A stretch of 64,000 nt of DNA, taken from the IMG/VR virus record IMGVR_UViG_3300050821_008386, positions 62,001 through 126,000 of that record; one strand, written 5' to 3'. The notes under the pieces were generated by a model. The model was given only the letters and a program-made list of their open reading frames with translations, did no database searches and had not been told where the DNA came from. The translations under genes were made by a program, and so were the position numbers. Below, piece after piece: positions 1-64,000 of this stretch (position 1 is the first letter of the stretch; each line of letters starts with the position of its first letter). The stretch comes from a virus.

Positions 1-400
1 AAGTGGAACTGCCATCACCCGCGCCGTAGCTTGTCCCGATGACCGAAAACAGTCCAGCCATAGCCCCTGTGCGCAGATAAAGAGAACCGTCACAAAGAAC
101 GAATCCTGTCGGAGCAACTATCCCGCCGAAATCGATGATTGAACCTGTTGGGAAACTGGAGGTTAAACTCTGCGGAATATATTGTTGGCTGCCCGGATCC
201 CAGTAGTACCAGACGCCGTTATTGAACCAAGGACCAATGTCGGCGGTGGGCGCTGAACCGCCGATTTGTCCCGTCAAAAACTGGCCTGAGATGTAGGCTT
301 GCAGGTTCGAAACCAGAATCTGGGCATATTGGTTGGCGTCCAAACTTTGTCCGGTAGGAATTGGCGCACAAGAAAAAGTGATGGGAAACTGGAGAGCCAT
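1..400 (-). CDS. Phage tail collar-domain fibre protein, partial (C-terminus outside window)
   Basis: The reverse strand is open from an ATG at 400-398 to the window edge, giving about 133 residues without a stop. The C-terminal part reads GSIIDFGGIVAPTGFVLCDG, followed by an LFSVIGTSYGAGDG segment, which is the phage tail collar fold (P-x-G-x-x-x-CDG then a-IG-t-GAGDGS). Such proteins sit at or near the tail tip or fibre base. A second collar protein lies at 58520-59368 on the other strand, with the matching signature YLLCDGTAYSR. It lies 2 bp after the gene at 403-1221 and is probably co-transcribed with it. The start is the first ATG after the upstream stop. Confidence 0.8.
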   Translation of the reverse strand, partial: MALQFPITFSCAPIPTGQSLDANQYAQILVSNLQAYISGQFLTGQIGGSAPTADIGPWFNNGVWYYWDPGSQQYIPQSLTSSFPTGSIIDFGGIVAPTGFVLCDGSLYLRTGAMAGLFSVIGTSYGAGDGSST

Positions 401-402
401 AT

Positions 403-1221
403 TTAGACGTTCAACGGCGACGGGCCGTACGGTACAAAGACAAAATTAGGATTGTTGGTCAACGAATCGTAGATGTCTTCCGGTATCCGGTTCTGGTACG
501 CCTCCTGAAATTGAGTGGGATTAACGGTTGCGGTAATCAGGTTAAAAGTGATTGGAGGACCGGGCGCTACATTGGCTTGAAAAGCCCAGATTGCTGCAGC
601 CCAGATAGCGGATGCGCCACCGCCCTGAGTAGCTGTGAACCCGATGGAACCGACAGAGGATTGTTCGATCCAGAATGTGGCGACGTTCAACCGGATCTGA
701 GCGCTGGGAGCCCATCCGGTTGCTGGTACCAGCGTGGTCAGGGTATAGCCCACCATGGCAAAGATCAGGTCATCGCCATTGGTAGTGGTGATTGATCCTG
801 AATTGATCGGTGTCGATCCAGTGCTAGGGCCAGATGTTCCGGCGCTTTGACCGTCCAGAAGCGGTACCGGAACATTCCAACCGTTAGCAGAAGCGAATTC
901 TTCAACGCCGACACTGGCGTTAGTGACGCTTTGGTTATAAGTGACTGTCACTGTCACCGAGGTAGTGAATCCAACGACACAATATTGTAACCAGAAATCC
1001 TGATTCACGCCCGAATGGAACGGGACCGAGGCAATCGAGTAAACGTTTCCGGCGTTGTCTGTCACCGTGGGTGTCACCGAGATGGGACCGGTCGTGCTGT
1101 CCGCAAACGTGCCGGAAACAATCAAGAGATCGCCTTCAACCGATTGACCGTTCAAGATCACCTGTTGACTGGTAACAGCAGCAGTAGTCCCCGGATTTGT
1201 TGCTGACTGGACCTGGTTCAT
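403..1221 (-). CDS. Tail-associated beta-rich domain protein (one GDLL-type unit)
   Basis: A 272-residue protein. I place the start at the ATG overlapping the TGA of the upstream gene (ATGA at 1221-1218); a longer reading from 1341 would run 120 nt into that gene. It holds one copy of a unit that recurs in the genes at 6779-16203: a GDLLIVSGTF strand, a TDNAGNVYS motif, a WLQYC strand, an alternating TSVTVTVTYN strand and a VEEFA motif, then a second half beginning GDDLIFAMVG. The pattern suggests a beta-sandwich fold of virion adhesins. No catalytic residues are recognised. Its C-terminal tail (TFNLITATVNPTQFQEAY) is unlike the other copies and may be an attachment segment. Function inferred from location and repeats only. 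Confidence 0.7.
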   Translation of the reverse strand: MNQVQSATNPGTTAAVTSQQVILNGQSVEGDLLIVSGTFADSTTGPISVTPTVTDNAGNVYSIASVPFHSGVNQDFWLQYCVVGFTTSVTVTVTYNQSVTNASVGVEEFASANGWNVPVPLLDGQSAGTSGPSTGSTPINSGSITTTNGDDLIFAMVGYTLTTLVPATGWAPSAQIRLNVATFWIEQSSVGSIGFTATQGGGASAIWAAAIWAFQANVAPGPPITFNLITATVNPTQFQEAYQNRIPEDIYDSLTNNPNFVFVPYGPSPLNV

Positions 1222-3062
1222 TCGGCGTCCAAAACGATGTGAGGTGTTCCCGATTCGTTGACCGGCGTGTAACCGACCGAAGGCGTGGAATAGGGACGGT
1301 AAAAGAGTTTTACTACCCGGACGGCCATGTTGCCAGTCCATTCCAGAAGGACCTGAAAAGCGCGATCGATCAGTTCATTGGTGCCCACCTCGATGAAATG
1401 ATACGAGTTCGGACTGGGAGCGATTGTTACCTCGGTAGAACGCGCATAACGGTTCTGGCCTCGATAACTCTGGATCTCGGTGGTTTCCTGACCGGGAAAC
1501 ACGTAATAGATCGTCATCATGGCCGGGTTAAAGAACGGCCCAACGTCTGCCCGGAAGGTCGAAGTCGACAGATGCTGGTAAAGACCGGCCGCGCCGCCGA
1601 TGGAGAACGTCAAGGTGGCTTCTCCGCTCAATTGTGTGATCAGGACCTCGACAAAACAGGCTTGAAAAGTTTCGTCATTGATCGTCCGCCACATCCGGGT
1701 TTCCATCTTGGATCGTACCGGTGTCGCATTATCGTCTAACGCGATGTTTTGGAAATTCTCCCAGATCGAGATCGGATATTTGTTTCCTGAACTTAAGACG
1801 TACCCATTGGAATAACTGAGTTCGTAATTATGTTCGACACCGTTATAAATCAGGGTGGCGTACTGAACCGGATAGGTGCCTGTCCAGACACCTGTCCAGC
1901 ATGCGCCCAAAGAATTGTTTAGTTTCGGGGCGATCCCGCCGTCCATGATCCAGGTGTGCCGATTGTATTGGGAGGCGTGCGGGACACTGATCATCAGAAC
2001 GTTCTCGAAAATGCCCGTACAAATCCCGGTAACAGTCGGACTCAACAGAGCTTTGGAGCGGCGCATCTCTCCGTCTCGCGTGTAAAGGACGTTGGAGATA
2101 TTGAGTTGAAGCGCCATATCCATCGAGATGAATCCTTTAGCGGTATAAAACCACGGTAATCCATGTTGATAGATGGGTGAGAATGGGGCCACGCATCCGA
2201 TTTCTTCCGTGACCGTATTCTGGAAAAGCGGGGTGCTTTGCCATTGGGTCCGGTCCAGGATATTGCTCTGAAGAGTGTAAATCCCTGAGTCAGTGAAAAC
2301 GAAGGTGCCCGAATCTTGCGGCGCTTGCAGCATGCAATTGACTGGACGCGGGAACTGGAATCCAGAGACTTCCGCAAGATAGGCTTGTTCACGGAATTGG
2401 GTAGGGATGACGTAATCGGACGCGTAAACCTGTCTACCTACCGCAATCCAGATACGTCCGCCACTAGCCACCATGGCCGTACCGATCGGCGGATAAATCT
2501 GGGTAGTCGCTATTCCGGTCGGGACTGAAGGGGTTTCGGGGGTGAAAGTGGAAAACGGTTGAAATGCGTTAGTGCCATCCCACCAAGCGCAACTCGAGGT
2601 TCCGTCCTGCATGAACAGGTAACGAACCGGGTTAGGCAGAATGGCGATCGTGTTGTCTGGATTATAGGTGGCTGCCTGAACCTGCTGGCAAAAATGGATC
2701 CGGGCTGCGTACGGGTTAAACGAGATCCCTTGAATCTGGGTATACGAATTGAACGGGTAAATACTGTAGTAAACCAGTCCATCGATCGCCCAGACCAGAT
2801 ATTGAGTCAGGTCGAGGGTGAGGAATTCACAGAACCCTTGTCCTAACGAGCCCGGAATCGAAAACAACCGGCGTTTACGCGGTCGCGTAGAAACGATGCC
2901 GCCGCGGTTGAGGGCGTTAACACTCCAGACATAACATCCTGGCGTCAGGTCTGTCGGGAAAAGAAGGGTGTCGCATCCACCGACCCATCCGGAGTCGGTA
3001 AAGAAATCTCTACGGGTATCGGCAAACTGGCCTTGTTTGGTGGTGCTTTGGGATTCTGCCAT
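1218..3062 (-). CDS. Probable tail tubular/nozzle protein (gp12-like or beta-propeller type)
   Basis: A 614-residue protein with many short beta-strand pairs such as TLLFPTDLTPGCYVW, VWAIDGLVYYSIY, GRIWIAVGRQVYASD and GTFVFTDSGIYTL. This resembles phage proteins with a beta-propeller platform in the tail nozzle (T7 gp12 or P22 gp10 class). A basic patch PRKRRL occurs near residue 41. The gene directly follows the duplicated adaptor-like gene at 3070-5070 with an 8-bp gap, the same order as tail tubular proteins A and B in podoviruses. It ends in an ATGA overlap with 403-1221. The assignment rests on size, order and strand pattern, not on a recognised motif, so it could be another large tail platform protein. 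Confidence 0.55.
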   Translation of the reverse strand: MAESQSTTKQGQFADTRRDFFTDSGWVGGCDTLLFPTDLTPGCYVWSVNALNRGGIVSTRPRKRRLFSIPGSLGQGFCEFLTLDLTQYLVWAIDGLVYYSIYPFNSYTQIQGISFNPYAARIHFCQQVQAATYNPDNTIAILPNPVRYLFMQDGTSSCAWWDGTNAFQPFSTFTPETPSVPTGIATTQIYPPIGTAMVASGGRIWIAVGRQVYASDYVIPTQFREQAYLAEVSGFQFPRPVNCMLQAPQDSGTFVFTDSGIYTLQSNILDRTQWQSTPLFQNTVTEEIGCVAPFSPIYQHGLPWFYTAKGFISMDMALQLNISNVLYTRDGEMRRSKALLSPTVTGICTGIFENVLMISVPHASQYNRHTWIMDGGIAPKLNNSLGACWTGVWTGTYPVQYATLIYNGVEHNYELSYSNGYVLSSGNKYPISIWENFQNIALDDNATPVRSKMETRMWRTINDETFQACFVEVLITQLSGEATLTFSIGGAAGLYQHLSTSTFRADVGPFFNPAMMTIYYVFPGQETTEIQSYRGQNRYARSTEVTIAPSPNSYHFIEVGTNELIDRAFQVLLEWTGNMAVRVVKLFYRPYSTPSVGYTPVNESGTPHIVLDAE

Positions 3063-3069
3063 GTCATCC

Positions 3070-5070
3070 CTAGATCATCGTCTCCCAATTGTTCATCACT
3101 GCCGGCCAAAGATCTTCATCCACCTGAATGTCTAATCCTTCGTTCTGATGCATGCTGCGCCATTCGTCATTGAGATATTTGACGGCAACCTCGTACGCAG
3201 CGCGTTCCATCTGGATACCTTGGCCGGGAGCCATCACCGCTTGATCGTTAGCCGATAAACTCCAGGCGTTAAATGCCGCCAGAATCGCTTTGCGGCTTCT
3301 CAAATGAATCGGGTCAGTTAAACTCGTCACCTTAAGCCACCGTTTGCGGTACATCATCCGCAAAACCGGATATTGAGGGACACCGCTTAAAGCGTTCGAG
3401 AGCGGGCGCGATCCGGTCCTGATCCGGCGATATTTCGGCTCAGTTTCGTCCGGCCAATAGGTGCTCAGTAATTGTCCAGGGTTTCCCGCGCTGTCACAAC
3501 TCCAGAGGTTGACGAATCCGCTTGTCGGATCTCGGAAGATCCGTTCACAGCTGACCATATTTGCCCCGGAAGGGTTTGGGGGCGAAACGCTGCCAGGCGT
3601 CCGCACTGGGACCAGGTATCCGAGAGTTCCGTCACTGTCGTAGATTGGGAGTCCGTTGGTATCGTATCCATAAGCTCGTAATGAACTGCCGGCATCCTGC
3701 GGATTGACGCAGAACGCCACCATGTTAAACGCGGTATTGATTGGGAGCGGGTCAAAAGCCAGCACCACTTCCCCGAGATCTTCGTAACTATCCCATAGCC
3801 TGTTGCTCCACAGGCCCGGACTGGCGACACCCGACGCTACCGGGAATTTGCCGTCAAAATTATCCTGATAAAGGCCGTTCATGTGGAACTGGAACCATTT
3901 ATTCTGGAACTTGGCCGGGCGCCCGTTGATCAGGATTTTTAGCGGTTCCTCGACGTAACGAGGAAGAGTCAGATAATACTGCTTTCCGTCCGGTAACCCG
4001 AAACTCTGGATATCCACGTAACCGATCTGTGGATCCCATTGACTCATGTTCTGGAGAGTCTCCAGAATGGTGGTGATGCGATCGAAAACGAACCGTTGCC
4101 CTATATTGCCGAAGGTCGCGCAGGCATCTTCGTAAACATCACCGACAATTATCGAGTCGCGATTATAGATGTTCAGATTGAGGATCGGCGGTGTCTGGGT
4201 GGCGCTGGCGGCCACGCTATAGAGCATTCGCGCGGCGTTATCCTCGCCTAACCACGTCATGGCGATCATCTCGCACTGTTGCGCGCTCGTATACTGATCT
4301 TCGTCGTAGTATTTGACCGCTTTAACCATCTGGATCACCGCTTCAATGGAATCCAGGGGGATGAAATCAGTCAGGTTCGCTACCGTAACGTATCGGCGCC
4401 GTCCCAAGATCCGCACACTAGCGCCCGGTAACGAAAGCTTGATCTGATGAAAGAGCGGGACGGTCATCTGGGGCGGATAATAGGCGACCGTGATGCCCTT
4501 GACTGACAGGGTGATATTGCCTTGAGTGACGGGCTTATTGAGTTGAATCAGGTCCTGGACCGGTGCGCTCGCTGTTCCTAAAGTGACCTGAATAGTCGAT
4601 TCGGAATTGTCCAGGTTCTGGACTAAACAGGTGAAAACGATTCCCGTATCAGAAGGGTTATCGCTGGTGAACAAAAGCGGGTTACCAGTACTCGCTGGCG
4701 CGGTGCCGGGGTACGGAAGAGGGATCTGGAGAGGTTTAGTCCCTTGATCCATCCATTGATAGCCCACTAACGGGTCGCCGCTACCGGGCCCGTTCATAGT
4801 GAACTCGAATAACTGGCCGCGGGTAAACGCTGGCGCGCTATTGATCGTGATTGCGATCGGTTTTTCGATCTGGTACGGAAGCGCGACGATGTACCGGGTG
4901 GGATTAGTCGCCACCGTGCAATAAATCAGCGAGGCGTCCCAAGTGATATTGGAACTGGTCGCTTTATTGCGCAAAAGGCGGATCGCCCGGTTCAGCTTGT
5001 CGTAGGTGCTGACCGAATCGGCGGTGCCCAGAACGGTCTGGACATCACTGAAAATATCTGAGACGAGGAT
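3070..5070 (-). CDS. Adaptor/tail tubular protein A-like, internally duplicated
   Basis: The frame is open upstream of the TTG at 4974, back to a TAG at about 5085, and the added residues read as a normal N-terminus (DIFSDVQTVLGTADSVST, then YDKLNRAIRLLRNK). A strong AGGAGG at 5084-5079 lies 8 nt before an ATC codon at 5070, and no ATG, GTG or TTG lies between, so an unusual ATC (or ACG) start is likely; the product is about 666 residues. Two halves match each other: RYIVALPYQIEKPIAITI and later QYYLTLPRYVEEPLKILI, each followed by FEFTMNG or FQFHMNG; and RRYVTVANLTDFIPL versus KRWLKVTSLTDPIHL. Each half ends in a helical stretch, as in adaptor (gp11-like) proteins. Role inferred from this and from the propeller-type gene downstream. 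Confidence 0.6.
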   Translation of the reverse strand: MLVSDIFSDVQTVLGTADSVSTYDKLNRAIRLLRNKATSSNITWDASLIYCTVATNPTRYIVALPYQIEKPIAITINSAPAFTRGQLFEFTMNGPGSGDPLVGYQWMDQGTKPLQIPLPYPGTAPASTGNPLLFTSDNPSDTGIVFTCLVQNLDNSESTIQVTLGTASAPVQDLIQLNKPVTQGNITLSVKGITVAYYPPQMTVPLFHQIKLSLPGASVRILGRRRYVTVANLTDFIPLDSIEAVIQMVKAVKYYDEDQYTSAQQCEMIAMTWLGEDNAARMLYSVAASATQTPPILNLNIYNRDSIIVGDVYEDACATFGNIGQRFVFDRITTILETLQNMSQWDPQIGYVDIQSFGLPDGKQYYLTLPRYVEEPLKILINGRPAKFQNKWFQFHMNGLYQDNFDGKFPVASGVASPGLWSNRLWDSYEDLGEVVLAFDPLPINTAFNMVAFCVNPQDAGSSLRAYGYDTNGLPIYDSDGTLGYLVPVRTPGSVSPPNPSGANMVSCERIFRDPTSGFVNLWSCDSAGNPGQLLSTYWPDETEPKYRRIRTGSRPLSNALSGVPQYPVLRMMYRKRWLKVTSLTDPIHLRSRKAILAAFNAWSLSANDQAVMAPGQGIQMERAAYEVAVKYLNDEWRSMHQNEGLDIQVDEDLWPAVMNNWETMI

Positions 5071-5082
5071 CGTTGCGACCTC

Positions 5083-5451
5083 CTAAGGCCCGAAATGGTC
5101 TGCAACGGCTTGTTGCGCGTTTCTCTGGAGTTTCTTGCTCTTTTTTGGCGCTTCCTCCTCGTCTTCTCCTTCTTTTTCTTCTTTTTGAGGATGGAAATGC
5201 GTGAGTGCGAGTCGAACGTGATGTTTCTCGGTCGAACTACCGTCCGGATGGATGGTTTTCTCGCTTCGATGATGCGTTTTCTTGAATCCGACCTTCGCTT
5301 CACCATCGTCTGGAATGGAGTTGGCTTGTTCTGGGCTGAGATTGTCGATGCTCACGCCGTCTGAGGTGGGCGGAGGCGGTTCGCCTTGAGAGGCAACGTC
5401 TGGCGGCACCATGGAAGTGAAATCCGGCGGCGCTTGAATAGGTATCTTCAT
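5083..5451 (-). CDS. Hypothetical acidic/basic small protein
   Basis: A 122-residue protein with no recognised domain. The N-terminal half is proline-rich (QAPPDFTSMVPPDV, GEPPPPTSD). The C-terminal half is highly charged, with an acidic-basic run (KEEKEGEDEEEAPKKSKK) that is probably disordered or coiled. Its ATG forms an ATGA overlap with the small gene upstream, and its tail carries the ribosome-binding site of the adaptor-like gene. Position between lysis genes and tail proteins suggests a virion assembly or chaperone role, but nothing in the sequence proves it. Confidence 0.6.
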   Translation of the reverse strand: MKIPIQAPPDFTSMVPPDVASQGEPPPPTSDGVSIDNLSPEQANSIPDDGEAKVGFKKTHHRSEKTIHPDGSSTEKHHVRLALTHFHPQKEEKEGEDEEEAPKKSKKLQRNAQQAVADHFGP

Positions 5452-5609
5452 GATTTCTTGAGTGGTCGTTTCTTAAGCTCGTTTTCCAGACGGTCTTTCC
5501 AGATAAATCCGCTTCCTTGGCTACTGATGGAGTTCTTGAGATCGAGTAATTCGCCTTCCGTAAACCCTTTCAGGATATTACGTGGCGCTTTCTTCTTGGG
5601 AGCAGGCAT
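5448..5609 (-). CDS. Hypothetical 53-residue basic protein
   Basis: A short reading frame starting MPAPKKKAPRNILKGFTEGE and ending in a lysine-rich tail (ELKKRPLKKS). Its TGA overlaps the ATG of the next gene (ATGA at 5451-5448), which supports translation. It is lysine-rich at both ends with an amphipathic middle (LLDLKNSISSQGSGF). No family recognised. The genome holds other short lysine-rich proteins at 5614-5808, 58346-58516, 59457-59645 and 63377-63562. Confidence 0.55.
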   Translation of the reverse strand: MPAPKKKAPRNILKGFTEGELLDLKNSISSQGSGFIWKDRLENELKKRPLKKS

Positions 5610-5613
5610 CGTC

Positions 5614-5808
5614 CTAAATATGTTCGGACTTCCAATTGACGAATCCGTGCTTTTTGCTGACCGGCGCGGGTGTTCCCGGCGGCCATTTGCGCGGCACAGG
5701 TTTGCTGTATCCTTTATCCATCGGGCGCGCGTGATCGTTCGCCCCTTCGCTTGATTTTGTCCCCTTGGTTACCAGAGGACCCGTTTTGCATTTACTCGAT
5801 TTTTTCAT
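5614..5808 (-). CDS. Hypothetical 64-residue basic protein
   Basis: The start is taken at the ATG at 5808, which overlaps the endolysin stop (ATGA); a longer reading from 5874 would enter the endolysin gene. The product begins MKKSSKCKTGPLVTKG and is rich in Lys, Pro and Gly, with a PVPRKWPPGTPAPVSKKHG segment near its end. Likely disordered and possibly nucleic-acid-binding. No family recognised. It resembles in composition, but does not clearly align with, the small basic proteins near the portal gene. Confidence 0.55.
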   Translation of the reverse strand: MKKSSKCKTGPLVTKGTKSSEGANDHARPMDKGYSKPVPRKWPPGTPAPVSKKHGFVNWKSEHI

Positions 5809-6470
5809 GTCTGATTTGGGAGCGGTTGATGGCAGCAGGGGCAATATTGAACCGTGGTCTGGCCGGTAGACCATTCGTTGGCAAGCTGGATCGCTGTCCC
5901 GAGGTAGCTGTTGCAGTCCACTGTTCCTTGTCCCGCTACTCCCGGCACGGTCCCTCCATCAGTATACTGCCAGAGCCACGCGCTGGTCCACGGAGGAGGG
6001 ACAACAGGCGAACTGGCGTATTGCGCGAGCCAAAGGCGGCGCGGTGCCCAGAACGCTTGATCCTGCGGGCGGATCGTCTCTTTAATGGTGTTGCCCGAAT
6101 ATAAAACCCCTTGTGTCGGGCGCCCTAATTCCTGTTCAACAGCAACCGTCCAATCGTGCGCTTGCTGGATGTTCATTTGCGAGGTGTTGTCCTCGTAATC
6201 CAAGGCAAACAGATCCTGCGGATTGAGTGCGGCGTGCGACAAGAAATTCTTGGCCTGCGCGGTCACAGAACTGCCGTCGCCGAAATGGAGCGCGCCCCAA
6301 AGAAGCCCTGCGCCGACCGCTTTCTCGCGTTCTGGCGCGTAGGTGGCGTCCACATAGGAACTGCCTTGAGTCGCCTTGTAAATCACGCCGACAATGCCTG
6401 ACGCTTTGATTTTGGCGTAATCGGTTACGTCGTCCCAATGGGAGAGATCAATTACCAGCAGGTTTATCAT
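5805..6470 (-). CDS. Endolysin, GH25 family muramidase (lysozyme)
   Basis: A 221-residue glycoside hydrolase family 25 protein that cleaves the MurNAc-GlcNAc bond of peptidoglycan. Family signatures are visible: VIDLSHWDDV at the first strand (catalytic-site Asp near residue 8), IYKATQG, FALDYED near residue 90 with the acidic pair expected of the active site, WLAQY, and the C-terminal LWQYTDGGTVPGV...VDCN segment. It has no signal peptide, so release would depend on a holin; the gene immediately upstream (23-nt overlap) encodes a small membrane protein fitting this role. The last residues (YCPCCHQPLPNQ) add a CxxC-like tail that is not typical of the family. Confidence 0.9.
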   Translation of the reverse strand: MINLLVIDLSHWDDVTDYAKIKASGIVGVIYKATQGSSYVDATYAPEREKAVGAGLLWGALHFGDGSSVTAQAKNFLSHAALNPQDLFALDYEDNTSQMNIQQAHDWTVAVEQELGRPTQGVLYSGNTIKETIRPQDQAFWAPRRLWLAQYASSPVVPPPWTSAWLWQYTDGGTVPGVAGQGTVDCNSYLGTAIQLANEWSTGQTTVQYCPCCHQPLPNQT

Positions 6471-6744
6471 CTTTTGGTGGTGGGACAGTTTTAGCGACCG
6501 GGATAGGGTCAGGAGAGTTGGAAACGTTCACGTCTTTCTGGTAATAACCTCTGATTGCGGTGTTGATGGCTTTCAATCCCGCAACGATGTAGATGACCAG
6601 TTTCGTTGTGTCGCTGGTCCCAGGGAAAGCGTTGGCCAGAACAAAGCCAGCGAGTCCTTCGAGGGCGGCTCCCGAGATTCCGAGCAGAGTCGTCTTCCAA
6701 CTCGGGCCAAGAAGTTTTACCATCTCATCTGACAACTGACTCAT
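6448..6744 (-). CDS. Holin-like small membrane protein
   Basis: A 98-residue protein with two hydrophobic segments, about residues 18-40 (TTLLGISGAALEGLAGFVLA) and 46-66 (KLVIYIVAGLKAINTAI), followed by a hydrophilic proline/lysine-rich tail (PVAKTVPPPKDDKP). Size, topology and overlap with the GH25 endolysin gene fit a holin, which would permeabilise the inner membrane at lysis. No family-specific motif was recognised; an alternative is a phage membrane protein of another role. Confidence 0.65.
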   Translation of the reverse strand: MSQLSDEMVKLLGPSWKTTLLGISGAALEGLAGFVLANAFPGTSDTTKLVIYIVAGLKAINTAIRGYYQKDVNVSNSPDPIPVAKTVPPPKDDKPAGN

Positions 6745-6778
6745 TTGTAAACTGTAATTCAGAAATCACGCGGATTCA

Positions 6779-7771
6779 TTACAGAACTCTTCCCTGAGAG
6801 ACGGGAATGACCGCAGCGGGCGCGAAGCTCGCGATTGCGGCGTTGTATTCGACTGCTGAAGTTTGGGTGAACGTCGCCGCAAAACTTCCTGTCGCGCTAG
6901 TGACAAAGACTTCCGCCTCGATCCTGGCGTTGGCGAATCCGGGTGTCGCCGTCCAGCCTGCGGTCGCTCCGGTGACGTTGCTCTGACAGATGCAAATCCC
7001 ACAAAGAACGTCGGCAATAAATGCCGTGGACAAAAACCCGCTGGAGACTGCGGTACCGGTGTTGCCCGTACCAGAGGAAACGCCGAACGCATCAATGGGA
7101 TTGCTCAGGCTGACACCGCTATATTCCCAGAAGAACGAGTAAACAAGGTTGGTTCCGGTGGTATGGACAAGGATGGCAGGTTTGGTGCCGCTCCCGGCGG
7201 TGATCGGAGCAACCCAGATGGTCAAAGTGGTCGAACCCGAATCAATGTTAGTGACCGAATTCTGGTAAAGGTTACCGGCGGCATCCGTAACACCCGTGAT
7301 GTTGGTTGGAGAATTAATGGCCGCTGCGACAATCAGGACGTTTCCGGCAGTGATGTTGTTGCTTGGTGTGATCTGACCAGAGTTGCCGCTCATCGTCGAA
7401 GACGATTTGGACTGAATTAATTTGGGCGTAAAAGTAGCCAAAGGTTGGCTCACCTCGCTTGCCCCGAATGTTTCTGCGCTAGGCAGAGCGTGCAATTGGA
7501 CAATTACGGGCGACACTATCCCAATCACTCCGAACGCGGCCAAGCTAGGGATTCCCGTCAGATTGGCAACCTTCGGTGCCGTGATCGCCTGGGTGCCGAA
7601 CGCTGCCAGACTTGGTATCCCGGTGAGCTGGATATTGACCGATCCAGTGGGCTGAAAGGCAGCGGTACCGAACGTTCCCGCGCTGGGAATACCGGTTAAA
7701 GTAGCGGACGAAGGATTACCGACGTCGTACACCAGCGGCGAATCGTACGGTATACTCCAGTCGTAAGGCAT
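6779..7771 (-). CDS. Tail adhesin with GIPSAxxFG repeats and one GDLL-type unit
   Basis: A 330-residue protein. The first about 105 residues contain four repeats of about 22 residues (LTGIPSAGTFGTAAF, LTGIPSLAAFGTQAI, LTGIPSLAAFGVIGI, LHALPSAETFGASEV), the same type found nine times at the end of the next protein (7784-11824). The rest is one copy of the recurrent beta-sandwich-like unit (GNVLIVAAAI, TDAAGNLYQN, FFWEYSGV). It ends in GRVL, as does the 7784-11824 protein, suggesting a shared C-terminal element. Repeats of this kind are known in phage tail and structural proteins; no binding partner is shown. Confidence 0.7.
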   Translation of the reverse strand: MPYDWSIPYDSPLVYDVGNPSSATLTGIPSAGTFGTAAFQPTGSVNIQLTGIPSLAAFGTQAITAPKVANLTGIPSLAAFGVIGIVSPVIVQLHALPSAETFGASEVSQPLATFTPKLIQSKSSSTMSGNSGQITPSNNITAGNVLIVAAAINSPTNITGVTDAAGNLYQNSVTNIDSGSTTLTIWVAPITAGSGTKPAILVHTTGTNLVYSFFWEYSGVSLSNPIDAFGVSSGTGNTGTAVSSGFLSTAFIADVLCGICICQSNVTGATAGWTATPGFANARIEAEVFVTSATGSFAATFTQTSAVEYNAAIASFAPAAVIPVSQGRVL

Positions 7772-7783
7772 TGAGTTACGATA

Positions 7784-10700
7784 TCACAATACCCGGCCCA
7801 TCCGCGCTGACTGACCCTGAATCGTGACTCTGATATTCCCAAACGCGTTGGCAGAGATTATTCCGGTCAGGAATATCTGGGCCGGAGACGACACGATGAT
7901 GGTGCCGAATTTTTCCGCGCTGACTATTCCTGAGAGTTGTACCGTAGCGGTCCCGGTCGGAACCAGAGTGAGCGTCCCAAACGCTTGCGCGGAAAGGATA
8001 CCAGTCAGGGAAATGAACTGGTCGCCAGTGTTCCCTATGGTATCCATCCCGAACTTTTCCGCGCTCTGTATTCCTGTGAGGAATATCTGAGCGGGAGAAA
8101 GGACTGTCGCCGTTCCAAATGTTTCTGCGGTAAGGATGCCGGATAGCGCAATGCTCGCCGGAGCTTGCACCGCGATGACACCGAACGTTTCCCCGCTGAT
8201 GATCCCACTGGCCTGACTGGTGAACGTCCCGGTCGCCTGAACCACCGTGGCCCCGAATGTTTCTGCGGAAAGAATGCCTGAGAGCGTGACGGTAGCCGGG
8301 GCAACCACCGTCGGGTGTCCGAACGTTTCCCCGCTGATAATTCCAGTCAGTTGCACCGTTCTGGAAGCTGTCACGCTGGCCTGCCCGAACGCGCTCGCGC
8401 TAACGATTCCGATCAGTCCGATGGTCTGAGGCGTTGGTCCGCCCGCAGGCGCTTTCAGGGCCAGAACCTGCATGATCCACGCCGAAGAAGTGCTCAGAGA
8501 TGCGGTGCCTGAAAATGATCCGGCAGAAGCCGCGATCCGGTCTTCTGTGATCAGGCGCGAGGTGAGATCACGTTGAGTGTAACCTGATCCTGCGGTCAAA
8601 GGGCCACCCGCTGAACTCGCTGCCCCAACCAGAATATCGTTCCCTTGCGTGGTAGTGAACGGTCCTGTGGTTGGCGCGGTCGAGGTGCCGGTATTGGTGC
8701 TCTTGACGTCCAGAGACGATGTACCGGTCAGACCAGCGTATTCCATTACCGCCATGTCGATATTGGTGGCAGTCCCTGAAAACGTCACGGTAACCGGGTT
8801 AAATCCTGTGGGAGCAGTGGATGCTGGAGGATCGACTCCGTTGACGAACCTGTACCCGGCGGGGAGGATCACGCTAGTGAACGTCGTCGTCTGCTGCGGA
8901 TTAGTCGGATCGACCGGCGGCCAGGTCAATGTTCCGAACCAAGTTGGCTTTGACGTCATTAATAGAGAATTCGGAACCGTCTGGGTGGTCGCGTTAAACC
9001 ATATCGTCCCGGTGTTTCCGGCACCCGCCACAGTCGCGCAGTTGTAATCTCCCGCGATGATGCTTGTGGTGTACGGAAGGCTATTGTCAGATCCTCCACC
9101 TCCGTCAGCTAAAGAACTGTATCCAAAGGTGTACCCATACGACCCATCATCATATGATCTGGAAGTATTGGCCGCTATGAGAGCGGTCATCGTCAGATGC
9201 GTAGAACCGTCGTTGTAATGGGTTGTCCCAGTTAACAACTGTTTTGACCCTGCAACGTTCCCTATGAATACCGGGTAGGTGTTCTGCAGGTCTATGTCAA
9301 AACAGAAAAGAGCTTGGTAGGTCCACATTTGCGTCCCAAAAGCCCCTCTGCCGGTCGGTGGCGTTACTGGAACCCAAGTGGTGCCGGTCGCCCAGTTTCT
9401 GATATAACAGGCATGACTGTTGGATCCCCAGATGTCGTCGCTGTAGATATGCGGGCAGACGTTCCCCTCAAACAGGTTCATCAGCGGATGCGCGCCGTGA
9501 TTGGGGTTTATTCCAGGATAATTTGCTTGAGGCGTGTTGGCGTCAAACGATCCGCCTATCCAGTTATACGCAACCACGTTACCGGACGCTCCCCATTCCA
9601 GCATGATGCCGACGTGCCCGTGGTAGATGACGTTGTCTATGACAAGATTCCCGCTAGATTTGCTGGTTATATCGATGTCGCTGTCCGTCTGGCCGGGAGC
9701 GTGCAGATAAGCGTCGTGAAAATTGCTGTGCCTTATCTCGCACCTGATTGCGAAATGGAAATCAGCAAAGTCGTTCCCGGTGTAATTGACCTCTATGTTG
9801 TTAACCCAGCAGTAAAGTGATGAGAAAAACCTGAGAGTACCGGCTCCGTTTCCCTGCCCCCCGTAGTTGCTGCTGTTATTGTATATCGTCAGGTTCTCTA
9901 ATCCTGCTCGAACGCATTCCGTGGTGAATGGAATAGCTAACGGAGTCTGGTTGTACGCCCAATAAAGCGGAGGATCAATACCTATGGTTGTTCCGTTGAC
10001 AGAGGTGACGAGCGTGGTCTGACCCATTGCTCGTGTCCCGTTGTACAAGTCGTCGTCAACCCAGTTTGCGGTGCCCTCGCCGCCGACATTCGATACCGGG
10101 ATAGAGGCGTCGTTCAACTGGCTGATGATCAGAGTTTTCCCAACGCTGATATTGGCAGCGCTTGAGACAACGATACTGGTAGATCCTTGAGTAAGTCCTC
10201 CGGTGATCGATACCTGATTTGTCGTGGTGGGTGCCGTGTCACTCAGCGATCCAAACGCCACGTTAGCATTACCCGATCCCGTGTAATTGAGGAGAGTAAA
10301 GGTGGTTTGCTGATTCGTTCCGACCGGTCCTCCCATGGATTGAGGGCCCGCGCCACGCAAAACTTTTCCAGAAGGAATCTGTATGCCCGCACCAGCAATT
10401 TGGAAGGTTCCCGGTCCTAGAAGGACCACGCTGTTTACAGGTGCGGCAACCAGCGCAGCATTGATCGCCGCCGTCTGGTCTGCGCCCGTGGTAGTGATCG
10501 TGGCATTGATCGGCCAACCTGCGGACGGAATACCTCCGGGAATACCGGAAATAGTCCAGTCGATGAACCTTCCAGAAGGTATGATCGGACTGCTCACGGT
10601 GGGCTGGATCACCACAATTTTCGGATGATCGCTTAACGGGAGGCCAGAGATGGTCATTACCCCGCCAGAGAGCGTGTGACTGTACGCTGAAAGCGGCGTC

Positions 10701-11824
10701 GAGACGCAGAGGATCAGGTCGTAGAGGTACGATGAATTCGAGAACGTGCCAGTGTAGGGAAAACTCACCGTGCAAGTACCCGAGGTCGGAGGAGCGTTGA
10801 CAGAAGCGTTCCCTACCCAATAAGCGGCAATCGTTTTGGTTGAACCCGTGTAAAGGTATCCGAACGGTTGAACCGGTGCCGTGTAGGTGACGCTGACGTT
10901 ACTGATCGTGAGGCCAGAGGTGGTGTACTGATTTGCCGTCCCGGTCACGCCCTGCATCGCGTTGATGAACCGCATGTACAGCCCGTACGCCAGTTTGAAC
11001 GCGCCACCCGAAAGAGTGACACCAAACAGGTCCGTGCCCGAGTTGTCCATGTACTCGTAGATGAAGCTGTGCTCGACGTTGAACGCGGTCAGCATGCAGA
11101 GACGCCGCAACAGGTAACAGGCTTGCTGATCTTGACTGAGTCCGGTCACCGTTTCCGCGCCCCATTCGGTTTCCCAGATTGGCAACGCGGTCGCGGCATT
11201 CAGCGCCGCAATCCATTGGGGATATTCGTTGGTGTACGTGTTGTAGGGCGGTTCGTAGACAAGTTCAGGGACAATATCCGGTGAAGTACCCGGATCATAC
11301 GGATGAACCACTACACCGTTCATCGTGGCTTGTGGTAAGAGGTTCAGGATGGTTGACCCCTGATATCCCAGTCCGATTACCTGACAATTGGTGTTGGTCA
11401 CCGCTACCGCTGCGTAAACCGTATTAACTAAAGTGATGTAGTTCTGTTCGCCGGCAGTGGTATTGAACGCCGAAATATTGTTCGGTTCATTTAAGATCTC
11501 GACTGCGCCGACAATCCCCGCGTAATGGCCTGCAAACCACGCGCAAAACGCTGCCATCTGCGTCGGGTCATACGGAGGATTGGTCCCGACCGCTGCGTTA
11601 GATCCAATGATCGCCACGACCTGTAAACCGGCGGCGCCTGCGGCTTGTAACCACCCGTCATCGGTGGTGTCAGTCTGGAATACGCCGTTACTCGGGTTCA
11701 TCGAGGCCCAACTGACGTCGTCACGAATCCATCCTACACCGGTCGCGGCAACCGCTGGCATCAAGGTTTTAGACCAACCTTGGCCGAAATGTGTCGCAAA
11801 CCCGAACCGTGTATCTCCTGCCAT
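7784..11824 (-). CDS. Multidomain tail-spike: clan-A glycoside hydrolase + beta-helix + SAExFG repeats
   Basis: A 1346-residue protein. Residues 1 to about 290 look like a clan GH-A TIM barrel: GWIRDDVSW, the acid/base motif EILNEPN (Glu near 113), and WETEWGAET near 217-224 holding a candidate nucleophile (Glu220). A linker precedes a pectate-lyase-type right-handed beta-helix from about residue 425: GADQTAAINAALVAA, VVLLGPGTFQI, IPSGKVLRGAG, then stacked NLVIDNVIYHGHVGI-like coils. After about residue 1000 comes one GDLL-type unit, then nine repeats of the form LTGIxSAExFG and a final GRVL. The likely role is binding and cutting surface polysaccharide during adsorption. Substrate is unknown. 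No signal peptide, as expected of a virion protein. Confidence 0.75.
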   Translation of the reverse strand: MAGDTRFGFATHFGQGWSKTLMPAVAATGVGWIRDDVSWASMNPSNGVFQTDTTDDGWLQAAGAAGLQVVAIIGSNAAVGTNPPYDPTQMAAFCAWFAGHYAGIVGAVEILNEPNNISAFNTTAGEQNYITLVNTVYAAVAVTNTNCQVIGLGYQGSTILNLLPQATMNGVVVHPYDPGTSPDIVPELVYEPPYNTYTNEYPQWIAALNAATALPIWETEWGAETVTGLSQDQQACYLLRRLCMLTAFNVEHSFIYEYMDNSGTDLFGVTLSGGAFKLAYGLYMRFINAMQGVTGTANQYTTSGLTISNVSVTYTAPVQPFGYLYTGSTKTIAAYWVGNASVNAPPTSGTCTVSFPYTGTFSNSSYLYDLILCVSTPLSAYSHTLSGGVMTISGLPLSDHPKIVVIQPTVSSPIIPSGRFIDWTISGIPGGIPSAGWPINATITTTGADQTAAINAALVAAPVNSVVLLGPGTFQIAGAGIQIPSGKVLRGAGPQSMGGPVGTNQQTTFTLLNYTGSGNANVAFGSLSDTAPTTTNQVSITGGLTQGSTSIVVSSAANISVGKTLIISQLNDASIPVSNVGGEGTANWVDDDLYNGTRAMGQTTLVTSVNGTTIGIDPPLYWAYNQTPLAIPFTTECVRAGLENLTIYNNSSNYGGQGNGAGTLRFFSSLYCWVNNIEVNYTGNDFADFHFAIRCEIRHSNFHDAYLHAPGQTDSDIDITSKSSGNLVIDNVIYHGHVGIMLEWGASGNVVAYNWIGGSFDANTPQANYPGINPNHGAHPLMNLFEGNVCPHIYSDDIWGSNSHACYIRNWATGTTWVPVTPPTGRGAFGTQMWTYQALFCFDIDLQNTYPVFIGNVAGSKQLLTGTTHYNDGSTHLTMTALIAANTSRSYDDGSYGYTFGYSSLADGGGGSDNSLPYTTSIIAGDYNCATVAGAGNTGTIWFNATTQTVPNSLLMTSKPTWFGTLTWPPVDPTNPQQTTTFTSVILPAGYRFVNGVDPPASTAPTGFNPVTVTFSGTATNIDMAVMEYAGLTGTSSLDVKSTNTGTSTAPTTGPFTTTQGNDILVGAASSAGGPLTAGSGYTQRDLTSRLITEDRIAASAGSFSGTASLSTSSAWIMQVLALKAPAGGPTPQTIGLIGIVSASAFGQASVTASRTVQLTGIISGETFGHPTVVAPATVTLSGILSAETFGATVVQATGTFTSQASGIISGETFGVIAVQAPASIALSGILTAETFGTATVLSPAQIFLTGIQSAEKFGMDTIGNTGDQFISLTGILSAQAFGTLTLVPTGTATVQLSGIVSAEKFGTIIVSSPAQIFLTGIISANAFGNIRVTIQGQSARMGRVL

Positions 11825-11825
11825 G

Positions 11826-14141
11826 CTAGATAGGGGAAGTGTACATCCATTGGGTTAAGGTTCCTACCGTGGTCGGGCCTGCTTGCAAAGTGTACGTGTG
11901 CCCTGCCTGATCGGTCAGCGAGGTGATAGTGATCGCCGCAGTGCTGGCAGTCGCGATCACGATGACGTTCAAGTCGCCTATCGTTTGTGCCGCAGTGAAC
12001 GGCACCGTCAAGGTATTGGTTGCGGTCGTGCTGCCCGTCGCGCCCTGAACGAATTGCGGAGGCGTATTGGTTGTGGTGCCCGAAACCGAGGTCGAGAACG
12101 GGCTCGTGTTAGGGATCGGGTTAGTAGCCGAAACCCGATACCAGTAAGTGGTCGAGGGAGAAAGTCCGGTATCGGTGAAGGTCAGCCCTGTTCCAGTGCC
12201 GGGTATGGCGGACCCTCCTGTCACTGTCGCGTACGTCCCGGCTTGGGTGGTGCTTCTCTGGAGGTTGTAGGTAAGTTGGGTAGCCGGGAAACCGGTGTCC
12301 GTGGTGTCCGGCCAGACAACGGTCAATGAAGTCGAGGACGCTGCGGTCACCGAAGTGATGGTCGGTTGCACCGGAGTGCTGTTTGGCGCAGAAGGGGTCG
12401 TGACCGCTGCGGCAATCGATACGTACGCCGATATATTAGGAGGCGAGGTGGTATCTTCTGACCGCATCCTGAAGTTGTACGTGGTCAGGGCGGCAAGCCC
12501 AGTCACCGTGAATGTCGTCACCCCTACCGGAACCGTCCCAAGCTGGGTAAACGTCGAGAATGTCCCGCCCGAAATCTCGATCGGATAAAGAATCTGGGAG
12601 GGCGACAACCCTTGTTGGCCTGTTCCCGTGTCGGTTGATCCGGTCCAGGTCAGGGTAATCGACGCTGAAGACGCTGGCGTGCCCGCGAAGTTGGATGGAA
12701 GGGTCGGAGGGACAGTAGCAGGAGAACCTACCGCTGCCTTGAACGCGATTGCGGACGAGTTAATTCCGTCCGAGGTCGGCGTTATATTCGCCTGGTAGGT
12801 GTTGGTCCAATTGAACGGGACGGCGACATTGGCTGTGGGATTGTAGTAAAACCCGTTCCCGTCCGAGTTATCCATCACGTCGACGTCGGTTTGGCCACCG
12901 TAGGTCGTAGTGACAAAAGTCGCCGCGCCGGAAGACGTAGCGTTGGGACTGTCCAGAGAAGTGGTCGGTCCCGTTCCGTTAGTCGCTTGCGCGATGATTA
13001 AGCCATTCGCAGTCGACGGAGTGATTGTCGGGAATCCCGTAAACGAATGAGTACCTTGACTGGTCGAAATCGTGGTCTGACTCTGGGGTATTCCAGCAAC
13101 AGAGTCGTAGGGAGACGTCTGCGCACCTATGATGTCGTACATGATGAACGACAAGAAATAACCGCTCGGCAACGTCGGGGTGATCGTCATCGTATCGGTG
13201 GCAGTCGTGACATTAGCGGCGTACCAATACTGTCCGTAAGCCCCGGTTCCGCTCGGGTCTGGTGCCTTAGTCCATGTCAAAGCAGGAGAAGTGGTGACCG
13301 CAGAAACGTTTTGAGCGCTCGGTTGGAAGGTGGTAGATAAAACGAGAAGGTTGCCACGCGTAGGCCAACGCATAAACGTCGTCGGGTTCGCGCCCGCCGA
13401 CATCAATTCGTGCTGGATTCCAAGCACTCGAATACCGGAAGAAGGAGGAGCCGTTCCAGATGATGTTGTGGCAGGTATAAAGACCACCGTGATGCAGTTA
13501 AAAGTGTCCCCAGACCCGCCAACGGCGATTGTCGGATTTACGCTTACGCTTCCTGTGCTGATCTGGTATTGAGTGCAGTATCCCCACTGGATGCCGCACG
13601 TCATGAACGTGAACCCGGTCGATTTCGTGATCTGTGTGACGTTACGATTCGCGTTCTGTCCCGCGCTATCGATCATGCACATGTAGATCAGGTCGCCTGC
13701 GGTCGGGACCACGGCACCGGAAGAGATCGTGGTTGTTCCGGTAGAACTGCCATTAGTGGTTCTGACCGGAGATGACATTGCTACGTTGTAGAATTCCGCG
13801 AGAGAAAAATGTCCGTCGAAAACCGCTTTATCGAACGTGATCGTGATCTGTTTACATGGTTTAGAGTTCGGAACGTAGTAAATCGAGGTAATCGTCCCTC
13901 CCGTTCCGCTAGGGGTATTGACGCTTTTTGCTAAGGTCCAGGTGTTGCTTCCCCCAGAGGCATCGTCTGCGATGGTGATCGTGCGCCCGGTGACGAAATC
14001 AGCGCTCACCTCCATGATGAGCAGGTTCCCGACCAGAGTCGTGTTTGGGAACGATATATGGAACGGATTGCCGGTGAATCCTTCTTCGGATTCGTTTACA
14101 AAACTGCTAAGCGTCTGAACCAGTGTTGGTGTCGCTGGCAT
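11826..14141 (-). CDS. Modular tail adhesin: two GDLL-type units, two FnIII domains, truncated unit
   Basis: A 771-residue protein. Two recurrent units fill about residues 1-470 (GNLLIMEVSADFVTG, TIADDASGGSNTW, YYVPNS, AEFYNVA; then GNLLVLSTTF, QYWYAANV). Two fibronectin type III domains follow: about 480-585 (SASITLTWTGSTDTGTG, TTYNFRMRSEDT) and 590-695 (TSLTVVWPDTTDTGF, TTYWYRVSATNP). The last about 70 residues start a further unit (GDLNVIVIATAS, TDQAGHTYT) but stop after QWMYTSPI, roughly a third of the usual length. The next gene starts one base after its stop codon. The modules are typical of phage adhesins that present carbohydrate-binding or spacer domains. Confidence 0.7.
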   Translation of the reverse strand: MPATPTLVQTLSSFVNESEEGFTGNPFHISFPNTTLVGNLLIMEVSADFVTGRTITIADDASGGSNTWTLAKSVNTPSGTGGTITSIYYVPNSKPCKQITITFDKAVFDGHFSLAEFYNVAMSSPVRTTNGSSTGTTTISSGAVVPTAGDLIYMCMIDSAGQNANRNVTQITKSTGFTFMTCGIQWGYCTQYQISTGSVSVNPTIAVGGSGDTFNCITVVFIPATTSSGTAPPSSGIRVLGIQHELMSAGANPTTFMRWPTRGNLLVLSTTFQPSAQNVSAVTTSPALTWTKAPDPSGTGAYGQYWYAANVTTATDTMTITPTLPSGYFLSFIMYDIIGAQTSPYDSVAGIPQSQTTISTSQGTHSFTGFPTITPSTANGLIIAQATNGTGPTTSLDSPNATSSGAATFVTTTYGGQTDVDVMDNSDGNGFYYNPTANVAVPFNWTNTYQANITPTSDGINSSAIAFKAAVGSPATVPPTLPSNFAGTPASSASITLTWTGSTDTGTGQQGLSPSQILYPIEISGGTFSTFTQLGTVPVGVTTFTVTGLAALTTYNFRMRSEDTTSPPNISAYVSIAAAVTTPSAPNSTPVQPTITSVTAASSTSLTVVWPDTTDTGFPATQLTYNLQRSTTQAGTYATVTGGSAIPGTGTGLTFTDTGLSPSTTYWYRVSATNPIPNTSPFSTSVSGTTTNTPPQFVQGATGSTTATNTLTVPFTAAQTIGDLNVIVIATASTAAITITSLTDQAGHTYTLQAGPTTVGTLTQWMYTSPI

Positions 14142-14142
14142 G

Positions 14143-16203
14143 TCACGGGAACAGGAAGTGCGGGTTAGTCGCTACTGTCGGGTTGATAGCCGTGACTCCC
14201 GGCTTAAACGCAAACGCCTGGAACGAAGCGGTGTTCGGGAGTGAACTTGAGTTAAACGTCCACTGCCATGTCAGCGTGCTGGTGTTGGGGTTGTAGTAAT
14301 GACTGTACCCGTCCGCGTTGACCAAGTTGTCCGCATCAGTCTGCCCGGTGTACGTGTCGGCGTCGAATGAACCTGAAGGGGTTAATAACGCCGTGGTCGG
14401 GCCTGCGCCGTTTTCCACGAAACCGAACACAATACCGTTGGAGACAGACGGAGTGATCGTCGCGGAACTGAAGGTTTCATTTACCGGAAGCGTGGTTCCG
14501 GTAGTGATGGTGATTTGTTGTTGAGGTATCCCGGCAGTCGAGTCATACGGACTGGTAGCCGCATTGACGATGTCGTAAAACTGGACGGTCAAAAACGGAT
14601 TAGCCGTAACCGTTGGCGTCATCGTCAGGTTGTCGCCGGGAGTAGCGTTGGCGCAATACCACATCTGACCGTATGCCGTGGTGTTAGTGCCAGCGACATG
14701 GGTCCAGGTATTTCCCAGATTGGACGCGTTCGCTGTCCAATTCATCTGGGTCGTATTGAAGTTGGTGTAGGCGACGAAGAGGTTTCCTTTGGTCGCAAAC
14801 TGCAGTATCCCGGCGTTACCGCTCGGGTTATCGATCAAGGTCGTCCACCGATTGACCACCCGCATGGCGGTCGAGGACGGAGCGGTGCCTGCGCTCGCCG
14901 CTTTGAAAGCTACCGCGAAACAAACGAATAAATCGGTCGATCCGGCCAGTGAACAAGTGGCGTTAATCGCCGCCGCAGTGGTCTGAATCGTGTAATGGAG
15001 GCATTTCGCGGTCGTCTGATCGTTCGTGTACGAGGTCAGTGGTCGGAATCCGGGCCCTGCAGCGTACGAACTGGCTAAAGGGGTGTTGGTATCCCAATCG
15101 TTCGCGTAAACGAGGATCAAATCGCCGCTCGAACCCGGTGTAAACGATCCAGAAGAGAGCGTAGGACCATTTCCTAACAGATTATTGGCTCCCGAACCGT
15201 CTTCAGGACTGCTGGTCGCAATATTGTAGTACTCCAGAATCTCAAATGTCGAGAAAGTCTGGGTGCCAAACGTGAATGTGACCTTTTGGACGCCTGCACT
15301 AGCGTTTGCGAGGTAGAAAACCCAGTGTGTCGTAAAATTTGAGCCGTCCGAAAGAGGGTATCCGGTCGCTTTGGTCCAGGTATGGCTTTGATCGTCGGTA
15401 ACAGTCAGGGTTTGCGAGGTCTGGAACCCGGCAGAGACAAAAGCGATCAGGCAATTATTGGCTAAAGTCGGATTAGGGTAATTGATGAAGTAGGGACCTC
15501 CCGAAACCGCGCCTGAAGCAGCAGTGGAAGCATGCTGAACCATGGTCGGGATGGTTCCCGTAAATACCGGAGCGGTTTTCTGGATCGCTACCTGCCCAAC
15601 TACCCACCAATCGTTGGTCGCGCTCACCGTTGCCGTGTGCGCGGTCGCGCTGGCACTCGTTTTGATCGTGTAGACCAGCGATTTCTTATTGGTCGCCGTG
15701 GTGACCGCAACTGTCCCGGAGGTCACCGTGGTGACACCGCCAGTGCCGGTCGTGATAAACCCGATCACCAGCGTATTGGCAGTCACCGTGGTCATCGATT
15801 GGGATGCCGTAGTGGTATGGCCCGTGGTCGCGGTTCCCAGAACGTCTACATACCCGAATCCGTTATCGCTTGTCCATGAACCGACGCAAACCGTAGCGGT
15901 AGCTTGTGACGCAGCGAATTTGACCGTGACCGTATTGGCGCTAGATGCCGCGGCGGCGACATTGGCACACACGTAAATCGTCTGCATGCCGCCGGCAGCG
16001 TTACCAGCGTTCTGATTGGCGTACGCCTGATAATAGATATTGGATTCAGTGTCGGTAACCGAATTGATTACCTGCGTCAGGCCCGAGGTCCAGATCGAGA
16101 CGGCGATCAGATCGCCTGCCGACTGCGCCCACGTCATCACCGTGGTATAGGTCGCGGAAGCTGCATTCTCGGTGGAAGCCGCGTTGACGAAAGTGATTGC
16201 CAT
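14143..16203 (-). CDS. Modular tail adhesin with three GDLL-type beta-rich units
   Basis: A 686-residue protein made almost only of three copies of an about 215-residue unit. The copies start near residues 1 (AGDLIAVSIWTSG, TDTESNIYY), 220 (NNCLIAFVSAGFQ, TDDQSHTWTK, EILEYYNIATSSP) and 445 (KGNLFVAYTNFN, YGQMWYCANATPG, QFYDIVNAATSPYDS). Copies 2 and 3 are close to the two units of 11826-14141 (shared ATSPYDSxAGIPQ element), pointing to duplication within the locus. Gly, Ala, Ser and Thr dominate, as is usual for fibre proteins. No enzyme motif seen. The gaps to both neighbours are one base. Confidence 0.7.
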   Translation of the reverse strand: MAITFVNAASTENAASATYTTVMTWAQSAGDLIAVSIWTSGLTQVINSVTDTESNIYYQAYANQNAGNAAGGMQTIYVCANVAAAASSANTVTVKFAASQATATVCVGSWTSDNGFGYVDVLGTATTGHTTTASQSMTTVTANTLVIGFITTGTGGVTTVTSGTVAVTTATNKKSLVYTIKTSASATAHTATVSATNDWWVVGQVAIQKTAPVFTGTIPTMVQHASTAASGAVSGGPYFINYPNPTLANNCLIAFVSAGFQTSQTLTVTDDQSHTWTKATGYPLSDGSNFTTHWVFYLANASAGVQKVTFTFGTQTFSTFEILEYYNIATSSPEDGSGANNLLGNGPTLSSGSFTPGSSGDLILVYANDWDTNTPLASSYAAGPGFRPLTSYTNDQTTAKCLHYTIQTTAAAINATCSLAGSTDLFVCFAVAFKAASAGTAPSSTAMRVVNRWTTLIDNPSGNAGILQFATKGNLFVAYTNFNTTQMNWTANASNLGNTWTHVAGTNTTAYGQMWYCANATPGDNLTMTPTVTANPFLTVQFYDIVNAATSPYDSTAGIPQQQITITTGTTLPVNETFSSATITPSVSNGIVFGFVENGAGPTTALLTPSGSFDADTYTGQTDADNLVNADGYSHYYNPNTSTLTWQWTFNSSSLPNTASFQAFAFKPGVTAINPTVATNPHFLFP

Positions 16204-16204
16204 A

Positions 16205-16831
16205 TCAGCCTGCTACCAAGGTCCATCCTGTGGTGGACATGTAATCGGGTTCGGGACTGTTGCCGCCGGTCAACCGTAAGTACGAGACAAGATTAGAAGT
16301 CCTGACGTGTTGTGGTCCGACAGCTTTAGCCAAAGACGCGACATCGGTTGCGGACAGTGCGGCACCGTAAATCATCGGAAACGCGATCGTCCCCAGCGTT
16401 CCCGCAGCGACTGCTCCGTTGAATTTGACGCTTCCTATATAGCTCGAATCGCAGGTTCCGGGGGTAACCGAAACCGTACTATTTGTTGATCCTCCTCCGT
16501 TGACGTAACAGGTCCTCGAGGTAGCGCTGGTGAAGACGCAGGCCACATGATAAGTGGTCGACGCTGACAGGGTGGTTGAGGATGCCGCAGTATTGTCAGT
16601 CGTGCTGCCCGCGTCATTGGAGATGTAACAGCACATCTTCGCGGAAGCGGTTAAAAACTTCATCGCAAACAAGCTGAAATGGGTCGAGGTGCCGCTGGCG
16701 ATCCCCATCACATACGCGTCCGCGCTGATCGACGAAGGAGTGGTGAATAAACAGCAAAAGGTCATCGGTGCCGCTGAGACCAGCGCCGATGCTTTGGTTA
16801 TGTAGTTGGCACCGTCAAATGTGAGAGCCAT
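16205..16831 (-). CDS. LamG/concanavalin A-like lectin domain protein
   Basis: A 208-residue protein with the signature of a LamG/ConA-like jelly roll: ALTFDGANYITKASAL at the start, a central LSASTTYHVACVFTS segment, RTCYVNGGGST, YIGSVKFNGAVAAGTLG, and PMIYGAALSATDVASLAKA near the end. Such domains bind carbohydrates or act as structural caps in phage tails. It lies between the giant fibre and the modular adhesins and is separated from both by a single base or none, so it is part of one transcription unit. Ligand unknown. Confidence 0.75.
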   Translation of the reverse strand: MALTFDGANYITKASALVSAAPMTFCCLFTTPSSISADAYVMGIASGTSTHFSLFAMKFLTASAKMCCYISNDAGSTTDNTAASSTTLSASTTYHVACVFTSATSRTCYVNGGGSTNSTVSVTPGTCDSSYIGSVKFNGAVAAGTLGTIAFPMIYGAALSATDVASLAKAVGPQHVRTSNLVSYLRLTGGNSPEPDYMSTTGWTLVAG

Positions 16832-19800
16832 TTAGGTTCCAGCGGAACGAATTTCAACAAAATGAACTTCAGCAATATCGGCCATGGTATCCGATCCAGA
16901 GGTTCCCAACCGATAAACGTTGACCACAAAGACGTCTCCGGCCGCTACGCTGTTCAGGTTGCCGGATGTCACCGCGACCGTGGAAATTGTCACCTGATCG
17001 ACCGTTCCCGTCGTAGCCGAGGTCACCGTATTGGCTGTGCCGAAACTGGTCGAAGCAATCGATGCGGCGGCGTTCAGGCGAGCAAACGCGACATCCCAAA
17101 CCACGTTGCCGGTCGTAGCCGTGTGCGCGCTCCAATGGATCAAAACGTTTACGCCGCTGCCAAGGTTGGCGTTGATCGGCATGGCGTCGATAAAGATCAT
17201 GTCCGTCCGAACCGACTGAGCGCAATCCAATACCGGAAGTCCGTAAGCGCCTCGGGTATTAAAGGCTGGGTAAGTGGTGGAAAACGGGATGTTATCCGAG
17301 GCTTTAAACCGACTGTAAGTGATTGTCGGGGTGGTCCAGGTCGCGTCACCGCGCAGATATTGATAGGTATTGTTCGGGGGCGTCGGGACGTATCCCACTG
17401 TGGTTGCGGTGGCGCTCGGGGGCGTCGCAAACGTAGCGTCACCTCTAAGGAAAGTGGTGACGTTATTGGGCGGCGTCGGGACGTATCCGGCAACCGTTGC
17501 TGTAGCGCTGGGAGGGGTGATAAACGTCGCGGCGCCAGAGAGAAATGTGGTGGTGTTATTCGGCGGGACAGGGATCATCCCGCTCGTTGTCGCGGTAGCC
17601 AGTCCCCCCACGCCTGCAGCATAAAACGCAGGTTGCTGGCTCGCAGTCGATCCGGCGTTATTGGTGTTCCCATTGTTCCTGATCGTGATCGAGGTGCCCG
17701 AATTGACCGCAGTCACTTCGCAAACGCCAAGTCCGGGAGCGTACAGCCCCATGTTCTGGCGCATGTTCGAGCTCGAATCGACTGTGACCGTCACCGTTCC
17801 GGCAACTGCAGGCCAGGTGAACGTTGCCGTCGAGATGGCAAGTGGCGGCCCTTGCACCCAAGAGGAATCGCCTCTTAACCATTTGTCCGTACCGTTGGAT
17901 GCCGGCAGAACCGGGACCAGACCGCTGACCGACGTGGTAGCAGGCCCGATAACGTCGGTACCGCCCGTGACGTGCGTCGCTTCGTGTAGTGGTGGCGCGG
18001 TCGGAATCGAGCCAAGACTTGAGTAAGCCAGTGTCCCGAATGCGCCCGTGCCCAAGAGGACTTTGGTAGCGTCATTAGGCGGGACTGGAAGCATACCGGA
18101 AGCGGTAGTGGTAGCCAGTGCGCCTGCAGTCCCTATGAAAATGCTGGTGCCCGAATTAACCGTTCCTGAAGTGGCGTTCCCGCTGTTTCCGTTATTCCTT
18201 AAAACGCAATGGGTAGAGTCAGCGATGCTCGTGACTTCCGCGACGCCGAAGGCAGGCACATAGACTGCGGCGCCGACCATCATCTGGCTGCTTGACCCGA
18301 CAAGGATCGAGCTAGTGGACGATCCTACCGCAGGCCAAGTGAAGTTGGCTCCCGCAGTAGTGGATGCGCCGCCGGGAGGTGTGGCAAACGTTCCATCCCC
18401 ACGCAAATAGGTCGAAGTACTGCCCGAACTGGTTCCCGGAACAAGCCCAGCCGTAGTCGTGCCTGACCAAGTCGGAACAGCGGCCCATGTCGCGTCACCG
18501 CGCAAAAACGTGGTAGTGGTGTTCGGAGGCAGAGGAACCAGACCGACGTTGCCCGCACCCGCAGAAACCTTGGCGACACCGGGCGACACCACAAAGACAA
18601 GGCAGGTCGGAATCGTGGTAACCGGGGCGGGATTGGTGATGTACCCCTGATTGGTCATCACCAGATGCGTGCCGTCCGTGACTGTGGTCACTTCCAGGTA
18701 GCAGCATGTGGCACCGCTGCCGGTCGCGAAAAAGAGCGTCATCCCGACATCCCAATTGGATGTGCTGGTGAACGTGACCGAAACCGTTGATCCTACCGCT
18801 GGTAAAGAAAACGATGCCGTAGTGGCATTGGAATCAGGTAGGAACGCCCACGAGTTATCCGCTCTGAGCCATTGCGTAGTCTGGCCTGTCGCCGGTAACC
18901 CGGCTACGATACCCGCCACGCCCGTGGATGCCAGAGCAAGTCCGCTCGGCGCTGACCATGTGCCGTCTGCTCTGAGGAAGTTGCTCGTCGATCCGGTCAG
19001 GGTCAGGAGCAATCCTGCGTTGCTACTGGTTGCCAGAGGGAAACTGTTCGAGGCAAACCAACCGCGTGTTCCGCCCGAACTGGTCCCGTAAACCATCGAG
19101 TTGCCGGGTGAAGCAGTGTCGTTGACCAGGTTGAGCGTCAGGTCAGCGTTGAGTTGTCCGCCCCCAGTCAGAGAATACTGGGTATTGACGTTCCGGGTCA
19201 GCGGAACGCCGGTAGTTGGAGGCGCAACCCATGAACCGTTAGCACAGAGAAACTGTGTTGAATTTCCGGTCGGAACAGGAGTGATACCCGCTCCGGTCGA
19301 GGTCATCACCGGGGGGCCGTTCAGATTGACTTGGCCTGCGTTGACCGTCGATGCCGCTGCGGTGTTCCCAGTCGCCCCGAGGTTAACCAGGACCGCAGTG
19401 GTGCCGTTAGCAATCGATTGGACCGTGTAATAATTGGTGACCGGCGTGGTATCGACAGTCGCGATACACATTCCGGCCTGTAGATTGGTCGTACTGAGGA
19501 ACGTGACCGAAACCGTGCCGGAAATAGCAGGCTGAGTGAATGAAGCGGAGATCGTCCAGTAAAACGGGATATTGACCCATGTGGCGTCGCCCCTGAGCCA
19601 TTGACTGGTGCCATTAGATGCCGGGAGAACAGGCGCGAGTCCCGCGACACTGGTCGATACCGCTGGGACAACAGCATACGTTCCGTCGCCACGGAAGAAG
19701 TGCGCCGTGTTCCCGTCATAAGCCGTGATCAGGCCGGGAGTTGATCCAGTGACATTCGGAACCACTGTCCACGTTGCGTCGCCACGAAGGAATTTAGCGG

Positions 19801-22800
19801 TCGGGGCTGAAGACGGGAGAACCGGAACCAGACCTGTCCTGACGCCAGCGACTACCGGGATTGTATCGGTGCCGTTATCGAGGTGAGTCGCTTCATGTCC
19901 GCTCGGAGTGAACGTGCTCGGGACACCGGTCAACTGCGAGTAAGCGATCGAGAGACTGGAAATCAGCGCAAACGCGTTGAGTCCATTCGCGTAATAAGTC
20001 GCTCCTGCGGAGGCCGGGAGTTGCGCCAGAAGTCCCGCAGCGCTGGTTGTGGCGAGGCCTGGCCCGCTCGGTGTCGTTGCCCATGTTCCGTCCGCGCGTA
20101 AAAAGAACGTTGTCCCGACACCATTGGAACCGGGAACCAATCCGCTCGTAGTGGTCGAAGTCGAGAAGTTGGAAATTGGATCAGCGCCCGTACTGATGTG
20201 GCTGGAGGCATGCGCGCTCGGAGCGAATGTCATAGGCAGGCCGGACAGAGACGCATAAGCGATCTGTGCCGATAACGTCGACATCAACACCCACGTGTTA
20301 TCGCCTCTCAAGACGGATGTCGCCTGATTAGTTGCCGGAAGGCCCGCGACTGCGCCTGCGGTGCCCGTAGTTGCTAATGCGCCGACCGCCGGGACTGCCC
20401 AAGTCGCATCCCCCCTCAAAAACTGAGTTGTGCCACCGGGCGCTGAAGGCGCGTATCCGACCGCTCCAACGGTGACCGTTGGCGGAATCGAGAACGTGCC
20501 ATCTGAACGCAGGAAATTGATCGTGTCATTGAGACTGGCTGGAACAAAACCGGGTTTACCGCCGGCAGCAACTCCGGGTCCAGCAAGAGTGACAGCGGAT
20601 GACGTGGCGAATGTGACTGATCCCGTGGTCGAAAAAGCGTATCCGCGATTGTTGAGGACCGCATGAATCCCGTCGCCATTGACCGAGATGACCTCAAGGA
20701 ACGCCTGGTTCGGCGGAACGTTGCTGTCTTCCACCACGATCGTGGATCCGACAGTCATCCCCACGTTAGTGACAAAAGCTACGTTAACAGTGGCGCCGAC
20801 ACCCGGCAGAACAAAGGTGCCGTTCGTCTCCCAACTGTAAGAGAGCGGCAACCAACCCCTGTTTCCAGTAGCGTCAGTCGAATAAAACCTGAAGGGGCCC
20901 GGATTAAGCTGGTCCGAAACCAGTTGGACCGGAGAACCAACCGAACCTGTGCCCGAAACGGAGTATTGCGTCGTGACAGTGCTTAACCCGCCCGCGCCCG
21001 GAGGCACTTGCCATGAACCTTGACCGTTCAAAAACAGGTTCGAATTATTGGGCAGCGTAGGAACGAACCCAGCGGACGTCCCCGCAGCAACTCCCGGCCC
21101 GATAATGAACGCTTGCCCACCCGGTATTTGCGTTCCGGGCGCGGGATTGGTCTGATACCCCTGATTAGTGAGATTGACCAGACCGACCCCGATCCCAGTC
21201 ACCTCCATGAAACATTCAGTCGAATTATCCGACCCTTGAACGCCCATGAAGAGCGTCATCCCCAGATCGAGAATCACCGTGCTGTTGACCGGGACATTGG
21301 TCACCGCTGAACCGACAGCAGGCATCGTGAACGGCGATGAAATAAGGATGCTGTTTAAAGGTAATTCCCATGAATTATCTCCGCGCAACCAGTAGTTGGT
21401 GGCAGCAGAACTCGGCAACCCGGCGAGATAACCTGATGTACCGCTGGAAGCTAGAAGCGGAGTAGCGAAATTACCGTCGCCTCGAAGGAACACCGCAGCG
21501 CTTCCTCCGCTATTTGCTGGAACTAATCCCGCTGTCGTGGTCCCGCTGAATACAGGCACGCCCGTGATCTGGGTAAAAGCGATAGAGAGCGCACTGATCA
21601 GTTGCCATGTATCGTCGCCTCTCAGGTAATAAGACGCCTGAGACGACGATTGCAGCGCGGGAATGATGCCGCCAGAACTGGTGGTCGCAAGCTGCGCGGA
21701 CGGCGGCGCGGCCCATCCACCATCTGCCCGCAGGAAATTGACTGTACCGCCTCCGCTTAACGGCGCATAGCCCGGTGTCGTCGCGGTGAATGCTGGAGGG
21801 GTAATGAAGGTCGCTGCACCCGAGAGGAACACTGCGGCGCTGCCTGTAGGTGTAGGAACTAATCCAGCAACCGATGATGTTGCTTGCGGCATCGATACGG
21901 AAGCGAACCAACCGCGTGTTCCACCAGAATTAGTGCCGTAGAAAGAGGATGCGGCAGGTGTGGTCTGGTCGTTGACCAGATTAAAGGTCCGCGGCGCGCT
22001 CAGATCGCCACCGCCCGCGATCGATTGTTGGCCGGTCAAGGTTTCGGTATGCAGAACGTCACCGGAACCTGTGGGTGTCGTCCATGTGCCCGAAGAATTG
22101 AGATAGGTGCCCGCAGATCCGGCTACCGGCACCAACCCGGTCGAGGACGATGTAAAGACCGGAATCAGGTCAGTCGCTGTTCCTCCACTGATATGAGTGG
22201 TGGCGTGCGCGGTCGGAGTAAAGGTTGTCGGTACTCCTGAGATACTGGAATAAGGGACCGAAATCCAAGTGCCGGAACCGCTTAAAAACGTCGTAAGATT
22301 GCCAGGAAACGGCGCGACAATGCCCGCAACTGTAGTGCTGACCGCCGGGAGTTGCTGGAATGTGGCGTCACCGCGCAACCAGAAGCTCGTGTTGTTATTG
22401 GGTGCCGGAAGAAGTCCGCTAGTCGTCCCGGTCGCGACCGGTATCGAGGCCCAACTAGCGTCGCCACGTAAGAAATTGGTGGTCGGAGATACCGTTGGCA
22501 AAACAGGGACAAGACCGTTCTGAGAAGTCGTTGGCGGACCAATCGGGTCACTGCCGCCGGCGCGATGCGTCGCAGCGTGCGCGCTCGGCGTAAACGAAGT
22601 AGGAATCGTTCCCGACGCGATCTGACTCCACGTGATCGACAGAGTCGAAAGAAGCGTCCAGGCGTTTGCCCCATTGAGGTAATACGTCGCTCCGGCAGTC
22701 GCTGGCAACTGCGCCACGGCTCCTATCGAAGAGGTGGTGACCACTGAACCCGCAGGTGCCGCATAAACGCCGTCTGCTCGCAGGAAATTGGCGGTGCCAC

Positions 22801-23875
22801 CTGCGCTGGTCGGAACTAATCCGGCAGAACTGCCAGCGAAAATCGGCACACCAGTGATCTGGCTATAAGTCAGGGATAATCCGCTGATCAGATGCGGTTC
22901 ATTGTCGCCGCCCCAGTAATAGGTGATCTGGTTGGTCGACGGCAACTGGTTCATCAACCCAGCGCCTGAACTTGAGGCAACGCCACCGCCGCCGGGAGGA
23001 ACGTTCCATGTCCCGTCCGCCCGCAGATAAGCTGAACTGCCACCGGGCGATCCCGGCACTAACCCGGAAGTTGCTCCTGAAATTGCGAAGTTAGGAATGA
23101 CATCCGTTCCACCTGTGACGTGAGTGCTTTCGTGCGGACTCGGAGCGAATGTGGCCGGAATCGACGCGAGTTGCGAGTAGACCGGTTGAGCGAATGATCC
23201 GTCTCCACGATAGAACGTAAGCGCGTTATTCGGTAACTGAGGCGATAAGCCCGGAGCGGTGATACTGGCGATCGGGATGGGATTCCACGTGGCGTCGCCA
23301 CGCAGGAAATAAGTCGGTTGATTGGCAGCAACCGGGAGGACGGGCACTAACCCGTTGGTCGAGGTTGTCGGGGGCCCGATCGGATCGCTACCGCTGGTTC
23401 GGTGCGTGGCGGCATGCGGACTTGGCGGGAAACTCAGAGGAATAGCAGTCAATTGCGCCCATCCGATCGACAGTCCGCTGGTCAATTGCCAGGAACCGTC
23501 GCCGCGGAGGTAATAAGAAAATCCTGAACTCCCCGGCAAAATAGGGACTAAACCCGCTACCGTGGTCGTGACCACGCCGTAGACCTGGCCGGGAGGTGCA
23601 GCGAACGTCCCATCTGCTCTCAGGAATAAAGCCGTGCCACCCGGCAGAGAAGTGATTCCAGTATAGGGAACCTGAGTGGCAACAAGAGCTTTATCGACGT
23701 ATCCGGCGCCGGGATTAATCGTCGCGAAAACGCTCTGCATCATATCGCCGTTTCCGCCTCCACCGCCGGAATTGGTGATCGTGATGACGCCTAATGCCGC
23801 AAGATTGAAAGTAGCGACTTCAGTCTGCGTCAAAGGGACAAGTGCAAGATTGTCTACGACTTGGACTGTAGGCAT
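16832..23875 (-). CDS. Giant tail fibre with FLRGDxTW repeats
   Basis: A 2347-residue protein. By eye about 36 units of the type GLVPxLPxxxxTxFLRGDxTW (variants FLRADGTW, WLRGDNSW, YLNGANAW) run from near the N-terminus to about residue 2190. Interspersed are DPI/ThHxxGGTD segments (HATTHISGGTATDLIP) and six copies of an about 80-residue beta domain (FxxPAVGxTVxV then a NxGxxxN loop), located near 21.3, 20.8, 19.5, 18.8, 18.3 and 17.8 kb. The final about 160 residues form a distinct globular beta-rich domain. This architecture fits a long trimeric fibre shaft with a C-terminal receptor-binding tip. One uninterrupted frame of 7 kb argues against decay. Confidence 0.85.
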   Translation of the reverse strand: MPTVQVVDNLALVPLTQTEVATFNLAALGVITITNSGGGGGNGDMMQSVFATINPGAGYVDKALVATQVPYTGITSLPGGTALFLRADGTFAAPPGQVYGVVTTTVAGLVPILPGSSGFSYYLRGDGSWQLTSGLSIGWAQLTAIPLSFPPSPHAATHRTSGSDPIGPPTTSTNGLVPVLPVAANQPTYFLRGDATWNPIPIASITAPGLSPQLPNNALTFYRGDGSFAQPVYSQLASIPATFAPSPHESTHVTGGTDVIPNFAISGATSGLVPGSPGGSSAYLRADGTWNVPPGGGGVASSSGAGLMNQLPSTNQITYYWGGDNEPHLISGLSLTYSQITGVPIFAGSSAGLVPTSAGGTANFLRADGVYAAPAGSVVTTSSIGAVAQLPATAGATYYLNGANAWTLLSTLSITWSQIASGTIPTSFTPSAHAATHRAGGSDPIGPPTTSQNGLVPVLPTVSPTTNFLRGDASWASIPVATGTTSGLLPAPNNNTSFWLRGDATFQQLPAVSTTVAGIVAPFPGNLTTFLSGSGTWISVPYSSISGVPTTFTPTAHATTHISGGTATDLIPVFTSSSTGLVPVAGSAGTYLNSSGTWTTPTGSGDVLHTETLTGQQSIAGGGDLSAPRTFNLVNDQTTPAASSFYGTNSGGTRGWFASVSMPQATSSVAGLVPTPTGSAAVFLSGAATFITPPAFTATTPGYAPLSGGGTVNFLRADGGWAAPPSAQLATTSSGGIIPALQSSSQASYYLRGDDTWQLISALSIAFTQITGVPVFSGTTTAGLVPANSGGSAAVFLRGDGNFATPLLASSGTSGYLAGLPSSAATNYWLRGDNSWELPLNSILISSPFTMPAVGSAVTNVPVNSTVILDLGMTLFMGVQGSDNSTECFMEVTGIGVGLVNLTNQGYQTNPAPGTQIPGGQAFIIGPGVAAGTSAGFVPTLPNNSNLFLNGQGSWQVPPGAGGLSTVTTQYSVSGTGSVGSPVQLVSDQLNPGPFRFYSTDATGNRGWLPLSYSWETNGTFVLPGVGATVNVAFVTNVGMTVGSTIVVEDSNVPPNQAFLEVISVNGDGIHAVLNNRGYAFSTTGSVTFATSSAVTLAGPGVAAGGKPGFVPASLNDTINFLRSDGTFSIPPTVTVGAVGYAPSAPGGTTQFLRGDATWAVPAVGALATTGTAGAVAGLPATNQATSVLRGDNTWVLMSTLSAQIAYASLSGLPMTFAPSAHASSHISTGADPISNFSTSTTTSGLVPGSNGVGTTFFLRADGTWATTPSGPGLATTSAAGLLAQLPASAGATYYANGLNAFALISSLSIAYSQLTGVPSTFTPSGHEATHLDNGTDTIPVVAGVRTGLVPVLPSSAPTAKFLRGDATWTVVPNVTGSTPGLITAYDGNTAHFFRGDGTYAVVPAVSTSVAGLAPVLPASNGTSQWLRGDATWVNIPFYWTISASFTQPAISGTVSVTFLSTTNLQAGMCIATVDTTPVTNYYTVQSIANGTTAVLVNLGATGNTAAASTVNAGQVNLNGPPVMTSTGAGITPVPTGNSTQFLCANGSWVAPPTTGVPLTRNVNTQYSLTGGGQLNADLTLNLVNDTASPGNSMVYGTSSGGTRGWFASNSFPLATSSNAGLLLTLTGSTSNFLRADGTWSAPSGLALASTGVAGIVAGLPATGQTTQWLRADNSWAFLPDSNATTASFSLPAVGSTVSVTFTSTSNWDVGMTLFFATGSGATCCYLEVTTVTDGTHLVMTNQGYITNPAPVTTIPTCLVFVVSPGVAKVSAGAGNVGLVPLPPNTTTTFLRGDATWAAVPTWSGTTTAGLVPGTSSGSTSTYLRGDGTFATPPGGASTTAGANFTWPAVGSSTSSILVGSSSQMMVGAAVYVPAFGVAEVTSIADSTHCVLRNNGNSGNATSGTVNSGTSIFIGTAGALATTTASGMLPVPPNDATKVLLGTGAFGTLAYSSLGSIPTAPPLHEATHVTGGTDVIGPATTSVSGLVPVLPASNGTDKWLRGDSSWVQGPPLAISTATFTWPAVAGTVTVTVDSSSNMRQNMGLYAPGLGVCEVTAVNSGTSITIRNNGNTNNAGSTASQQPAFYAAGVGGLATATTSGMIPVPPNNTTTFLSGAATFITPPSATATVAGYVPTPPNNVTTFLRGDATFATPPSATATTVGYVPTPPNNTYQYLRGDATWTTPTITYSRFKASDNIPFSTTYPAFNTRGAYGLPVLDCAQSVRTDMIFIDAMPINANLGSGVNVLIHWSAHTATTGNVVWDVAFARLNAAASIASTSFGTANTVTSATTGTVDQVTISTVAVTSGNLNSVAAGDVFVVNVYRLGTSGSDTMADIAEVHFVEIRSAGT

Positions 23876-24502
23876 TTATGGGTCTGGTAAAATTTGGAGT
23901 TCGCCGTGAAGACAGGTGACGAGATAAGGGCCCGGTGAAGGGTCAGATGTCGCGTATCGGACGTAAAACGGATAGAGTCCGACAGGCACACTGGTGATCG
24001 AGGAGGGAATGATCATGACCGTCTGACCTACCTGCCCGAGTTGATAAACGTTGGATCCTTGCGCCACTGTTCCAGTGGACAGATTTCCTTCCAGCCCTGC
24101 GTTCTGGATCACCGCGTTAAACCCGTCTGTCACCGAGACGATGGTATAAACCCCTGCGCCAGTGATAAAAAGTTGCTGGCCTGCGTTGAATTGTCCGGTC
24201 GACATGAACGTTGCCGACACCGAAGCGTTAAATGCCGGGATCGTAATGCCGGGAGTAGCCACCTGCGTAATCGGCGTACCCGTCGATGGTGCCTGAATAG
24301 TCCAGGTCACCGTTTGCGTTCCTGCCGGCAGCGTTACGCTAAAGGTGAAGGTCCATCCCGCTATGTTGATCGGTTGCCCGTTCAACGTTAGCGTGATCAA
24401 CGTCGCCTTAACGTCGCCTTGTCGCCTTTGCAGGATCGTAAACGGCAAGTCGGTAGGCAACGTCGTCGGAGACGGAATCGTTGCGCCGTAAGGGTAACTC
24501 AC
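23876..24502 (-). CDS. Fibre-associated / baseplate-type protein
   Basis: A 208-residue protein with a GTG start that overlaps the upstream TGA (GTGA at 24502-24499). The N-terminal part (TILQRRQGDVKATLITL, INIAGWTFTFSVTLP) resembles the first domain of phage upper-baseplate or fibre-holder proteins that describe a polymer-like beta fold. The middle holds a copy of the about 80-residue domain repeated in the giant fibre (ITIPAFNASVSATFMSTGQF, VTDGFNAVIQNAGLEGN). It ends with LYPFYVRYATSD and VTCLHGELQI. Likely anchors the giant fibre to the tail; inferred from adjacency and the shared domain. Confidence 0.6.
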   Translation of the reverse strand: MSYPYGATIPSPTTLPTDLPFTILQRRQGDVKATLITLTLNGQPINIAGWTFTFSVTLPAGTQTVTWTIQAPSTGTPITQVATPGITIPAFNASVSATFMSTGQFNAGQQLFITGAGVYTIVSVTDGFNAVIQNAGLEGNLSTGTVAQGSNVYQLGQVGQTVMIIPSSITSVPVGLYPFYVRYATSDPSPGPYLVTCLHGELQILPDP

Positions 24503-24939
24503 AATTTAAAGAGGTGATTAGCTCCCGTATCGATGTTGATCGTGATATTCGATCCGTTGGAAGTAACCGGCAGACCGGTCGCATTCGCCGAATCGATGTA
24601 GGCAATCAGGTTCGAGGTCGCCGCAACCGTGGTGTTGCGAACGATGACCACCGCGTTGACCACGAACCCGCTGGTGACCGCCGTAAAAACAATCGACGCG
24701 CAACTGGCGACGCCAGCTGCCGCTGTCTTACTGGTCAAAGCAACCAGCGACGGTGCCGCAATCGCTCCAGTGGGAATGATTGAGTAAAACTGGTCTGTCC
24801 CAGAAGCCACCGTGTACGAGGACGACACAAGCGTAGCGGCAATCGTACTGGTCAGCCAATCGATCGCCCCGCCAGAACCGCCCGAACCGCTCGCGCTTAA
24901 GAAGGCGTTCCGGCCTAGGTCATAGAGAAATGTTGCCAT
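24499..24939 (-). CDS. Small tail/virion protein
   Basis: A 146-residue protein beginning MATFLYDLGRNAFLSASGSG. It has alternating small-hydrophobic strands (VVIVRNTTVAATSNLIAYID) consistent with a beta fold. It is the first gene of the minus-strand fibre operon, just upstream of the fibre-holder-like gene. Proteins with a similar N-terminus (short FLYDLGRNAFL-type opening) occur in phage structural blocks, but I cannot name a function. A promoter must lie in 24940-25030 or further upstream; I see no convincing minus-strand box. Confidence 0.6.
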   Translation of the reverse strand: MATFLYDLGRNAFLSASGSGGSGGAIDWLTSTIAATLVSSSYTVASGTDQFYSIIPTGAIAAPSLVALTSKTAAAGVASCASIVFTAVTSGFVVNAVVIVRNTTVAATSNLIAYIDSANATGLPVTSNGSNITINIDTGANHLFKL

Positions 24940-24995
24940 AATTTAGGTTGGGACTTGTTCGAATAATGATATTAGCAGGAATATGCGAAACAGCA

Positions 24996-25023
24996 TTGTT
25001 GTAATTACGCGTTCGCGTATACT
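24996..25023 (+). promoter_or_regulatory. Candidate sigma70-type promoter of the endonuclease gene
   Basis: TTGTTG at 24996-25001 and TATACT at 25018-25023 are separated by 16 bp. The predicted start point falls at or beside the first ATG at 25030, so the message would be leaderless or start at the in-frame ATG at 25039. This matches an inserted gene carrying its own promoter. Confidence 0.4.
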
Positions 25024-25029
25024 TACAGC

Positions 25030-25869
25030 ATGCAAGACATGACAGGACAGAAATTCGGAAAATGGACCGTTCTTCACAGGACTGAAGAGGTGTCCACAGA
25101 TAAGAGAACTTATTGGATATGCGAGTGCGGAGGATGCGGAAGGAAGTTCCGAGTGGATGGGCATAATCTCAGGTCCGGTTCCACTACGCAGTGTCGATAT
25201 TGCGGGTACGCCTCCATCCGTGGAAGGAAGGACGCAGTTCGTCCCAACTTGGTGGGGAAACGCTTTAATATGCTGACCGTACTCAGCAGAGCGGATAACA
25301 TCGGATCGCATCCCGCTTGGCGTGTGAAATGCGAACGCTGTGGCACTGAGAAAGTTATTAGAGAACAGGCCATTACGAGCCTTAGAACCAAGAGTTGCGG
25401 ATGCTATCAAAAGCAGGGGCAAATAGAGGCCCACACAAAGCACGGAATGGCACGGTCTAGGGAATACGGTATCTGGCGCAGCATGAGGAAACGATGCCAA
25501 GACCCAAAGCATCCATCCTACGAAGGATATGGCGGCAGAGGCATAAGAGTATGCGAGAGATGGGATAAGTCGTTTGCAGACTTTATAGCGGATGTAGGCA
25601 GAGCACCCTCGAAACATCATCAACTCCACAGGAAGGAGAACAATGGGAATTATGAACCGAATAACTGGGAATGGAGCACTCGCACGGACAATATGCGCAA
25701 CCGTAGAAATACCCGATACATCGAAGTCGCTGGGAAAAAGCTTCCGCTTATTACCTTCTGTGAGTCTATCGGAATCTCCGTTAAGGCAGTCGCGTATCAT
25801 CTGGATAATGGAAAATCATTAGCGGAGGCAATAGCAATAATACGTCCTGTGACTACGGAGGTGATATGA
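25030..25869 (+). CDS. Homing-type phage endonuclease (HNH-like, zinc-binding N-terminus)
   Basis: A 279-residue protein. The N-terminal half has two GxxFxxxTVL modules, each followed by cysteine pairs (CECGGCGRKF, QCRYCGY, CERCGTEK, SCGCYQ), as in predicted zinc-binding repeats of phage endonucleases. The C-terminal half carries the widespread signature HGMARSREYGIWRSMRKRC, GYGGRGIRVCERW, FADFIADVG, then HQLHRKENNGNYEPNNWEW, which resembles an HNH-type nuclease core. Such genes are usually selfish free-standing nucleases cutting related phages. It lies opposite to the flanking late genes, with its own promoter and a terminator downstream. Base composition is visibly more AT- and purine-rich than the neighbours. 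Confidence 0.8.
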   Translation: MQDMTGQKFGKWTVLHRTEEVSTDKRTYWICECGGCGRKFRVDGHNLRSGSTTQCRYCGYASIRGRKDAVRPNLVGKRFNMLTVLSRADNIGSHPAWRVKCERCGTEKVIREQAITSLRTKSCGCYQKQGQIEAHTKHGMARSREYGIWRSMRKRCQDPKHPSYEGYGGRGIRVCERWDKSFADFIADVGRAPSKHHQLHRKENNGNYEPNNWEWSTRTDNMRNRRNTRYIEVAGKKLPLITFCESIGISVKAVAYHLDNGKSLAEAIAIIRPVTTEVI

Positions 25870-26144
25870 ACCTCTGTACTAAAAAAATCGCATGTCCTAA
25901 ATGCGGAGAAAAGCGAACTAAGGATGGTCAAGATCCCTGCATAGCTAATCTTCCGGGAGTGATAAATGCATGTTGCGGACATGGGGTTAAAGAAGGATAC
26001 GTGATGTTCGATAACGGGATAGTGATTAGAGGAATATTTGAAAGAGATCACTTTAAGGACCACGTTTTTAACCGAGATCTGAGGGAAAACGGATTCTTAG
26101 GTATCGAGTCGCAAGATCCAAAGAATAGGTTACTGAAACAGTAG
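25866..26144 (+). CDS. Hypothetical zinc-ribbon-like small protein
   Basis: A 92-residue protein whose ATG overlaps the endonuclease TGA (ATGA). It starts with a CxxC pair (IACPKCGEKRTKDG) and has further cysteines in NACCGHG, suggesting a small zinc ribbon. A GYVMFDNGIVIRGIFERDHF stretch reads like a beta hairpin. It is probably translated with the endonuclease and may assist or regulate it, or be an independent phage small protein. No family named. Confidence 0.55.
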   Translation: MNLCTKKIACPKCGEKRTKDGQDPCIANLPGVINACCGHGVKEGYVMFDNGIVIRGIFERDHFKDHVFNRDLRENGFLGIESQDPKNRLLKQ

Positions 26145-26167
26145 ACATCTTCTACTTCCTGCATCTT

Positions 26168-26199
26168 AAAAGGGAGAGCCTGATATAGCTCTCCCTTTT
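26168..26199. terminator. Bidirectional rho-independent terminator
   Basis: A perfect 12-bp stem (AAAAGGGAGAGC at 26168-26179 with its complement at 26188-26199) around an 8-nt loop, with an A-run on the left and a T-run on the right. It sits between converging genes, so it can end transcription from both sides. Confidence 0.9.
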
Positions 26200-26211
26200 T
26201 TGTTCAATCCA

Positions 26212-27453
26212 TCACAAACTAAATAGGGTCGACGTGCCGGGATAACTGGTCTGCGTCGTAAAATTAAACGAAGGGAAGGACCTCTGATACGCGATCGGGA
26301 TAACGGCATGGGGACGCTCGGGGCGGTACGCGCGTATCATCTGGTATATGTGATATCCGTAGTCTCCCCAGATGTTGCAATCGTTATCGCGTAGCACAAC
26401 GAATTCAAGTTCCCCTTGCGTGAATTGGGCCGGGAAACGCCAGTCGCCAACGCCCAAGTACTGTTCAGGCACTAAGCGTCGGAACGAGTTAGCGAACACG
26501 ATGAAACCGATTTCGTACTGCGCTTGCCGGTAGGCCGGGTTGGCTCGCGACGCGTACCCGTTCGTGACAGGAACCGCGATTTCAGGTTCGATCAGGTTCG
26601 GGATCAATTGCCCGTTCACCGTGGTGAAGGTATTGAACCGTAACGGCTGCTGATCGACGCCTAGTCCAATGCCCAAATAGGGTCCTTCCCAGGTATATCC
26701 CGTGATTGTCTCTTCACCGATGTCGTATCTGCCGGTCGTTAAGTACTGAAAATCCTGATGGATACCGACCTCAGAACGCAGGTAGTTCAACTGCGGTTGC
26801 GACCCGATAAACTTGGCGACAGCGCCGCGCTCGGATTCGAACGGTTCAGCCAAGAGATCTTCGTGCGCCCATGCTACGAGATACTGGAGAAACTCCATGG
26901 TGCACGGAGCGTTCGGGACCGTCGAATCAACGAAGCTGACGTCAATCTGTTGCACGTCACCGTTGATCATCGACTCAAACGTCCGACCCGTGTTGCATTT
27001 GGCTTTTACGCCGGAACGCATCAGGAGGGTCGAACGAACATCGACGTTCGCCAGATACAGGAGTTGCTTCTGCAAACCGTCCTGAACAGCTGCGTACGAG
27101 TTCTGGAACGCGGAACGCATCTGTTTCACACACACTTTTGGTCCGCGACCGCGGAGTGTTCCAAGTTGCGTGACGTACTCAGTGCTTCCCACCTCAGCGA
27201 CCTCACCCAACGTTCCGCAGGTGCTTAGGTCAGCGTCAAATTCAGGCATCACCAAGGATTGACCGAGGATCGGTCGCTCAATGACAACGTTTCTCTGTTG
27301 ATCGGAAATTCCGTTTTCGAAAGTCCCGCCTTCAAGAATGTCGGCATAAGGAGCTCTTCGCATCAGCAAAAGCGTGATGTTTCCAACAAGCCGGTTGATA
27401 TCCCGCGAAGCAAAGTCAACGCTTTGCTGCGGGGTTAACATGCAGTCGCCCAT
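26212..27453 (-). CDS. Putative major capsid protein
   Basis: A 413-residue protein with no signal peptide, no catalytic motif and a mixed alpha/beta pattern typical of phage capsid subunits. The N-terminal part includes a helix (VDFASRDINRLVGNITLLLM) and a segment ending in GTFENGISDQQRNVVIERP; the middle has a long helix (FQNSYAAVQDGLQKQLLYLA) and a PNAPCTMEFLQYLVAWAHED segment; the C-terminus ends in FNFTTQTSYPGTSTLFSL. It is a stand-alone gene of capsid size, preceded by a 221-bp leader and followed by a strong terminator, as expected for a highly expressed protein. An in-frame ATG lies at 27441. I recognise no capsid signature with certainty; the only other candidates of capsid size are enzymes. 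Confidence 0.6.
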   Translation of the reverse strand: MGDCMLTPQQSVDFASRDINRLVGNITLLLMRRAPYADILEGGTFENGISDQQRNVVIERPILGQSLVMPEFDADLSTCGTLGEVAEVGSTEYVTQLGTLRGRGPKVCVKQMRSAFQNSYAAVQDGLQKQLLYLANVDVRSTLLMRSGVKAKCNTGRTFESMINGDVQQIDVSFVDSTVPNAPCTMEFLQYLVAWAHEDLLAEPFESERGAVAKFIGSQPQLNYLRSEVGIHQDFQYLTTGRYDIGEETITGYTWEGPYLGIGLGVDQQPLRFNTFTTVNGQLIPNLIEPEIAVPVTNGYASRANPAYRQAQYEIGFIVFANSFRRLVPEQYLGVGDWRFPAQFTQGELEFVVLRDNDCNIWGDYGYHIYQMIRAYRPERPHAVIPIAYQRSFPSFNFTTQTSYPGTSTLFSL

Positions 27454-27674
27454 ACAGGTAAATAATTAGGTCACGGGTCCTGATGCCCCGAATCGAAAAT
27501 TGGTGGACGACGTCCGGTTCAGGAATTCGGGCGCCGTGTTGTTTGTGTTAAAAGACCGAAACTACCCACCGTTTTTGAGTCCCGTGACCGGACTTACTGA
27601 CCGACTTCTTTTACAGCGCGGTTAGAGAAAGCTGCGTAAGAAATCTCACACGTATTTCTGGCGGCTACAAGGAC
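27454..27674. other. Intergenic leader upstream of the putative capsid gene
   Basis: A 221-bp non-coding stretch. It holds a 9-bp inverted repeat: GTCACGGGT-region bases 27470-27478 pair with 27570-27578 (GGTCACGGG / CCCGTGACC), about 90 bases apart. The second arm lies only about 17 nt from the capsid start codon, so folding could influence its translation. No clear promoter box or tRNA is visible. Confidence 0.45.
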
Positions 27675-28346
27675 TTACCAAACTTCGACCCACTTATTCT
27701 GCGTGGCGTAATCGTGAAACCCTTCACAATAGGTTCTCGGATATCGGTGCAGAAAGTTTTTTCCCTGTAAAGGGAAGGTATCAGCCAAAAGGAAAAATGG
27801 TCCATCCATCAGGTGCAGTTCGCGTGCGCCCAGCATGGCGTCCCGATAGCAGAGGATGCTCTTTAAACGGTTGTTTCCCGGTCGGAACACATTGCCTTTC
27901 GGCAACCGGGAATAATCGAGACTGAATCCGCGGGACCGATCGTCATGGACGAAAATGTAATCTTTAGCGTCGACCTGATCTTGTTCCACATGGAACGAGG
28001 CTTCTGGTATCGGTGAGCTCACCCACCTGTGCGCGTATTCCACTCCCATCTTGATGTAGGAACGGTGCAGGAAGTCCAGGCGTTCGATCTGAGGCGCTAT
28101 TACCGCTTGAGCGTTCAATCCATCGACGAACTCTTTTAACTGCGTCTCCTGCCATTCCTGAGTGGTCTGGGGCAGGCCCGTAACTTCGATTTCGGGATAA
28201 GAACGAAAGAAGCTCAAGACGCTGACCATGTTTTTGCCCAGCGTACGGAACCTGACTGGATGCCCCATCTTATGCTTGGCGACAGCGGCTCCTGCCATCC
28301 CGATGCAATCGCCTAACCCGGTTGCCAGTAGATCGAACGTGGTCAC
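27675..28346 (-). CDS. GT9-like / GT-B fold glycosyltransferase-related protein
   Basis: A 223-residue protein. The opening DLLATGLGDCIGMAGAAVAK matches the glycine-rich first loop of GT-B transferases. The middle has LDFLHRSYIKMGVEY and YIFVHDDRSRGFSL, the end REIHLMDGPFFLLAD-type segment and LHRYPRTY. The protein at 37021-37656 is a paralogue (YIFVHDDIERPI, AQEIHVIPSSMKELVS, LYLHQYARTPF). The family is half the size of a standard GT9 enzyme. Probably adds or recognises a sugar in the glycan cassette; activity not shown. The start overlaps the upstream stop (ATGA-like junction at 28343-28346). Confidence 0.5.
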   Translation of the reverse strand: MTTFDLLATGLGDCIGMAGAAVAKHKMGHPVRFRTLGKNMVSVLSFFRSYPEIEVTGLPQTTQEWQETQLKEFVDGLNAQAVIAPQIERLDFLHRSYIKMGVEYAHRWVSSPIPEASFHVEQDQVDAKDYIFVHDDRSRGFSLDYSRLPKGNVFRPGNNRLKSILCYRDAMLGARELHLMDGPFFLLADTFPLQGKNFLHRYPRTYCEGFHDYATQNKWVEVW

Positions 28347-29200
28347 GCAACCATCTCTTGAGCAAAGGATGCCGCGCCTTTTTCCACCAGTTGTTCGCGC
28401 ACAAAGCGTCTGGCGTCCTGACCGACTTTGCCTTGTACCCCATGATAAAGCGCCGGCGACACTCCGTTCTTGATCAGGTGCGGCATTTCCACTCTCGAAA
28501 TCACGCCGCGTTTGTAATGTTGCAGGATCAAATTGGTGTCTAACCCCACCTTCAGGTACTGCTCTTTATTGCAGAAATCCCAACCCAGATTGGTGGTGAA
28601 CCGGGTTACCCAAGTGTGCCGTTGCCGGATGTCGGGCCGTAAAATCATGTTGCCGTTGATATGCTCGTTGCCCGGTCGGTCGTCCCGATGTCCCATCACC
28701 TCGTACTTCGGCCATCCAGCGTTTTTCCCTTGTTCCGGGTTAGCTTCTTCGTCGTTCCATTCGCCGGCGGCAATCACGCGTTCGTTCCATTCTTTGGTCA
28801 ATGCCGAGATCCAGTCTTTGCGCAACGGTACGCAGTCCGGTTCAAATGTCAGAACACCGTTATACGGGAAGCTCCCCCTGTTTTTCGGCACTTTCTGGTG
28901 TTCGTTCCATTGGCCTTCTGCTTCGGTCAACGCCGAGAGCCAGAGCATATTGGATCCGTACGGATGGCCTTCGGCATCGTTTCGCGCAATGTACCCGATC
29001 GTTTTGAACTTGGTCGATAACGCCTGGACGCAAGCGTTACGCATGTCGATCGGGCATTTCTTGGAGAACACGCACATGAAAAAACAATCAGAACGATAAT
29101 CTTCCTCGATGTCCGCGATCAATTTAGCGAGTTCGACTGCGGCACCGATATCGCCTTTGCCGAACGCGTTTCCGTGCGCCTGTAAACAGAGTGCTAACAT
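28343..29200 (-). CDS. Putative GT-A fold glycosyltransferase
   Basis: A 285-residue protein. It has an N-terminal LCLQAHGNAFGKGD segment, a RNDAEGHPYGSNMLW motif, and VLTFEPDCVPLRKDW near residue 115, where the D-x-D-like acidic site of a GT-A transferase is expected (here E-P-D). HINGNMILRPD and a final SPALYHGVQG motif resemble the acceptor and C-terminal His regions of such enzymes. It is flanked by glycosyltransferases on both sides with a 7-bp gap to the heptosyltransferase-like gene. Donor and acceptor unknown. Confidence 0.55.
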   Translation of the reverse strand: MLALCLQAHGNAFGKGDIGAAVELAKLIADIEEDYRSDCFFMCVFSKKCPIDMRNACVQALSTKFKTIGYIARNDAEGHPYGSNMLWLSALTEAEGQWNEHQKVPKNRGSFPYNGVLTFEPDCVPLRKDWISALTKEWNERVIAAGEWNDEEANPEQGKNAGWPKYEVMGHRDDRPGNEHINGNMILRPDIRQRHTWVTRFTTNLGWDFCNKEQYLKVGLDTNLILQHYKRGVISRVEMPHLIKNGVSPALYHGVQGKVGQDARRFVREQLVEKGAASFAQEMVA

Positions 29201-29206
29201 AAACTT

Positions 29207-30103
29207 TTAGGGAACGTTTGATGATGGTTCGGGAATGCGTGCGATGACAGCGTCGACCACTGTCGTTACCTCAATCGCGTCCGGGCATTCCACATAATCA
29301 AAACGCGAGTAAAAATGTTCTGCTAACCTCGTGCTGACAATCTTGGTCTGTAAACCGTAATTGTGGATCTCCCACGGACTGGTGCAGGTGAAGAGCGATA
29401 CGGTCGGCACATTGTACCCGATCGCGATATGCATCGGCAAACTGTCCCCGGACAAGACCAGTTTATGCCCCCGGACATCGGCCATATGGGATCGTAACCC
29501 GTTTCGTCTCGGCAAAAAGTTGACCGCATACCCTTTAGCCTCCAGTCGGCGCTTGGTTTCCTTATAGCCACTCCAACGTTTCATTGGCCAAGTCGGTCCC
29601 GCATCAGGACAGATCGCGATATCGCCGTACAACTGCCCCTCTTTGACTTGCGGCATCAGGTACTGTTGATCGACGAACTCTGACCCAAAACATCTGAACA
29701 AGATATCCTGATAACTCCTGCGATTGATGAACTTCAGGTTGTCGGCAGCATTTCGCCCTAACCGACTGATCAGACTCATATCAAACCACGGATCGGCATC
29801 AGGCGTGTAGGTCATCCCGCCGAATTCGCGCGCCCCGAACAGTTGATCGTACTGCATGGTCTGAAGAAAATGCGCAGTGCCGATATCGTCTTCCAGATTG
29901 ATTGCCAGATCGAATTTGTGGTGGCGCACGATCTCTTTATGCATCCATCCCACAGGAGTCAGTTGTTCGGATAAACTTAAAAGCGCGATGTTCTCATCCG
30001 AAGTAATCCACGTCACGTGATCATCTTTAAAAAGCGCGAGCAAAGGCGTGGTCCGAAGCACGTCTCCGGCCGCCCCGAGCTTAATCAGTAAAATCTTCCT
30101 CAC
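29207..30103 (-). CDS. Heptosyltransferase-like glycosyltransferase (GT9)
   Basis: A 298-residue GT-B protein of family 9, which in bacteria adds ADP-heptose to the lipopolysaccharide core. Features: the N-terminal nucleotide-binding start KILLIKLGAAGDVLRTTPLL, VTWITSDEN, FDLAINLEDD, GDIAICPDAGPTWPMKRW at the start of the second Rossmann half, and the donor-binding LVLSGDSLPMHIAIGYNVPT with SLFTCTSPWEIHNYG. Length is slightly below typical heptosyltransferases (about 320-350). The neighbour on the upstream side encodes a UDP-GlcNAc 2-epimerase-like enzyme; the 4-nt overlap (30100-30103) implies coupling. It may work on the host surface glycan or a virion sugar. Confidence 0.8.
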   Translation of the reverse strand: MRKILLIKLGAAGDVLRTTPLLALFKDDHVTWITSDENIALLSLSEQLTPVGWMHKEIVRHHKFDLAINLEDDIGTAHFLQTMQYDQLFGAREFGGMTYTPDADPWFDMSLISRLGRNAADNLKFINRRSYQDILFRCFGSEFVDQQYLMPQVKEGQLYGDIAICPDAGPTWPMKRWSGYKETKRRLEAKGYAVNFLPRRNGLRSHMADVRGHKLVLSGDSLPMHIAIGYNVPTVSLFTCTSPWEIHNYGLQTKIVSTRLAEHFYSRFDYVECPDAIEVTTVVDAVIARIPEPSSNVP

Positions 30104-31383
30104 TTCAACGCGCTCTCTGTCACGGGTTCGACGGTGGCTTCTTTGATTGTTCTGACGATTCCTTTACCCACTTGAGCACCGTAACTGTACTGATGTTTGC
30201 CGAGTCCCGGCCAGATCACTTTGGGATCGCTGCCCAGACATTCCGAGATGCACGCATGGACATAATCATCGGACTTTGGCGGGACCAGTATGTTGGTCTG
30301 GAAATCGAGCACCGTCTCAGGCCGATCAGTTTCGTACCGGCACGTGATGCAGGGTATCCCCAGAATAGTCGATTCCTCCTGTAACCCGCCGCTGTCAGTG
30401 TAAAGCGCTCGTGTCTCGTATTTGAGGTAGCGAACCACGTCGAGGTAGGAAGCGGTCTGGAGACTGATCTTGACCTCGTGCTTGACCAGATCCTCGATGT
30501 CGTCCTTCTGCCACGCGGTGCCTTTACAGTTCTGCATGCTCCGGGTGATCACGAACTCGATCTCATGCCCGTCATTCGCCAGTCTCTTTAACCCTCCGAA
30601 AACCGCGCTCAACCTTTCATGAGTCAGATTCTCTCTCCGGTGAATATCGACTCTCAGCTTTTTGGATCCTGTAGTGCAGGTGCCCAAATGCGCCTCGGCG
30701 TATTTCACCGCATCAACACTGGGCGAACCCGACTGGTAAATGACCGCATCGAATCCTTCCCTCCAGAGATTACGGACGTTGCGCTCGACCGGCGCGTACA
30801 ACTGTTGACTGGCTACCGTGGCGATCCGGGTGCATAACCCTTCAGGAAACGGTCGTGTAGGCGAGCCGTCCCACGGCATAAAGCGTTGGTGAAGAAAACT
30901 CCTGCCATTGATCCAATCCCATCTGGGCGATTCCGATCGTAACCCGGCTTCGACGTGAACGCTGCGTTGCCCGGTGATCATGTACCAGGCGAACGGTGCC
31001 ACTCCAGCGGTCAGAGTGTCGCCGCAGACGCACAAGAGGGCCTGTCTTGCTCCGAGGACCTTTAAGCGCGCCCAGAGCGAATTGAGCGTCTCGAATAAAG
31101 CTGAGCTTTTCCCAACCAAATCGCCCTGCAAATGCATCGAACCATGGATCAGATCGATGTATTTCAGTTCGTTAGCGCCTTCGGTCAGGAGCGGTTCGTA
31201 ATGCTGACCGCTTTGTAATGCCAGAAACGGGTAATCATCTTCAGCCAATGCCCGGACCAATCCAGAAAACTTGATGTAGCACGCTTTGGTGGCAATCAGA
31301 CAGATCAGAAGGGGATAACCGCTCTTGATCGATTTCTCGATCTGGTGAACGACTTTTTCTTCGTAAAGATTGACCGAGGTCAT
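30100..31383 (-). CDS. UDP-N-acetylglucosamine 2-epimerase (WecB-like)
   Basis: A 427-residue enzyme that interconverts UDP-GlcNAc and UDP-ManNAc. Characteristic segments are SVHVEAGLRS, LRVDIHRRENLT, and TDSGGLQEESTILGIPCITC followed by RYETDRPETV, which bind UDP and form the active site. One difference is an approximately 35-residue insertion after the VEAGLRS motif (RWDWINGRSFLHQRFMPWDG). UDP-ManNAc would feed an O-antigen- or enterobacterial-common-antigen-like polymer. It overlaps the FkbM gene by 4 nt upstream and the heptosyltransferase gene by 4 nt downstream. The family assignment is firm; in vivo substrate is inferred. Confidence 0.88.
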   Translation of the reverse strand: MTSVNLYEEKVVHQIEKSIKSGYPLLICLIATKACYIKFSGLVRALAEDDYPFLALQSGQHYEPLLTEGANELKYIDLIHGSMHLQGDLVGKSSALFETLNSLWARLKVLGARQALLCVCGDTLTAGVAPFAWYMITGQRSVHVEAGLRSESPRWDWINGRSFLHQRFMPWDGSPTRPFPEGLCTRIATVASQQLYAPVERNVRNLWREGFDAVIYQSGSPSVDAVKYAEAHLGTCTTGSKKLRVDIHRRENLTHERLSAVFGGLKRLANDGHEIEFVITRSMQNCKGTAWQKDDIEDLVKHEVKISLQTASYLDVVRYLKYETRALYTDSGGLQEESTILGIPCITCRYETDRPETVLDFQTNILVPPKSDDYVHACISECLGSDPKVIWPGLGKHQYSYGAQVGKGIVRTIKEATVEPVTESALK

Positions 31384-32066
31384 AAACAGATGATGTCGGT
31401 CCTTTCGCTCGACCAGTTGCCGCTGATGAAATGGTGTCGGTACTTGTGTTTATCGAGAAAATCTTTGATATCTTTCGCGGTATGCCCCCGGTGACTGAGC
31501 GTGTGCCGGTTCACTTCGATCACCAGCGTTGGATGATGCACCCGGATAGTTTCCTCGCCGCCTTTCAAAATCTCAGGTTCGCACCCTTCCGCATCGATCT
31601 TGATCAGGCTCAACGGTCGATAAGCCACGATGTCGGACAAGTCTTCGTCTAGTGTCGACATTTTCACAGGAAGATCTTCAGGATGCCCTCGGATATAGGA
31701 ACTCCCGGCATCGTCCCCCGGTTCCATGTGGAGTTGTTCAATCCCGATATGGTCCCCGAGCGCGTAAGGGAAATTGATCGCTTCAGGACAGTTGCGGCAC
31801 AAACATTCGTACAGGACCGGGTGCGGTTCATACGCGACCACCGAACCGTTAAGTCCGACTGCCTGCAGGTATCCGATCGTGTGGTCACCGATGTTTGCTC
31901 CAATATCAACCGCTAACGATCCCGGCGTTATGTGACGCGAGATCAGTTTCACGAACCCGTGGTCGGCGTCCAGTCGACGCTCTCTTTTTACGCTCTCGCT
32001 TAGGCGGTCCCCCTTGCGGACCCACACCCCCTCCGGCGTCATCTCTATCTGGCTCTCGATTTCCAT
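31380..32066 (-). CDS. FkbM-family methyltransferase
   Basis: A 228-residue SAM-dependent methyltransferase. Motif I is SLAVDIGANIGDHT, the acidic SAM-ribose site AYEPHP follows, and the FkbM-typical LSLIKIDAEGCEPEILKGG lies near residue 160. FkbM proteins O-methylate sugars or lipids, often in capsule and O-antigen loci, which fits the setting. The upstream gene at 31906-32793 overlaps it by 161 nt in another frame. In-frame ATGs exist at 32066 and 32042, both inside that overlap; the conserved domain starts only about residue 36. Confidence 0.85.
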   Translation of the reverse strand: MEIESQIEMTPEGVWVRKGDRLSESVKRERRLDADHGFVKLISRHITPGSLAVDIGANIGDHTIGYLQAVGLNGSVVAYEPHPVLYECLCRNCPEAINFPYALGDHIGIEQLHMEPGDDAGSSYIRGHPEDLPVKMSTLDEDLSDIVAYRPLSLIKIDAEGCEPEILKGGEETIRVHHPTLVIEVNRHTLSHRGHTAKDIKDFLDKHKYRHHFISGNWSSERTDIICL

Positions 32067-32793
32067 TTAAAAGTATTTCCATCCGCGCGCGGGTGACATC
32101 GTTCCAATCATGAATCCGGTGATATTGCCGGACGCGATCATGCCAATGATGCGGCAAGCCTTCTGGCGTAAACATTTCATCGGTATGCCGCCACGTGTAC
32201 AAAGGCCGTTGGAAAACGAACGCGTGAAACCCGAGGATATTGAATTCGGTCCAGGTCGGCGCGTTATGCATCAGGTCTTCGATCCGACACCCGTGCATCT
32301 GCTCAATCCGTTCCCGGCATTCTTTCAAGGTCCCGCGATGATAGGTGAACGGGAAACAGCGCATGAATTCGTGCAGTGGCGTCAAAGCCATCACCTGGCT
32401 AACCAGTAATTTCCATGGCGCATTTAACCGCTCGTATTCGGTGTACCAGATGATCGGTTTACCCTCGATAAACAAGCTCTCCAGAGTGGTCGGCATCGCC
32501 AGCATAGCGTCCGAATCCATGAACGTGATGTACTCGCCGTTACAATAGTTGTCGGCGTGCATCTTCATGTATTGCTGGTGCAGATAGCCTTTGTCGGGCC
32601 ATTGATCCATCGGTGCCAGTTCAATCGGGTGACCGAGTACATCCTGCAATTTCTTCAGCGGTTCAGTGCAATCGTGCGGCGCCGAGATGACAAACTGCGA
32701 TTCGGTTAACCAATTCTTTTTCAGGAACTTGAATGCCCACTCAAGGAATCCCAGATCTTCCAACTGCGTTTTAATGAAGACCGAGGACGTCAT
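31906..32793 (-). CDS. GT-A glycosyltransferase-like protein (paralogue A)
   Basis: A 295-residue protein starting MTSSVFIKTQLEDLGFLEWA at 32793, in an ATGA overlap with the upstream gene; a longer reading from 32910 would only overlap that gene. The D-x-D metal site is TFMDSDAMLA near residue 95. The order GYLHQQYMKMHADNY, DSDAM, GKPIIWYTEYE, HEFMRCFPFTYHRGT, WTEFNILGFHAF matches the genes at 32790 and 38300, so all three are one family. The last about 50 residues are highly basic (PKRERKKRASTGRRPRV) and lie in the out-of-frame overlap with the FkbM gene; this tail may be the result of a lost stop. Confidence 0.65.
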   Translation of the reverse strand: MTSSVFIKTQLEDLGFLEWAFKFLKKNWLTESQFVISAPHDCTEPLKKLQDVLGHPIELAPMDQWPDKGYLHQQYMKMHADNYCNGEYITFMDSDAMLAMPTTLESLFIEGKPIIWYTEYERLNAPWKLLVSQVMALTPLHEFMRCFPFTYHRGTLKECRERIEQMHGCRIEDLMHNAPTWTEFNILGFHAFVFQRPLYTWRHTDEMFTPEGLPHHWHDRVRQYHRIHDWNDVTRARMEILLNGNREPDRDDAGGGVGPQGGPPKRERKKRASTGRRPRVRETDLASHNAGIVSG

Positions 32794-33596
32794 GCGCTCA
32801 ATATCTCCGTGACCTGATGCACCACGCCTTCGATTGACCATTCTGGAGGCGGGATACACTGCAGTTTCCACCGGGCCCGGTATTCCTGCGTGTTCGGATC
32901 CTGACTCCAACTGTGGAATTGTTTGATCAGGTCGGGCCCAGCGTCTTTTGGCAACCTGAACTCGTATTGATCATGCTCGAAATAATGAGCGAATGTTCCC
33001 ATGAAATTAAACTCGCTCATCTGCCCGGAATGATAGCGGGTGAGTAACTCCATCAGAGTCACGCCTGCGCGTGTTTCCATCACTTTGCGCATATCGCGGA
33101 TAGTCGAGGTCCAGAAAAAGAACGGGTGCCGGCGCATGAACTCGTACTGTGGGCGCACCCCTAAAAGTTCTTCTGCTGCGCTCTGATAACCTCTTAAACA
33201 GATCCGGTCAGGCTCGATCGCGTCCTTGAGTATCTCATCGTAATCTTCCATCACCACGATGGGTTTGCCGTTGTGCGCGAAGGATTCTGCGGTCACCGGG
33301 CGGTTGAACAGGCAATCCGAATCAGTGTGTAAGAGCAGCGGCGCTTTAGTGTAAGTGTCGCTCATCATCTTGATGTACTGTTGACCGAGACGACCGTCAG
33401 AGCGTTTGGGTTCGTACCGGACGCTGCATCCCAGTTCCTTGACGACTCTGGGCATCATCTTCTCGCATTCCGGTGTCGCGATGATCAACGGCGCGTAATC
33501 GCTTCGCCAGAACTTCTGCACGCTCCGCAAACAGGCGTTGAGCCAGTTCAGATCGCGTTCCCAAGTCAGGACGCAGAGTTGCGCGTCAAAGGTCAT
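32790..33596 (-). CDS. GT-A glycosyltransferase-like protein (paralogue B)
   Basis: A 268-residue protein. It opens with LCVLTWERDLNWLNACLRSV and LIIATPECEKMMP, the first strands of a nucleotide-sugar fold, followed by GQQYIKMMSDTY, the metal-binding LHTDSDCLFNRP, GKPIVVMEDYDE, YEFMRRHPFFFW and SEFNFMGTFAHYF. The DSD motif is intact, unlike the 38300-39025 paralogue. It follows a 40-residue gene by an ATGA overlap. Likely transfers a sugar in the glycan cassette. Confidence 0.65.
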   Translation of the reverse strand: MTFDAQLCVLTWERDLNWLNACLRSVQKFWRSDYAPLIIATPECEKMMPRVVKELGCSVRYEPKRSDGRLGQQYIKMMSDTYTKAPLLLHTDSDCLFNRPVTAESFAHNGKPIVVMEDYDEILKDAIEPDRICLRGYQSAAEELLGVRPQYEFMRRHPFFFWTSTIRDMRKVMETRAGVTLMELLTRYHSGQMSEFNFMGTFAHYFEHDQYEFRLPKDAGPDLIKQFHSWSQDPNTQEYRARWKLQCIPPPEWSIEGVVHQVTEILSA

Positions 33597-33715
33597 TTGC
33601 GAAAACTCCTACACTGCGTGCCTGTCCACTGTATCCTCTTCATCTTGAGTTTTATCAGATCCATCCGAGAGCACAGTTCAGCAACCAGCGCTTTATCATA
33701 GGCGGCGTCGTTCAC
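33593..33715 (-). CDS. Hypothetical 40-residue protein
   Basis: A short frame with a GTG start at 33715 overlapping the upstream TGA (GTGA) and a stop overlapping the next ATG (ATGA). The product starts VNDAAYDKALVAELCSRMDL and ends in a basic tail (KLKMKRIQWTGTQCRSFRK). The two phased overlaps are the only evidence of translation. No family recognised. Confidence 0.5.
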   Translation of the reverse strand: MNDAAYDKALVAELCSRMDLIKLKMKRIQWTGTQCRSFRK

Positions 33716-33927
33716 GATATCTCCACCTCGATCTCATACATTTTTTTGCTGCCGCTTTTAAAGGCGTTCCACGCGTCTTCAAATCCTGGCCGGAAATCCC
33801 TGACTCCATGCGCCTGCAACAGTCCGCCGTACCGATGCACCATGGCGTCCCATCCGGCCGCGAAACCTTTCAGCGCCTCGTGGTATTTCGGCGGTTCTTT
33901 TGCCAGCATCGCTTCCACTAATGTCAT
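33712..33927 (-). CDS. Hypothetical 71-residue protein
   Basis: The ATG at 33927 overlaps the upstream stop (ATGA). The product starts MTLVEAMLAKEPPKYHEALK and is mostly helical with several aromatic residues (GFAAGWDAMVHRYGGLLQAHG). It lies in the middle of the glycan cassette. No family recognised; a small accessory or regulatory protein is possible. Confidence 0.5.
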   Translation of the reverse strand: MTLVEAMLAKEPPKYHEALKGFAAGWDAMVHRYGGLLQAHGVRDFRPGFEDAWNAFKSGSKKMYEIEVEIS

Positions 33928-34172
33928 CGCAGTCCGTTCATGAAATCCGGCCTCCACCATTTGCTCTTCATTACCTTCGACTCGATCGCGTCACACAACT
34001 GGGGCCTTGAGGGCAGATGATCTTTCACGTGCATTGTGGTTGTCAGATAACCTGCAAGCGCGATCAACGGTTCGTTATCGACTTCGACCTCGCGGCAGAT
34101 CTGGTCGAGATCTTCCCATCGCTCTTCCCTGATCAGGCGTTCAACCCGATCGTATATGGCGTCCAGCATCAT
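33924..34172 (-). CDS. Hypothetical 82-residue helical protein
   Basis: I place the start at the ATG pair at 34172/34169, 11 nt after the methyltransferase stop; a start at 34250 or 34283 would run into that gene. The product is helix-rich (LDAIYDRVERLIREERWEDL, then an EVEVDNEPLIALAGYLTTT segment) and ends KWWRPDFMNGLR. The end overlaps the next gene (ATGA). Function unknown. Confidence 0.5.
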   Translation of the reverse strand: MMLDAIYDRVERLIREERWEDLDQICREVEVDNEPLIALAGYLTTTMHVKDHLPSRPQLCDAIESKVMKSKWWRPDFMNGLR

Positions 34173-34183
34173 TTGCGCGCGTT

Positions 34184-34855
34184 TTAACGCTTTTGGAGTA
34201 TCGCGCCTCCTGCGACGTAACTGTGGGTAGGGTGAGTTGAGTGATGCCATGCCAGAAAGTCGGGTATATCCGATAGATTCCATTGCGGCGACCGAGTGTT
34301 CCCGAACGCCGGATGAAACCAGATTTGTTCTTCGAACGTCTTGAGGGTCATCGGCGTCTCGTTGCGCGGATAAGCCATCCCCATCTCAGGTTCCACAAGG
34401 TCAAAGGTGATCCCGAGACATCCACCGGGTCGCAACACGCGCACGATCTCGTCAATCGCCAGTTGTTTGTTCGGTTGATGTTCGATCACACTGAAACTGG
34501 TTACCCAATCAAAATGGTTGTCCATGAACGGCAACCTCTCGTCTCTGACTATCCGGCAATCACCCCGAAAATCTGGATTGGTTTCGACCATCGTTACCCG
34601 GTAACCGTACATCGCGCTTAACCACCGCGGCATAGGCGACGCGCCGCTCCCGATATCCAGCAAATGGTCGCAATCGTCTTTATCCGCATCGTACGACGCA
34701 AGGCCGTGATGAAAGATCCATGGATATTCCCAACGCCGGCAATATTGAACCGGACGTTTGTCGTAGTTCTCAAGGTCAGTCAGGAAAGCCCGGAACGAAT
34801 CTGACTCCACTTCAGTCACGCTTCCGACCGCCGCTCTGTTGATGATGCCGGTCAT
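34184..34855 (-). CDS. Class I SAM-dependent methyltransferase
   Basis: A 223-residue methyltransferase. The start at 34855 overlaps the upstream stop (ATGA). Motif I is HLLDIGSGASPMP near residue 63, the acidic site MVETNPDF follows, then RDERLPFMDNHFDWVTSFSV with IEHQPN and EIVRVLRPGGCLGITFDL, typical of the UbiE/Methyltransf_11 group. The end (IPDFLAWHHSTHPTHSYV) may form the acceptor site. It follows the sugar C-methyltransferase-like gene, so it likely methylates a glycan. Substrate unknown. Confidence 0.8.
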   Translation of the reverse strand: MTGIINRAAVGSVTEVESDSFRAFLTDLENYDKRPVQYCRRWEYPWIFHHGLASYDADKDDCDHLLDIGSGASPMPRWLSAMYGYRVTMVETNPDFRGDCRIVRDERLPFMDNHFDWVTSFSVIEHQPNKQLAIDEIVRVLRPGGCLGITFDLVEPEMGMAYPRNETPMTLKTFEEQIWFHPAFGNTRSPQWNLSDIPDFLAWHHSTHPTHSYVAGGAILQKR

Positions 34856-36099
34856 ACCCCCACCAACCTCACTTCCGGCAATGGAAAGATCATCTTGGTG
34901 CCCTTCTGTAACATGATCTTCTCGCGCTCCTTGAATTCCTTTTCGAAATGCCATGGTAACACCAGATAATAATCCGGGTTCATCGCACGCGATTCTTCTT
35001 CACTAATAATCTTGATGCCGCTCCCCAACATCGTGCATCCGTGTTTGTTCGGGTTCCGGTCTGCGGCGTATTCCACGAGGTTATAGTTGATGCGGCACCA
35101 TTGCAGGATGGTATTACCCTTGGTCGAGGCACCGTAAACGTGGATAATCTTACCTTGCGCACGCAAGTGAATCAAAAGATCCATCAGATCTTTTTTGCAG
35201 CCTTCGATCCGTTGCATGAACCCCTCGTAATCCGGCCCTGCCTCGCTCACCGCCAGTTTGCGCATATGTTCTGACCTGGTCTGGGTATGGTAAGCGCGAC
35301 ATTCTTCCCGGCAGGCGTATACCCGGATACTGCCGCCATTCGCCTCAGTCAGCGATGCCATGAAGGGACGCAGTCCGCCGCGGTTCAGGATGTATTCCAG
35401 ATCGGTGAACGCGTAATACTCCAGATGTTCAGCGCAAATGGTGTCGTACGAATTGTTCTTCAGCATCGTGGGCATGTGCGAGACTTCGATGACAAAGATG
35501 CCTTCAGGTTCCAGGAGTTCGCGAACGGCTCGTACGCATTCCACCGGATCTTCCAGATCATAGAACATGGCTATTGCGGTCACGATGGCGAGTTTCCGGC
35601 CGTTTAAGCAGGTGACCAGTTCCATCGAGGGGAACATTTCCCCGATAATCTTGAATTCCAGCGCGGCATCTAAGCTGCGCGCATGCTCGCGCATAGCGAC
35701 ATTGGACGGGTCCACGCCTATCTTGGTGAACGAACGAGGATAATGCGACAGGAGCGTCCCATCGTTACAACCGATATCGAGCACGGTCCCGCGCTGATTC
35801 GGGTAGATCGTCATCGCCTGATCGACGATCGCCTTGAGGTGATCGCGCATTGTGGCGTTGGTACCGCTCTGGTAGGCGTACCGCGAATAGAGCACGCTGG
35901 GGTTGACCGTGTTCTCCATCTGGAGCAGTCCGCACATATCGCAGGCGGCCAATGCGGTCGGGAACTTCTTGTCAGTAAAGAGCGAAGACGATTCCGAGTC
36001 AGGGAACATGCCTTGCAGATATTGTTCCCCCAGATCGATCACGCGTATCAGGGGCGCACCACATACCCGGCACGTCCTATGCGGTTTCAGGATTTGCAT
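34852..36099 (-). CDS. Sugar C-methyltransferase-like protein (NovU/TylC3 type)
   Basis: A 415-residue protein with the three-part order of this family: an N-terminal zinc site (CRVCGAPL ... CDMCGLLQ), a SAM domain (GTVLDIGCNDGTLLSHYP, then GVDPSN), and a C-terminal domain with HLEYYAFTDLEYILNRGG, GGSIRVYAC and IHVYGASTKGNTILQWC. These enzymes C-methylate NDP-4-keto-deoxysugars at C3 or act on related sugars. A branched or deoxy sugar in the glycan made by the cassette is implied. No NDP-sugar dehydratase is in the window, so the precursor would come from the host or from elsewhere in the genome. Confidence 0.82.
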   Translation of the reverse strand: MQILKPHRTCRVCGAPLIRVIDLGEQYLQGMFPDSESSSLFTDKKFPTALAACDMCGLLQMENTVNPSVLYSRYAYQSGTNATMRDHLKAIVDQAMTIYPNQRGTVLDIGCNDGTLLSHYPRSFTKIGVDPSNVAMREHARSLDAALEFKIIGEMFPSMELVTCLNGRKLAIVTAIAMFYDLEDPVECVRAVRELLEPEGIFVIEVSHMPTMLKNNSYDTICAEHLEYYAFTDLEYILNRGGLRPFMASLTEANGGSIRVYACREECRAYHTQTRSEHMRKLAVSEAGPDYEGFMQRIEGCKKDLMDLLIHLRAQGKIIHVYGASTKGNTILQWCRINYNLVEYAADRNPNKHGCTMLGSGIKIISEEESRAMNPDYYLVLPWHFEKEFKEREKIMLQKGTKMIFPLPEVRLVGV

Positions 36100-36518
36100 A
36101 AGTCACTGAACACTTCGTCGATCGCTTCTTTGTAATCGTTGCGCTCATGGTTGAGCGCCGCCAACCGTTTAACGATCCTGGCCCATTCTTCTGGCGGAAG
36201 TTCGTCAGTCGGTCGATGGGATTTATCGACTTCATGCCAGAGATCGGAATTGACGTCAGCCAACTCCGAGAAGAGCGATCCGATCTCCCGAATGACAATC
36301 GGTGAACCGTTCCGCCCACCCGTCTTAAACGCTGGGTGCGTCAGTTTATGGTACGGAATATCGCCTGCTATCGCGCCATGAACAAAGGTGTCGATCTCTT
36401 CTTGCAGATCGAACACCTGATCATCCAAGGCGCGGTAGACAGGCATCTCGTCGGTATGCCATTGCCGGATCTTGAGCACTGACAATTTATCCAGCAAGGA
36501 ACCGAGAGTTTCCGCCAT
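36087..36518 (-). CDS. Hypothetical helical protein of glycan loci
   Basis: A 143-residue helix-rich protein: SLLDKLSVLKIRQWHTDEMP near the start, a central GSLFSELADVNSDLWHEVDK segment and ERNDYKEAIDEVFSDL at the end. Such small helical proteins with a conserved LxxLNxxLW/H-type core often sit near glycosyltransferases, but I cannot assign a family with certainty. It overlaps the C-methyltransferase gene by 13 nt. Confidence 0.55.
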   Translation of the reverse strand: MAETLGSLLDKLSVLKIRQWHTDEMPVYRALDDQVFDLQEEIDTFVHGAIAGDIPYHKLTHPAFKTGGRNGSPIVIREIGSLFSELADVNSDLWHEVDKSHRPTDELPPEEWARIVKRLAALNHERNDYKEAIDEVFSDLCKS

Positions 36519-36523
36519 GAGAG

Positions 36524-36997
36524 CTAATGCACCGTAGTTGAAGTGACATTCGAGAGAGCGCTCTCGGTGCCGCTAGAGTTGTAAGAGGTTATCCCAAAAT
36601 AGAATGTGGTCCCCAGACTTAACCCGGTCACTTCAATCGAGGTGATGGTGGCCCCGACAATCGTCAAAGGCGAACCGGGAATAGGTGCCGACATCCCGCT
36701 CACTAACGCCGCAGGATTGGTGGTGTAATAGAGATGGTACCCTATAACGCTAGGGTCAGTATCCTGATTCCACGCGAGACTGACGTCACCCATGGGCAAC
36801 GGGGTCGGTGTCGCAGTCGGACTGGGCGTGGGTGTTGGTGTCGGCTTAGGAGTCGGGGTTGGAGTGGGTTTAGGCGTTGCTGTAGGCGTTGCACTCGGAG
36901 TCGGCGTGGGCGTCGGATGATGCCTCGGAGTCGGTGTCGGTGTCGGTCTGCGAAACCGCAATTCTGGTTCGCTGAATGCCTGGAGTGTGATCGCCAT
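36524..36997 (-). CDS. FnIII domain protein with Pro/Thr-repeat linker
   Basis: A 157-residue protein. The ATG at 36997 has a spaced AAGGA sequence before it; a longer TTG reading from 37039 adds a hydrophobic N-terminus. After a short head comes an about 55-residue PTPTPTP linker with Lys, Ser and His substitutions, then one fibronectin type III domain (VSLAWNQDTDPSVIGYHLYY, TGLSLGTTFYFGITSYNSSG). Such linkers are common in extracellular and virion proteins of several soil bacterial groups. It could be a capsid decoration or secreted carbohydrate-binding protein. Confidence 0.6.
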   Translation of the reverse strand: MAITLQAFSEPELRFRRPTPTPTPRHHPTPTPTPSATPTATPKPTPTPTPKPTPTPTPSPTATPTPLPMGDVSLAWNQDTDPSVIGYHLYYTTNPAALVSGMSAPIPGSPLTIVGATITSIEVTGLSLGTTFYFGITSYNSSGTESALSNVTSTTVH

Positions 36998-37020
36998 TAG
37001 TACGAGTCCTTGTAAGATAG

Positions 37021-37656
37021 TCACACTAAAACTGTCCAATGATGCGGACTCTGTGTCGAATCGAGCACGTGATTAAACGGTGTTCGAGCGTACTGGTGCA
37101 GATACAATCGGCCAGTCGGTTCCAGAGAACTCACCAACTCTTTCATGCTCGAGGGTATTACATGGATTTCCTGCGCGTTCTCGATCTGCGCTTGGCATTC
37201 CAGCATTGAATCCCATGACGCGCGCGGCCGGACCACAAGACAGTTGGTGTCTAACCGGGTGATTGGCCGTTCGATATCGTCATGGACAAATATGTACGGT
37301 TGATCGGGCACGCCTTCCTGAATCACGTCGTCGCAGGCGTCTCTGATCGCGGTCGATTCCCATCGAATCTCGATCGGCAAATGCATCTGGCGATAGAACC
37401 AGCGATCCAGCGACTCTTTCCCGTTAGGTTCGCCGCCGGCGTGCCCAGTCACGATGCCTTTACCCATCGAGCGCATATCCGCTTCGTTGTTAGCCGGATA
37501 AACTGTCACGTTCGGATAACTCGCGAAGATCGATTCGAATGTTGGCACATCCCGAGGTAACGCCGGGAACTCGATCTCGTCATCTTTCGCGAAGAGCAAC
37601 GCTGCCGGGACCAAGATTAATCCGTCACCCAACCCGAGGTTACGGATTAAATTCAA
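37021..37656 (-). CDS. GT9-like paralogue, TTG start
   Basis: A 211-residue protein starting with TTG at 37656, with GGGAGG a few bases upstream and an overlap with the preceding stop. The opening LIRNLGLGDGLILVPAALLF matches the glycine-rich loop of GT-B enzymes, and YIFVHDDIERPITR with AQEIHVIPSSMKELV matches the gene at 27675. It lacks a full second GT-B half. Probably a glycosyltransferase-related protein. Two such paralogues bracket the glycan cassette. Confidence 0.5.
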   Translation of the reverse strand: MNLIRNLGLGDGLILVPAALLFAKDDEIEFPALPRDVPTFESIFASYPNVTVYPANNEADMRSMGKGIVTGHAGGEPNGKESLDRWFYRQMHLPIEIRWESTAIRDACDDVIQEGVPDQPYIFVHDDIERPITRLDTNCLVVRPRASWDSMLECQAQIENAQEIHVIPSSMKELVSSLEPTGRLYLHQYARTPFNHVLDSTQSPHHWTVLV

Positions 37657-37847
37657 GGTTTCCTCCCAGTTGCCGCCAGCGTAACCACGTTCTCCACTGC
37701 GTCAGAAGCGCTTTGCCACGCGTTCTTCTCCATCTGCGGCAAATCATCCCAGACTTTGAACGGATGCGGCATAACCTCCACTGAACGCGTTGATCGCCTG
37801 ATAAAACCTGTGTACGTCTCGTACGCTATTTGACCTTTTGATTTCAC
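37653..37847 (-). CDS. Hypothetical 64-residue protein (paralogue of 37871-38047)
   Basis: Starts with GTG at 37847. The product has GQIAYETYTGF, a WDDLPQMEKNAW segment and ASDAVENVV, which matches the 58-residue neighbour (GQTAYEAFRSY, WADLDVSLWSAW, AARAVECAI). The pair looks like a tandem duplication of a small helical protein. Such short helical proteins with an AW-x-x-A-A core are common in phage genomes, without known function. Confidence 0.5.
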   Translation of the reverse strand: MKSKGQIAYETYTGFIRRSTRSVEVMPHPFKVWDDLPQMEKNAWQSASDAVENVVTLAATGRKP

Positions 37848-37870
37848 AATTGTTAAGGTTCACTGTTTTC

Positions 37871-38047
37871 CTAGTCTGGCGCACGAAGCATCCTAGTTAG
37901 TATCGCGCACTCCACCGCTCGGGCCGCGCATTCCCACGCCGACCATAGACTGACATCCAGATCTGCCCATTCCGGCAACGTGGCTTTATCCTCTTCTGCG
38001 TAACTGCGGAATGCTTCGTACGCTGTTTGTCCGATTGGTTTATCCAC
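37871..38047 (-). CDS. Hypothetical 58-residue protein (paralogue of 37653-37847)
   Basis: Starts with GTG at 38047, 8 nt inside the end of the upstream gene. The product reads VDKPIGQTAYEAFRSYAEED and later WECAARAVECAILTRM. It shares the GQxAYE, WxDL, AW and AVE positions with the neighbour downstream, which supports both as real genes. Function unknown. Confidence 0.5.
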   Translation of the reverse strand: MDKPIGQTAYEAFRSYAEEDKATLPEWADLDVSLWSAWECAARAVECAILTRMLRAPD

Positions 38048-38303
38048 GTAAGAACGCCTCGATATCTACCGGAACACCCAAAGTCCGCGCCATCCAGTCT
38101 TCGCCAGCAATCGCGCATTCGTACGCACAGAACTGCAGTTTCTCCGGGGTATCGTGAATATGCGGCAACCGATATTGATTGATCGTCCCGGTGTAACCCT
38201 TGTCGCGTTCTCCTGTGAAATTGTTGGGCGTATTGTTCCCGCGCCAGCGCACCGTGTACTCTTTGCCTTTAACCGTCAGAACCAACCGATTGTCGTTATT
38301 CAT
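38040..38303 (-). CDS. Hypothetical 87-residue protein
   Basis: Begins MNNDNRLVLTVKGKEYTVRW, a likely beta hairpin, and continues with RGNNTPNNFTGERDKGYTG and a helical end (KLQFCAYECAIAGEDWMART). The start overlaps the stop of the glycosyltransferase-like gene upstream (ATGA). No family recognised. Confidence 0.5.
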   Translation of the reverse strand: MNNDNRLVLTVKGKEYTVRWRGNNTPNNFTGERDKGYTGTINQYRLPHIHDTPEKLQFCAYECAIAGEDWMARTLGVPVDIEAFLRG

Positions 38304-39025
38304 GCCAGTATTCGTTGAACTTCTCTTAAATCTTCACCTTTTGTCGGGTCCATGCATCCGCTGAATATGCGGATCGGCGCTGCTGGACATTCTTTTGCCG
38401 GAACTAACTGATATGAATTACGTTCTTTACTCCAGATATGTGTTCCGACCACATTCCCGAATGACCAATATTCCGGGCAGTAATTGCGCATGATGACTGC
38501 CATCGGACGTTTGGACCGCTCTTCTATTATTTCACGTGTCCGCCGGACACTGTGCCGATAAAACACTAGCGGTTCGCGTGCGGTATAATCGTAGACTGAA
38601 TCGACGTCGAGCAGATCGTCTGCGGTATCTTTGCGGTTCACTACGCAGCTTGGGTCGGCACCGGGCCGCGCCACCGCTTCTGCGTAGCTTTCGACTGCCA
38701 GAATCGGTTTGCGCGTCGAATCAGTGAACGTGGCAATCGAACAGGGCCTCGTGAACATCCCGCGGACATCCATGCATAAGACCATGGGCGCTGAGAGATA
38801 ACAGTCGATGGTCATCCGCACATACGCGTGTTGCGCGACAGGCTTGAGGACCACGGTGCATTTGAGTTCGTACACCACGCTTGGCAACTCGTTCCGACAT
38901 TCAGGTGGCACCACGATGATGGGTGCGTACGCGCCTTCCCAGAAGCGTTTGATACTTCGAAGGGAGCAGTTTAACCAGGGTAAATCCCGCGATCCAGCGC
39001 AAACCAAGATCTCCGCATCGAGCAT
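38300..39025 (-). CDS. GT-A glycosyltransferase-like protein with degenerate DxD (paralogue C)
   Basis: A 241-residue paralogue of 31906 and 32790: ILVCAGSRDLPWLNCSLRSI, APIIVVPPECRNELP, QHAYVRMTIDCY, KPILAVESYAE, YDYTAREPLVFYRHS and WSFGNVVGTHIW line up in order. At the metal site the motif is CMDVRGMF instead of TDSDC or MDSDA, so one of the two acidic residues expected of D-x-D is missing. It may be inactive, act as a binding protein, or use a different metal ligand. Confidence 0.6.
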   Translation of the reverse strand: MLDAEILVCAGSRDLPWLNCSLRSIKRFWEGAYAPIIVVPPECRNELPSVVYELKCTVVLKPVAQHAYVRMTIDCYLSAPMVLCMDVRGMFTRPCSIATFTDSTRKPILAVESYAEAVARPGADPSCVVNRKDTADDLLDVDSVYDYTAREPLVFYRHSVRRTREIIEERSKRPMAVIMRNYCPEYWSFGNVVGTHIWSKERNSYQLVPAKECPAAPIRIFSGCMDPTKGEDLREVQRILA

Positions 39026-39046
39026 TTCGGTACTCTAATTTCTATC

Positions 39047-40537
39047 TCATGACTGAGCGTTCATCGTGTTCACAACTCCGTTGTGAATCGATTGGGATGG
39101 GGTGTATGCGTATCTGCCGATATGAGCTGCGAACAGCTCAGTATCCAAATACAGCTTGAACCCGGCTTTCCGGGCAAGCATCGAAAGTTTAACATCTTCG
39201 CCCTCGTTGGCTGTAGGCGTGAAGAACGGATAGGGCTCCCCTGCCATCTTCGGCGTGAGCTCAGGGAACTTCTTGCGAATCGTTTCGAAGACCACCCGGT
39301 GAACGAGGCAATAGCCTGCGCTCAGCCATTCGACTTCGAGTAATCCTTTCGCTTGATTGCGCCTGATCTCGTCGCTCTTCTGGATATCCGACTTGTTCCG
39401 AGGATGCAGATCAGGCTGGGTGACGAGCGGGCCTTCCCGGCGCCGGGTCGCGTAAACGCCGCCAACAAACGGTTTGTTATGGCTCAAGAACCGTTTAATG
39501 AAATCGTAACTAGCGGTTGTGCTGGACACTGATGAATCCCTGACGATTGCTCGCCACCACATCTCGTTACCAATTGTCGGCAGAACGTCTGCATCCAACC
39601 AAAGCGACCAAGTTGCCTTTCCCTTTAGGAACATATCGGCAATTAAATTGCGCGACCGAATAATAATCGTGTCAGTCAACATCTTCTGACCCAACCCGTA
39701 CTTGGCCGCCGCAGTCGTGAACACCCAGTGAACAACCGGCGGAATATCGCCTTTAACCGCTAAACACAGATCGATCGGCAACTCTTCTTTTGTGTGGTCA
39801 CGACTGAAACTGCCTTCCAGCGTGTCTTCCATGAAGACGCGTTCAGCCACATCGAGATATTGCTTTTGCGCTGGGGGACTCTTGTCCAGAACCGCTTGAA
39901 CAGCGGACAGCGGCGGTTCTCGATCTTTCATCCAGGATTCGATTGTGGCCTCGGTCTTGCCGAAAAATTCCGCGGCTTTCGTTACTCCATACTTCTTGAT
40001 GAACGTTCGAGGTAACGCCGCCAACTGGACCGTGGACGGTACATGCGCGCCTTTAGATAGAGGAGCAGTCTGGAGGGATGGCGGATCGTCGATCACCGGC
40101 GCAGCGTACGCGTCCGGTTCATCGGTGGCGGCGTCGATGATCGCTTCCTGCACTTCACCTAACTTGTCCCAATTAGGTTTCATCTTCTCGTCCATCTCTT
40201 CCGCCGATAGTACACGACTCATCCGGGGGACAATCCGTTGCGGCGCAGTCATCTCGGTCGGGCGCGCCAATTGATGGTCTGGCAACGCTTCCGGTAACGC
40301 TTCTGCTTCAGCCTTGGTGCCCAACCGTTCAGCTAACGTTGAGCCAGGTCCCATCTTGTGAAACGTTTTGCGCTGGATCGGTTTACCGACAGCAATGGCC
40401 GCCGGCATCATAGGTTCGCCCGTAGCCGGGTCGAACGCTGCCGGAGGGATATCAGTGGTCCCTGTGCTGACAACGCCCAGTGATGGATCAATCTGGATCG
40501 AGGCTGGATTGAGAAAGTTTGCGCCGGGTTCTGCCAT
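39047..40537 (-). CDS. HTH-like domain fused to GT-A glycosyltransferase-like domain
   Basis: A 496-residue protein. The first about 150 residues are Pro-rich and probably disordered (KPIQRKTFHKMGPGSTLAER). Residues about 170-220 look like a helix-turn-helix (ALPRTFIKKYGVTKAAEFFG, then TEATIESWMKDREPP). The rest is a nucleotide-sugar transferase-like domain: IIIRSRNLIADMFL, the acidic site TWSLWLDADVLP, PFVGGVYATRRREGP, LEVEWLSAGYCLVHR and GEDVKLSMLARKAGFKLYLD. The GEDxxL plus final hydrophobic-strand order is typical of GT-A enzymes. It lies directly after the scaffold gene with a 4-bp gap, so it may be virion-associated. Confidence 0.65.
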   Translation of the reverse strand: MAEPGANFLNPASIQIDPSLGVVSTGTTDIPPAAFDPATGEPMMPAAIAVGKPIQRKTFHKMGPGSTLAERLGTKAEAEALPEALPDHQLARPTEMTAPQRIVPRMSRVLSAEEMDEKMKPNWDKLGEVQEAIIDAATDEPDAYAAPVIDDPPSLQTAPLSKGAHVPSTVQLAALPRTFIKKYGVTKAAEFFGKTEATIESWMKDREPPLSAVQAVLDKSPPAQKQYLDVAERVFMEDTLEGSFSRDHTKEELPIDLCLAVKGDIPPVVHWVFTTAAAKYGLGQKMLTDTIIIRSRNLIADMFLKGKATWSLWLDADVLPTIGNEMWWRAIVRDSSVSSTTASYDFIKRFLSHNKPFVGGVYATRRREGPLVTQPDLHPRNKSDIQKSDEIRRNQAKGLLEVEWLSAGYCLVHRVVFETIRKKFPELTPKMAGEPYPFFTPTANEGEDVKLSMLARKAGFKLYLDTELFAAHIGRYAYTPSQSIHNGVVNTMNAQS

Positions 40538-40541
40538 TGAT

Positions 40542-41987
40542 TTAGCCTTGTGGCAGATCTTCGAAAGCCTTATCCAGACCGCGGCGACCGCTCATTTCTG
40601 ATAACTTTTTCTTTTGCGGTTCTGGTTTGCCGCCGATCCCTGCACCGTTGCGTAACGGCGCGTCGGATACTTTGCGTTTGGTGGCGACTTCGTCACGGAG
40701 CTTTTTGATTTCAGATTCCAGCGTTTTGATATGGGTTTCTTTCTCAGTGACCGTCTTCTCTAATTCCGGCAACCGCGTCCGCATCTCGATGAAATCCAGG
40801 GCGTACCGGGCGGCCGTGCGCGGGCCTTTATTGAATTCGCCAATAACATTCGAAAACTGGCGTTCGAGTTCAGCAAATCTCTGATTGTGCTGATTGATCT
40901 CAGCGATCTTTGCCGGATCAGTCACGCCTTTAGTTTCCAGCGGCAACAGAGGTTTCAGATGCGCTTTATCGCTAGAAATCGCTTTCTCGACCTCGTCTCT
41001 GATCTGGAACGCGTAATCGTTACTGAACTGGGCGTTGCGCTCGTTCTGCCATTTCTGGTAGGCGTTAGGATCTTTGCCATATGTCTCAACAGCTTTATCG
41101 TGTTTCTCCTGTACCCGGAGCAGATCCGCGACTTTCGAGAGAACTTTCTGGCGAACAGCGTTATCCGCTTTGGTCATCGCGCCGATGACATTGTCACTCC
41201 ACCATTTGCTATCTACATCTTGTGGTTTGTAGTTCGTGGTCATCGTCTCCAGGAACTTGTCCACTTGCTCTTTGGGCGCGTCGAAATATTTGCTGGCTTC
41301 CTGCAGGACATCCACATACGCCTCCTGCATCGGCTTGAGGTAAGTGTCCTGATATTCTTTGGACTGTTTGTAATCAACCGCACGCGCCAGTCCGCGCAGA
41401 GTGTCTAGCTCTTTAGTGACTTCGGGCGAAAGCGCGTTAGTCTTCCACCCCTTAACTTTAGGCGCCAGATCGTCGAGGGTCGCAGCGATATCCTCGGGCG
41501 TATCCTGATAATTGTATCCAAGATCTCTCAGGAGCGGCCCGAGTTTATCGTATGCTTGCGCTTTAGCTTTGAACCCTTTGGCGATCGCTTTGACCTTCGC
41601 GAATTGCCCCTTCTGCTCTTCACTGGCCGAAGGCTGAAGCTCGAGCGAATCTATGTCGCCTGGAACGGCACCCACTGAGGCTGGGGCCGCTGGGCTAACC
41701 GGCGATTCTTTGGCCGTTTCCTTCTGTTCTGTTGGCGCAGTTGATTCCTCTGGAGCGGCAGACTCTTTGTCGGTTTCATTATTAACCGGTTCGGGTCTAG
41801 GCTCTTCTTTGGATTCCCTGACTGGTTCAGGACTGGGTTCAGTTGCAGCTTTTTCGTCCTGTTCCTTGAAAAAGGATGCAAACGTATCATCCAGTTCTCG
41901 CCTCTGCTTAGGCGTGGTGATCGTCTTGTCTAGCTGCGGATTAACGTAGTCGGGTTGTCCAGAGGGATGAACTAGAGGATCGTCCAT
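40542..41987 (-). CDS. Putative capsid scaffolding protein
   Basis: A 481-residue protein from the ATG at 41987 (a TTG start at 42014 would add nine residues). The first about 120 residues are very rich in Glu, Pro, Ser and Lys and likely disordered (EPSPEPVRESKEEPRPEPV). A long helical region follows (QFAKVKAIAKGFKAKAQAYD, then KVLSKVADLLRVQEKHDKAV). A coiled coil near residues 400-440 (LPELEKTVTEKETHIKTLES) is followed by a basic C-terminus (QKKKLSEMSGRRGLDKAF). Acidic start, helical body and basic end fit phage scaffolds, whose C-terminus binds the capsid protein. No motif is diagnostic. Confidence 0.65.
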   Translation of the reverse strand: MDDPLVHPSGQPDYVNPQLDKTITTPKQRRELDDTFASFFKEQDEKAATEPSPEPVRESKEEPRPEPVNNETDKESAAPEESTAPTEQKETAKESPVSPAAPASVGAVPGDIDSLELQPSASEEQKGQFAKVKAIAKGFKAKAQAYDKLGPLLRDLGYNYQDTPEDIAATLDDLAPKVKGWKTNALSPEVTKELDTLRGLARAVDYKQSKEYQDTYLKPMQEAYVDVLQEASKYFDAPKEQVDKFLETMTTNYKPQDVDSKWWSDNVIGAMTKADNAVRQKVLSKVADLLRVQEKHDKAVETYGKDPNAYQKWQNERNAQFSNDYAFQIRDEVEKAISSDKAHLKPLLPLETKGVTDPAKIAEINQHNQRFAELERQFSNVIGEFNKGPRTAARYALDFIEMRTRLPELEKTVTEKETHIKTLESEIKKLRDEVATKRKVSDAPLRNGAGIGGKPEPQKKKLSEMSGRRGLDKAFEDLPQG

Positions 41988-42041
41988 TGAGGTGGAAGAC
42001 CGTACCGCTGACAAGCGTGCGATTGCAAACTAATTCGGCGT

Positions 42042-42293
42042 TCAATCTCGCACTGGATCTATCGGCATCACGCCGAAATGGTCATCTACACGGACTGGTT
42101 GAACTAACCTGACCAAATATTTGATCGCATCACGCCATCCTTTACCCTCGCGCAATGAGATGTCGTACAGGCGATCGCTCTTGGCATCTTTGAGCGTCAT
42201 CTCCTCAAATCCGTTGCGCCCTTCTTCCAGCCAAACCTTGGCAGCTTCTGAGGCTAGAAATGCTCTAACCTGCGATTTGTCATTCTCTGTCAT
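42042..42293 (-). CDS. Hypothetical 83-residue protein
   Basis: Starts MTENDKSQVRAFLASEAAKV and continues helical (WLEEGRNGFEEMTLKDAKSD), then KGWRDAIKYLVRLVQPVRV. No family recognised. It is part of a four-gene minus-strand group starting at 42933 that leads into the scaffold gene. A 55-base gap to the next gene holds a weak hairpin. Confidence 0.55.
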   Translation of the reverse strand: MTENDKSQVRAFLASEAAKVWLEEGRNGFEEMTLKDAKSDRLYDISLREGKGWRDAIKYLVRLVQPVRVDDHFGVMPIDPVRD

Positions 42294-42349
42294 TTGAGCA
42301 CGTTACGACCGAACCAATTGGCGCAGAAACAAAAAAGGGGTTGGTATAT

Positions 42350-42571
42350 TCACCTTTTTAGAGTCCGAATGCCTGATGCGATCTTCATCAATTCATTGGC
42401 CGCGACGAGAATCGCCATGTTGATATCGCCTTTCCGGTCTAAGTCAAACTCTAAAATCTGCCGACTTTCGATATGGCAAACGCGAATACGCCCCTTGATG
42501 AAATCTACGCCGTACCTGAAGTCAGGATAAAGGCATTCAAGCAAATCGGGACGAAGATAGGTCAATGCCAT
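42350..42571 (-). CDS. Hypothetical 73-residue protein
   Basis: Starts MALTYLRPDLLECLYPDFRY and continues with VDFIKGRIRVCHIESRQILE, a beta-rich stretch, and a helical end (MAILVAANELMKIASGI). No family recognised. A hairpin with imperfect stem (42332-42338 with 42353-42359) spans its stop codon and has T residues after it on the minus strand; it could attenuate transcription into the next gene. Confidence 0.5.
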   Translation of the reverse strand: MALTYLRPDLLECLYPDFRYGVDFIKGRIRVCHIESRQILEFDLDRKGDINMAILVAANELMKIASGIRTLKR

Positions 42572-42606
42572 TATTTGGACTCCCTCATTCGATAGGTGCT
42601 CATATT

Positions 42607-42933
42607 TTATCTCCCGATGGCAAAGAAGTCAGGTAAGGTGACGTGAAGTTGGATGAGGTGACCTTCCCGGCTATGCGCGAGGTACTGAAACACTCCTGCA
42701 CCGTCATTGTCTTCGTGCTTCATCGAGTGAATGCCGAGTTCAGGCAATGTGGCAATCAGGCGTTTGGCTACTTCAGTAGCGAGGGCAGCGTTCTTGAACC
42801 CTTCGTTATCGTGGTCTTCGTCGTATAACGTTTCGTCGAGTTCATATTGCCAAGTGAAATCAGCGATTGGATCAACCGGGCTGAAAGCGGCGTCCAGATC
42901 GTAGGCGGTGGCGTAAATCTTGTGGGTGCTCAT
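42607..42933 (-). CDS. Hypothetical 108-residue acidic protein
   Basis: First gene of the minus-strand scaffold/glycan operon. The product starts MSTHKIYATAYDLDAAFSPV and is acidic (DETLYDEDHDNEGFKNAALA), ending in QLHVTLPDFFAIGR. No family recognised. A candidate promoter lies 10 to 35 bases upstream. Confidence 0.5.
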   Translation of the reverse strand: MSTHKIYATAYDLDAAFSPVDPIADFTWQYELDETLYDEDHDNEGFKNAALATEVAKRLIATLPELGIHSMKHEDNDGAGVFQYLAHSREGHLIQLHVTLPDFFAIGR

Positions 42934-42941
42934 GTCTCCAA

Positions 42942-42968
42942 CCTATACCCGCTCGTTATTTTAGTCAA
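42942..42968 (-). promoter_or_regulatory. Candidate promoter of the minus-strand scaffold/glycan operon
   Basis: TTGACT at 42968-42963 and TATAGG at 42947-42942, 15 bp apart. The start point would fall near 42935, only a few bases before the ATG at 42933. The same TTGACT hexamer occurs at 43022 and 48750 on the plus strand. Confidence 0.45.
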
Positions 42969-43021
42969 GCGACCAAATAAAGAAATCTCATTTTATTTTT
43001 AAATTCATCGGAAAAACTTTC

Positions 43022-43045
43022 TTGACTTGCATTGCAAAACGGAGG
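43022..43045 (+). promoter_or_regulatory. TTGACT box and strong SD before the T4SS-like operon
   Basis: TTGACT at 43022-43027 is followed by GGAGG at 43041-43045. No good -10 box is at the right spacing downstream, so the hexamer may be a -35 box of an atypical promoter or an operator-like site. It forms a divergent regulatory region with the minus-strand promoter at 42942-42968. Confidence 0.35.
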
Positions 43046-43053
43046 ACAACCCC

Positions 43054-43086
43054 ATGCAAGCGTATGCATTACATAATTCTCAATAA
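43054..43086 (+). CDS. Possible leader peptide (10 residues)
   Basis: ATG at 43054 lies 8 nt after the best ribosome-binding site of the region (GGAGG at 43041-43045) and encodes MQAYALHNSQ. It overlaps the start of the pilin-like gene in another frame. It could be a translational-coupling or leader peptide. An alternative is that the site serves the ATG at 43064. Confidence 0.25.
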   Translation: MQAYALHNSQ

Positions 43087-43345
43087 TATCCTTGGCTTGC
43101 TTGCAGCGACGATGGATGTCGATACGGCTATTGGAAAGCTACTCGGCCTCATCGTCAAGTTCGGTTGGGTGGGCGGCGTGGGGCTGATGGTGCTCGGCGG
43201 CGTCTCAGCGTGGAGAGAGCATAATCTGACTGCGATTTCCGGTATTCTGATCGCTATTGGTGTCGCCTGTTGCGGTCCTTCGATTGTCGGCACGTTGATG
43301 GCGGCAATGAGCGGATTGAACGCGCAGCTTAACCCCACAGATTAA
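43064..43345 (+). CDS. virB2-like: VirB2/TrbC-like pilin candidate
   Basis: A 93-residue protein from the ATG at 43064. It has a hydrophobic N-terminus and two transmembrane segments, about residues 28-46 (FGWVGGVGLMVLGGVSAW) and 53-78 (ISGILIAIGVACCGPSIVG), joined by a short basic loop (REHN), which is the topology of VirB2/TrbC propilins. VirB2 forms the pilus and channel rod of type IV secretion systems. It is the first gene of the cluster and is followed by VirB3- and VirB4-like genes, exactly as in canonical loci. Family called from size, topology and position. Confidence 0.6.
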   Translation: MHYIILNNILGLLAATMDVDTAIGKLLGLIVKFGWVGGVGLMVLGGVSAWREHNLTAISGILIAIGVACCGPSIVGTLMAAMSGLNAQLNPTD

Positions 43346-43348
43346 AAA

Positions 43349-43723
43349 ATGGCGGATACTCCCCCGCAGTTACAGATGATCCGCAACGACAACGCGGATG
43401 AGGTTCGGCCCGGTTGGGGCGTATTCGCAGGCCGATGGTCGATTGTTCCCTTTATCGCAGGGGCATGTTTCATCAGCCTGATGAACATCTCAGCGTTCAT
43501 GGGACTGGATCTGGTCAGTTCACTCATCTTTGCGCTCTCCCCGGCAACCTTGATGACGGTGGCTGTCATTGTTTTCGTAAACCAGAAACCGCCGGGATAC
43601 CCCTTGGAACTGGCTCAGATGTTCTGGTTCCGAGGGCACGAATGGCTCTACATCCATGGGTACACAGACGAGCCGCCTCAGATCTGGTATTCAGGTAAAC
43701 CAGTGAGGCACCCGAGGTCATGA
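43349..43723 (+). CDS. virB3-like: VirB3/TrbD-like inner-membrane protein
   Basis: A 124-residue protein with two adjacent hydrophobic segments, about residues 30-50 (SIVPFIAGACFISLMNISAF) and 55-77 (LVSSLIFALSPATLMTVAVI), then a soluble tail (KPPGYPLELAQMFWFRGHEW). This matches VirB3, a small inner-membrane partner of VirB4. Its end overlaps the VirB4-like start (ATGA at 43720), as in loci where the two are coupled or fused. Confidence 0.65.
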   Translation: MADTPPQLQMIRNDNADEVRPGWGVFAGRWSIVPFIAGACFISLMNISAFMGLDLVSSLIFALSPATLMTVAVIVFVNQKPPGYPLELAQMFWFRGHEWLYIHGYTDEPPQIWYSGKPVRHPRS

Positions 43724-46380
43724 ACCGCATCCCGAACGGTTACCTGATCGATCGCTGCAAAGTCTGGTGCGAACCGGATGGTCAATTCGTGGTCAGTAAA
43801 GGGTCCAAAGCGGAGTTTCCCGATCTCTCGACCTCCGATGGGCAACATTGGTTGAACCTTGAATCGTCTTTACGCCAGTTGATGCGGTCAGTGAACGAGA
43901 GTGAACGCGTCCAGATCCTGTTCTATACCGGGCACGAGTTTAATCAACCTCTCGATCGTTATGACCAGAAGACAGGGGCATGCAGGATAGAAATCTGCCG
44001 CGAAATACGCGAAGAGGTGTCGACCTATTTCCGTGATCGGATGCTGAACCAGAGTCTCGTCAACGCCAACGTCGAGATTCACGTCTCCAGCAAGTTCAAA
44101 GCTAAATCGTCGATGTTCGAGGATGCATTTGACGTTGTCCGCCGGAACGTCGAAGAACGAGGCGATTATTTCGATATGGTGGTCCGAGGGTTGGGCGGTT
44201 CAACTCAGCCTTTGGAGGACCGAGGTCATTACAACGCTCTGATGCGGCATTGGAGTCCCGGCACACCGTGTGGCAAGACGGACGATATTGATCTCAGTTC
44301 GTGTTTGGAAGATCTGGTCAGGCGTTCAGATGTGGCACCGAGAAACGGCAGCCGGGAAACCGCGCACGGCTTTTATCTGGACGGCAAATATGTCGGCGTT
44401 TTCGTCGTTAAAAAGATGCCAAACGCTACATGGCAAAAGACCATGCAACCTTTTGTCACGATGGCGATTCCAGGGCTGCGGATTTGCCTCAATATGCGCA
44501 AACTCTCTTCATTGGCTGAAGAGATGCATGATGACAAACGGGATTCCACGCTCTCGAAAAACGCTGATAGCGCACGGGCTGTAGCCGGGAGACTCAAACA
44601 TTTTGATCGGATCGTTCGGTTACAGAAAAACGAGGTGATGCCGTTCGCCGCTCAATTAATCATCAGCATTTATGCCGATTCACCAGATCAATTGGATAGC
44701 CGGATGAACGCGACTCGTGTGGCGCTCGAACATTGCGGATGCCAAGCGTTTAATCCTGCGCTGACCACGAGCTCAGTCGCTCTCTTTAATTGCTCGACAC
44801 CGGGATACGGACCATGGACAGGCTACACACCTTACTGGCTCAAGATCGACGACATTCATCTGGCGCATATGTGCCCGGTGGGGTCGACGCCAACGGGTAA
44901 ACTCGATCAAGCCGATTGGTTGGTTTGTGGTAACCAGAATAATCTGGTTGGGTTCCCGTTCTTTATCGGCAGCCAACCATCTGATCTCATCGTCATGGGG
45001 AGTAAAGGCGGCGGTAAAAGCGCTACTACCCAGTACATGCTGCTTCAGGGCGCCCATCAATTCGGGTTCTTAGGGTTTATCGATGAAGGCGCCTCATGGA
45101 TCGAGACGGCAAGTCTTTTGGATCCGACATCGCGCCCGATTATTGTCGGCTCAAATTCAGGGCACACCTTTAATCCACTGGATACAAAAGGACTCGCTAA
45201 ATCGCCGCAGCATACACGCAGTGCAATTGCTCTGATTCAACTGTTGGCTGGCAGAAGCGACGATAAAGATCGGGATGCTGATCAGGCAGCGTTGATATCG
45301 CAAACCGTCAAAGCCTTGTACGAACGCGAGTTCGCTTATTGGAAGGTCAGGAATCCCAATGATTATTATCAAGCGTGCCGGATAGCGAATTTGGCGTTAC
45401 GAACTGTGGGCGAACATTTCGTGGATGCCGTTCAATGGCTCAAAGAAATGAAGCGGACGTCCCCGGACAAATATCGCGAAATCGACGGTGCATTGTCCGA
45501 GTCCGATGCCATGGCGTTAGCGAACGATCGCGACCTGAGTCATTTCATCAGTGACGCAGCGTTTTCCATGTGGACGCCCGATATGTTCCCGACGCTCTTT
45601 CATCTATGGGACGAACTGAACGCTCGTAAACGCGAGAAAGGCGCGTCACCGCTCTACGGTCCTTTAGCTTCACGATTAGAGCAATGGTTAGCGAACGGCG
45701 ATTACGGGCCGATCGTCGATGGCGCGTCCAATATCGATTTAGGCACCAAGTTCATCACGCCTGAGAGTCCTCTGAAAGTGGTCCACTTCGAACTCGGCGA
45801 GATGAACAAATCAGAAGCGCGATTGAAAGAGGTCTTAGGATTTCTCCTCGCTAACGAGATGCGCGCAGTGGTGCAGAATATGCCGAGGGCGATCCGTAAA
45901 GGGGTGATCATCGAGGAAATGACCAGTTTCTTGCGAGTCCCTAATGCGCAGGAAATCGTCATCGATTACTCCGAGCGGATGCGGAAATACAATTGCTGGT
46001 TGGGATACGTCTTTCAGCAATATTCAGGACTGCTCAAAGCCGACAAACAGGTGGCTGAAGCGATCGTGGGTAATTCCTTGGCAATGATGCTGATGATGAA
46101 TAAAAACCCCGAAGACCTGATTGCCCTCAACGATTACGTGCGAATCCCTGAACCGATCCGGCAAGCCGTTCAACAGTTTCCGCCACCTGAAAGTCTCCGT
46201 GGACGTAAAGACGCTTATGCCGGGTGCGTTTACGTGGATAAATCAGGGGCCCGCCCGGAGTTCACGATCTGCCGGGTGATGATGAGTGAGAAAGTCGAAG
46301 CAATCACCAATTCAAGCGGCGACAGGTTCGACGCTAAACGCAAAGCACTGATGCAACCAAGAGAGATGGCTACCGTATGA
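43720..46380 (+). CDS. virB4-like: VirB4/TraC-type secretion ATPase
   Basis: An 886-residue protein of the usual size of VirB4 ATPases, which energise pilus assembly and transport at the inner membrane. Walker A is GSKGGGKS at residues 427-434, in the context SDLIVMGSKGGGKSATTQYM. A conserved FIDEGASWIETASLL follows, and Walker B is GVIIEEMTSF at 728-737. The N-terminal 400 residues carry the typical CagE/TrbE-like region with RHWSPGTPCG-type and LRICLNMRKLSSL segments. The end overlaps the lipoprotein gene (ATGA). It is the most certain member of the cluster. Related ATPases also occur in other DNA-translocating elements, so transport of DNA versus protein is open. Confidence 0.85.
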   Translation: MNRIPNGYLIDRCKVWCEPDGQFVVSKGSKAEFPDLSTSDGQHWLNLESSLRQLMRSVNESERVQILFYTGHEFNQPLDRYDQKTGACRIEICREIREEVSTYFRDRMLNQSLVNANVEIHVSSKFKAKSSMFEDAFDVVRRNVEERGDYFDMVVRGLGGSTQPLEDRGHYNALMRHWSPGTPCGKTDDIDLSSCLEDLVRRSDVAPRNGSRETAHGFYLDGKYVGVFVVKKMPNATWQKTMQPFVTMAIPGLRICLNMRKLSSLAEEMHDDKRDSTLSKNADSARAVAGRLKHFDRIVRLQKNEVMPFAAQLIISIYADSPDQLDSRMNATRVALEHCGCQAFNPALTTSSVALFNCSTPGYGPWTGYTPYWLKIDDIHLAHMCPVGSTPTGKLDQADWLVCGNQNNLVGFPFFIGSQPSDLIVMGSKGGGKSATTQYMLLQGAHQFGFLGFIDEGASWIETASLLDPTSRPIIVGSNSGHTFNPLDTKGLAKSPQHTRSAIALIQLLAGRSDDKDRDADQAALISQTVKALYEREFAYWKVRNPNDYYQACRIANLALRTVGEHFVDAVQWLKEMKRTSPDKYREIDGALSESDAMALANDRDLSHFISDAAFSMWTPDMFPTLFHLWDELNARKREKGASPLYGPLASRLEQWLANGDYGPIVDGASNIDLGTKFITPESPLKVVHFELGEMNKSEARLKEVLGFLLANEMRAVVQNMPRAIRKGVIIEEMTSFLRVPNAQEIVIDYSERMRKYNCWLGYVFQQYSGLLKADKQVAEAIVGNSLAMMLMMNKNPEDLIALNDYVRIPEPIRQAVQQFPPPESLRGRKDAYAGCVYVDKSGARPEFTICRVMMSEKVEAITNSSGDRFDAKRKALMQPREMATV

Positions 46381-46718
46381 TGATTCCCCGAACCGCGATA
46401 ATCTTCGCGCTCTTTACCGCCGGATGCGCGGCGCCGCGCCAGTATCAAGGATACCAAGTCGGGCGCGACTATTACGCGCACCTCGATTCTAAACAGAAAG
46501 AGGTCTTCGATGCCGGTGCCGAGTATGCTACCAACGATATGGTCCAGCGGGAGTACGACGTTGAACGCCGAGCGATGCGTCATGATCTGCCAGGTGCGCG
46601 GCAAACGACTCAATTAAACAAGAAAATCGTGCCCGTCTCCGTCGACAGTTATACCGGTCCAGACGGTGTCGAGCATGATGCCGGTTACAAGTTTATCGAA
46701 CTGAATTCGGTCCAGTAG
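46377..46718 (+). CDS. Lipoprotein of the T4SS-like cluster (VirB7-like position)
   Basis: A 113-residue protein with a signal peptide ending in a lipobox (TAIIFALFTAGCAAPRQ; Cys near residue 17). The rest is charged (AHLDSKQKEVFDAGAEYATN) with a short Gly-Tyr-rich end (SYTGPDGVEHDAGYKF). Lipoproteins of this size and position serve VirB7/TraV-like roles, anchoring VirB9 to the outer membrane. No motif proves it. Confidence 0.6.
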   Translation: MMIPRTAIIFALFTAGCAAPRQYQGYQVGRDYYAHLDSKQKEVFDAGAEYATNDMVQREYDVERRAMRHDLPGARQTTQLNKKIVPVSVDSYTGPDGVEHDAGYKFIELNSVQ

Positions 46719-46724
46719 AAAAGA

Positions 46725-47930
46725 GTGAAACGGTCGTGGCTGATAGTTGGCGTTCTTTTGCTCTTCGTGGGTAGATGCGAAGCGATCTATCCAGTGTACG
46801 ATGCCGCCAATTACGTTCAGAACGTGCTGAACTATATCAAAGCGGGATTGGCTTACGTTAAGGACGCAGAGATCGAGGTGAACACGAATTTGACCGTCCT
46901 TCATCAGATCACGCAGATAGAAAATGAGATCCTGGAACTAGAGAGAATGGGCGATCCGCGGGTCCTCATCAACCTTCCCGGCATCGAACAAATCGCTAAA
47001 CTTCAGCAGATCGTTATCCAAGCCCAGATCGATATCGCCAAGATCCGGGCATTCGTCAGCGCGGCCGGGATACAGGACAACTGCGACTCGATCATGCGGG
47101 CATACGGGTTCAGTTCGTGGCACGGATTCACCAGCGGATGGGGAGTAAAGTATTCGTGCACCGTACCGCTCCTGCAATTCTCAACGTCCGATTATCAGGC
47201 GGATTCATACGCTCAATCGCGCGTTCAACAGTTGATGACGCAAAAACAGGATCTGCTCGCGCAACGGGATATTGCGATTGCAGGACAGAAAGCGGCAACC
47301 GACGACACCACGAAAATGAGTTATGCCGCCCAGATAACCGCCCTGAACGGCGCTATTGCGGATCTCGATCAATCGATCAATCAAACACTGGCGTTAGCGA
47401 ACATCCAAGTGCGGATGAACGGATCAGCGCAGAACGTTTTTAACGGTATGTCAGGGCTACAGACCCTAGCGGCATTCCAGCAACAGGAAGAATACGGAAT
47501 AACGGCATTGGGCGGCACACCAACAGGAACCGCCCCCGGCTTACAGACAAACGGTACAGTAGTCGGCAACTCCAGCGAGTTCGGCTACATCGATAACCCG
47601 GCAATCGGCGGCACGGGCGATCCTGGAACATCCGGTTCATGGGATGTCGGAGCCGGGGGTGCCAATATCGGGTCACAAAACTCAACCGGGATAAGTTTAC
47701 CGCTGGCAACCGAAGTCGCGATGTTCGGTAGCGAATCCAATGCGCTCGGTCAGAATGTCATGGTGACCAATAATGCGACGGGCGCTTCGACAGTAACACA
47801 GATTGTTGATGTTGGGCCCGGCCAGTCATCGGTCGCTAAAGGCAACATCGTAGATCTTACGTACGGGACGGCAGCGGCCCTCGGGACTGAGGGAAAATCA
47901 ACCAACGTAACAGTGAGCAAAGTTCAATGA
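46725..47930 (+). CDS. VirB5/TrbJ-like protein with C-terminal RlpA-type DPBB domain
   Basis: A 401-residue exported protein with a signal peptide (WLIVGVLLLFVGRCEA) and GTG start. Residues 20-250 are helical: IYPVYDAANYVQNVLNYIKA, then LTVLHQITQIENEILELERM and QQLMTQKQDLLAQRD. This matches the coiled-coil VirB5/TrbJ group (pilus tip or assembly proteins). After a Gly/Thr-rich linker, the last about 80 residues read ESNALGQNVMVTNNATG, TQIVDVGPGQSSVAKGNIVD and LTYGTAAALGTEG, the double-psi beta-barrel fold of RlpA-type peptidoglycan-active proteins. The fusion could combine a pilus tip with cell-wall opening, the task of VirB1 in other systems. Confidence 0.6.
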   Translation: MKRSWLIVGVLLLFVGRCEAIYPVYDAANYVQNVLNYIKAGLAYVKDAEIEVNTNLTVLHQITQIENEILELERMGDPRVLINLPGIEQIAKLQQIVIQAQIDIAKIRAFVSAAGIQDNCDSIMRAYGFSSWHGFTSGWGVKYSCTVPLLQFSTSDYQADSYAQSRVQQLMTQKQDLLAQRDIAIAGQKAATDDTTKMSYAAQITALNGAIADLDQSINQTLALANIQVRMNGSAQNVFNGMSGLQTLAAFQQQEEYGITALGGTPTGTAPGLQTNGTVVGNSSEFGYIDNPAIGGTGDPGTSGSWDVGAGGANIGSQNSTGISLPLATEVAMFGSESNALGQNVMVTNNATGASTVTQIVDVGPGQSSVAKGNIVDLTYGTAAALGTEGKSTNVTVSKVQ

Positions 47931-48313
47931 TCAAGGAAGTCATAGCAGCAACCGCGCTTGCGTCGAGCGCATACGCCAGCGGCAGTTTGCCAGTGGCGCA
48001 CGAGTATAATCCGGCAAAACATTCTGGTGAATACGTAGCAACGGTCACTCGAGGCGGCCAATCAGCGCAGGTCGAGGTCAAGGTATTCGGCCAGGAAGAC
48101 GTGATCGCCGCACGCCTCGCCGGCGTGGCGCTGACAAGAGGATATCCGAACCATGCGCCAGCTGCCGAGATGGAAGCAGTGGTCAGGCAGAAAGCGATCG
48201 AACGCTGCGGTAACGATGAGGATATGGTCAGGATGTTCGTCAATGATGCCCGTGTTGCTTATATCACCCGGATGCGGGCGCTGAACGCCAAGACGGGATT
48301 GAGTATCCGATGA
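47927..48313 (+). CDS. Exported hypothetical protein
   Basis: A 128-residue protein with a probable signal peptide (VIAATALASSAYASGSLP). The mature part includes GEYVATVTRGGQSAQVEVKV, GQEDVIAARLAGVALTRGYP, EAVVRQKAIERCGNDEDMVR. It overlaps both neighbours by ATGA junctions. No family recognised; a periplasmic accessory of the secretion-like complex is likely from the context. Confidence 0.55.
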   Translation: MIKEVIAATALASSAYASGSLPVAHEYNPAKHSGEYVATVTRGGQSAQVEVKVFGQEDVIAARLAGVALTRGYPNHAPAAEMEAVVRQKAIERCGNDEDMVRMFVNDARVAYITRMRALNAKTGLSIR

Positions 48314-48744
48314 AGATCGCGGCAAAACCGACTCGCTATAACGGCGTCGAATTCAAGTCACGTCTTGAGGCGCGTTTTGCCGAGATGCTCACGCACAAGC
48401 GGATGTTATGGGAGTACGAACCTCTTTCTACTTGGTTCGGGACGTATCAGCCAGATTTCTACCTCCGCCATATGGGACACCAAGGCTTGTACGTCGAGAT
48501 CAAACCTCGGGAATATATCGCAGAATTACAGATGTTCTGGAACGCCATATGGTCCGCTCCGGCGCCGTGGGTCTGCATAGATAAAGCGCATGGATTCCGA
48601 GATCAATGGGTGATAATTCAAGGTAACAGCAGGTTCAAAAGCGGGCTGCAGTTCTCTTCTGTCACCGTTCCTGTGAGTTTCAAGTCCTCCGGCGATCTCC
48701 ATTACTTGGAAATAGAGACGGAAGGACTCCTCTATTCGCCATAA
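48310..48744 (+). CDS. PD-(D/E)XK-type nuclease-like protein
   Basis: A 144-residue protein with the motif order of a small restriction-type nuclease fold: YNGVEFKSRLEARFAEML (acidic helix), WEYEP, YQPDFYL (Asp at the metal site), and LYVEIKPREY (E-x-K). Related proteins in phages include Holliday-junction and T7 endonuclease I-type enzymes. Its presence inside a secretion-like operon, between an exported protein and the VirB6-like gene, is unusual. It has no signal peptide, so it would act in the cytoplasm, perhaps on the DNA transported or on host DNA. Confidence 0.65.
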   Translation: MKIAAKPTRYNGVEFKSRLEARFAEMLTHKRMLWEYEPLSTWFGTYQPDFYLRHMGHQGLYVEIKPREYIAELQMFWNAIWSAPAPWVCIDKAHGFRDQWVIIQGNSRFKSGLQFSSVTVPVSFKSSGDLHYLEIETEGLLYSP

Positions 48745-48749
48745 AAACC

Positions 48750-48778
48750 TTGACTGTGCTTGCGATAGCATGGTAGAC
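48750..48778 (+). promoter_or_regulatory. TTGACT box upstream of the VirB6-like gene
   Basis: TTGACT at 48750-48755, followed by GTGCTTGCGA, in a 48-bp gap. The hexamer and following bases resemble those at 43022 (TTGACTTGCATTGCAA). A weak -10 candidate, GTAGAC at 48773-48778, is 17 bp away. It may be a second promoter for the distal part of the cluster. Confidence 0.35.
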
Positions 48779-48792
48779 GCAATGCAAATCCG

Positions 48793-49752
48793 ATGACTAA
48801 CCAGTTCTTACAGGCCATCTTTCCCGGGTTCAGCGCGGGCCTCCAATCCCTCCACAACGTCCTGATAGGGCCTGCGGCGTTGATCTGTATCGCTGGCATG
48901 TACCTACGGCTTCTGAAAGCCGGAGCGTCCACAAACGAAGTCTACGACGTTCTGGTGCGTGTTGGATTAGTCGTTGTGGTCATCAGCCAGGTGTACACGA
49001 TTGGCGATATCCTCGTCCAACTGGCGACTGATCTGGTGACAGCTACCGGATGGAAAATCGATCAGAACATGTGGCAGGATTATACGGTCGCCGTGATGAC
49101 CAAATACAATCCGGTCACCCAACCCGGCAACAATAACCCGCTCCAGTTTTTTTCGAACGCGTTTCAGGGGGCGTGGATTGGCGCATGGGCCACGTTCGTC
49201 TATGGATTCTCCATTTTCGCTTCTGGACTGATGATGCTCTCGCGACTTCTGCAATCGATCCTGATTAATGTTGAGATGGGACTATCTCCCTTGTTCCTCG
49301 CGGCGATCGTGGTGCCGTCGCTTGTCACCCTCGCAACGCGTTGGGGTACAACGTTTATAGCTCTCTGCATGTGGACCGTGGGGTTTGCCATTGCGGACCT
49401 CGGCACCAAAGGATTTATGGATTTAGCGGTTAATCCCGGCAATAACGCAGTGCTTGGCGCGGCCAACGCTGTCGGTGCGTCCACGATGCTTTGGGTTTTC
49501 ATGGGATTGTGGATCTGTTTCGTCTCGGTGATGGGACCGATACTGATCTGGAAAGCCATCGTGAGTAACGGCAGTCACGGTCTGCACATGATCCCCATGG
49601 CGATGATGGGCGCGGTATTCGCCGGAACCGCGATGGCAAAAGGCGCGATCGGCAACGTTGCGGCAGGTGGCAACGCCGCAGTGACACTCAGTTCGCCTCC
49701 CGCTTCTCGTAACGGCGTTGTCCGTCCCGGCTTTGCTAATTCACGACCATGA
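48793..49752 (+). CDS. virB6-like: VirB6/TrbL-like polytopic membrane protein
   Basis: A 319-residue protein with six or seven hydrophobic segments, e.g. GPAALICIAGMYLRLL, VGLVVVVISQVYTIGDIL, WATFVYGFSIFASGLMM, LFLAAIVVPSLVTLATRW, FIALCMWTVGFAIADLG and WVFMGLWICFVSVMGPILIW, plus a large periplasmic-type loop (TGWKIDQNMWQDYTVAVMT). This is the topology of VirB6/TrbL, the inner-membrane channel component. The C-terminus is Gly/Ala-rich and polar. It is positioned between VirB5- and VirB8-like genes, as in P-type systems. Confidence 0.7.
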   Translation: MTNQFLQAIFPGFSAGLQSLHNVLIGPAALICIAGMYLRLLKAGASTNEVYDVLVRVGLVVVVISQVYTIGDILVQLATDLVTATGWKIDQNMWQDYTVAVMTKYNPVTQPGNNNPLQFFSNAFQGAWIGAWATFVYGFSIFASGLMMLSRLLQSILINVEMGLSPLFLAAIVVPSLVTLATRWGTTFIALCMWTVGFAIADLGTKGFMDLAVNPGNNAVLGAANAVGASTMLWVFMGLWICFVSVMGPILIWKAIVSNGSHGLHMIPMAMMGAVFAGTAMAKGAIGNVAAGGNAAVTLSSPPASRNGVVRPGFANSRP

Positions 49753-49928
49753 GAAAACCAATCCAGCTAACGTCCACATCACAGATATCGAAGGGAACGG
49801 GAGAAATCGTCACCACGTTATTCGCGTTGTCGGATGACGGTAAAATGTTCGTCTTAAAAAAGGGAGAGAAAGAATGGGAATGGATGGAAGTCCCCCCGCT
49901 CCCGCAACCGGCAGGACCAGAGTTGTGA
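49749..49928 (+). CDS. Hypothetical 59-residue protein
   Basis: A short frame starting in the VirB6-like stop (ATGA) with the product MRKPIQLTSTSQISKGTGEI, then a central SDDGKMFVLKKGEKEWEWME segment and a Pro-rich end. The GKMFVLKKGEKEWEWM stretch looks like a beta hairpin. It lacks a signal peptide. Unknown; the phased overlaps on both sides support translation. Confidence 0.5.
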   Translation: MRKPIQLTSTSQISKGTGEIVTTLFALSDDGKMFVLKKGEKEWEWMEVPPLPQPAGPEL

Positions 49929-50017
49929 AAGCAATGAAAACGATCCTCTTAATTTACTTTGCTCTCTCCGTCGTTGAAGCATTCCTCAAACTCTACGTGG
50001 CCTTGGCTGCAAAATGA
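49925..50017 (+). CDS. Membrane micropeptide (30 residues)
   Basis: GTG start overlapping the upstream TGA (GTGA), ending in an ATGA overlap with the next gene. The product, VKAMKTILLIYFALSVVEAF then LKLYVALAAK, is one transmembrane helix. Small single-helix proteins can stabilise membrane complexes; function not known. Confidence 0.5.
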   Translation: MKAMKTILLIYFALSVVEAFLKLYVALAAK

Positions 50018-50349
50018 CAAAGCCGCACGAATTACACCTGCCGCCGCATGACGACATGATCACTCTGTGGTCCGGGGACCATTACACCGTAGCCCTGCAC
50101 CAAGACGGGTTTATCCTCGCCGTCTATCTTGCGTGGTCACTGATTGGTCTGGCAGTCTATCTATTCGGTCACGGACTAGCGCCGCGTCCACGCACTCTCT
50201 TAGGTTTATTCTGCGGGCCGGGTGCGTGGATTGCCGCCGGGTACAAATGTTATCACTTGGAAAAGCATCGGCGCGACGCGCTTCCACCACCTCTGCCGAA
50301 GCTCAAACCGCCTCCACTAAGACATTGGGAATTCAAGCCAAGGAACTAA
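50014..50349 (+). CDS. Membrane protein of the T4SS-like cluster
   Basis: A 111-residue protein with two hydrophobic segments, about residues 32-52 (GFILAVYLAWSLIGLAVYLF) and 62-78 (TLLGLFCGPGAWIAAGY). The C-terminus is proline- and lysine-rich (ALPPPLPKLKPPPLRHWEF), so it faces the cytoplasm or binds a partner. No family recognised. It sits directly before the VirB8-like gene. Confidence 0.55.
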   Translation: MTKPHELHLPPHDDMITLWSGDHYTVALHQDGFILAVYLAWSLIGLAVYLFGHGLAPRPRTLLGLFCGPGAWIAAGYKCYHLEKHRRDALPPPLPKLKPPPLRHWEFKPRN

Positions 50350-50988
50350 ATGAGCGCAATCGGAAATAAGATCAGGTCAGCATCTAAAAGCGCCAAACTA
50401 TGGGCGACGCTCTTCGTTGTTTACGTGTTTGCCAGAGAAGGCATCGGCGCATGGCAACTCTATGATGCCACTCATTCCGCCTTGCGCGGATTTGTGGTTA
50501 ACGATGAGACTTATTACGTCGGTCACGCTGACCCGGTTCTCCAGCAACGCGAAACGCATATCCGTCTGGCGAAAACCGCAGCGATCGCAATGTACGGACG
50601 CAACCCGTACGGACTGGATCAGATGGAAACCTTGACCCGGATATTCAGTACGCCATGCCAGAAATTGATTCTGCAACACGTTGGGGATGACGCGGGAACA
50701 TTCGCTTCATCCAGTATGAGTCAGGATTTCAAGCCGGATCGACCGATCATCGAAGTTGCCCGTGATAATACCTCTTGCACCATGCTGGTCGAAGGCGACG
50801 TGGTTCAGGTACGAGTTGAGCACGGAGTATCGATCCCTGATTCAAAACCGATGCGCCTCGTTTTTCGCTTGGAACGCAATGCAAGATTCGGTGAAGACGG
50901 GAAATTCCCGATGGTGGTCACCAAATTCACTGCGGACTACATCAAAGAGCATTCCCCTGAAACCCACACTGTAGCGGACACCAAATAA
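50350..50988 (+). CDS. virB8-like: VirB8/TraE-like inner-membrane/periplasmic protein
   Basis: A 212-residue bitopic protein: a short basic cytoplasmic start (NKIRSASKSAK), one membrane segment at about 17-33 (LWATLFVVYVFAREGIG), then a periplasmic domain of about 175 residues (FVVNDETYYVGHADPVLQQR, CTMLVEGDVVQVRVEHGVSI, MRLVFRLERNARFGEDGKFP). Length and topology match VirB8/TraE, which has an NTF2-like periplasmic fold and nucleates the inner-membrane complex. Position directly before VirB9- and VirB10-like genes supports the call; sequence motifs are not decisive. Confidence 0.6.
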   Translation: MSAIGNKIRSASKSAKLWATLFVVYVFAREGIGAWQLYDATHSALRGFVVNDETYYVGHADPVLQQRETHIRLAKTAAIAMYGRNPYGLDQMETLTRIFSTPCQKLILQHVGDDAGTFASSSMSQDFKPDRPIIEVARDNTSCTMLVEGDVVQVRVEHGVSIPDSKPMRLVFRLERNARFGEDGKFPMVVTKFTADYIKEHSPETHTVADTK

Positions 50989-51966
50989 ATGAATCCCCGA
51001 ACAATCAGGCGAGCGTGGGTCATCACCCTCCTCGTTCTCGCGACGATCTTGTTGATAACGGATTTGTCGTTCTCGCAAGGTATCTCCACTAAACCCATTA
51101 ACCCGAAACTGCCGACGCGAATCACCTTAAGCAGGGCCACAAGCACCACTATTTTGTTTCCTTCACAGTTTTCAGGGGTCTACGCGCTAGGGCTCGTTTT
51201 CAAAGATAAAGACACCAAGGGCAACTTGGTCGGGACAGTCCAAGGATGGTACGAAACGCAGCGACCCACGCCGATTCTGATCCTGCATTCATTAGTCGAT
51301 AATCTCGACACGTTCATGACCGTCTATATGAACGATCAACTCTACACATTCGAACTGGTTACAGGTCCGTATCCTGATGTGTCACTGACACTGACCAGCG
51401 GTAACGCGCCAGCGTCTTCAACGAAACTTCCCGAGATCGATGAGGACACTGTGGTCAAGATGCGTCCACGATACGAACCGCAACTGTTAGCTGACATCAT
51501 GGATCTGGCGCGAGAAGCGCCGTTAATCAAAGCGAGTTATCCAGAAGCGTACGCGGGATACTCTGAGCGCAACGATATCCCGTACATCTCGGATGACGGT
51601 TTCGTACGTACCACAGTCACCCTGATTCAGAAGTTCAGCGATCGGGACGCTATCGTGATCAGCGGGAAAGCGGAGAACCTGACAAATACTCCTGTTCCAT
51701 TTGATACCGCCCATGTCAGCATGGCAGTTGGCACTGTCCTGAAACCGATCACGGTTCTTACTCCGACACGACCGATTCCGGCCAATAAAGCGGTTAATTT
51801 TACCGCGATCACAATAGGGGATGTCGGAGGCGGTCGCGCTGATATTGCGCTGGCAAACGAGTTCAGGTTGATCGTCGATTCAGGACATCATTCGGCACCC
51901 AGTGAGCCAACAGTCCCGGTCTTGCCTCCCGCGCCGCTCCTGCCACCGAAAGGATCCGTAAAATGA
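50989..51966 (+). CDS. virB9-like: VirB9/TraK-like outer-membrane core protein
   Basis: A 325-residue exported protein with an N-terminal hydrophobic segment (AWVITLLVLATILLITDLSF). The mature part is beta-rich (PTRITLSRATSTTILFPSQF, ILILHSLVDNLDTFMTVYMN, TTVTLIQKFSDRDAIVISGK) and ends in a Pro-rich tail (VPVLPPAPLLPPKG). An early TTILFP strand plus a long beta-rich C-terminal half is the pattern of VirB9/TraK. It would pair with the lipoproteins and the VirB10-like protein as the core complex. Its end overlaps the next gene (ATGA). Confidence 0.6.
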   Translation: MNPRTIRRAWVITLLVLATILLITDLSFSQGISTKPINPKLPTRITLSRATSTTILFPSQFSGVYALGLVFKDKDTKGNLVGTVQGWYETQRPTPILILHSLVDNLDTFMTVYMNDQLYTFELVTGPYPDVSLTLTSGNAPASSTKLPEIDEDTVVKMRPRYEPQLLADIMDLAREAPLIKASYPEAYAGYSERNDIPYISDDGFVRTTVTLIQKFSDRDAIVISGKAENLTNTPVPFDTAHVSMAVGTVLKPITVLTPTRPIPANKAVNFTAITIGDVGGGRADIALANEFRLIVDSGHHSAPSEPTVPVLPPAPLLPPKGSVK

Positions 51967-53165
51967 GAGCGTTTTTAAAGAACGTCTTCTCGCAAAAAGG
52001 CGCGGTCGGACTGGCTATTTGTCTGGTGGGCATCTGGCTGATTCATAACGCGCTAGTAACCCGAGAACATAACGCGCAAATGGCGGACGCTAAACGGCCA
52101 AAACAACCGTTAGCGCAGACTAATCCGAGTACGGTAGTTAATCCCGCAGTCGCGCAACCTGCGGTGATTGCGGACGGGAAAGAGCGGACCGGCCTTAACT
52201 ATCATGCCAACGTCGAACAACCGATCGTGATCGAACCGGAAGCGACGCCGCAACCGAAAGTCGAAGATCTGCCGCCGATGGTCTTATGCGATTTCCCGGT
52301 GCCGACACCGACACCGTCACCGACTCCGAGCGCTCCCAAAGCGCAACGTCTCAAGCGCTGGTTGCCGCGTGGAGTCTATTTCCGAGTCGAGACACAAGGT
52401 GCCTTGATGTCTTCGCACATGGATACTCCCGTGCAGGTCAAGGTGACCGAAGACGTCTATCAATGGGACGGCGGCCGTTCTGAATTGATTATTCCCGCCG
52501 GGACAAGGTGCAGCGCGTGGGCTACGCAAGGTTACACCCGTGATCGCCTTGAGGTAAAAGGCGACTGGATAATGGTGTTCCCGACAAACGGGTTCGAGTT
52601 GGAGTTCACCGGGATACTTTGCGAACAGGAATTTGACCCGCAACTGAACCAGTTCGGCAAGTTCGATAAGACAGCAGGGTTATTAGGCAAACTGATCGAG
52701 AGCGACGGTTATGTGCGGTTGAAAGCGGCGTTGGGCCTTGTTCTCCAGACGGCAGCGGATAGCGCCAGTTCGTTCGCGTCCAGTGCGCTTCAGACCTCGA
52801 TGCGCGGAGGGACAAGCGTCAGTTATAACGTTCCGTCGACTACACCATTCACCAACGAATGGATCGAGCAACTGGTTAACGGCCATCATACGGCGATCAA
52901 TGATACCCTCTACGTGCTGGTCCCGTCAGGGCATCAGGGATGGATCTTCACCACTTCAGTCATCGATCCTGACGTAGCCTCTATCGGGGCACGGATACAG
53001 GAAGAAGAAAAAGCCCGTAAACAGCGGGAAGAACAGCAGTACGAACGTACACAAAGCCCGGTCGATGCCGTTCTCCTTAAGCGCCTTCAGCAACCCGCCG
53101 AACAAACCCAAATCGATCCATTATCCAATGAACAGAAACCTGTTTCTGCCGCTCATTTTAATTAG
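51963..53165 (+). CDS. virB10-like: VirB10/TrbI/TraB-like core complex protein
   Basis: A 400-residue protein with the signature layout of VirB10: a short cytoplasmic start, one membrane helix (AVGLAICLVGIWLIHNAL, residues 16-33), a Pro-rich periplasmic linker (PVPTPTPSPTPSAPKAQR), and a C-terminal beta-barrel-type domain with GVYFRVETQGALMSSHMDTP, ELIIPAGTRCSAWATQGYT, WIMVFPTNGFELEFTGILCE. IPAGTR near residue 175 is a typical VirB10 element. VirB10 spans both membranes and gates the outer-membrane channel. The last 38 nt overlap the next lipoprotein gene. Confidence 0.72.
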   Translation: MRAFLKNVFSQKGAVGLAICLVGIWLIHNALVTREHNAQMADAKRPKQPLAQTNPSTVVNPAVAQPAVIADGKERTGLNYHANVEQPIVIEPEATPQPKVEDLPPMVLCDFPVPTPTPSPTPSAPKAQRLKRWLPRGVYFRVETQGALMSSHMDTPVQVKVTEDVYQWDGGRSELIIPAGTRCSAWATQGYTRDRLEVKGDWIMVFPTNGFELEFTGILCEQEFDPQLNQFGKFDKTAGLLGKLIESDGYVRLKAALGLVLQTAADSASSFASSALQTSMRGGTSVSYNVPSTTPFTNEWIEQLVNGHHTAINDTLYVLVPSGHQGWIFTTSVIDPDVASIGARIQEEEKARKQREEQQYERTQSPVDAVLLKRLQQPAEQTQIDPLSNEQKPVSAAHFN

Positions 53166-53724
53166 CACCCTTGCCGGATGCGCCCAGCAACAAACCAAGA
53201 CCCGCGAAATAACCGTGGTCAAACTGGATAAACTGCCAGCGTCCGCCAAAAAGAAAGGGCCAACCCAAAAGTTCACTGCGCAAGTCAACCTGACACCGGG
53301 CAAACTCAAGCCGCGGATGGTCGAGATCTATGATATCGGTCCAACCGTCGACAGCGACGGGAACCTTGTCGGTGAACACAAATATTACAAGGTGGTGGAG
53401 ACTGAACGCTGGACTTATATCCCCCATACGCCGGCCACATTCCCGGCGTTCAAACAGGGTAAACCGAAAGTACAAGAGGCGGATGCGGTCGATCAAGCCA
53501 AGCGGGTGATGGAAGAGCTCAAAGCGGCGACCGCACAAGCCCGAAGTCAGATGCCTGCGGTTCAACCCGTAGCTAATCCCGGTCCAGGCGGAAACGCGAC
53601 AGCAGAAGCACCGTTACCACAGACTGAAGGATTATCCCCGGTCCAGAGCGAGGTGGACACCGCTCTTTCTCCTGAGAGGCAACAGGCGCTTAAAACGTTC
53701 GATCAACAGGCGCAGCAACCGTGA
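53128..53724 (+). CDS. Lipoprotein of the T4SS-like cluster (TraV/VirB7-like candidate)
   Basis: A 198-residue protein beginning MNRNLFLPLILISTLAGCAQ, a signal peptide with lipobox LAGC (Cys18). A longer reading from 53065 would destroy the signal, so the start is at 53128. The rest has MVEIYDIGPTVDSDGN and an Ala/Gln/Pro-rich C-terminus, QAKRVMEELKAATAQARSQM then PVANPGPGGNATA. It follows the VirB10-like gene, the position of the lipoprotein TraV in F-type loci. Likely part of the outer-membrane ring; no motif proves it. Confidence 0.6.
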   Translation: MNRNLFLPLILISTLAGCAQQQTKTREITVVKLDKLPASAKKKGPTQKFTAQVNLTPGKLKPRMVEIYDIGPTVDSDGNLVGEHKYYKVVETERWTYIPHTPATFPAFKQGKPKVQEADAVDQAKRVMEELKAATAQARSQMPAVQPVANPGPGGNATAEAPLPQTEGLSPVQSEVDTALSPERQQALKTFDQQAQQP

Positions 53725-54599
53725 CCCTGTACGAAACCCTCACGTCCCAACTGATAGGGCAGAACGAGGTACTGTTCGAGGTTGCGGACCTGTTGGAACG
53801 GGCACAGGAAGGAATGTGCTACCAGGGGCAACCGCGTGCGTCAATCTTGATGCTAGGCCCGACAGGCGTAGGGAAGACTGAATGTGCCTTGATCGCCTGC
53901 AAAGCGCTGTACGGGACTCCTGAGCAGTGGATGGCCCGGTTCGATATGTCCGAGTACATGACTGCTGACTCTGTGCTTAACCTTCTGGGAACGACACAGT
54001 ATCGAGGCACGTTCGAGCATAAGACGAAGGCTATGAAAACAGGGGGCGTTATCCTCTTCGATGAAATCGAGAAAGCGCACTCCGAAATTCTCAATACGCT
54101 CCTGCAGATATTGTCTGCTGGCAGGATAACCACAGGACAGGGAGAAGTCTTGGATCTCACGGATTTCATCATTCTCGCGACAACAAACATCGGGTCACGA
54201 ATCCTGATGGAAAGCCGGGATGACCGATGGGAAGTGGTGAGAGACAGGACCATCCGCGCAGCGCTTCAAGAGATCAGCCCTGAGATCCTGAATCGATTCG
54301 ATCTTCTGGCGGCATTCAACAAGCTCAAACCCGAATCAATGGCAGAGATCACGGATCTGCATGTGGAAACCGTGATCGCCATCCAAAGAGAGTTGAAAAA
54401 TCAGGTCACGGTCGATCGATCAGCGCGCGACCATATCCAGAAGGCCGGGTTCAGCGACATATTCGGAGCGCGTCCCGTCCGCCGGGAGGCGATGAAGATC
54501 ATTTCGAGGGCAATCAGGGAGAAACGGTCGGCGCCGGGTGAATCGGTGTCGGGCACCATCACCTATAACGCAAAAACCAATCGCATCAGCATTGCATGA
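53721..54599 (+). CDS. AAA+ ATPase, ClpA/ClpB D2-like
   Basis: A 292-residue protein with only the second AAA+ module of ClpA/B-type unfoldases. Walker A is GPTGVGKT at 46-53, Walker B is ILFDEIEK at 111-118, sensor 1 is ILATTNIGS, the arginine finger region is ILNRFD, and the C-terminal small domain has FGARPVRREAMKIISRA. No N-domain, D1 or ClpP loop (IGF/L tripeptide) is seen. It has a GTG start overlapping the lipoprotein stop. In P-type loci virB11, a hexameric ATPase, takes this place; here a different hexameric ATPase does. Confidence 0.85.
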   Translation: MTLYETLTSQLIGQNEVLFEVADLLERAQEGMCYQGQPRASILMLGPTGVGKTECALIACKALYGTPEQWMARFDMSEYMTADSVLNLLGTTQYRGTFEHKTKAMKTGGVILFDEIEKAHSEILNTLLQILSAGRITTGQGEVLDLTDFIILATTNIGSRILMESRDDRWEVVRDRTIRAALQEISPEILNRFDLLAAFNKLKPESMAEITDLHVETVIAIQRELKNQVTVDRSARDHIQKAGFSDIFGARPVRREAMKIISRAIREKRSAPGESVSGTITYNAKTNRISIA

Positions 54600-54757
54600 C
54601 CGAGAAGGAGCATCTGGACGCGCAAATTACCGTCCGAGTGACCGACGAGACTTACAGCAAACTTGAGGCTCAAGCCAAAAAAGAAGGCAAGACCAAAAGC
54701 GACCTGATCAGAGAGGCAGCAGAGGAGAAATTAGCTAAACATGATAAAGCCAAGTGA
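54596..54757 (+). CDS. Ribbon-helix-helix DNA-binding protein
   Basis: A 53-residue protein: EKEHLDAQITVRVTDETYSK then LEAQAKKEGKTKSDLIREAA. This is the ribbon-helix-helix pattern (antiparallel strand, then two helices). Its ATG overlaps the AAA+ stop (ATGA). Such proteins serve as autoregulators or DNA-binding partners in conjugation loci (TraY/MobC-like) and phages. Likely controls the divergent promoter region at 42.9-43.1 kb; inference. Confidence 0.7.
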   Translation: MTEKEHLDAQITVRVTDETYSKLEAQAKKEGKTKSDLIREAAEEKLAKHDKAK

Positions 54758-55085
54758 CAAGACAGAAACCCTGAGAAGTCGGGTAGCTTCGACTTCTCCC
54801 AGTGATCTCACGGACCAGAAATATCTGCTCCATCATACACAGTTAAAGCGATGGTTCTCGATTTGTGCCGGGAGCGCAGTAGGCGAAATGGACCGTGGGA
54901 TGTACGACGACTGGAGCGGGCCTTATGATGAGATTGCCGTGGTTACCCACAAGAGAGAATACAACTTGGCACCGCGAGTGCGGCAACGGCCACCGTCAGA
55001 TTATCGCACTGCAGAAGATCTGCAGGCGCAGATTCAGCGGGTCCGAGAAACTCATTGCCGTCACAACGGCATAGGCATTCACTAA
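54741..55085 (+). CDS. Hypothetical 114-residue protein
   Basis: Overlaps the RHH gene by 17 nt. The product starts MIKPSDKTETLRSRVASTSP and has a KYLLHHTQLKRWFSICAGSA segment, GEMDRGMYDDWSGPYDEIAV and a His-rich end (THCRHNGIGIH). No family recognised. Last gene of the plus-strand cluster before a hairpin. Confidence 0.5.
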   Translation: MIKPSDKTETLRSRVASTSPSDLTDQKYLLHHTQLKRWFSICAGSAVGEMDRGMYDDWSGPYDEIAVVTHKREYNLAPRVRQRPPSDYRTAEDLQAQIQRVRETHCRHNGIGIH

Positions 55086-55096
55086 AAACCCTTCAG

Positions 55097-55122
55097 CCGC
55101 CCCAATCCGAAAGTTGGGGCGG
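55097..55122. terminator. Hairpin between convergent genes
   Basis: A 9-bp GC-rich stem (CCGCCCCAA with TTGGGGCGG) around an 8-nt loop. On the minus strand it is followed, after a few bases, by a run of five T, so it can terminate the protease gene; for the plus strand the T tract is missing. Confidence 0.6.
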
Positions 55123-55137
55123 TATCTACTGGGACCT

Positions 55138-55887
55138 TTAGCCCGTGACAGCGGCGAGATCTGATTGCAGCGACGCCATGTCTATTCCTGCCGGTGATTT
55201 CCCGGCTTTTAACCAGTCCGGGCTGAGAATGGCGTACGCTTCGTCGCAGTAGGCGTCCCAGAATTCCCACGACATCCGCATCAGTTGTCCCCACGTCACC
55301 ACGGTCAGTCCGCCTTTGTCGTATTCAACGACGATGACGCAATGACCGCCCCACGAGCCCGGTTGACAGTCCGGGTTCCATGTCGGTCCAGCCACTACCC
55401 ATGACGGTTGGTTCTGAGCCGAGATCGGTAAGGCAACACCGATTAAAACCGTCCCGAAGACCAGTAGCGTCTCTTTGACGTGATCTTTGTTCCCGGTTTC
55501 CAGAGCGACATAAGCGTCAATCTTGTGGCCGCCGATACCCGTTTGCCGCCAATAGTTGAGGACATCAACCAGATTGCATCCGTTATCGTTGACGCCAGTG
55601 GCCGGGTTATATCCTGACACTGCGGAATAAGCGGCGATGATCTGGCTATCGGGTATTACGACGGGGGTCCCGGTATTCTGGGTCCATCCAAGGATCGCGT
55701 GGCCGGGTCCGGCTATGGCGCAATCACCGATCGTATCGTTCTTCATCATTCCCCATTGTGTCCGGCTATCAGTCCAATCTTTGTTGGCCGGGATAGGCGG
55801 TAACAGGCTGGGCGAACGGTAGTCCGCGAGGCGTAAAGTGCGCGGGTTGTAAACAAATGGTTTTTTACCGAGTTTATAGAGAGGCAT
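55138..55887 (-). CDS. Papain-like (C1/C39-type) cysteine protease-like protein
   Basis: A 249-residue protein, the only minus-strand gene between 43 and 64 kb. The nucleophile region is NDTIGDCAIAGPGHAILGWT (Cys near residue 56) and the His region is GSWGGHCVIVVEYDKGGLTV with a following TWGQLMRMSWEFW. The Gln position before the Cys is replaced by Ile/Gly-Asp, as in phage and environmental homologues. No signal peptide. It could cleave a phage or host protein, or be a virion-borne enzyme. Activity is not proven by the motifs. Confidence 0.65.
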   Translation of the reverse strand: MPLYKLGKKPFVYNPRTLRLADYRSPSLLPPIPANKDWTDSRTQWGMMKNDTIGDCAIAGPGHAILGWTQNTGTPVVIPDSQIIAAYSAVSGYNPATGVNDNGCNLVDVLNYWRQTGIGGHKIDAYVALETGNKDHVKETLLVFGTVLIGVALPISAQNQPSWVVAGPTWNPDCQPGSWGGHCVIVVEYDKGGLTVVTWGQLMRMSWEFWDAYCDEAYAILSPDWLKAGKSPAGIDMASLQSDLAAVTG

Positions 55888-55908
55888 GAGTAACGGTATT
55901 GTGAAAAC

Positions 55909-57762
55909 GTGATCAGGGATATCGGAGAGTTAAGAGACGCGTGCGGGCATTGCACGCAGGAAGAGATTGTCGAGGCTTGTCAGCAATGTGATCCGCGATG
56001 GTTAGAGAAACGCGGATGCCCCGACATCAGCGCGTACGAGGGCGACGGGCAAGCCAAAGATTTCATCATGAAAAACCTGATGACTCTTTTGAACGTCAGG
56101 CGTTACCGGGCCGCTGCGCGTCTATTATGGGGTATCGAGCTCTTTGATCCGCGCCCGCGCGGAGTGGAGCGGATGATTAACGCGATCGAGTCGAACGCTA
56201 AAGTGATCGTCCTGGGCGCGGCCAGTTCAGGCAAAAGTTATTCGGTGGTCTGCTGGTTGATTCTCGATTGGTTGCGCGACCCTGAATATACCGGTGCCAG
56301 AATCATTTCAGTGACGGGGAAACACGCTAAATCGAACACCTTTTCCTCGATCCAACGATTCTACGAGTCAGCGATCATCAAGCTGCCAGGTGAAAGCCAG
56401 GACGGGTTTATCGGGCTGAACCCGAAAGATCGGCACGCTTCAATCTCTGTGGTAGCGATTAAACAAGGCGAATCAGGGACCAACAGTTTGCAGGGGTTTC
56501 ACCCGATCCGCCGGCGGGAAGCGCATCCGCAATTGGGCGCACTGTCGCGCATCCGCCTGTTCTTGGATGAAGCGGAAATGATTCCACCGGGCGTCTGGCG
56601 CGGTGTAGGCAACCTGCTTTCGAACCTGCATGGCGACGATACAGTCAAAGTGATCGCCGCAGCGAATCCGTGGGATGTCACTTCGATTCTGGCCGCTACC
56701 GCCGAGCCGAAACAAGGTTACGGGAAAGTGGATCCAGACGTGGACAAAGAATGGACCAGTCGCACCAACTGGAAAGTGGTCCGGGTCGACGCTGCCGATA
56801 GCGAGAACGTTAAAGCGCGCAAGATCGTTTACGAAGGTCTGATGACCTACGAAGGGTTTCAGGAATACCAGTCCAAGACCAATGGAGACGACCCGAATTA
56901 TTGGTGTTACGCACGCGGCATGTACCCGTTAAAGGGTGCTATCGAGAACTTGATTCCGATGAGTTATCTCGACGACTTCTTTGGCGAGTATCTGTTCCAA
57001 TCGGGAACCGTAGTAGGATGCGCCGGAGTCGATTTAGCGTTCGAGGGCGATGACGAAGCGGTGTATTTCACGGGCAGGTACGGGAAAGCGCACGCATGGC
57101 GACCGGCCGGGACTGCGCTGATGATCCCGCTCGCCAATCCCAGATACGTCCTCCAACTGGATCAGTACCGTTCACTCCCGAAACTCAGGACCGAAGGCCA
57201 GTTTAACCAGATCCGACAGATATCGGACGCGTTCGGCGTTTCGTACGACTGGTTAGCACTGGATAAAACAGGCGTTGGCAAAGGTGTGGCGGACCTCTTT
57301 TATGAGCGGGGATACCGGAATACGCTGGCGATAGCGTGGGGATCGGCGGCAACACAAGAAAAGATTCTCGATGAAGATCGGCACGTTGCTCATGATGTCT
57401 GTGACGGGATTGCTTACGAGATGTATTGGACGTTTCGAAACTGGCTGGAGTTCGGGTTCGTCAAAGCCTCTCCAAACATCGACATGAACAAACTCCAGAA
57501 AGAGTTGTGCGGTCGCAAACGCAAATCTGCCGGGTTAGGGCCAACCGGTGAACCGCGGTACAGGCTGGAGAAAAAAGAAGATTTCAAAGCGAGATACGGA
57601 TTCAGCCCTGATCGGGCCGATGCCATGGTGATGTGTCTGCACGTAGCAAGGATGCGGGGACCGGAACGCGCACAGATGGCGAAGAAGAAGCGACTGGTTG
57701 TCAACGCGCCGCAGTACGAGGAGCCAACCAACATTTCCCATATAGATTTCTCTACCGATTAA
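55909..57762 (+). CDS. terL: Large terminase subunit
   Basis: A 617-residue DNA-packaging motor. The ATPase has Walker A GAASSGKS at 103-110, Walker B RLFLDE at 216-221, and a coupling motif near KVIAAANPW. The nuclease part shows AGVDLAFEGDDEAVY (first Asp) and WLALDKTGVGKGVAD and ends in SPDRADAMVM (last Asp). It starts with GTG at 55909. No small terminase was recognised nearby; the RHH protein or one of the small helical proteins could serve. The portal gene lies 3 kb downstream, so this is the packaging block. Confidence 0.9.
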   Translation: MIRDIGELRDACGHCTQEEIVEACQQCDPRWLEKRGCPDISAYEGDGQAKDFIMKNLMTLLNVRRYRAAARLLWGIELFDPRPRGVERMINAIESNAKVIVLGAASSGKSYSVVCWLILDWLRDPEYTGARIISVTGKHAKSNTFSSIQRFYESAIIKLPGESQDGFIGLNPKDRHASISVVAIKQGESGTNSLQGFHPIRRREAHPQLGALSRIRLFLDEAEMIPPGVWRGVGNLLSNLHGDDTVKVIAAANPWDVTSILAATAEPKQGYGKVDPDVDKEWTSRTNWKVVRVDAADSENVKARKIVYEGLMTYEGFQEYQSKTNGDDPNYWCYARGMYPLKGAIENLIPMSYLDDFFGEYLFQSGTVVGCAGVDLAFEGDDEAVYFTGRYGKAHAWRPAGTALMIPLANPRYVLQLDQYRSLPKLRTEGQFNQIRQISDAFGVSYDWLALDKTGVGKGVADLFYERGYRNTLAIAWGSAATQEKILDEDRHVAHDVCDGIAYEMYWTFRNWLEFGFVKASPNIDMNKLQKELCGRKRKSAGLGPTGEPRYRLEKKEDFKARYGFSPDRADAMVMCLHVARMRGPERAQMAKKKRLVVNAPQYEEPTNISHIDFSTD

Positions 57763-57780
57763 AGCGATAGTTTTATTTAT

Positions 57781-58077
57781 ATGAGTGCAACTGTCCCCAG
57801 TAGCGGTCTTCTGCCATTCGTTCAGAGTATTTTGAACACCACGGTCGCGCTGACCACAGCAAACCTCGCCAGTCCCAATACCACGCCCAGCGCAAATAAA
57901 GCGACCGTCCCCAATAACAACGGCGCGACCTCGTTGTCCATCACGGCAACCGGGTACGGCGCGCAGCAGGGCAATTGCGGCAATCCCTCTGCGGACTGGT
58001 CAGCGGTGATTCCGCAGCAGATGTGCAACGTCTACAACACGATTCTCACTCAGGCCAATCTCACGTATCGGATATGA
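57781..58077 (+). CDS. Hypothetical 98-residue protein
   Basis: Starts MSATVPSSGLLPFVQSILNT, and is rich in Thr, Ala and Asn (PNTTPSANKATVPNNNGATS). Probably a virion or decoration protein from composition and place directly after terminase. It ends in an ATGA overlap. No family recognised. Confidence 0.5.
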   Translation: MSATVPSSGLLPFVQSILNTTVALTTANLASPNTTPSANKATVPNNNGATSLSITATGYGAQQGNCGNPSADWSAVIPQQMCNVYNTILTQANLTYRI

Positions 58078-58349
58078 CGCCGCCAGCCTCTAAACGGTTC
58101 AAGGAATTCAACTCGTTCTGGTCGTACGAAAGCGATCCAGGAAGAGTCCAGACCCTCTTAAAAAGCGTGTCCGTAAAAGAACCGCTTCGCTACAATCAGT
58201 TGATGGTGGCTTACGATCAGGTGCAGGCGATTTACGCCATCTACGCGTCTGGCGGCCATGTTCGTGACGGTAAACCGTCCCATGATGCGGGTACGCCGTT
58301 TGATCTGGTGTTTGATCGCGGCAACCTCCCATCCCAATTCTACCCATGA
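58074..58349 (+). CDS. Hypothetical 91-residue protein
   Basis: The ATG at 58074 overlaps the upstream stop (ATGA); the longer reading from 57975 is out of place. The product starts MTPPASKRFKEFNSFWSYES and is helical (SVKEPLRYNQLMVAYDQVQA). It could be a small head or tail completion protein. No family recognised. Confidence 0.5.
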   Translation: MTPPASKRFKEFNSFWSYESDPGRVQTLLKSVSVKEPLRYNQLMVAYDQVQAIYAIYASGGHVRDGKPSHDAGTPFDLVFDRGNLPSQFYP

Positions 58350-58516
58350 TCACCAAAGCTAAACCCGTCAGAAACAAGACAGGCGCGATACGAAAAGGGT
58401 TCGTCAAAACCGTGCACGCGACTCCGTGCGGGTTGCCAAAGTACGGGCCCGGTCTGTCTGGAGGCGATAAAGGGACGATGAAGAACCCGAGGTCTGAGGA
58501 AAAGTGGAAAGGGTAA
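58346..58516 (+). CDS. Hypothetical 56-residue basic protein
   Basis: Short frame with ATGA overlap to the previous gene; product MITKAKPVRNKTGAIRKGFV, then HATPCGLPKYGPGLSGGD. Lys/Gly-rich, resembling other small basic proteins of this genome. The stop is 3 bp before the collar gene. Confidence 0.5.
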   Translation: MITKAKPVRNKTGAIRKGFVKTVHATPCGLPKYGPGLSGGDKGTMKNPRSEEKWKG

Positions 58517-58519
58517 CGA

Positions 58520-59368
58520 GTGTCGAGCACGTTTCCCGGTTCGGCGGACATCTTCAAGACCATCCCCACTCCGACAACCACTCCGACTAACCAGTCAGAC
58601 GCGAGTGACGATACTCTTTCCACCCGGTTACAGCAGCATTCGGACGCCATCTCAGCGGTTGAAGCGTGGTTACTGGCTAACATCACCTCGCTGACGGAAC
58701 CGTCTGGGGTCATTAAAGCGTTCGCTGGGACCAGCGCTACCGTGCCTTCGGGATACCTCCTTTGCGACGGGACCGCTTACAGTCGCACCACCTACAGCAC
58801 CCTCTATGCTGCGATCGGAGTAACGTTTGGAGCAGGTGACGGGAGCACCACGTTCAATGTGCCAGACGGTCAGGGGCGCGCGCTGATCGGCGCCGGAGCC
58901 GGATCAGGATTAACCAATAGGGTTCTGGCGAGCAAGATTGGTGAAGAAACTCATCAACTCAGCACTGCTGAGTTAGCATCCCACAATCACACTCAGAACG
59001 CCCATACCCACGCTGACGCAGGACACGCGCACTCAGACACTGGGCATACTCACAGTGATAACGGTCACGCCCATGGCATCAGCGATCCGGGGCATGTTCA
59101 CGGATATGTTAATGCGATCCTTTCTTCTCCCGGCAGCAGTGTTGCTGGGGGCACCACTTATCAAGCCGGGAACGCCGCGACCAATCCCAGCGGCACCGGT
59201 ATCGGTATCAACACCGGATTCGCCGCGATCGCTACCGGATTCGCATCCATCGCTACCGGATTCGCGTCCATCGGTGCAGTGACGCCAACCAACAACGCCG
59301 CCGGAAGCGGTACGGCTCACAACAATATCCAGCCCAGCCTGGTTTGTAACTGGATCATCAAGACGTAG
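58520..59368 (+). CDS. Tail collar fibre protein with HxH metal motifs
   Basis: A 282-residue protein with GTG start. After an N-terminal helix comes the collar domain (GVIKAFAGTSATVPSGYLLC, AIGVTFGAGDGSTTFNVPDG). Residues 155-195 hold many His pairs: HNHTQNAHTHADAGHAHSDT and GHTHSDNGHAHGISDPGHVH. H-x-H repeats coordinate iron ions along the trimer axis in phage fibre needles such as T4 gp37. A tandem repeat, FAAIATGFASIATGFASIG, follows near 59220-59276. It ends CNWIIKT, typical of collar fibre tips. Confidence 0.85.
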   Translation: MSSTFPGSADIFKTIPTPTTTPTNQSDASDDTLSTRLQQHSDAISAVEAWLLANITSLTEPSGVIKAFAGTSATVPSGYLLCDGTAYSRTTYSTLYAAIGVTFGAGDGSTTFNVPDGQGRALIGAGAGSGLTNRVLASKIGEETHQLSTAELASHNHTQNAHTHADAGHAHSDTGHTHSDNGHAHGISDPGHVHGYVNAILSSPGSSVAGGTTYQAGNAATNPSGTGIGINTGFAAIATGFASIATGFASIGAVTPTNNAAGSGTAHNNIQPSLVCNWIIKT

Positions 59369-59456
59369 GTCCGCATAAATGGATAGTGGCTATAACGGAA
59401 TGTTCGGAAACGTTCCTTGGAACAAGTCATAAAATCCGCTTACCGTTACTGTTATC

Positions 59457-59645
59457 ATGAAAAGAGTCCCGAAGCTCAAAACCCATTCAGACGCCAAGGC
59501 GCACAACGGATCCGCAGAAGCATTTGACGACGCCAAGATCAAGGGTGCCAAGACCATCCCGACACCGGAAAAGGGTGGCCGGGACGGATTCACTAAACGC
59601 GTCTACACGACTGCGTGCGGCAAAGGAAATTTGCCCAGAGGGTGA
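59457..59645 (+). CDS. Hypothetical 62-residue basic protein
   Basis: Starts MKRVPKLKTHSDAKAHNGSA and ends in GFTKRVYTTACGKGNLPRG. Lysine- and glycine-rich, like 58346-58516, with a shared K-R-G-FxK-x-V pattern (RKGFVKTVHATPCG versus RDGFTKRVYTTACG), which suggests homology. The end overlaps the next gene (GTGA). The 88-bp gap before it holds no recognised signal. Confidence 0.5.
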   Translation: MKRVPKLKTHSDAKAHNGSAEAFDDAKIKGAKTIPTPEKGGRDGFTKRVYTTACGKGNLPRG

Positions 59646-60265
59646 TCAATAATTCGATCAAGCTAATGGTGGTCCCACCCGGCGGTTGGCATTTTTTCCA
59701 ACCGATTGAGGGCGGTACAACCATGAAGATTGAGGCGCAAAGTTATCCTCAACTGGAAGATCGCGTCTTCGATTTCCGTATCCACAACACCGACGTTATC
59801 CCGAGCGGCAGTTCGGATCGGGCGCGAGTTCGGGAAGATTTGAGGATGCAAATCTGCGCCCGGTTCCCAGAACAGTGCGTCGGCAGTTGGACCATTCCTG
59901 AACGTCATCATCCGGCTCGCGATCACGGAATGGGGTACGTGGCACCAATACAGCGCATCGAGGATTGGTTCAAGGTTATCTCGACCAAAGAGATCCAGTG
60001 GAAAGATGCTTCGCGCGCATGGGCCGCGGCGGACGCTTGCGCGACCTGTCCACAGAACATCAAGTGGCAAACCGATTGCCGCCCGTGCTCAAGTGCAATC
60101 GATAAACGGATCATGCGGTATAAAGGGGACCGCTCGACACCCTTGGATCATCAACTGAACGCATGCCGGTTATTCGGCCATCACAACTCTCTGGCGGTCT
60201 GGATGGAAGAGACGCATACCACGACCACTTCTGAAATCCCGGAGTTTTGCTGGCACAACAAATGA
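59642..60265 (+). CDS. Hypothetical cysteine-rich protein
   Basis: A 207-residue protein from the GTG at 59642, which overlaps the previous stop. It has a WHFFQPIEGGTTMKIEAQSY start and a cysteine cluster, DACATCPQNIKWQTDCRPCS then NACRLFG, which may bind zinc. It ends MEETHTTTTSEIPEFCWHNK. No family recognised; it could be a packaging-associated or early protein. Confidence 0.55.
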   Translation: MINNSIKLMVVPPGGWHFFQPIEGGTTMKIEAQSYPQLEDRVFDFRIHNTDVIPSGSSDRARVREDLRMQICARFPEQCVGSWTIPERHHPARDHGMGYVAPIQRIEDWFKVISTKEIQWKDASRAWAAADACATCPQNIKWQTDCRPCSSAIDKRIMRYKGDRSTPLDHQLNACRLFGHHNSLAVWMEETHTTTTSEIPEFCWHNK

Positions 60266-60295
60266 CCGACTTCACAAAGGTTCCAATGAATAGAT

Positions 60296-60595
60296 ATGAA
60301 CATTGCCGCCGAAATGCCGCACCTGGAGGGAGTCAGCTCAACTGCCGCGCTGATCACCGGATTAGCTCTTATCGTTGTTCAGCTAATCACGAGCATTTTT
60401 AACCTGATCCAATCCAAGAAAAACTTCCATCACATGAACGGACGGATGGAACAGTTGCTCGAGTCGGTGAGGCACGGAGCGTATGAGCGAGGCAAGATGG
60501 ACGGTATTCAGGAAGAAAAAGCCAAGCACGTCATGAGGCTGGAACGGCGCCAGCAGGAACGGGACAGGGAAGCAGAAGGAGACAGGGAGAAATGA
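60296..60595 (+). CDS. Membrane-anchored coiled-coil protein
   Basis: A 99-residue protein with one hydrophobic segment near residues 17-38 (TAALITGLALIVVQLITSIF) and a strongly charged helical tail (QEEKAKHVMRLERRQQERDR). It could be a spanin-like or phage internal membrane protein. It overlaps the next 40-residue membrane peptide by ATGA, so a pair acting together is likely. Confidence 0.55.
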   Translation: MNIAAEMPHLEGVSSTAALITGLALIVVQLITSIFNLIQSKKNFHHMNGRMEQLLESVRHGAYERGKMDGIQEEKAKHVMRLERRQQERDREAEGDREK

Positions 60596-60714
60596 TATTT
60601 CCAGAGTTGACCAAAGAAACAAAATTCACGCTCACATGCTGGTTTACCGCGCTGGTTTATCTCGGACTGTGCGGAGTTGCAGTGCTGATTCCATTTTCAA
60701 AGGATAAAGGATGA
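60592..60714 (+). CDS. Membrane micropeptide (40 residues)
   Basis: Product starts MIFPELTKETKFTLTCWFTA and continues with one hydrophobic helix (LVYLGLCGVAVLIPF). It overlaps both neighbours with ATGA junctions. Likely a small membrane partner of the preceding protein. Function unknown. Confidence 0.5.
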   Translation: MIFPELTKETKFTLTCWFTALVYLGLCGVAVLIPFSKDKG

Positions 60715-60911
60715 CAAACAAAGAACAGATCGAAGCGCTCCGGCGCGAAGTCGCAGAACTGAAAGGGATGGTTCAGACGCTCCTGATGCGACAACCGTGC
60801 CTGCCAAACGTCTATCCGTGCCTTCCCAGTCATCCACCATACAGTCCGTTCCCTCTGTATCCAAACACGAGTGATCCGTGGTGCGGCACTACTTCGCGAA
60901 CGGCCTGCTAA
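60711..60911 (+). CDS. Coiled-coil protein with Pro-rich tail
   Basis: A 66-residue protein: a heptad-like helix (KEQIEALRREVAELKGMVQT) followed by a Pro/Tyr/Cys-rich tail (CLPNVYPCLPSHPPYSPFPL). Its TAA overlaps the portal ATG (TAATG at 60909-60913). Short coiled-coil peptides before the portal occur in phages, but no function is known. Confidence 0.5.
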   Translation: MTNKEQIEALRREVAELKGMVQTLLMRQPCLPNVYPCLPSHPPYSPFPLYPNTSDPWCGTTSRTAC

Positions 60912-63370
60912 TGCCACGCAGTTCACAAAGTACGTACAGTCCGGGGAACGATCGGGTGACCGAGATCGGAGCGTTCAATCAACCGGACATCAGCGATTCA
61001 GGGAAGATCAAGAACCGACCGGTATCGAGTGCGTTACAGGCGTTCAATATCTATCAGCGGTTCGAGAGGCATAACCTTCACCGGGCCGTGCGCAACGCTC
61101 AAGTGGCGAGAGCGTACAACGGTGAGCATCCATTCGATCAGAGCAAACTCAACGCTGCCGGCCAAGGTTGGCGTTCAAACTGGTCAACCTTACCATTCGT
61201 CAATACGGTCGACCGGGTTAAGCCCCGGTTCACTAAAGCGGTAGCAGACCAGAAATACCTGACAAACAGCGTTCTCCCAGACAGCTTTCCCGACGCCAGC
61301 GATAAGACCGACACTTTTCAGGAAACAATCACCCGAACTATCCGGCAATGGAGCGGGTGGATGGATTTCGTGGACCGGCTCGCTACCGAGAACATCATCT
61401 ATGGATACTCAGCTTCCGTACATTTATCTCAGTACGATTGGCGACCGCGTACCTTCCGGCAGGAAGACGTCCTCTTTGACGATAATTCCCCTACTCATGC
61501 GTCCAACCTCGAGTGTTTCGTCGTCAAGGTCGATTACTTTATCCACGAGCTCCTCGACCTCATCGAAGAAGAAGATTATGCGCGGGATCTCGGGTACAAC
61601 GTAGAGAACATCATCGAAGCAATCCGGTACGCGATGCCGCCACGGGATTCGCTGGTTTATAATCCGCGCCAGTTGGCGGACATGATACGTGATGGAACGA
61701 TGTTTTATTCCCGGCAAAAAGAAAGCCGGATGATCCAGACCGCGCATTTGTTCGTTAAAAATTACTCAGGCCAAATCGATCATTGGTGGATCAATCGGTC
61801 GACGCTCGCCAAAGCGAAAACCGATAACGCGACAAACGAACAGGACACCAGAGGCGATGCCGAACCGGAAGCGGGCGAAGACGGGATCGAACTGATGTTC
61901 TGTGAGGCGTATGCCACCTCGATGGAGGACGTTATTACGCTGTTCACGTTCGAGCCCGGTAACGGATTCGTTCACGGGTCCAAAGGGATGGGGCGGAAAC
62001 TCTATAACGTCTCACTGGCGATCGATAAACTGCGCAACACGATGCTGGACAACATCTATTTGTCCGCACTCCTGATGGGGACACGCGATTCGGCCAAGAT
62101 CGCCGCGATGCAACCGGTGGTTCGCAGTCCGTTCATGGAATTGCCGGATGGATTTGTGTTAGCGGACCAACCGCAAATGCAAATCAACATGCAAGCGTTC
62201 GAATACGCTAATAACCAGCTTCAGGCGTTATTGGACCAAGTGGCGGGCACCTTCATGCCTGACCAGTATCAGGCGTCGAGCGGCGCCCATATCACGGATA
62301 CGACCGCGACCGAAGCGTCATTGGACGCAGCGCGGGAAGATGAAATCAAGCAGGCGGGATTAAATCGGTTCTGGGGACAGGTACAACAATGCGTCCAGGC
62401 GTCGCAGCGCCGGATGTGTTCCAAAGAGAATATTCAGGCAGCATTAGAATTCAAGGAAGCGAAAGACAAAGCTAGGGACGAAGGCAAAACGCTGGTTTCC
62501 CAAGAGGTCATCGAAGTGATCGCATCGTTCAACGTGAACGCGACCGACGGTTTCGAGCAGGAACCAGATCTGATGAACGCCGACATCGAAGCAGTCAAGG
62601 CGTTGGTCGGATTGATGGAGAACGGATTGTCGCCTGAAGAGATCTTTGTCATTGCGAGACAACCATCAACCGACTACTCAGCGGGAGTAGGTGCGGCGGA
62701 AGATCAACGGATCATCCAGTTCACGCAAGCTATTCAGGCCGATCCGCAATTTGCCGCCTATTTCGACCAGGGGAAGTTAGCTAAGATGGCAGCGTACGCC
62801 GCTATCGGTACGGCGAAAACGGACGAACTGTTTAATCCGATGCCGCAACAGACGACAAACGTTGCCGCTGATCGACAACAGAAAATGGAGTTCGGCAACA
62901 TGATCGGAGGCGAACCGATGCCGGTCGATCCGCGTGATCCGCATGAAATCCATCTTCAGACACTGGCTGGGAAGATGGCTGGATGGTTCCAGACCATGGC
63001 TCAGATGCCGCCAGCGGCCGTTCCGCATGAGCAATTAGTCGCGGCCAAACTGATGATCGAACACGAAGGCGATCATCTCGACCAGATGCTCAAACAAGGA
63101 GCTACACAAGCCAGTTTGAAGAACGAGTTCGCGGCGTTCCGTGAACACGAGAAAGCACTGGCTGAAATAGGCGATCGGGTCCAGAAAGCGCAGGCGCAAC
63201 AGCAAGCTATGCAACAGGCCGCTCAACAGTTGCAAGCGCGCCAACGCGGCGTTCCCGGTCCCGGCGGCCCAGTCCCGGCAATGAGTGTGCCGCCGGGGAT
63301 ATTTCCTCCGGGTCAACAAGGGCAAGTCCCTCAACAGATTCAAGGTCCGGGCGCGGGTCCGTCCCAATAA
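60911..63370 (+). CDS. Portal protein
   Basis: An 819-residue protein with the start at the ATG in the TAATG overlap; a GTG at 60878 is a weaker choice. It follows terminase and has portal features: an N-terminal region with WSGWMDFVDRLATENIIYGY, a central FEPGNGFVHGSKGMGRKLYN segment, the helical SLAIDKLRNTMLDNIYLSAL, FEYANNQLQALLDQVAGTFM, and TATEASLDAAREDEIKQAGL with FWGQVQQCVQASQRRM, typical of the portal stem and crown. The C-terminal 90 residues are Gln/Pro/Gly-rich (QQQAMQQAAQQLQARQRGVP). The size is close to P22-like portals (about 725) plus this tail, supporting a podovirus. Confidence 0.85.
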   Translation: MPRSSQSTYSPGNDRVTEIGAFNQPDISDSGKIKNRPVSSALQAFNIYQRFERHNLHRAVRNAQVARAYNGEHPFDQSKLNAAGQGWRSNWSTLPFVNTVDRVKPRFTKAVADQKYLTNSVLPDSFPDASDKTDTFQETITRTIRQWSGWMDFVDRLATENIIYGYSASVHLSQYDWRPRTFRQEDVLFDDNSPTHASNLECFVVKVDYFIHELLDLIEEEDYARDLGYNVENIIEAIRYAMPPRDSLVYNPRQLADMIRDGTMFYSRQKESRMIQTAHLFVKNYSGQIDHWWINRSTLAKAKTDNATNEQDTRGDAEPEAGEDGIELMFCEAYATSMEDVITLFTFEPGNGFVHGSKGMGRKLYNVSLAIDKLRNTMLDNIYLSALLMGTRDSAKIAAMQPVVRSPFMELPDGFVLADQPQMQINMQAFEYANNQLQALLDQVAGTFMPDQYQASSGAHITDTTATEASLDAAREDEIKQAGLNRFWGQVQQCVQASQRRMCSKENIQAALEFKEAKDKARDEGKTLVSQEVIEVIASFNVNATDGFEQEPDLMNADIEAVKALVGLMENGLSPEEIFVIARQPSTDYSAGVGAAEDQRIIQFTQAIQADPQFAAYFDQGKLAKMAAYAAIGTAKTDELFNPMPQQTTNVAADRQQKMEFGNMIGGEPMPVDPRDPHEIHLQTLAGKMAGWFQTMAQMPPAAVPHEQLVAAKLMIEHEGDHLDQMLKQGATQASLKNEFAAFREHEKALAEIGDRVQKAQAQQQAMQQAAQQLQARQRGVPGPGGPVPAMSVPPGIFPPGQQGQVPQQIQGPGAGPSQ

Positions 63371-63376
63371 AGTTCT

Positions 63377-63562
63377 ATGGCTGAAAAGAAAAAATGGATT
63401 CAGGACGCGCACATTAAAAAAGGCGCGTTACGCAAAGAGTTGGGCGTCAAAAGTGGCGAGAAAATACCAGAAAAGAAACTAGCAGCAGCCGCCAAAAAAG
63501 GCGGCACGGAAGGCAAACGGGCACGCTTAGCTGAAACCTTCAAGAAAATGCGGAAGAAGTAA
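63377..63562 (+). CDS. Hypothetical 61-residue basic protein
   Basis: Very lysine-rich product: MAEKKKWIQDAHIKKGALRK and ending RLAETFKKMRKK, with KVKSGEKIPEK-like middle. It may bind nucleic acid or the portal. The start follows the portal stop by 6 nt. Similar small basic proteins occur in many phages next to portal genes, without known role. Confidence 0.55.
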   Translation: MAEKKKWIQDAHIKKGALRKELGVKSGEKIPEKKLAAAAKKGGTEGKRARLAETFKKMRKK

Positions 63563-63627
63563 CAATCGCGTGACACTCGCTCTCTGCATTAGCGGACCAC
63601 GATTATTTTGCGTTATCGTATTTCAAT

Positions 63628-64000
63628 ATGCCATTTCCACGAGTCCTCTTTTGCCTCAGAGAACGCGATAATCCTTATGGATGCGATCCTCCCGGCGCCA
63701 AACACCTGTCGAGCGGTCTTTTCAATTCAGCCAAGTTCGTGTCCGACATGCTGGTCAGCCTGGGATTTGTCTCCAGTGTTGTTCATGTAGTCGACAATAA
63801 CGGTATCCACGCTGCGGTCACTAAGGCTAAGGCGGATGTCTGCGTCATCGAATCGCTTTGGGTGGTTCCTAGCAAATTCGATGAACTCAAGAAAGTCCTC
63901 CCTAAAGTCATGTTCGTCGTTCGAAGTCATTCGGACGTCCCGTTCATGGCGAATGAAGGATGCGCCCTGACGTGGATCTATGGGTATCTGCCCAAGACCA
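63628..64000 (+). CDS. Glycosyltransferase-like phage protein, partial (C-terminus outside window)
   Basis: Frame open from the ATG at 63628 to the window end (124 codons). Product begins MPFPRVLFCLRERDNPYGCD, then GLFNSAKFVSDMLVSLGFVS, KADVCVIESLWVVPSKFDEL and VMFVVRSHSDVPFMANEGCA. The R-x-R-D-NPYG start, two Rossmann-like strands and the HSDVPFMANEG motif resemble the first half of phage GT-B type glycosyltransferases. It has no close neighbour among the cassette genes at 27-39 kb, so it is a separate family. The 65-bp gap before it shows no clear promoter. Confidence 0.65.
   Translation, partial: MPFPRVLFCLRERDNPYGCDPPGAKHLSSGLFNSAKFVSDMLVSLGFVSSVVHVVDNNGIHAAVTKAKADVCVIESLWVVPSKFDELKKVLPKVMFVVRSHSDVPFMANEGCALTWIYGYLPKT

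Follow-up and report, generated by a model that had tools for sequence, protein, structure and literature searches.

Does a type IV secretion system (T4SS) encoded among phage genes belong to the phage, and what would it be for? This question is raised by the window, i.e. the whole stretch of 64,000 nucleotides analysed here, which comes from a 131,760-bp (~132 kb) contig of a soil-type bacteriophage genome (G000). We argue that the window is probably part of a conjugative phage that combines virion and conjugation modules in one genome and is most likely a phage-plasmid with a host among the Verrucomicrobiota.

An intact T4SS operon

Positions 43064-54599 (+) hold an intact operon of tightly spaced genes, all on the + strand, in the order VirB2-like, VirB3-like, VirB4, lipoprotein, TrbJ/VirB5-like, VirB6-like, VirB8, VirB9, VirB10, lipoprotein and Clp-type AAA+ ATPase, with additional genes for proteins of 59, 111, 128 and 144 aa within it. 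Each open reading frame listed in the initial annotation, which had ended the operon at 54757, after the gene for a putative RHH-like protein of 53 aa (54596..54757, +), was found intact where it had been placed. The gene order is conserved in three other viral elements (G002, G003 and G004; see below) and partly in an Opitutaceae plasmid, which is far beyond chance; the T4SS gene set in the window is confirmed as real. Scans for promoters and terminators gave no signal above chance.

The earlier identification of a VirB4-type ATPase with both Walker motifs held. The 886-aa protein (43720..46380, +) matched TIGR02746 (TraC, F-type; E=5.3e-18), TIGR00929 (VirB4; E=2e-9) and, by profile, the solved VirB4 structure 4ag5 (7.6e-7), and contains Walker A (GSKGGGKS, residue 427) and Walker B (VIIEEM, residue 729). 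It is 35-40% identical to its viral relatives and 24% identical to the copy on the Opitutaceae TAV5 plasmid, and no VirB4 relative was found among 50,697 phage records. For VirB10 (400 aa; 51963..53165, +), the direct family match was weak (NF038091, E=0.087) and homology to the relatives was strong (E 2e-54 to 1e-34). Its orthologues in TAV5 (4.5e-10), G003 (4e-12) and G002 (3.1e-14), which were aligned to the window protein, pass the cut-off of the Pfam family TrbI/VirB10 (PF03743). The predicted identities of VirB4 and VirB10 are supported by these matches.

Because sequence profiles of VirB8, VirB9, VirB10 and VirB5 gave only chance matches to the PDB, we turned to modelled folds in the case of VirB8 and VirB9. 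VirB8 (212 aa; 50350..50988, +) has no sequence-family match, and has homologues in the three elements and on the TAV5 plasmid; its AF2 model (mean pLDDT 54) matched DotI/IcmL, TraM, R388 TrwG, CagV and VirB8 structures (best E=6e-5), and the identity is supported by this modelled fold. For VirB9 (325 aa, C-terminal beta-domain at residues 192-296; 50989..51966, +), the top Foldseek match of the AF2 model, and the sole match below 1e-3, was a chain of the F-plasmid outer-membrane core complex (OMCC; E=6.8e-6, low TM-score). Operon position and conservation (homologues at E 1e-52 to 5e-41) favour the VirB9 assignment, which the model supports only weakly. Thus, of the VirB8-, VirB9- and VirB10-like proteins proposed initially, VirB8 stands on its fold and VirB10 on its orthologues, while VirB9 leans the same way; none of them resolves to another family, which would have refuted the proposal.

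No curated family passed its cut-off for VirB2, VirB3, VirB5 or VirB6. These proteins are called VirB-like only because of their place in the operon, their membrane topology and their homologues among the corresponding genes of the relatives. The VirB2-like pilin candidate (93 aa from ATG, two hydrophobic helices in a TM scan; 43064..43345, +; frame open from TTG 43022) reached TrbC (PF04956) only at E=0.12 and has a homologue at the same place in G004 (E=2e-5). The VirB3-like protein (124 aa, two TM in the scan; 43349..43723, +) has homologues upstream of virB4 in G002, G003 and G004 (E 5e-18 to 6e-12). Homologues in the same three elements were also found for the TrbJ/VirB5-like secreted coiled-coil protein (401 aa, signal helix; 46725..47930, +; E 6e-38 to 3e-15; DUF4141 weak, 0.034) and the VirB6-like protein, which is polytopic in the TM scan (319 aa; 48793..49752, +; E 2e-22 to 4e-20).

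Both lipobox proteins and the AAA+ ATPase were borne out. The small lipoprotein (TAGC; 46377..46718, +) has homologues downstream of virB4 in G002, G003 and G004 (E 7e-6 to 8e-5); the second lipoprotein (LAGC, 198 aa; 53128..53724, +), in the VirB7/TraV position, has homologues at 4e-8 and 1.6e-4 and matched TraV only at E=0.44. The ATPase (292 aa; 53721..54599, +) is of the Clp/HSP100 D2 type (AAA_2, 7.6e-33) and is 42-44% identical to the copies in G002, G003 and G004 and ~40% to the TAV5 plasmid copy; it is a conserved T4SS-linked component. Among the additional proteins, that of 128 aa (47927..48313, +) has an N-terminal signal-like stretch and no family match, and that of 111 aa (50014..50349, +) has one TM and matches the G002 copy (E=1.3e-6), its gene being conserved in the phage relatives at this place, between virB6 and virB8.

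The canonical P-type arrangement noted initially holds for the gene order. However, the system is not a plain VirB/P-type system, because its VirB4 is nearest in sequence to TraC of the F type and VirB11 was not found, i.e. there was no T2SSE match above cut-off in the four elements in a search with a positive control. Since VirB11 is not known from F-type systems either, its absence bears on the P-type label only.

The operon is part of the phage genome

The virion genes of G000 were recognised only in part. They include genes for a terminase large subunit (55909..57762, +; phrog_2, 1.1e-12; distant phage terminases by tblastn), a tail collar/fibre protein (58520..59368, +; phrog_9116, 3.6e-28) and an endolysin (5805..6470, -; phrog_291, 3.4e-28); portal and capsid were not recognised by PHROGs. 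The operon had been placed between scaffold and terminase genes; the terminase was corroborated, but the 'scaffold' gene (40542-42014) found no confirming match. As the operon adjoins the terminase gene, the VirB-like proteins might be parts of the virion or of a genome-delivery device rather than of a donor-cell channel. This is scarcely credible, because the same operon is found on the TAV5 plasmid and in G004, both without recognised virion genes, and because lipoproteins, VirB6 and VirB8 are cell-envelope parts.

Only metagenomic contigs are available, and one of them, L035, matches G003 over 9,551 bp and departs from it for the last 906 bp; a plasmid T4SS could have been joined to a phage contig by mis-assembly. 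However, the tetranucleotide composition of the T4SS region is typical for the G000 contig, and the nuclease-like gene inserted in the operon (144 aa; 48310..48744, +; weak DUF1064/endonuclease) is a paralogue of a gene elsewhere on the contig (22347-22877 of the contig; 44% identity, E=6e-22). Above all, the same combination recurs in independently assembled, diverged contigs, one of them a closed circle. On these grounds a chimera, which would have refuted the initial annotation, is excluded for practical purposes, its remaining chance being very slight, and the embedding of a T4SS in a phage genome was correctly recognised.

G000 encodes further conjugation proteins

Outside the window, G000 encodes a MOBF/TrwC relaxase-helicase (TrwC, PF08751, 5.2e-53; helicase domain AAA_30, 4e-36) with the N-terminal Tyr and HxH motif intact, and a TrwB/TraG-type coupling protein (PF10412, 2.9e-12; PF12696, 4e-9; both above cut-off) with Walker A. 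A relaxase above cut-off is present in all four elements (G000, G002, G003 and G004), each time together with a coupling protein and the T4SS. Moreover, a ParA-type ATPase is present in G000, again outside the window, and in G004, and an integrase-family recombinase in G002 and G003 and not in G000, in which no replication initiator was identified. A search for oriT by inverted repeats detected only short repeats near the relaxases of the relatives and none near that of G000. As predicted from its genes, G000 has a nearly complete conjugation set, from which VirB11 and an identified oriT are missing.

Three functions had been left open initially, i.e. conjugation-like transfer, export of DNA or effectors, and superinfection control. 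Because the relaxase-helicase and the coupling protein lie in the same genome, conjugation is strongly preferred to effector export and superinfection control. A T4SS that exports effectors, mediates entry exclusion or forms a pilus or adhesin, together with a TrwC-like protein that initiates replication, is still conceivable: T4SSs are, as is generally known, often repurposed, no oriT emerged from the inverted-repeat search, and the G000 coupling protein is of another lineage than those of G002-G004 (21% identity to G004), so that the parts are not strictly co-inherited. We nevertheless hold a non-conjugation role to be unlikely, because a relaxase with helicase, a coupling protein and a T4SS are the defining self-transmissible set, present in four of four elements, and the ATPase and relaxase motifs of G000 are intact.

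Virion and conjugation modules are kept together in two relatives

The relatives were found with a hand-made DNA pattern of the VirB4 Walker-B region; scans with VirB4 or terminase, using a single protein or two sequences, detected none in viral or genome contigs, and a relaxase scan found no further conjugative phage. A scan for the Clp-type ATPase gave 80 loci, of which, in a profile search, only L035, part of G003, had other T4SS proteins. The close relatives are all metagenomic and none has been grown. A look at related viral contigs had been suggested initially as a check, and the operon is indeed present in three other elements from IMG/VR: G002, a 66.5-kb contig; G003, a closed 65-kb circle; and G004, a 39-kb circle. 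Closure of G003 rests on a 123-bp end overlap and on G001, a contig from another sample that crosses the closure at 99.97-100% identity; the ends of G000 have an 11-bp overlap only, and its closure is unproven.

In G002 and G003, the conjugation set is joined to a siphovirus virion module (portal, major head, head protease, major tail, tape measure and tail assembly) unrelated to that of G000; in G004, the conjugation set is present and no virion genes were recognised. G002 and G003 have the order terminase, relaxase, coupling protein, T4SS in common, with proteins that are about 60-80% identical. Between these two elements, synonymous sites have reached saturation (pS 0.72-0.84), and pN is only 0.13-0.27, both for the conjugation genes and for the virion genes; thus, both modules are under purifying selection and have been kept together.

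These data bear on whether the elements are ordinary conjugative plasmids with an inserted prophage, or cointegrates, in which the virion genes are passengers and the unit is not propagated as a phage. Consistent with such an origin, there are conjugative plasmids with a portal gene of the DUF935 type (Mu-like), the broad family of the G003 portal: among 40 plasmid records that matched a portal, 14 were typed as conjugative. Moreover, the sister circle G004 exists without recognised virion genes. By contrast, the shared order, the divergence and the equal constraint of both modules in G002 and G003 exclude a recent prophage insertion. Moreover, the conjugation genes of G000 are split over three places of the contig (9.4-12.1, 16.9-18.2 and 105-117 kb), between which lie genes for terminase, tail, lysis and phage replication, and no Mu-type transposase was matched, in a search without a positive control. 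A passenger origin therefore keeps only a small chance. What the sequences themselves establish is which gene sets are present, that one DNA molecule carries them together, that they are conserved and that, in the relatives, they are under purifying selection.

A proposed two-route mode of spread

The genome, like those of at least two related phages, appears to have two independent routes of spread, as virions and by conjugation, the transfer being inferred. We propose that it would be resident as a ParA-partitioned circle, a state that is itself inferred. The MOBF relaxase-helicase would nick an as yet unlocated oriT and unwind one strand, and the TrwB/TraG coupling protein would pass the relaxase-DNA complex to the VirB4-driven VirB2-VirB10 channel, such that the transferred strand enters a neighbouring cell; that DNA is the substrate, that an oriT exists and that transfer occurs are inferences. 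The T4SS-linked Clp-type AAA+ ATPase may do the unfolding or assembly work of VirB11, a role likewise inferred. On induction, the terminase would package the same genome, which would exit as a virion.

Two clues point to the host: the best VirB4 relative sits on an Opitutaceae (Verrucomicrobiota) plasmid, and the terminase and portal of G003 are nearest those of Akkermansia phages. More tentatively, on evidence that falls a little short of persuading us, there may be a Verrucomicrobiota clade of conjugative phages with two complete, independent transfer machines under selection, the virion and MOBF conjugation; the conjugation module would have been paired with at least two unrelated virion modules, and a Clp-type unfoldase would replace VirB11 in its T4SS.

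If the conjugative-phage reading is true, the host range of such an element would be twofold, limited by receptors for the virion and possibly broader by conjugation; receptor loss could be bypassed through conjugation, and the choice between killing the host and self-donation by one genome becomes testable. The findings also draw attention to an AAA+ ATPase linked to the T4SS where no VirB11 can be recognised, and supply concrete genomes to look for in cultured Verrucomicrobiota.

Comparison with known systems

Homologous VirB4, VirB8, VirB10, Clp-type AAA+ ATPase and MOBF relaxase are encoded by the Opitutaceae TAV5 plasmid (CP007054.1; MOBF) and a Termitidicoccus mucosus plasmid (NZ_CP109797.1), with weaker scores for VirB6 (in TAV5) and VirB9. 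These elements are plasmids at about 20-40% identity, with no virion genes noted and, unlike in the window, the T4SS genes of TAV5 are split in separate places. On the virion side, the terminases of the Akkermansia phages Chambord and Chantilly are 34-39% identical to that of G003, and the Chantilly portal 33%; at 30-37 kb, both phages are smaller than G003.

The system resembles the F/R388 type in its MOBF TrwC relaxase-helicase, TrwB/TraG-like coupling protein, TraC-like VirB4, VirB8, VirB10 and, on weak fold evidence, VirB9; a VirB11 match is lacking, and F is not known to have this protein either. The system is divergent, with most parts below curated cut-offs and an operon that includes a Clp-type AAA+ ATPase.

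Gene transfer by phages and that by conjugative plasmids are regarded as distinct routes, and in open-licence papers on conjugative phages, phage-plasmids with T4SS and Verrucomicrobia we found no precedent. Phi1207.3, a 'conjugative prophage', was once described as a phage moving by conjugation; the 2014 paper mentions neither a relaxase nor a type IV system (PMC4260502), and the title of the 2023 work presents it as a temperate phage (PMC9927172). P1-like phage-plasmids likewise unite virion and plasmid partition genes on one element, rarely with even a relaxase: all but two cases lack a relaxase or oriT, and P1-derived elements that gained mob or oriT no longer function as phages and can merely be mobilised (PMC10879196). 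Unlike in P1-like phage-plasmids, relaxase, coupling protein and T4SS coexist here with virion genes.

The T4SS operon encodes recognisable VirB components

All ORFs of the initial annotation are intact and follow the order it described in the T4SS operon (window 43064-54757, plus strand). The VirB4-type ATPase, for which both Walker motifs had been claimed, matched the TraC-F-type (5.3e-18) and VirB4 (2e-9) families and, in a profile search, the solved VirB4 4ag5 (7.6e-7); with GSKGGGKS as Walker A and VIIEEM as Walker B, its predicted identity is secure. Similarly, the predicted VirB10 is secure by transitivity because the window protein matched VirB10 of the related elements (2e-54 to 1e-34), which passes the Pfam TrbI cut-off. 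An AF2 model of the VirB8-like protein, albeit of low confidence, supported that assignment, with DotI/IcmL, TraM, R388 TrwG, CagV and VirB8 among its leading fold matches; its match list also includes other NTF2-like proteins, as expected for the fold. The VirB9 model had a single significant fold match, to a chain from the outer-membrane core complex of the F plasmid; because this model is weak, VirB9 is likely but not shown. The VirB2, VirB3, VirB5 and VirB6 assignments rest on topology, gene order and conserved homologues. The last gene encodes a Clp-type D2 AAA+ ATPase (AAA_2, 7.6e-33). A search with a working positive control turned up no VirB11; from this and from the AAA+ ATPase always being present, our guess is that the ATPase substitutes for VirB11. 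Few recognisable Shine-Dalgarno sequences precede the operon starts, and a nuclease-like gene (window 48310-48744) sits inside the operon.

A phage genome encodes a relaxase and a coupling protein

G000, the 131,760-bp contig of which the window covers bases 62001-126000, is a phage genome because it encodes a terminase (phrog_2, 1.1e-12), a tail collar fibre and an endolysin in the window, and RecT, an exonuclease, DnaB and a primase beyond it, as well as a Mom-like protein and several DNA methyltransferases. No portal or capsid genes were recognised in G000. Its ends have 11 bp in common, which hints at a circular genome without proving it.

Outside the window, G000 encodes a MOBF relaxase-helicase of 923 aa (contig 9354-12125; TrwC 5.2e-53, AAA_30 4e-36), a TrwB/TraG-like coupling protein (contig 16856-18232, minus strand; PF10412 2.9e-12, PF12696 4e-9) and a ParA-type ATPase (contig 2059-3015), the last suggesting a plasmid-like resident state. 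No oriT was recognised.

A chimeric assembly of T4SS and phage genes would have refuted the initial annotation. Against it, the tetranucleotide profile of the T4SS region does not stand out from the contig that carries it (20th percentile of distance), operon gene 48310-48744 has a 44% identical paralogue 88 kb away in the early region of G000 (contig 22347-22877), and the combination recurs in independent assemblies.

Two tail-collar/fibre genes of 65-68% identity, on opposite strands in separate parts of the contig (window 58520-59368 and contig 61486-62400), could encode alternative receptor-binding proteins. G000 also carries a PAPS reductase and a queuine tRNA-ribosyltransferase-like gene, which with the methyltransferases and the Mom-like protein suggest modified phage DNA. 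A minus-strand gene run (window 27675-40537), sugar-/methyltransferase-like by eye, includes a glycosyltransferase-like protein (window 39047-40537). A minus-strand gene (window 55138-55887) that lies after the T4SS operon and before the terminase gene encodes a 249-aa protein that by eye appears similar to papain-like peptidases; a family search with it matched nothing. Finally, locus L003 (915-11582, minus strand) encodes a 3,555-aa protein with a single PHROG match of unknown function (8.8e-13), possibly a polyvalent injected protein of the kind in PMC5512222.

The operon recurs in plasmids and viral elements

No VirB4 relatives were found among 50,697 phage records; the best among 72,556 plasmid records was that of the Opitutaceae TAV5 plasmid (CP007054.1; full length, 1e-46), which also encodes a TrwC relaxase and a coupling protein. 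VirB8, VirB9, VirB10 and AAA+ ATPase homologues are present in TAV5 and/or the Termitidicoccus mucosus plasmid (NZ_CP109797.1). The initial annotation had proposed looking for the cluster in related viral contigs: a DNA pattern from the VirB4 Walker-B region retrieved four (G001-G004), each carrying T4SS operon genes. G002 comprises 66,519 bp, G003 65,084 bp (123-bp end overlap) and G004 39,074 bp (97-bp end overlap). The fragment G001 comes from another sample; it matches G003 at 99.97-100% identity and spans its closure point. Across 9,551 bp of the operon, L035, which stems from yet another sample, shows no difference from G003. The last 906 bp of L035 (9552-10457) are unrelated to G003, with the break inside the coupling-protein gene; this end is either chimeric or a genuine variant. 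The relaxase and coupling protein pass family cut-offs in all four of G000, G002, G003 and G004.

The relatives' virB operon has extra genes at other points (G003 3234-3731 and 6324-6680; locus L019), possibly including a homing-endonuclease-like gene ahead of virB4; after virB4, G002 and G003 encode a small protein whose start resembles single-stranded DNA-binding protein.

Conjugation and virion modules in the relatives

The virion genes of G002 and G003 include those for a head protease, the major head and major tail proteins, a tape measure, tail assembly proteins and a portal, the last with a match at 2.5e-52 in G003; the G003 terminase and portal are nearest to those of Akkermansia phages. 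In both elements, terminase, relaxase, coupling protein and T4SS adjoin one another. Because pS (0.72-0.84) and pN (0.13-0.27) between G002 and G003 are alike in conjugation and virion genes, the two modules are inferred to have diverged jointly under purifying selection; dS is mostly saturated, so no exact ratio can be quoted. G004 has antirestriction and replication initiation families and no structural families among the matches listed, and looks like a plasmid.

In a 7-gene tree rooted on TAV5, G004 grouped with G002/G003 (support 100) and G000 fell outside; single-gene trees had weaker support, and the VirB10 tree resolved G004 differently. Moreover, the coupling protein of G000 belongs to a different lineage from those of G002, G003 and G004. 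Except for fibre-like proteins, no homology was detectable between G000 virion genes and the G002/G003 head-tail module. Thus, virion modules unrelated to each other have been joined to this conjugation module, and at least one gain, swap or loss has taken place.

DNA conjugation as the best explanation

A relaxase, a coupling protein and a T4SS jointly define self-transmissible elements. Because G000 has all three, DNA conjugation is the best explanation for its T4SS set, although packaging and mating data are lacking; among the functions initially proposed, conjugation-like transfer is therefore best supported, without experimental proof. The main alternative reading is that of a conjugative plasmid carrying an inserted prophage, and plasmids with both conjugation and phage genes do exist; however, the gene order common to G002 and G003, their similar divergence in both modules and the interleaving of conjugation genes in G000 disfavour a recent insertion. 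Where G000, the putatively conjugative phage genome, has ParA, G002 and G003 have an integrase-family recombinase, which could serve dimer resolution or integration.

No element that unites virion genes with a relaxase, a coupling protein and a T4SS came up in the open literature searched. With two exceptions, P1-like phage-plasmids lack a relaxase or oriT, and P1-derived plasmids that gained them are only mobilisable (PMC10879196); by contrast, G000, G002 and G003 combine relaxase, coupling protein and T4SS with virion genes. Because each half, virion genes and conjugation genes, was already known singly, and because some conjugative plasmids have a phage portal gene, we consider these elements a phage-plasmid variant rather than a new category.
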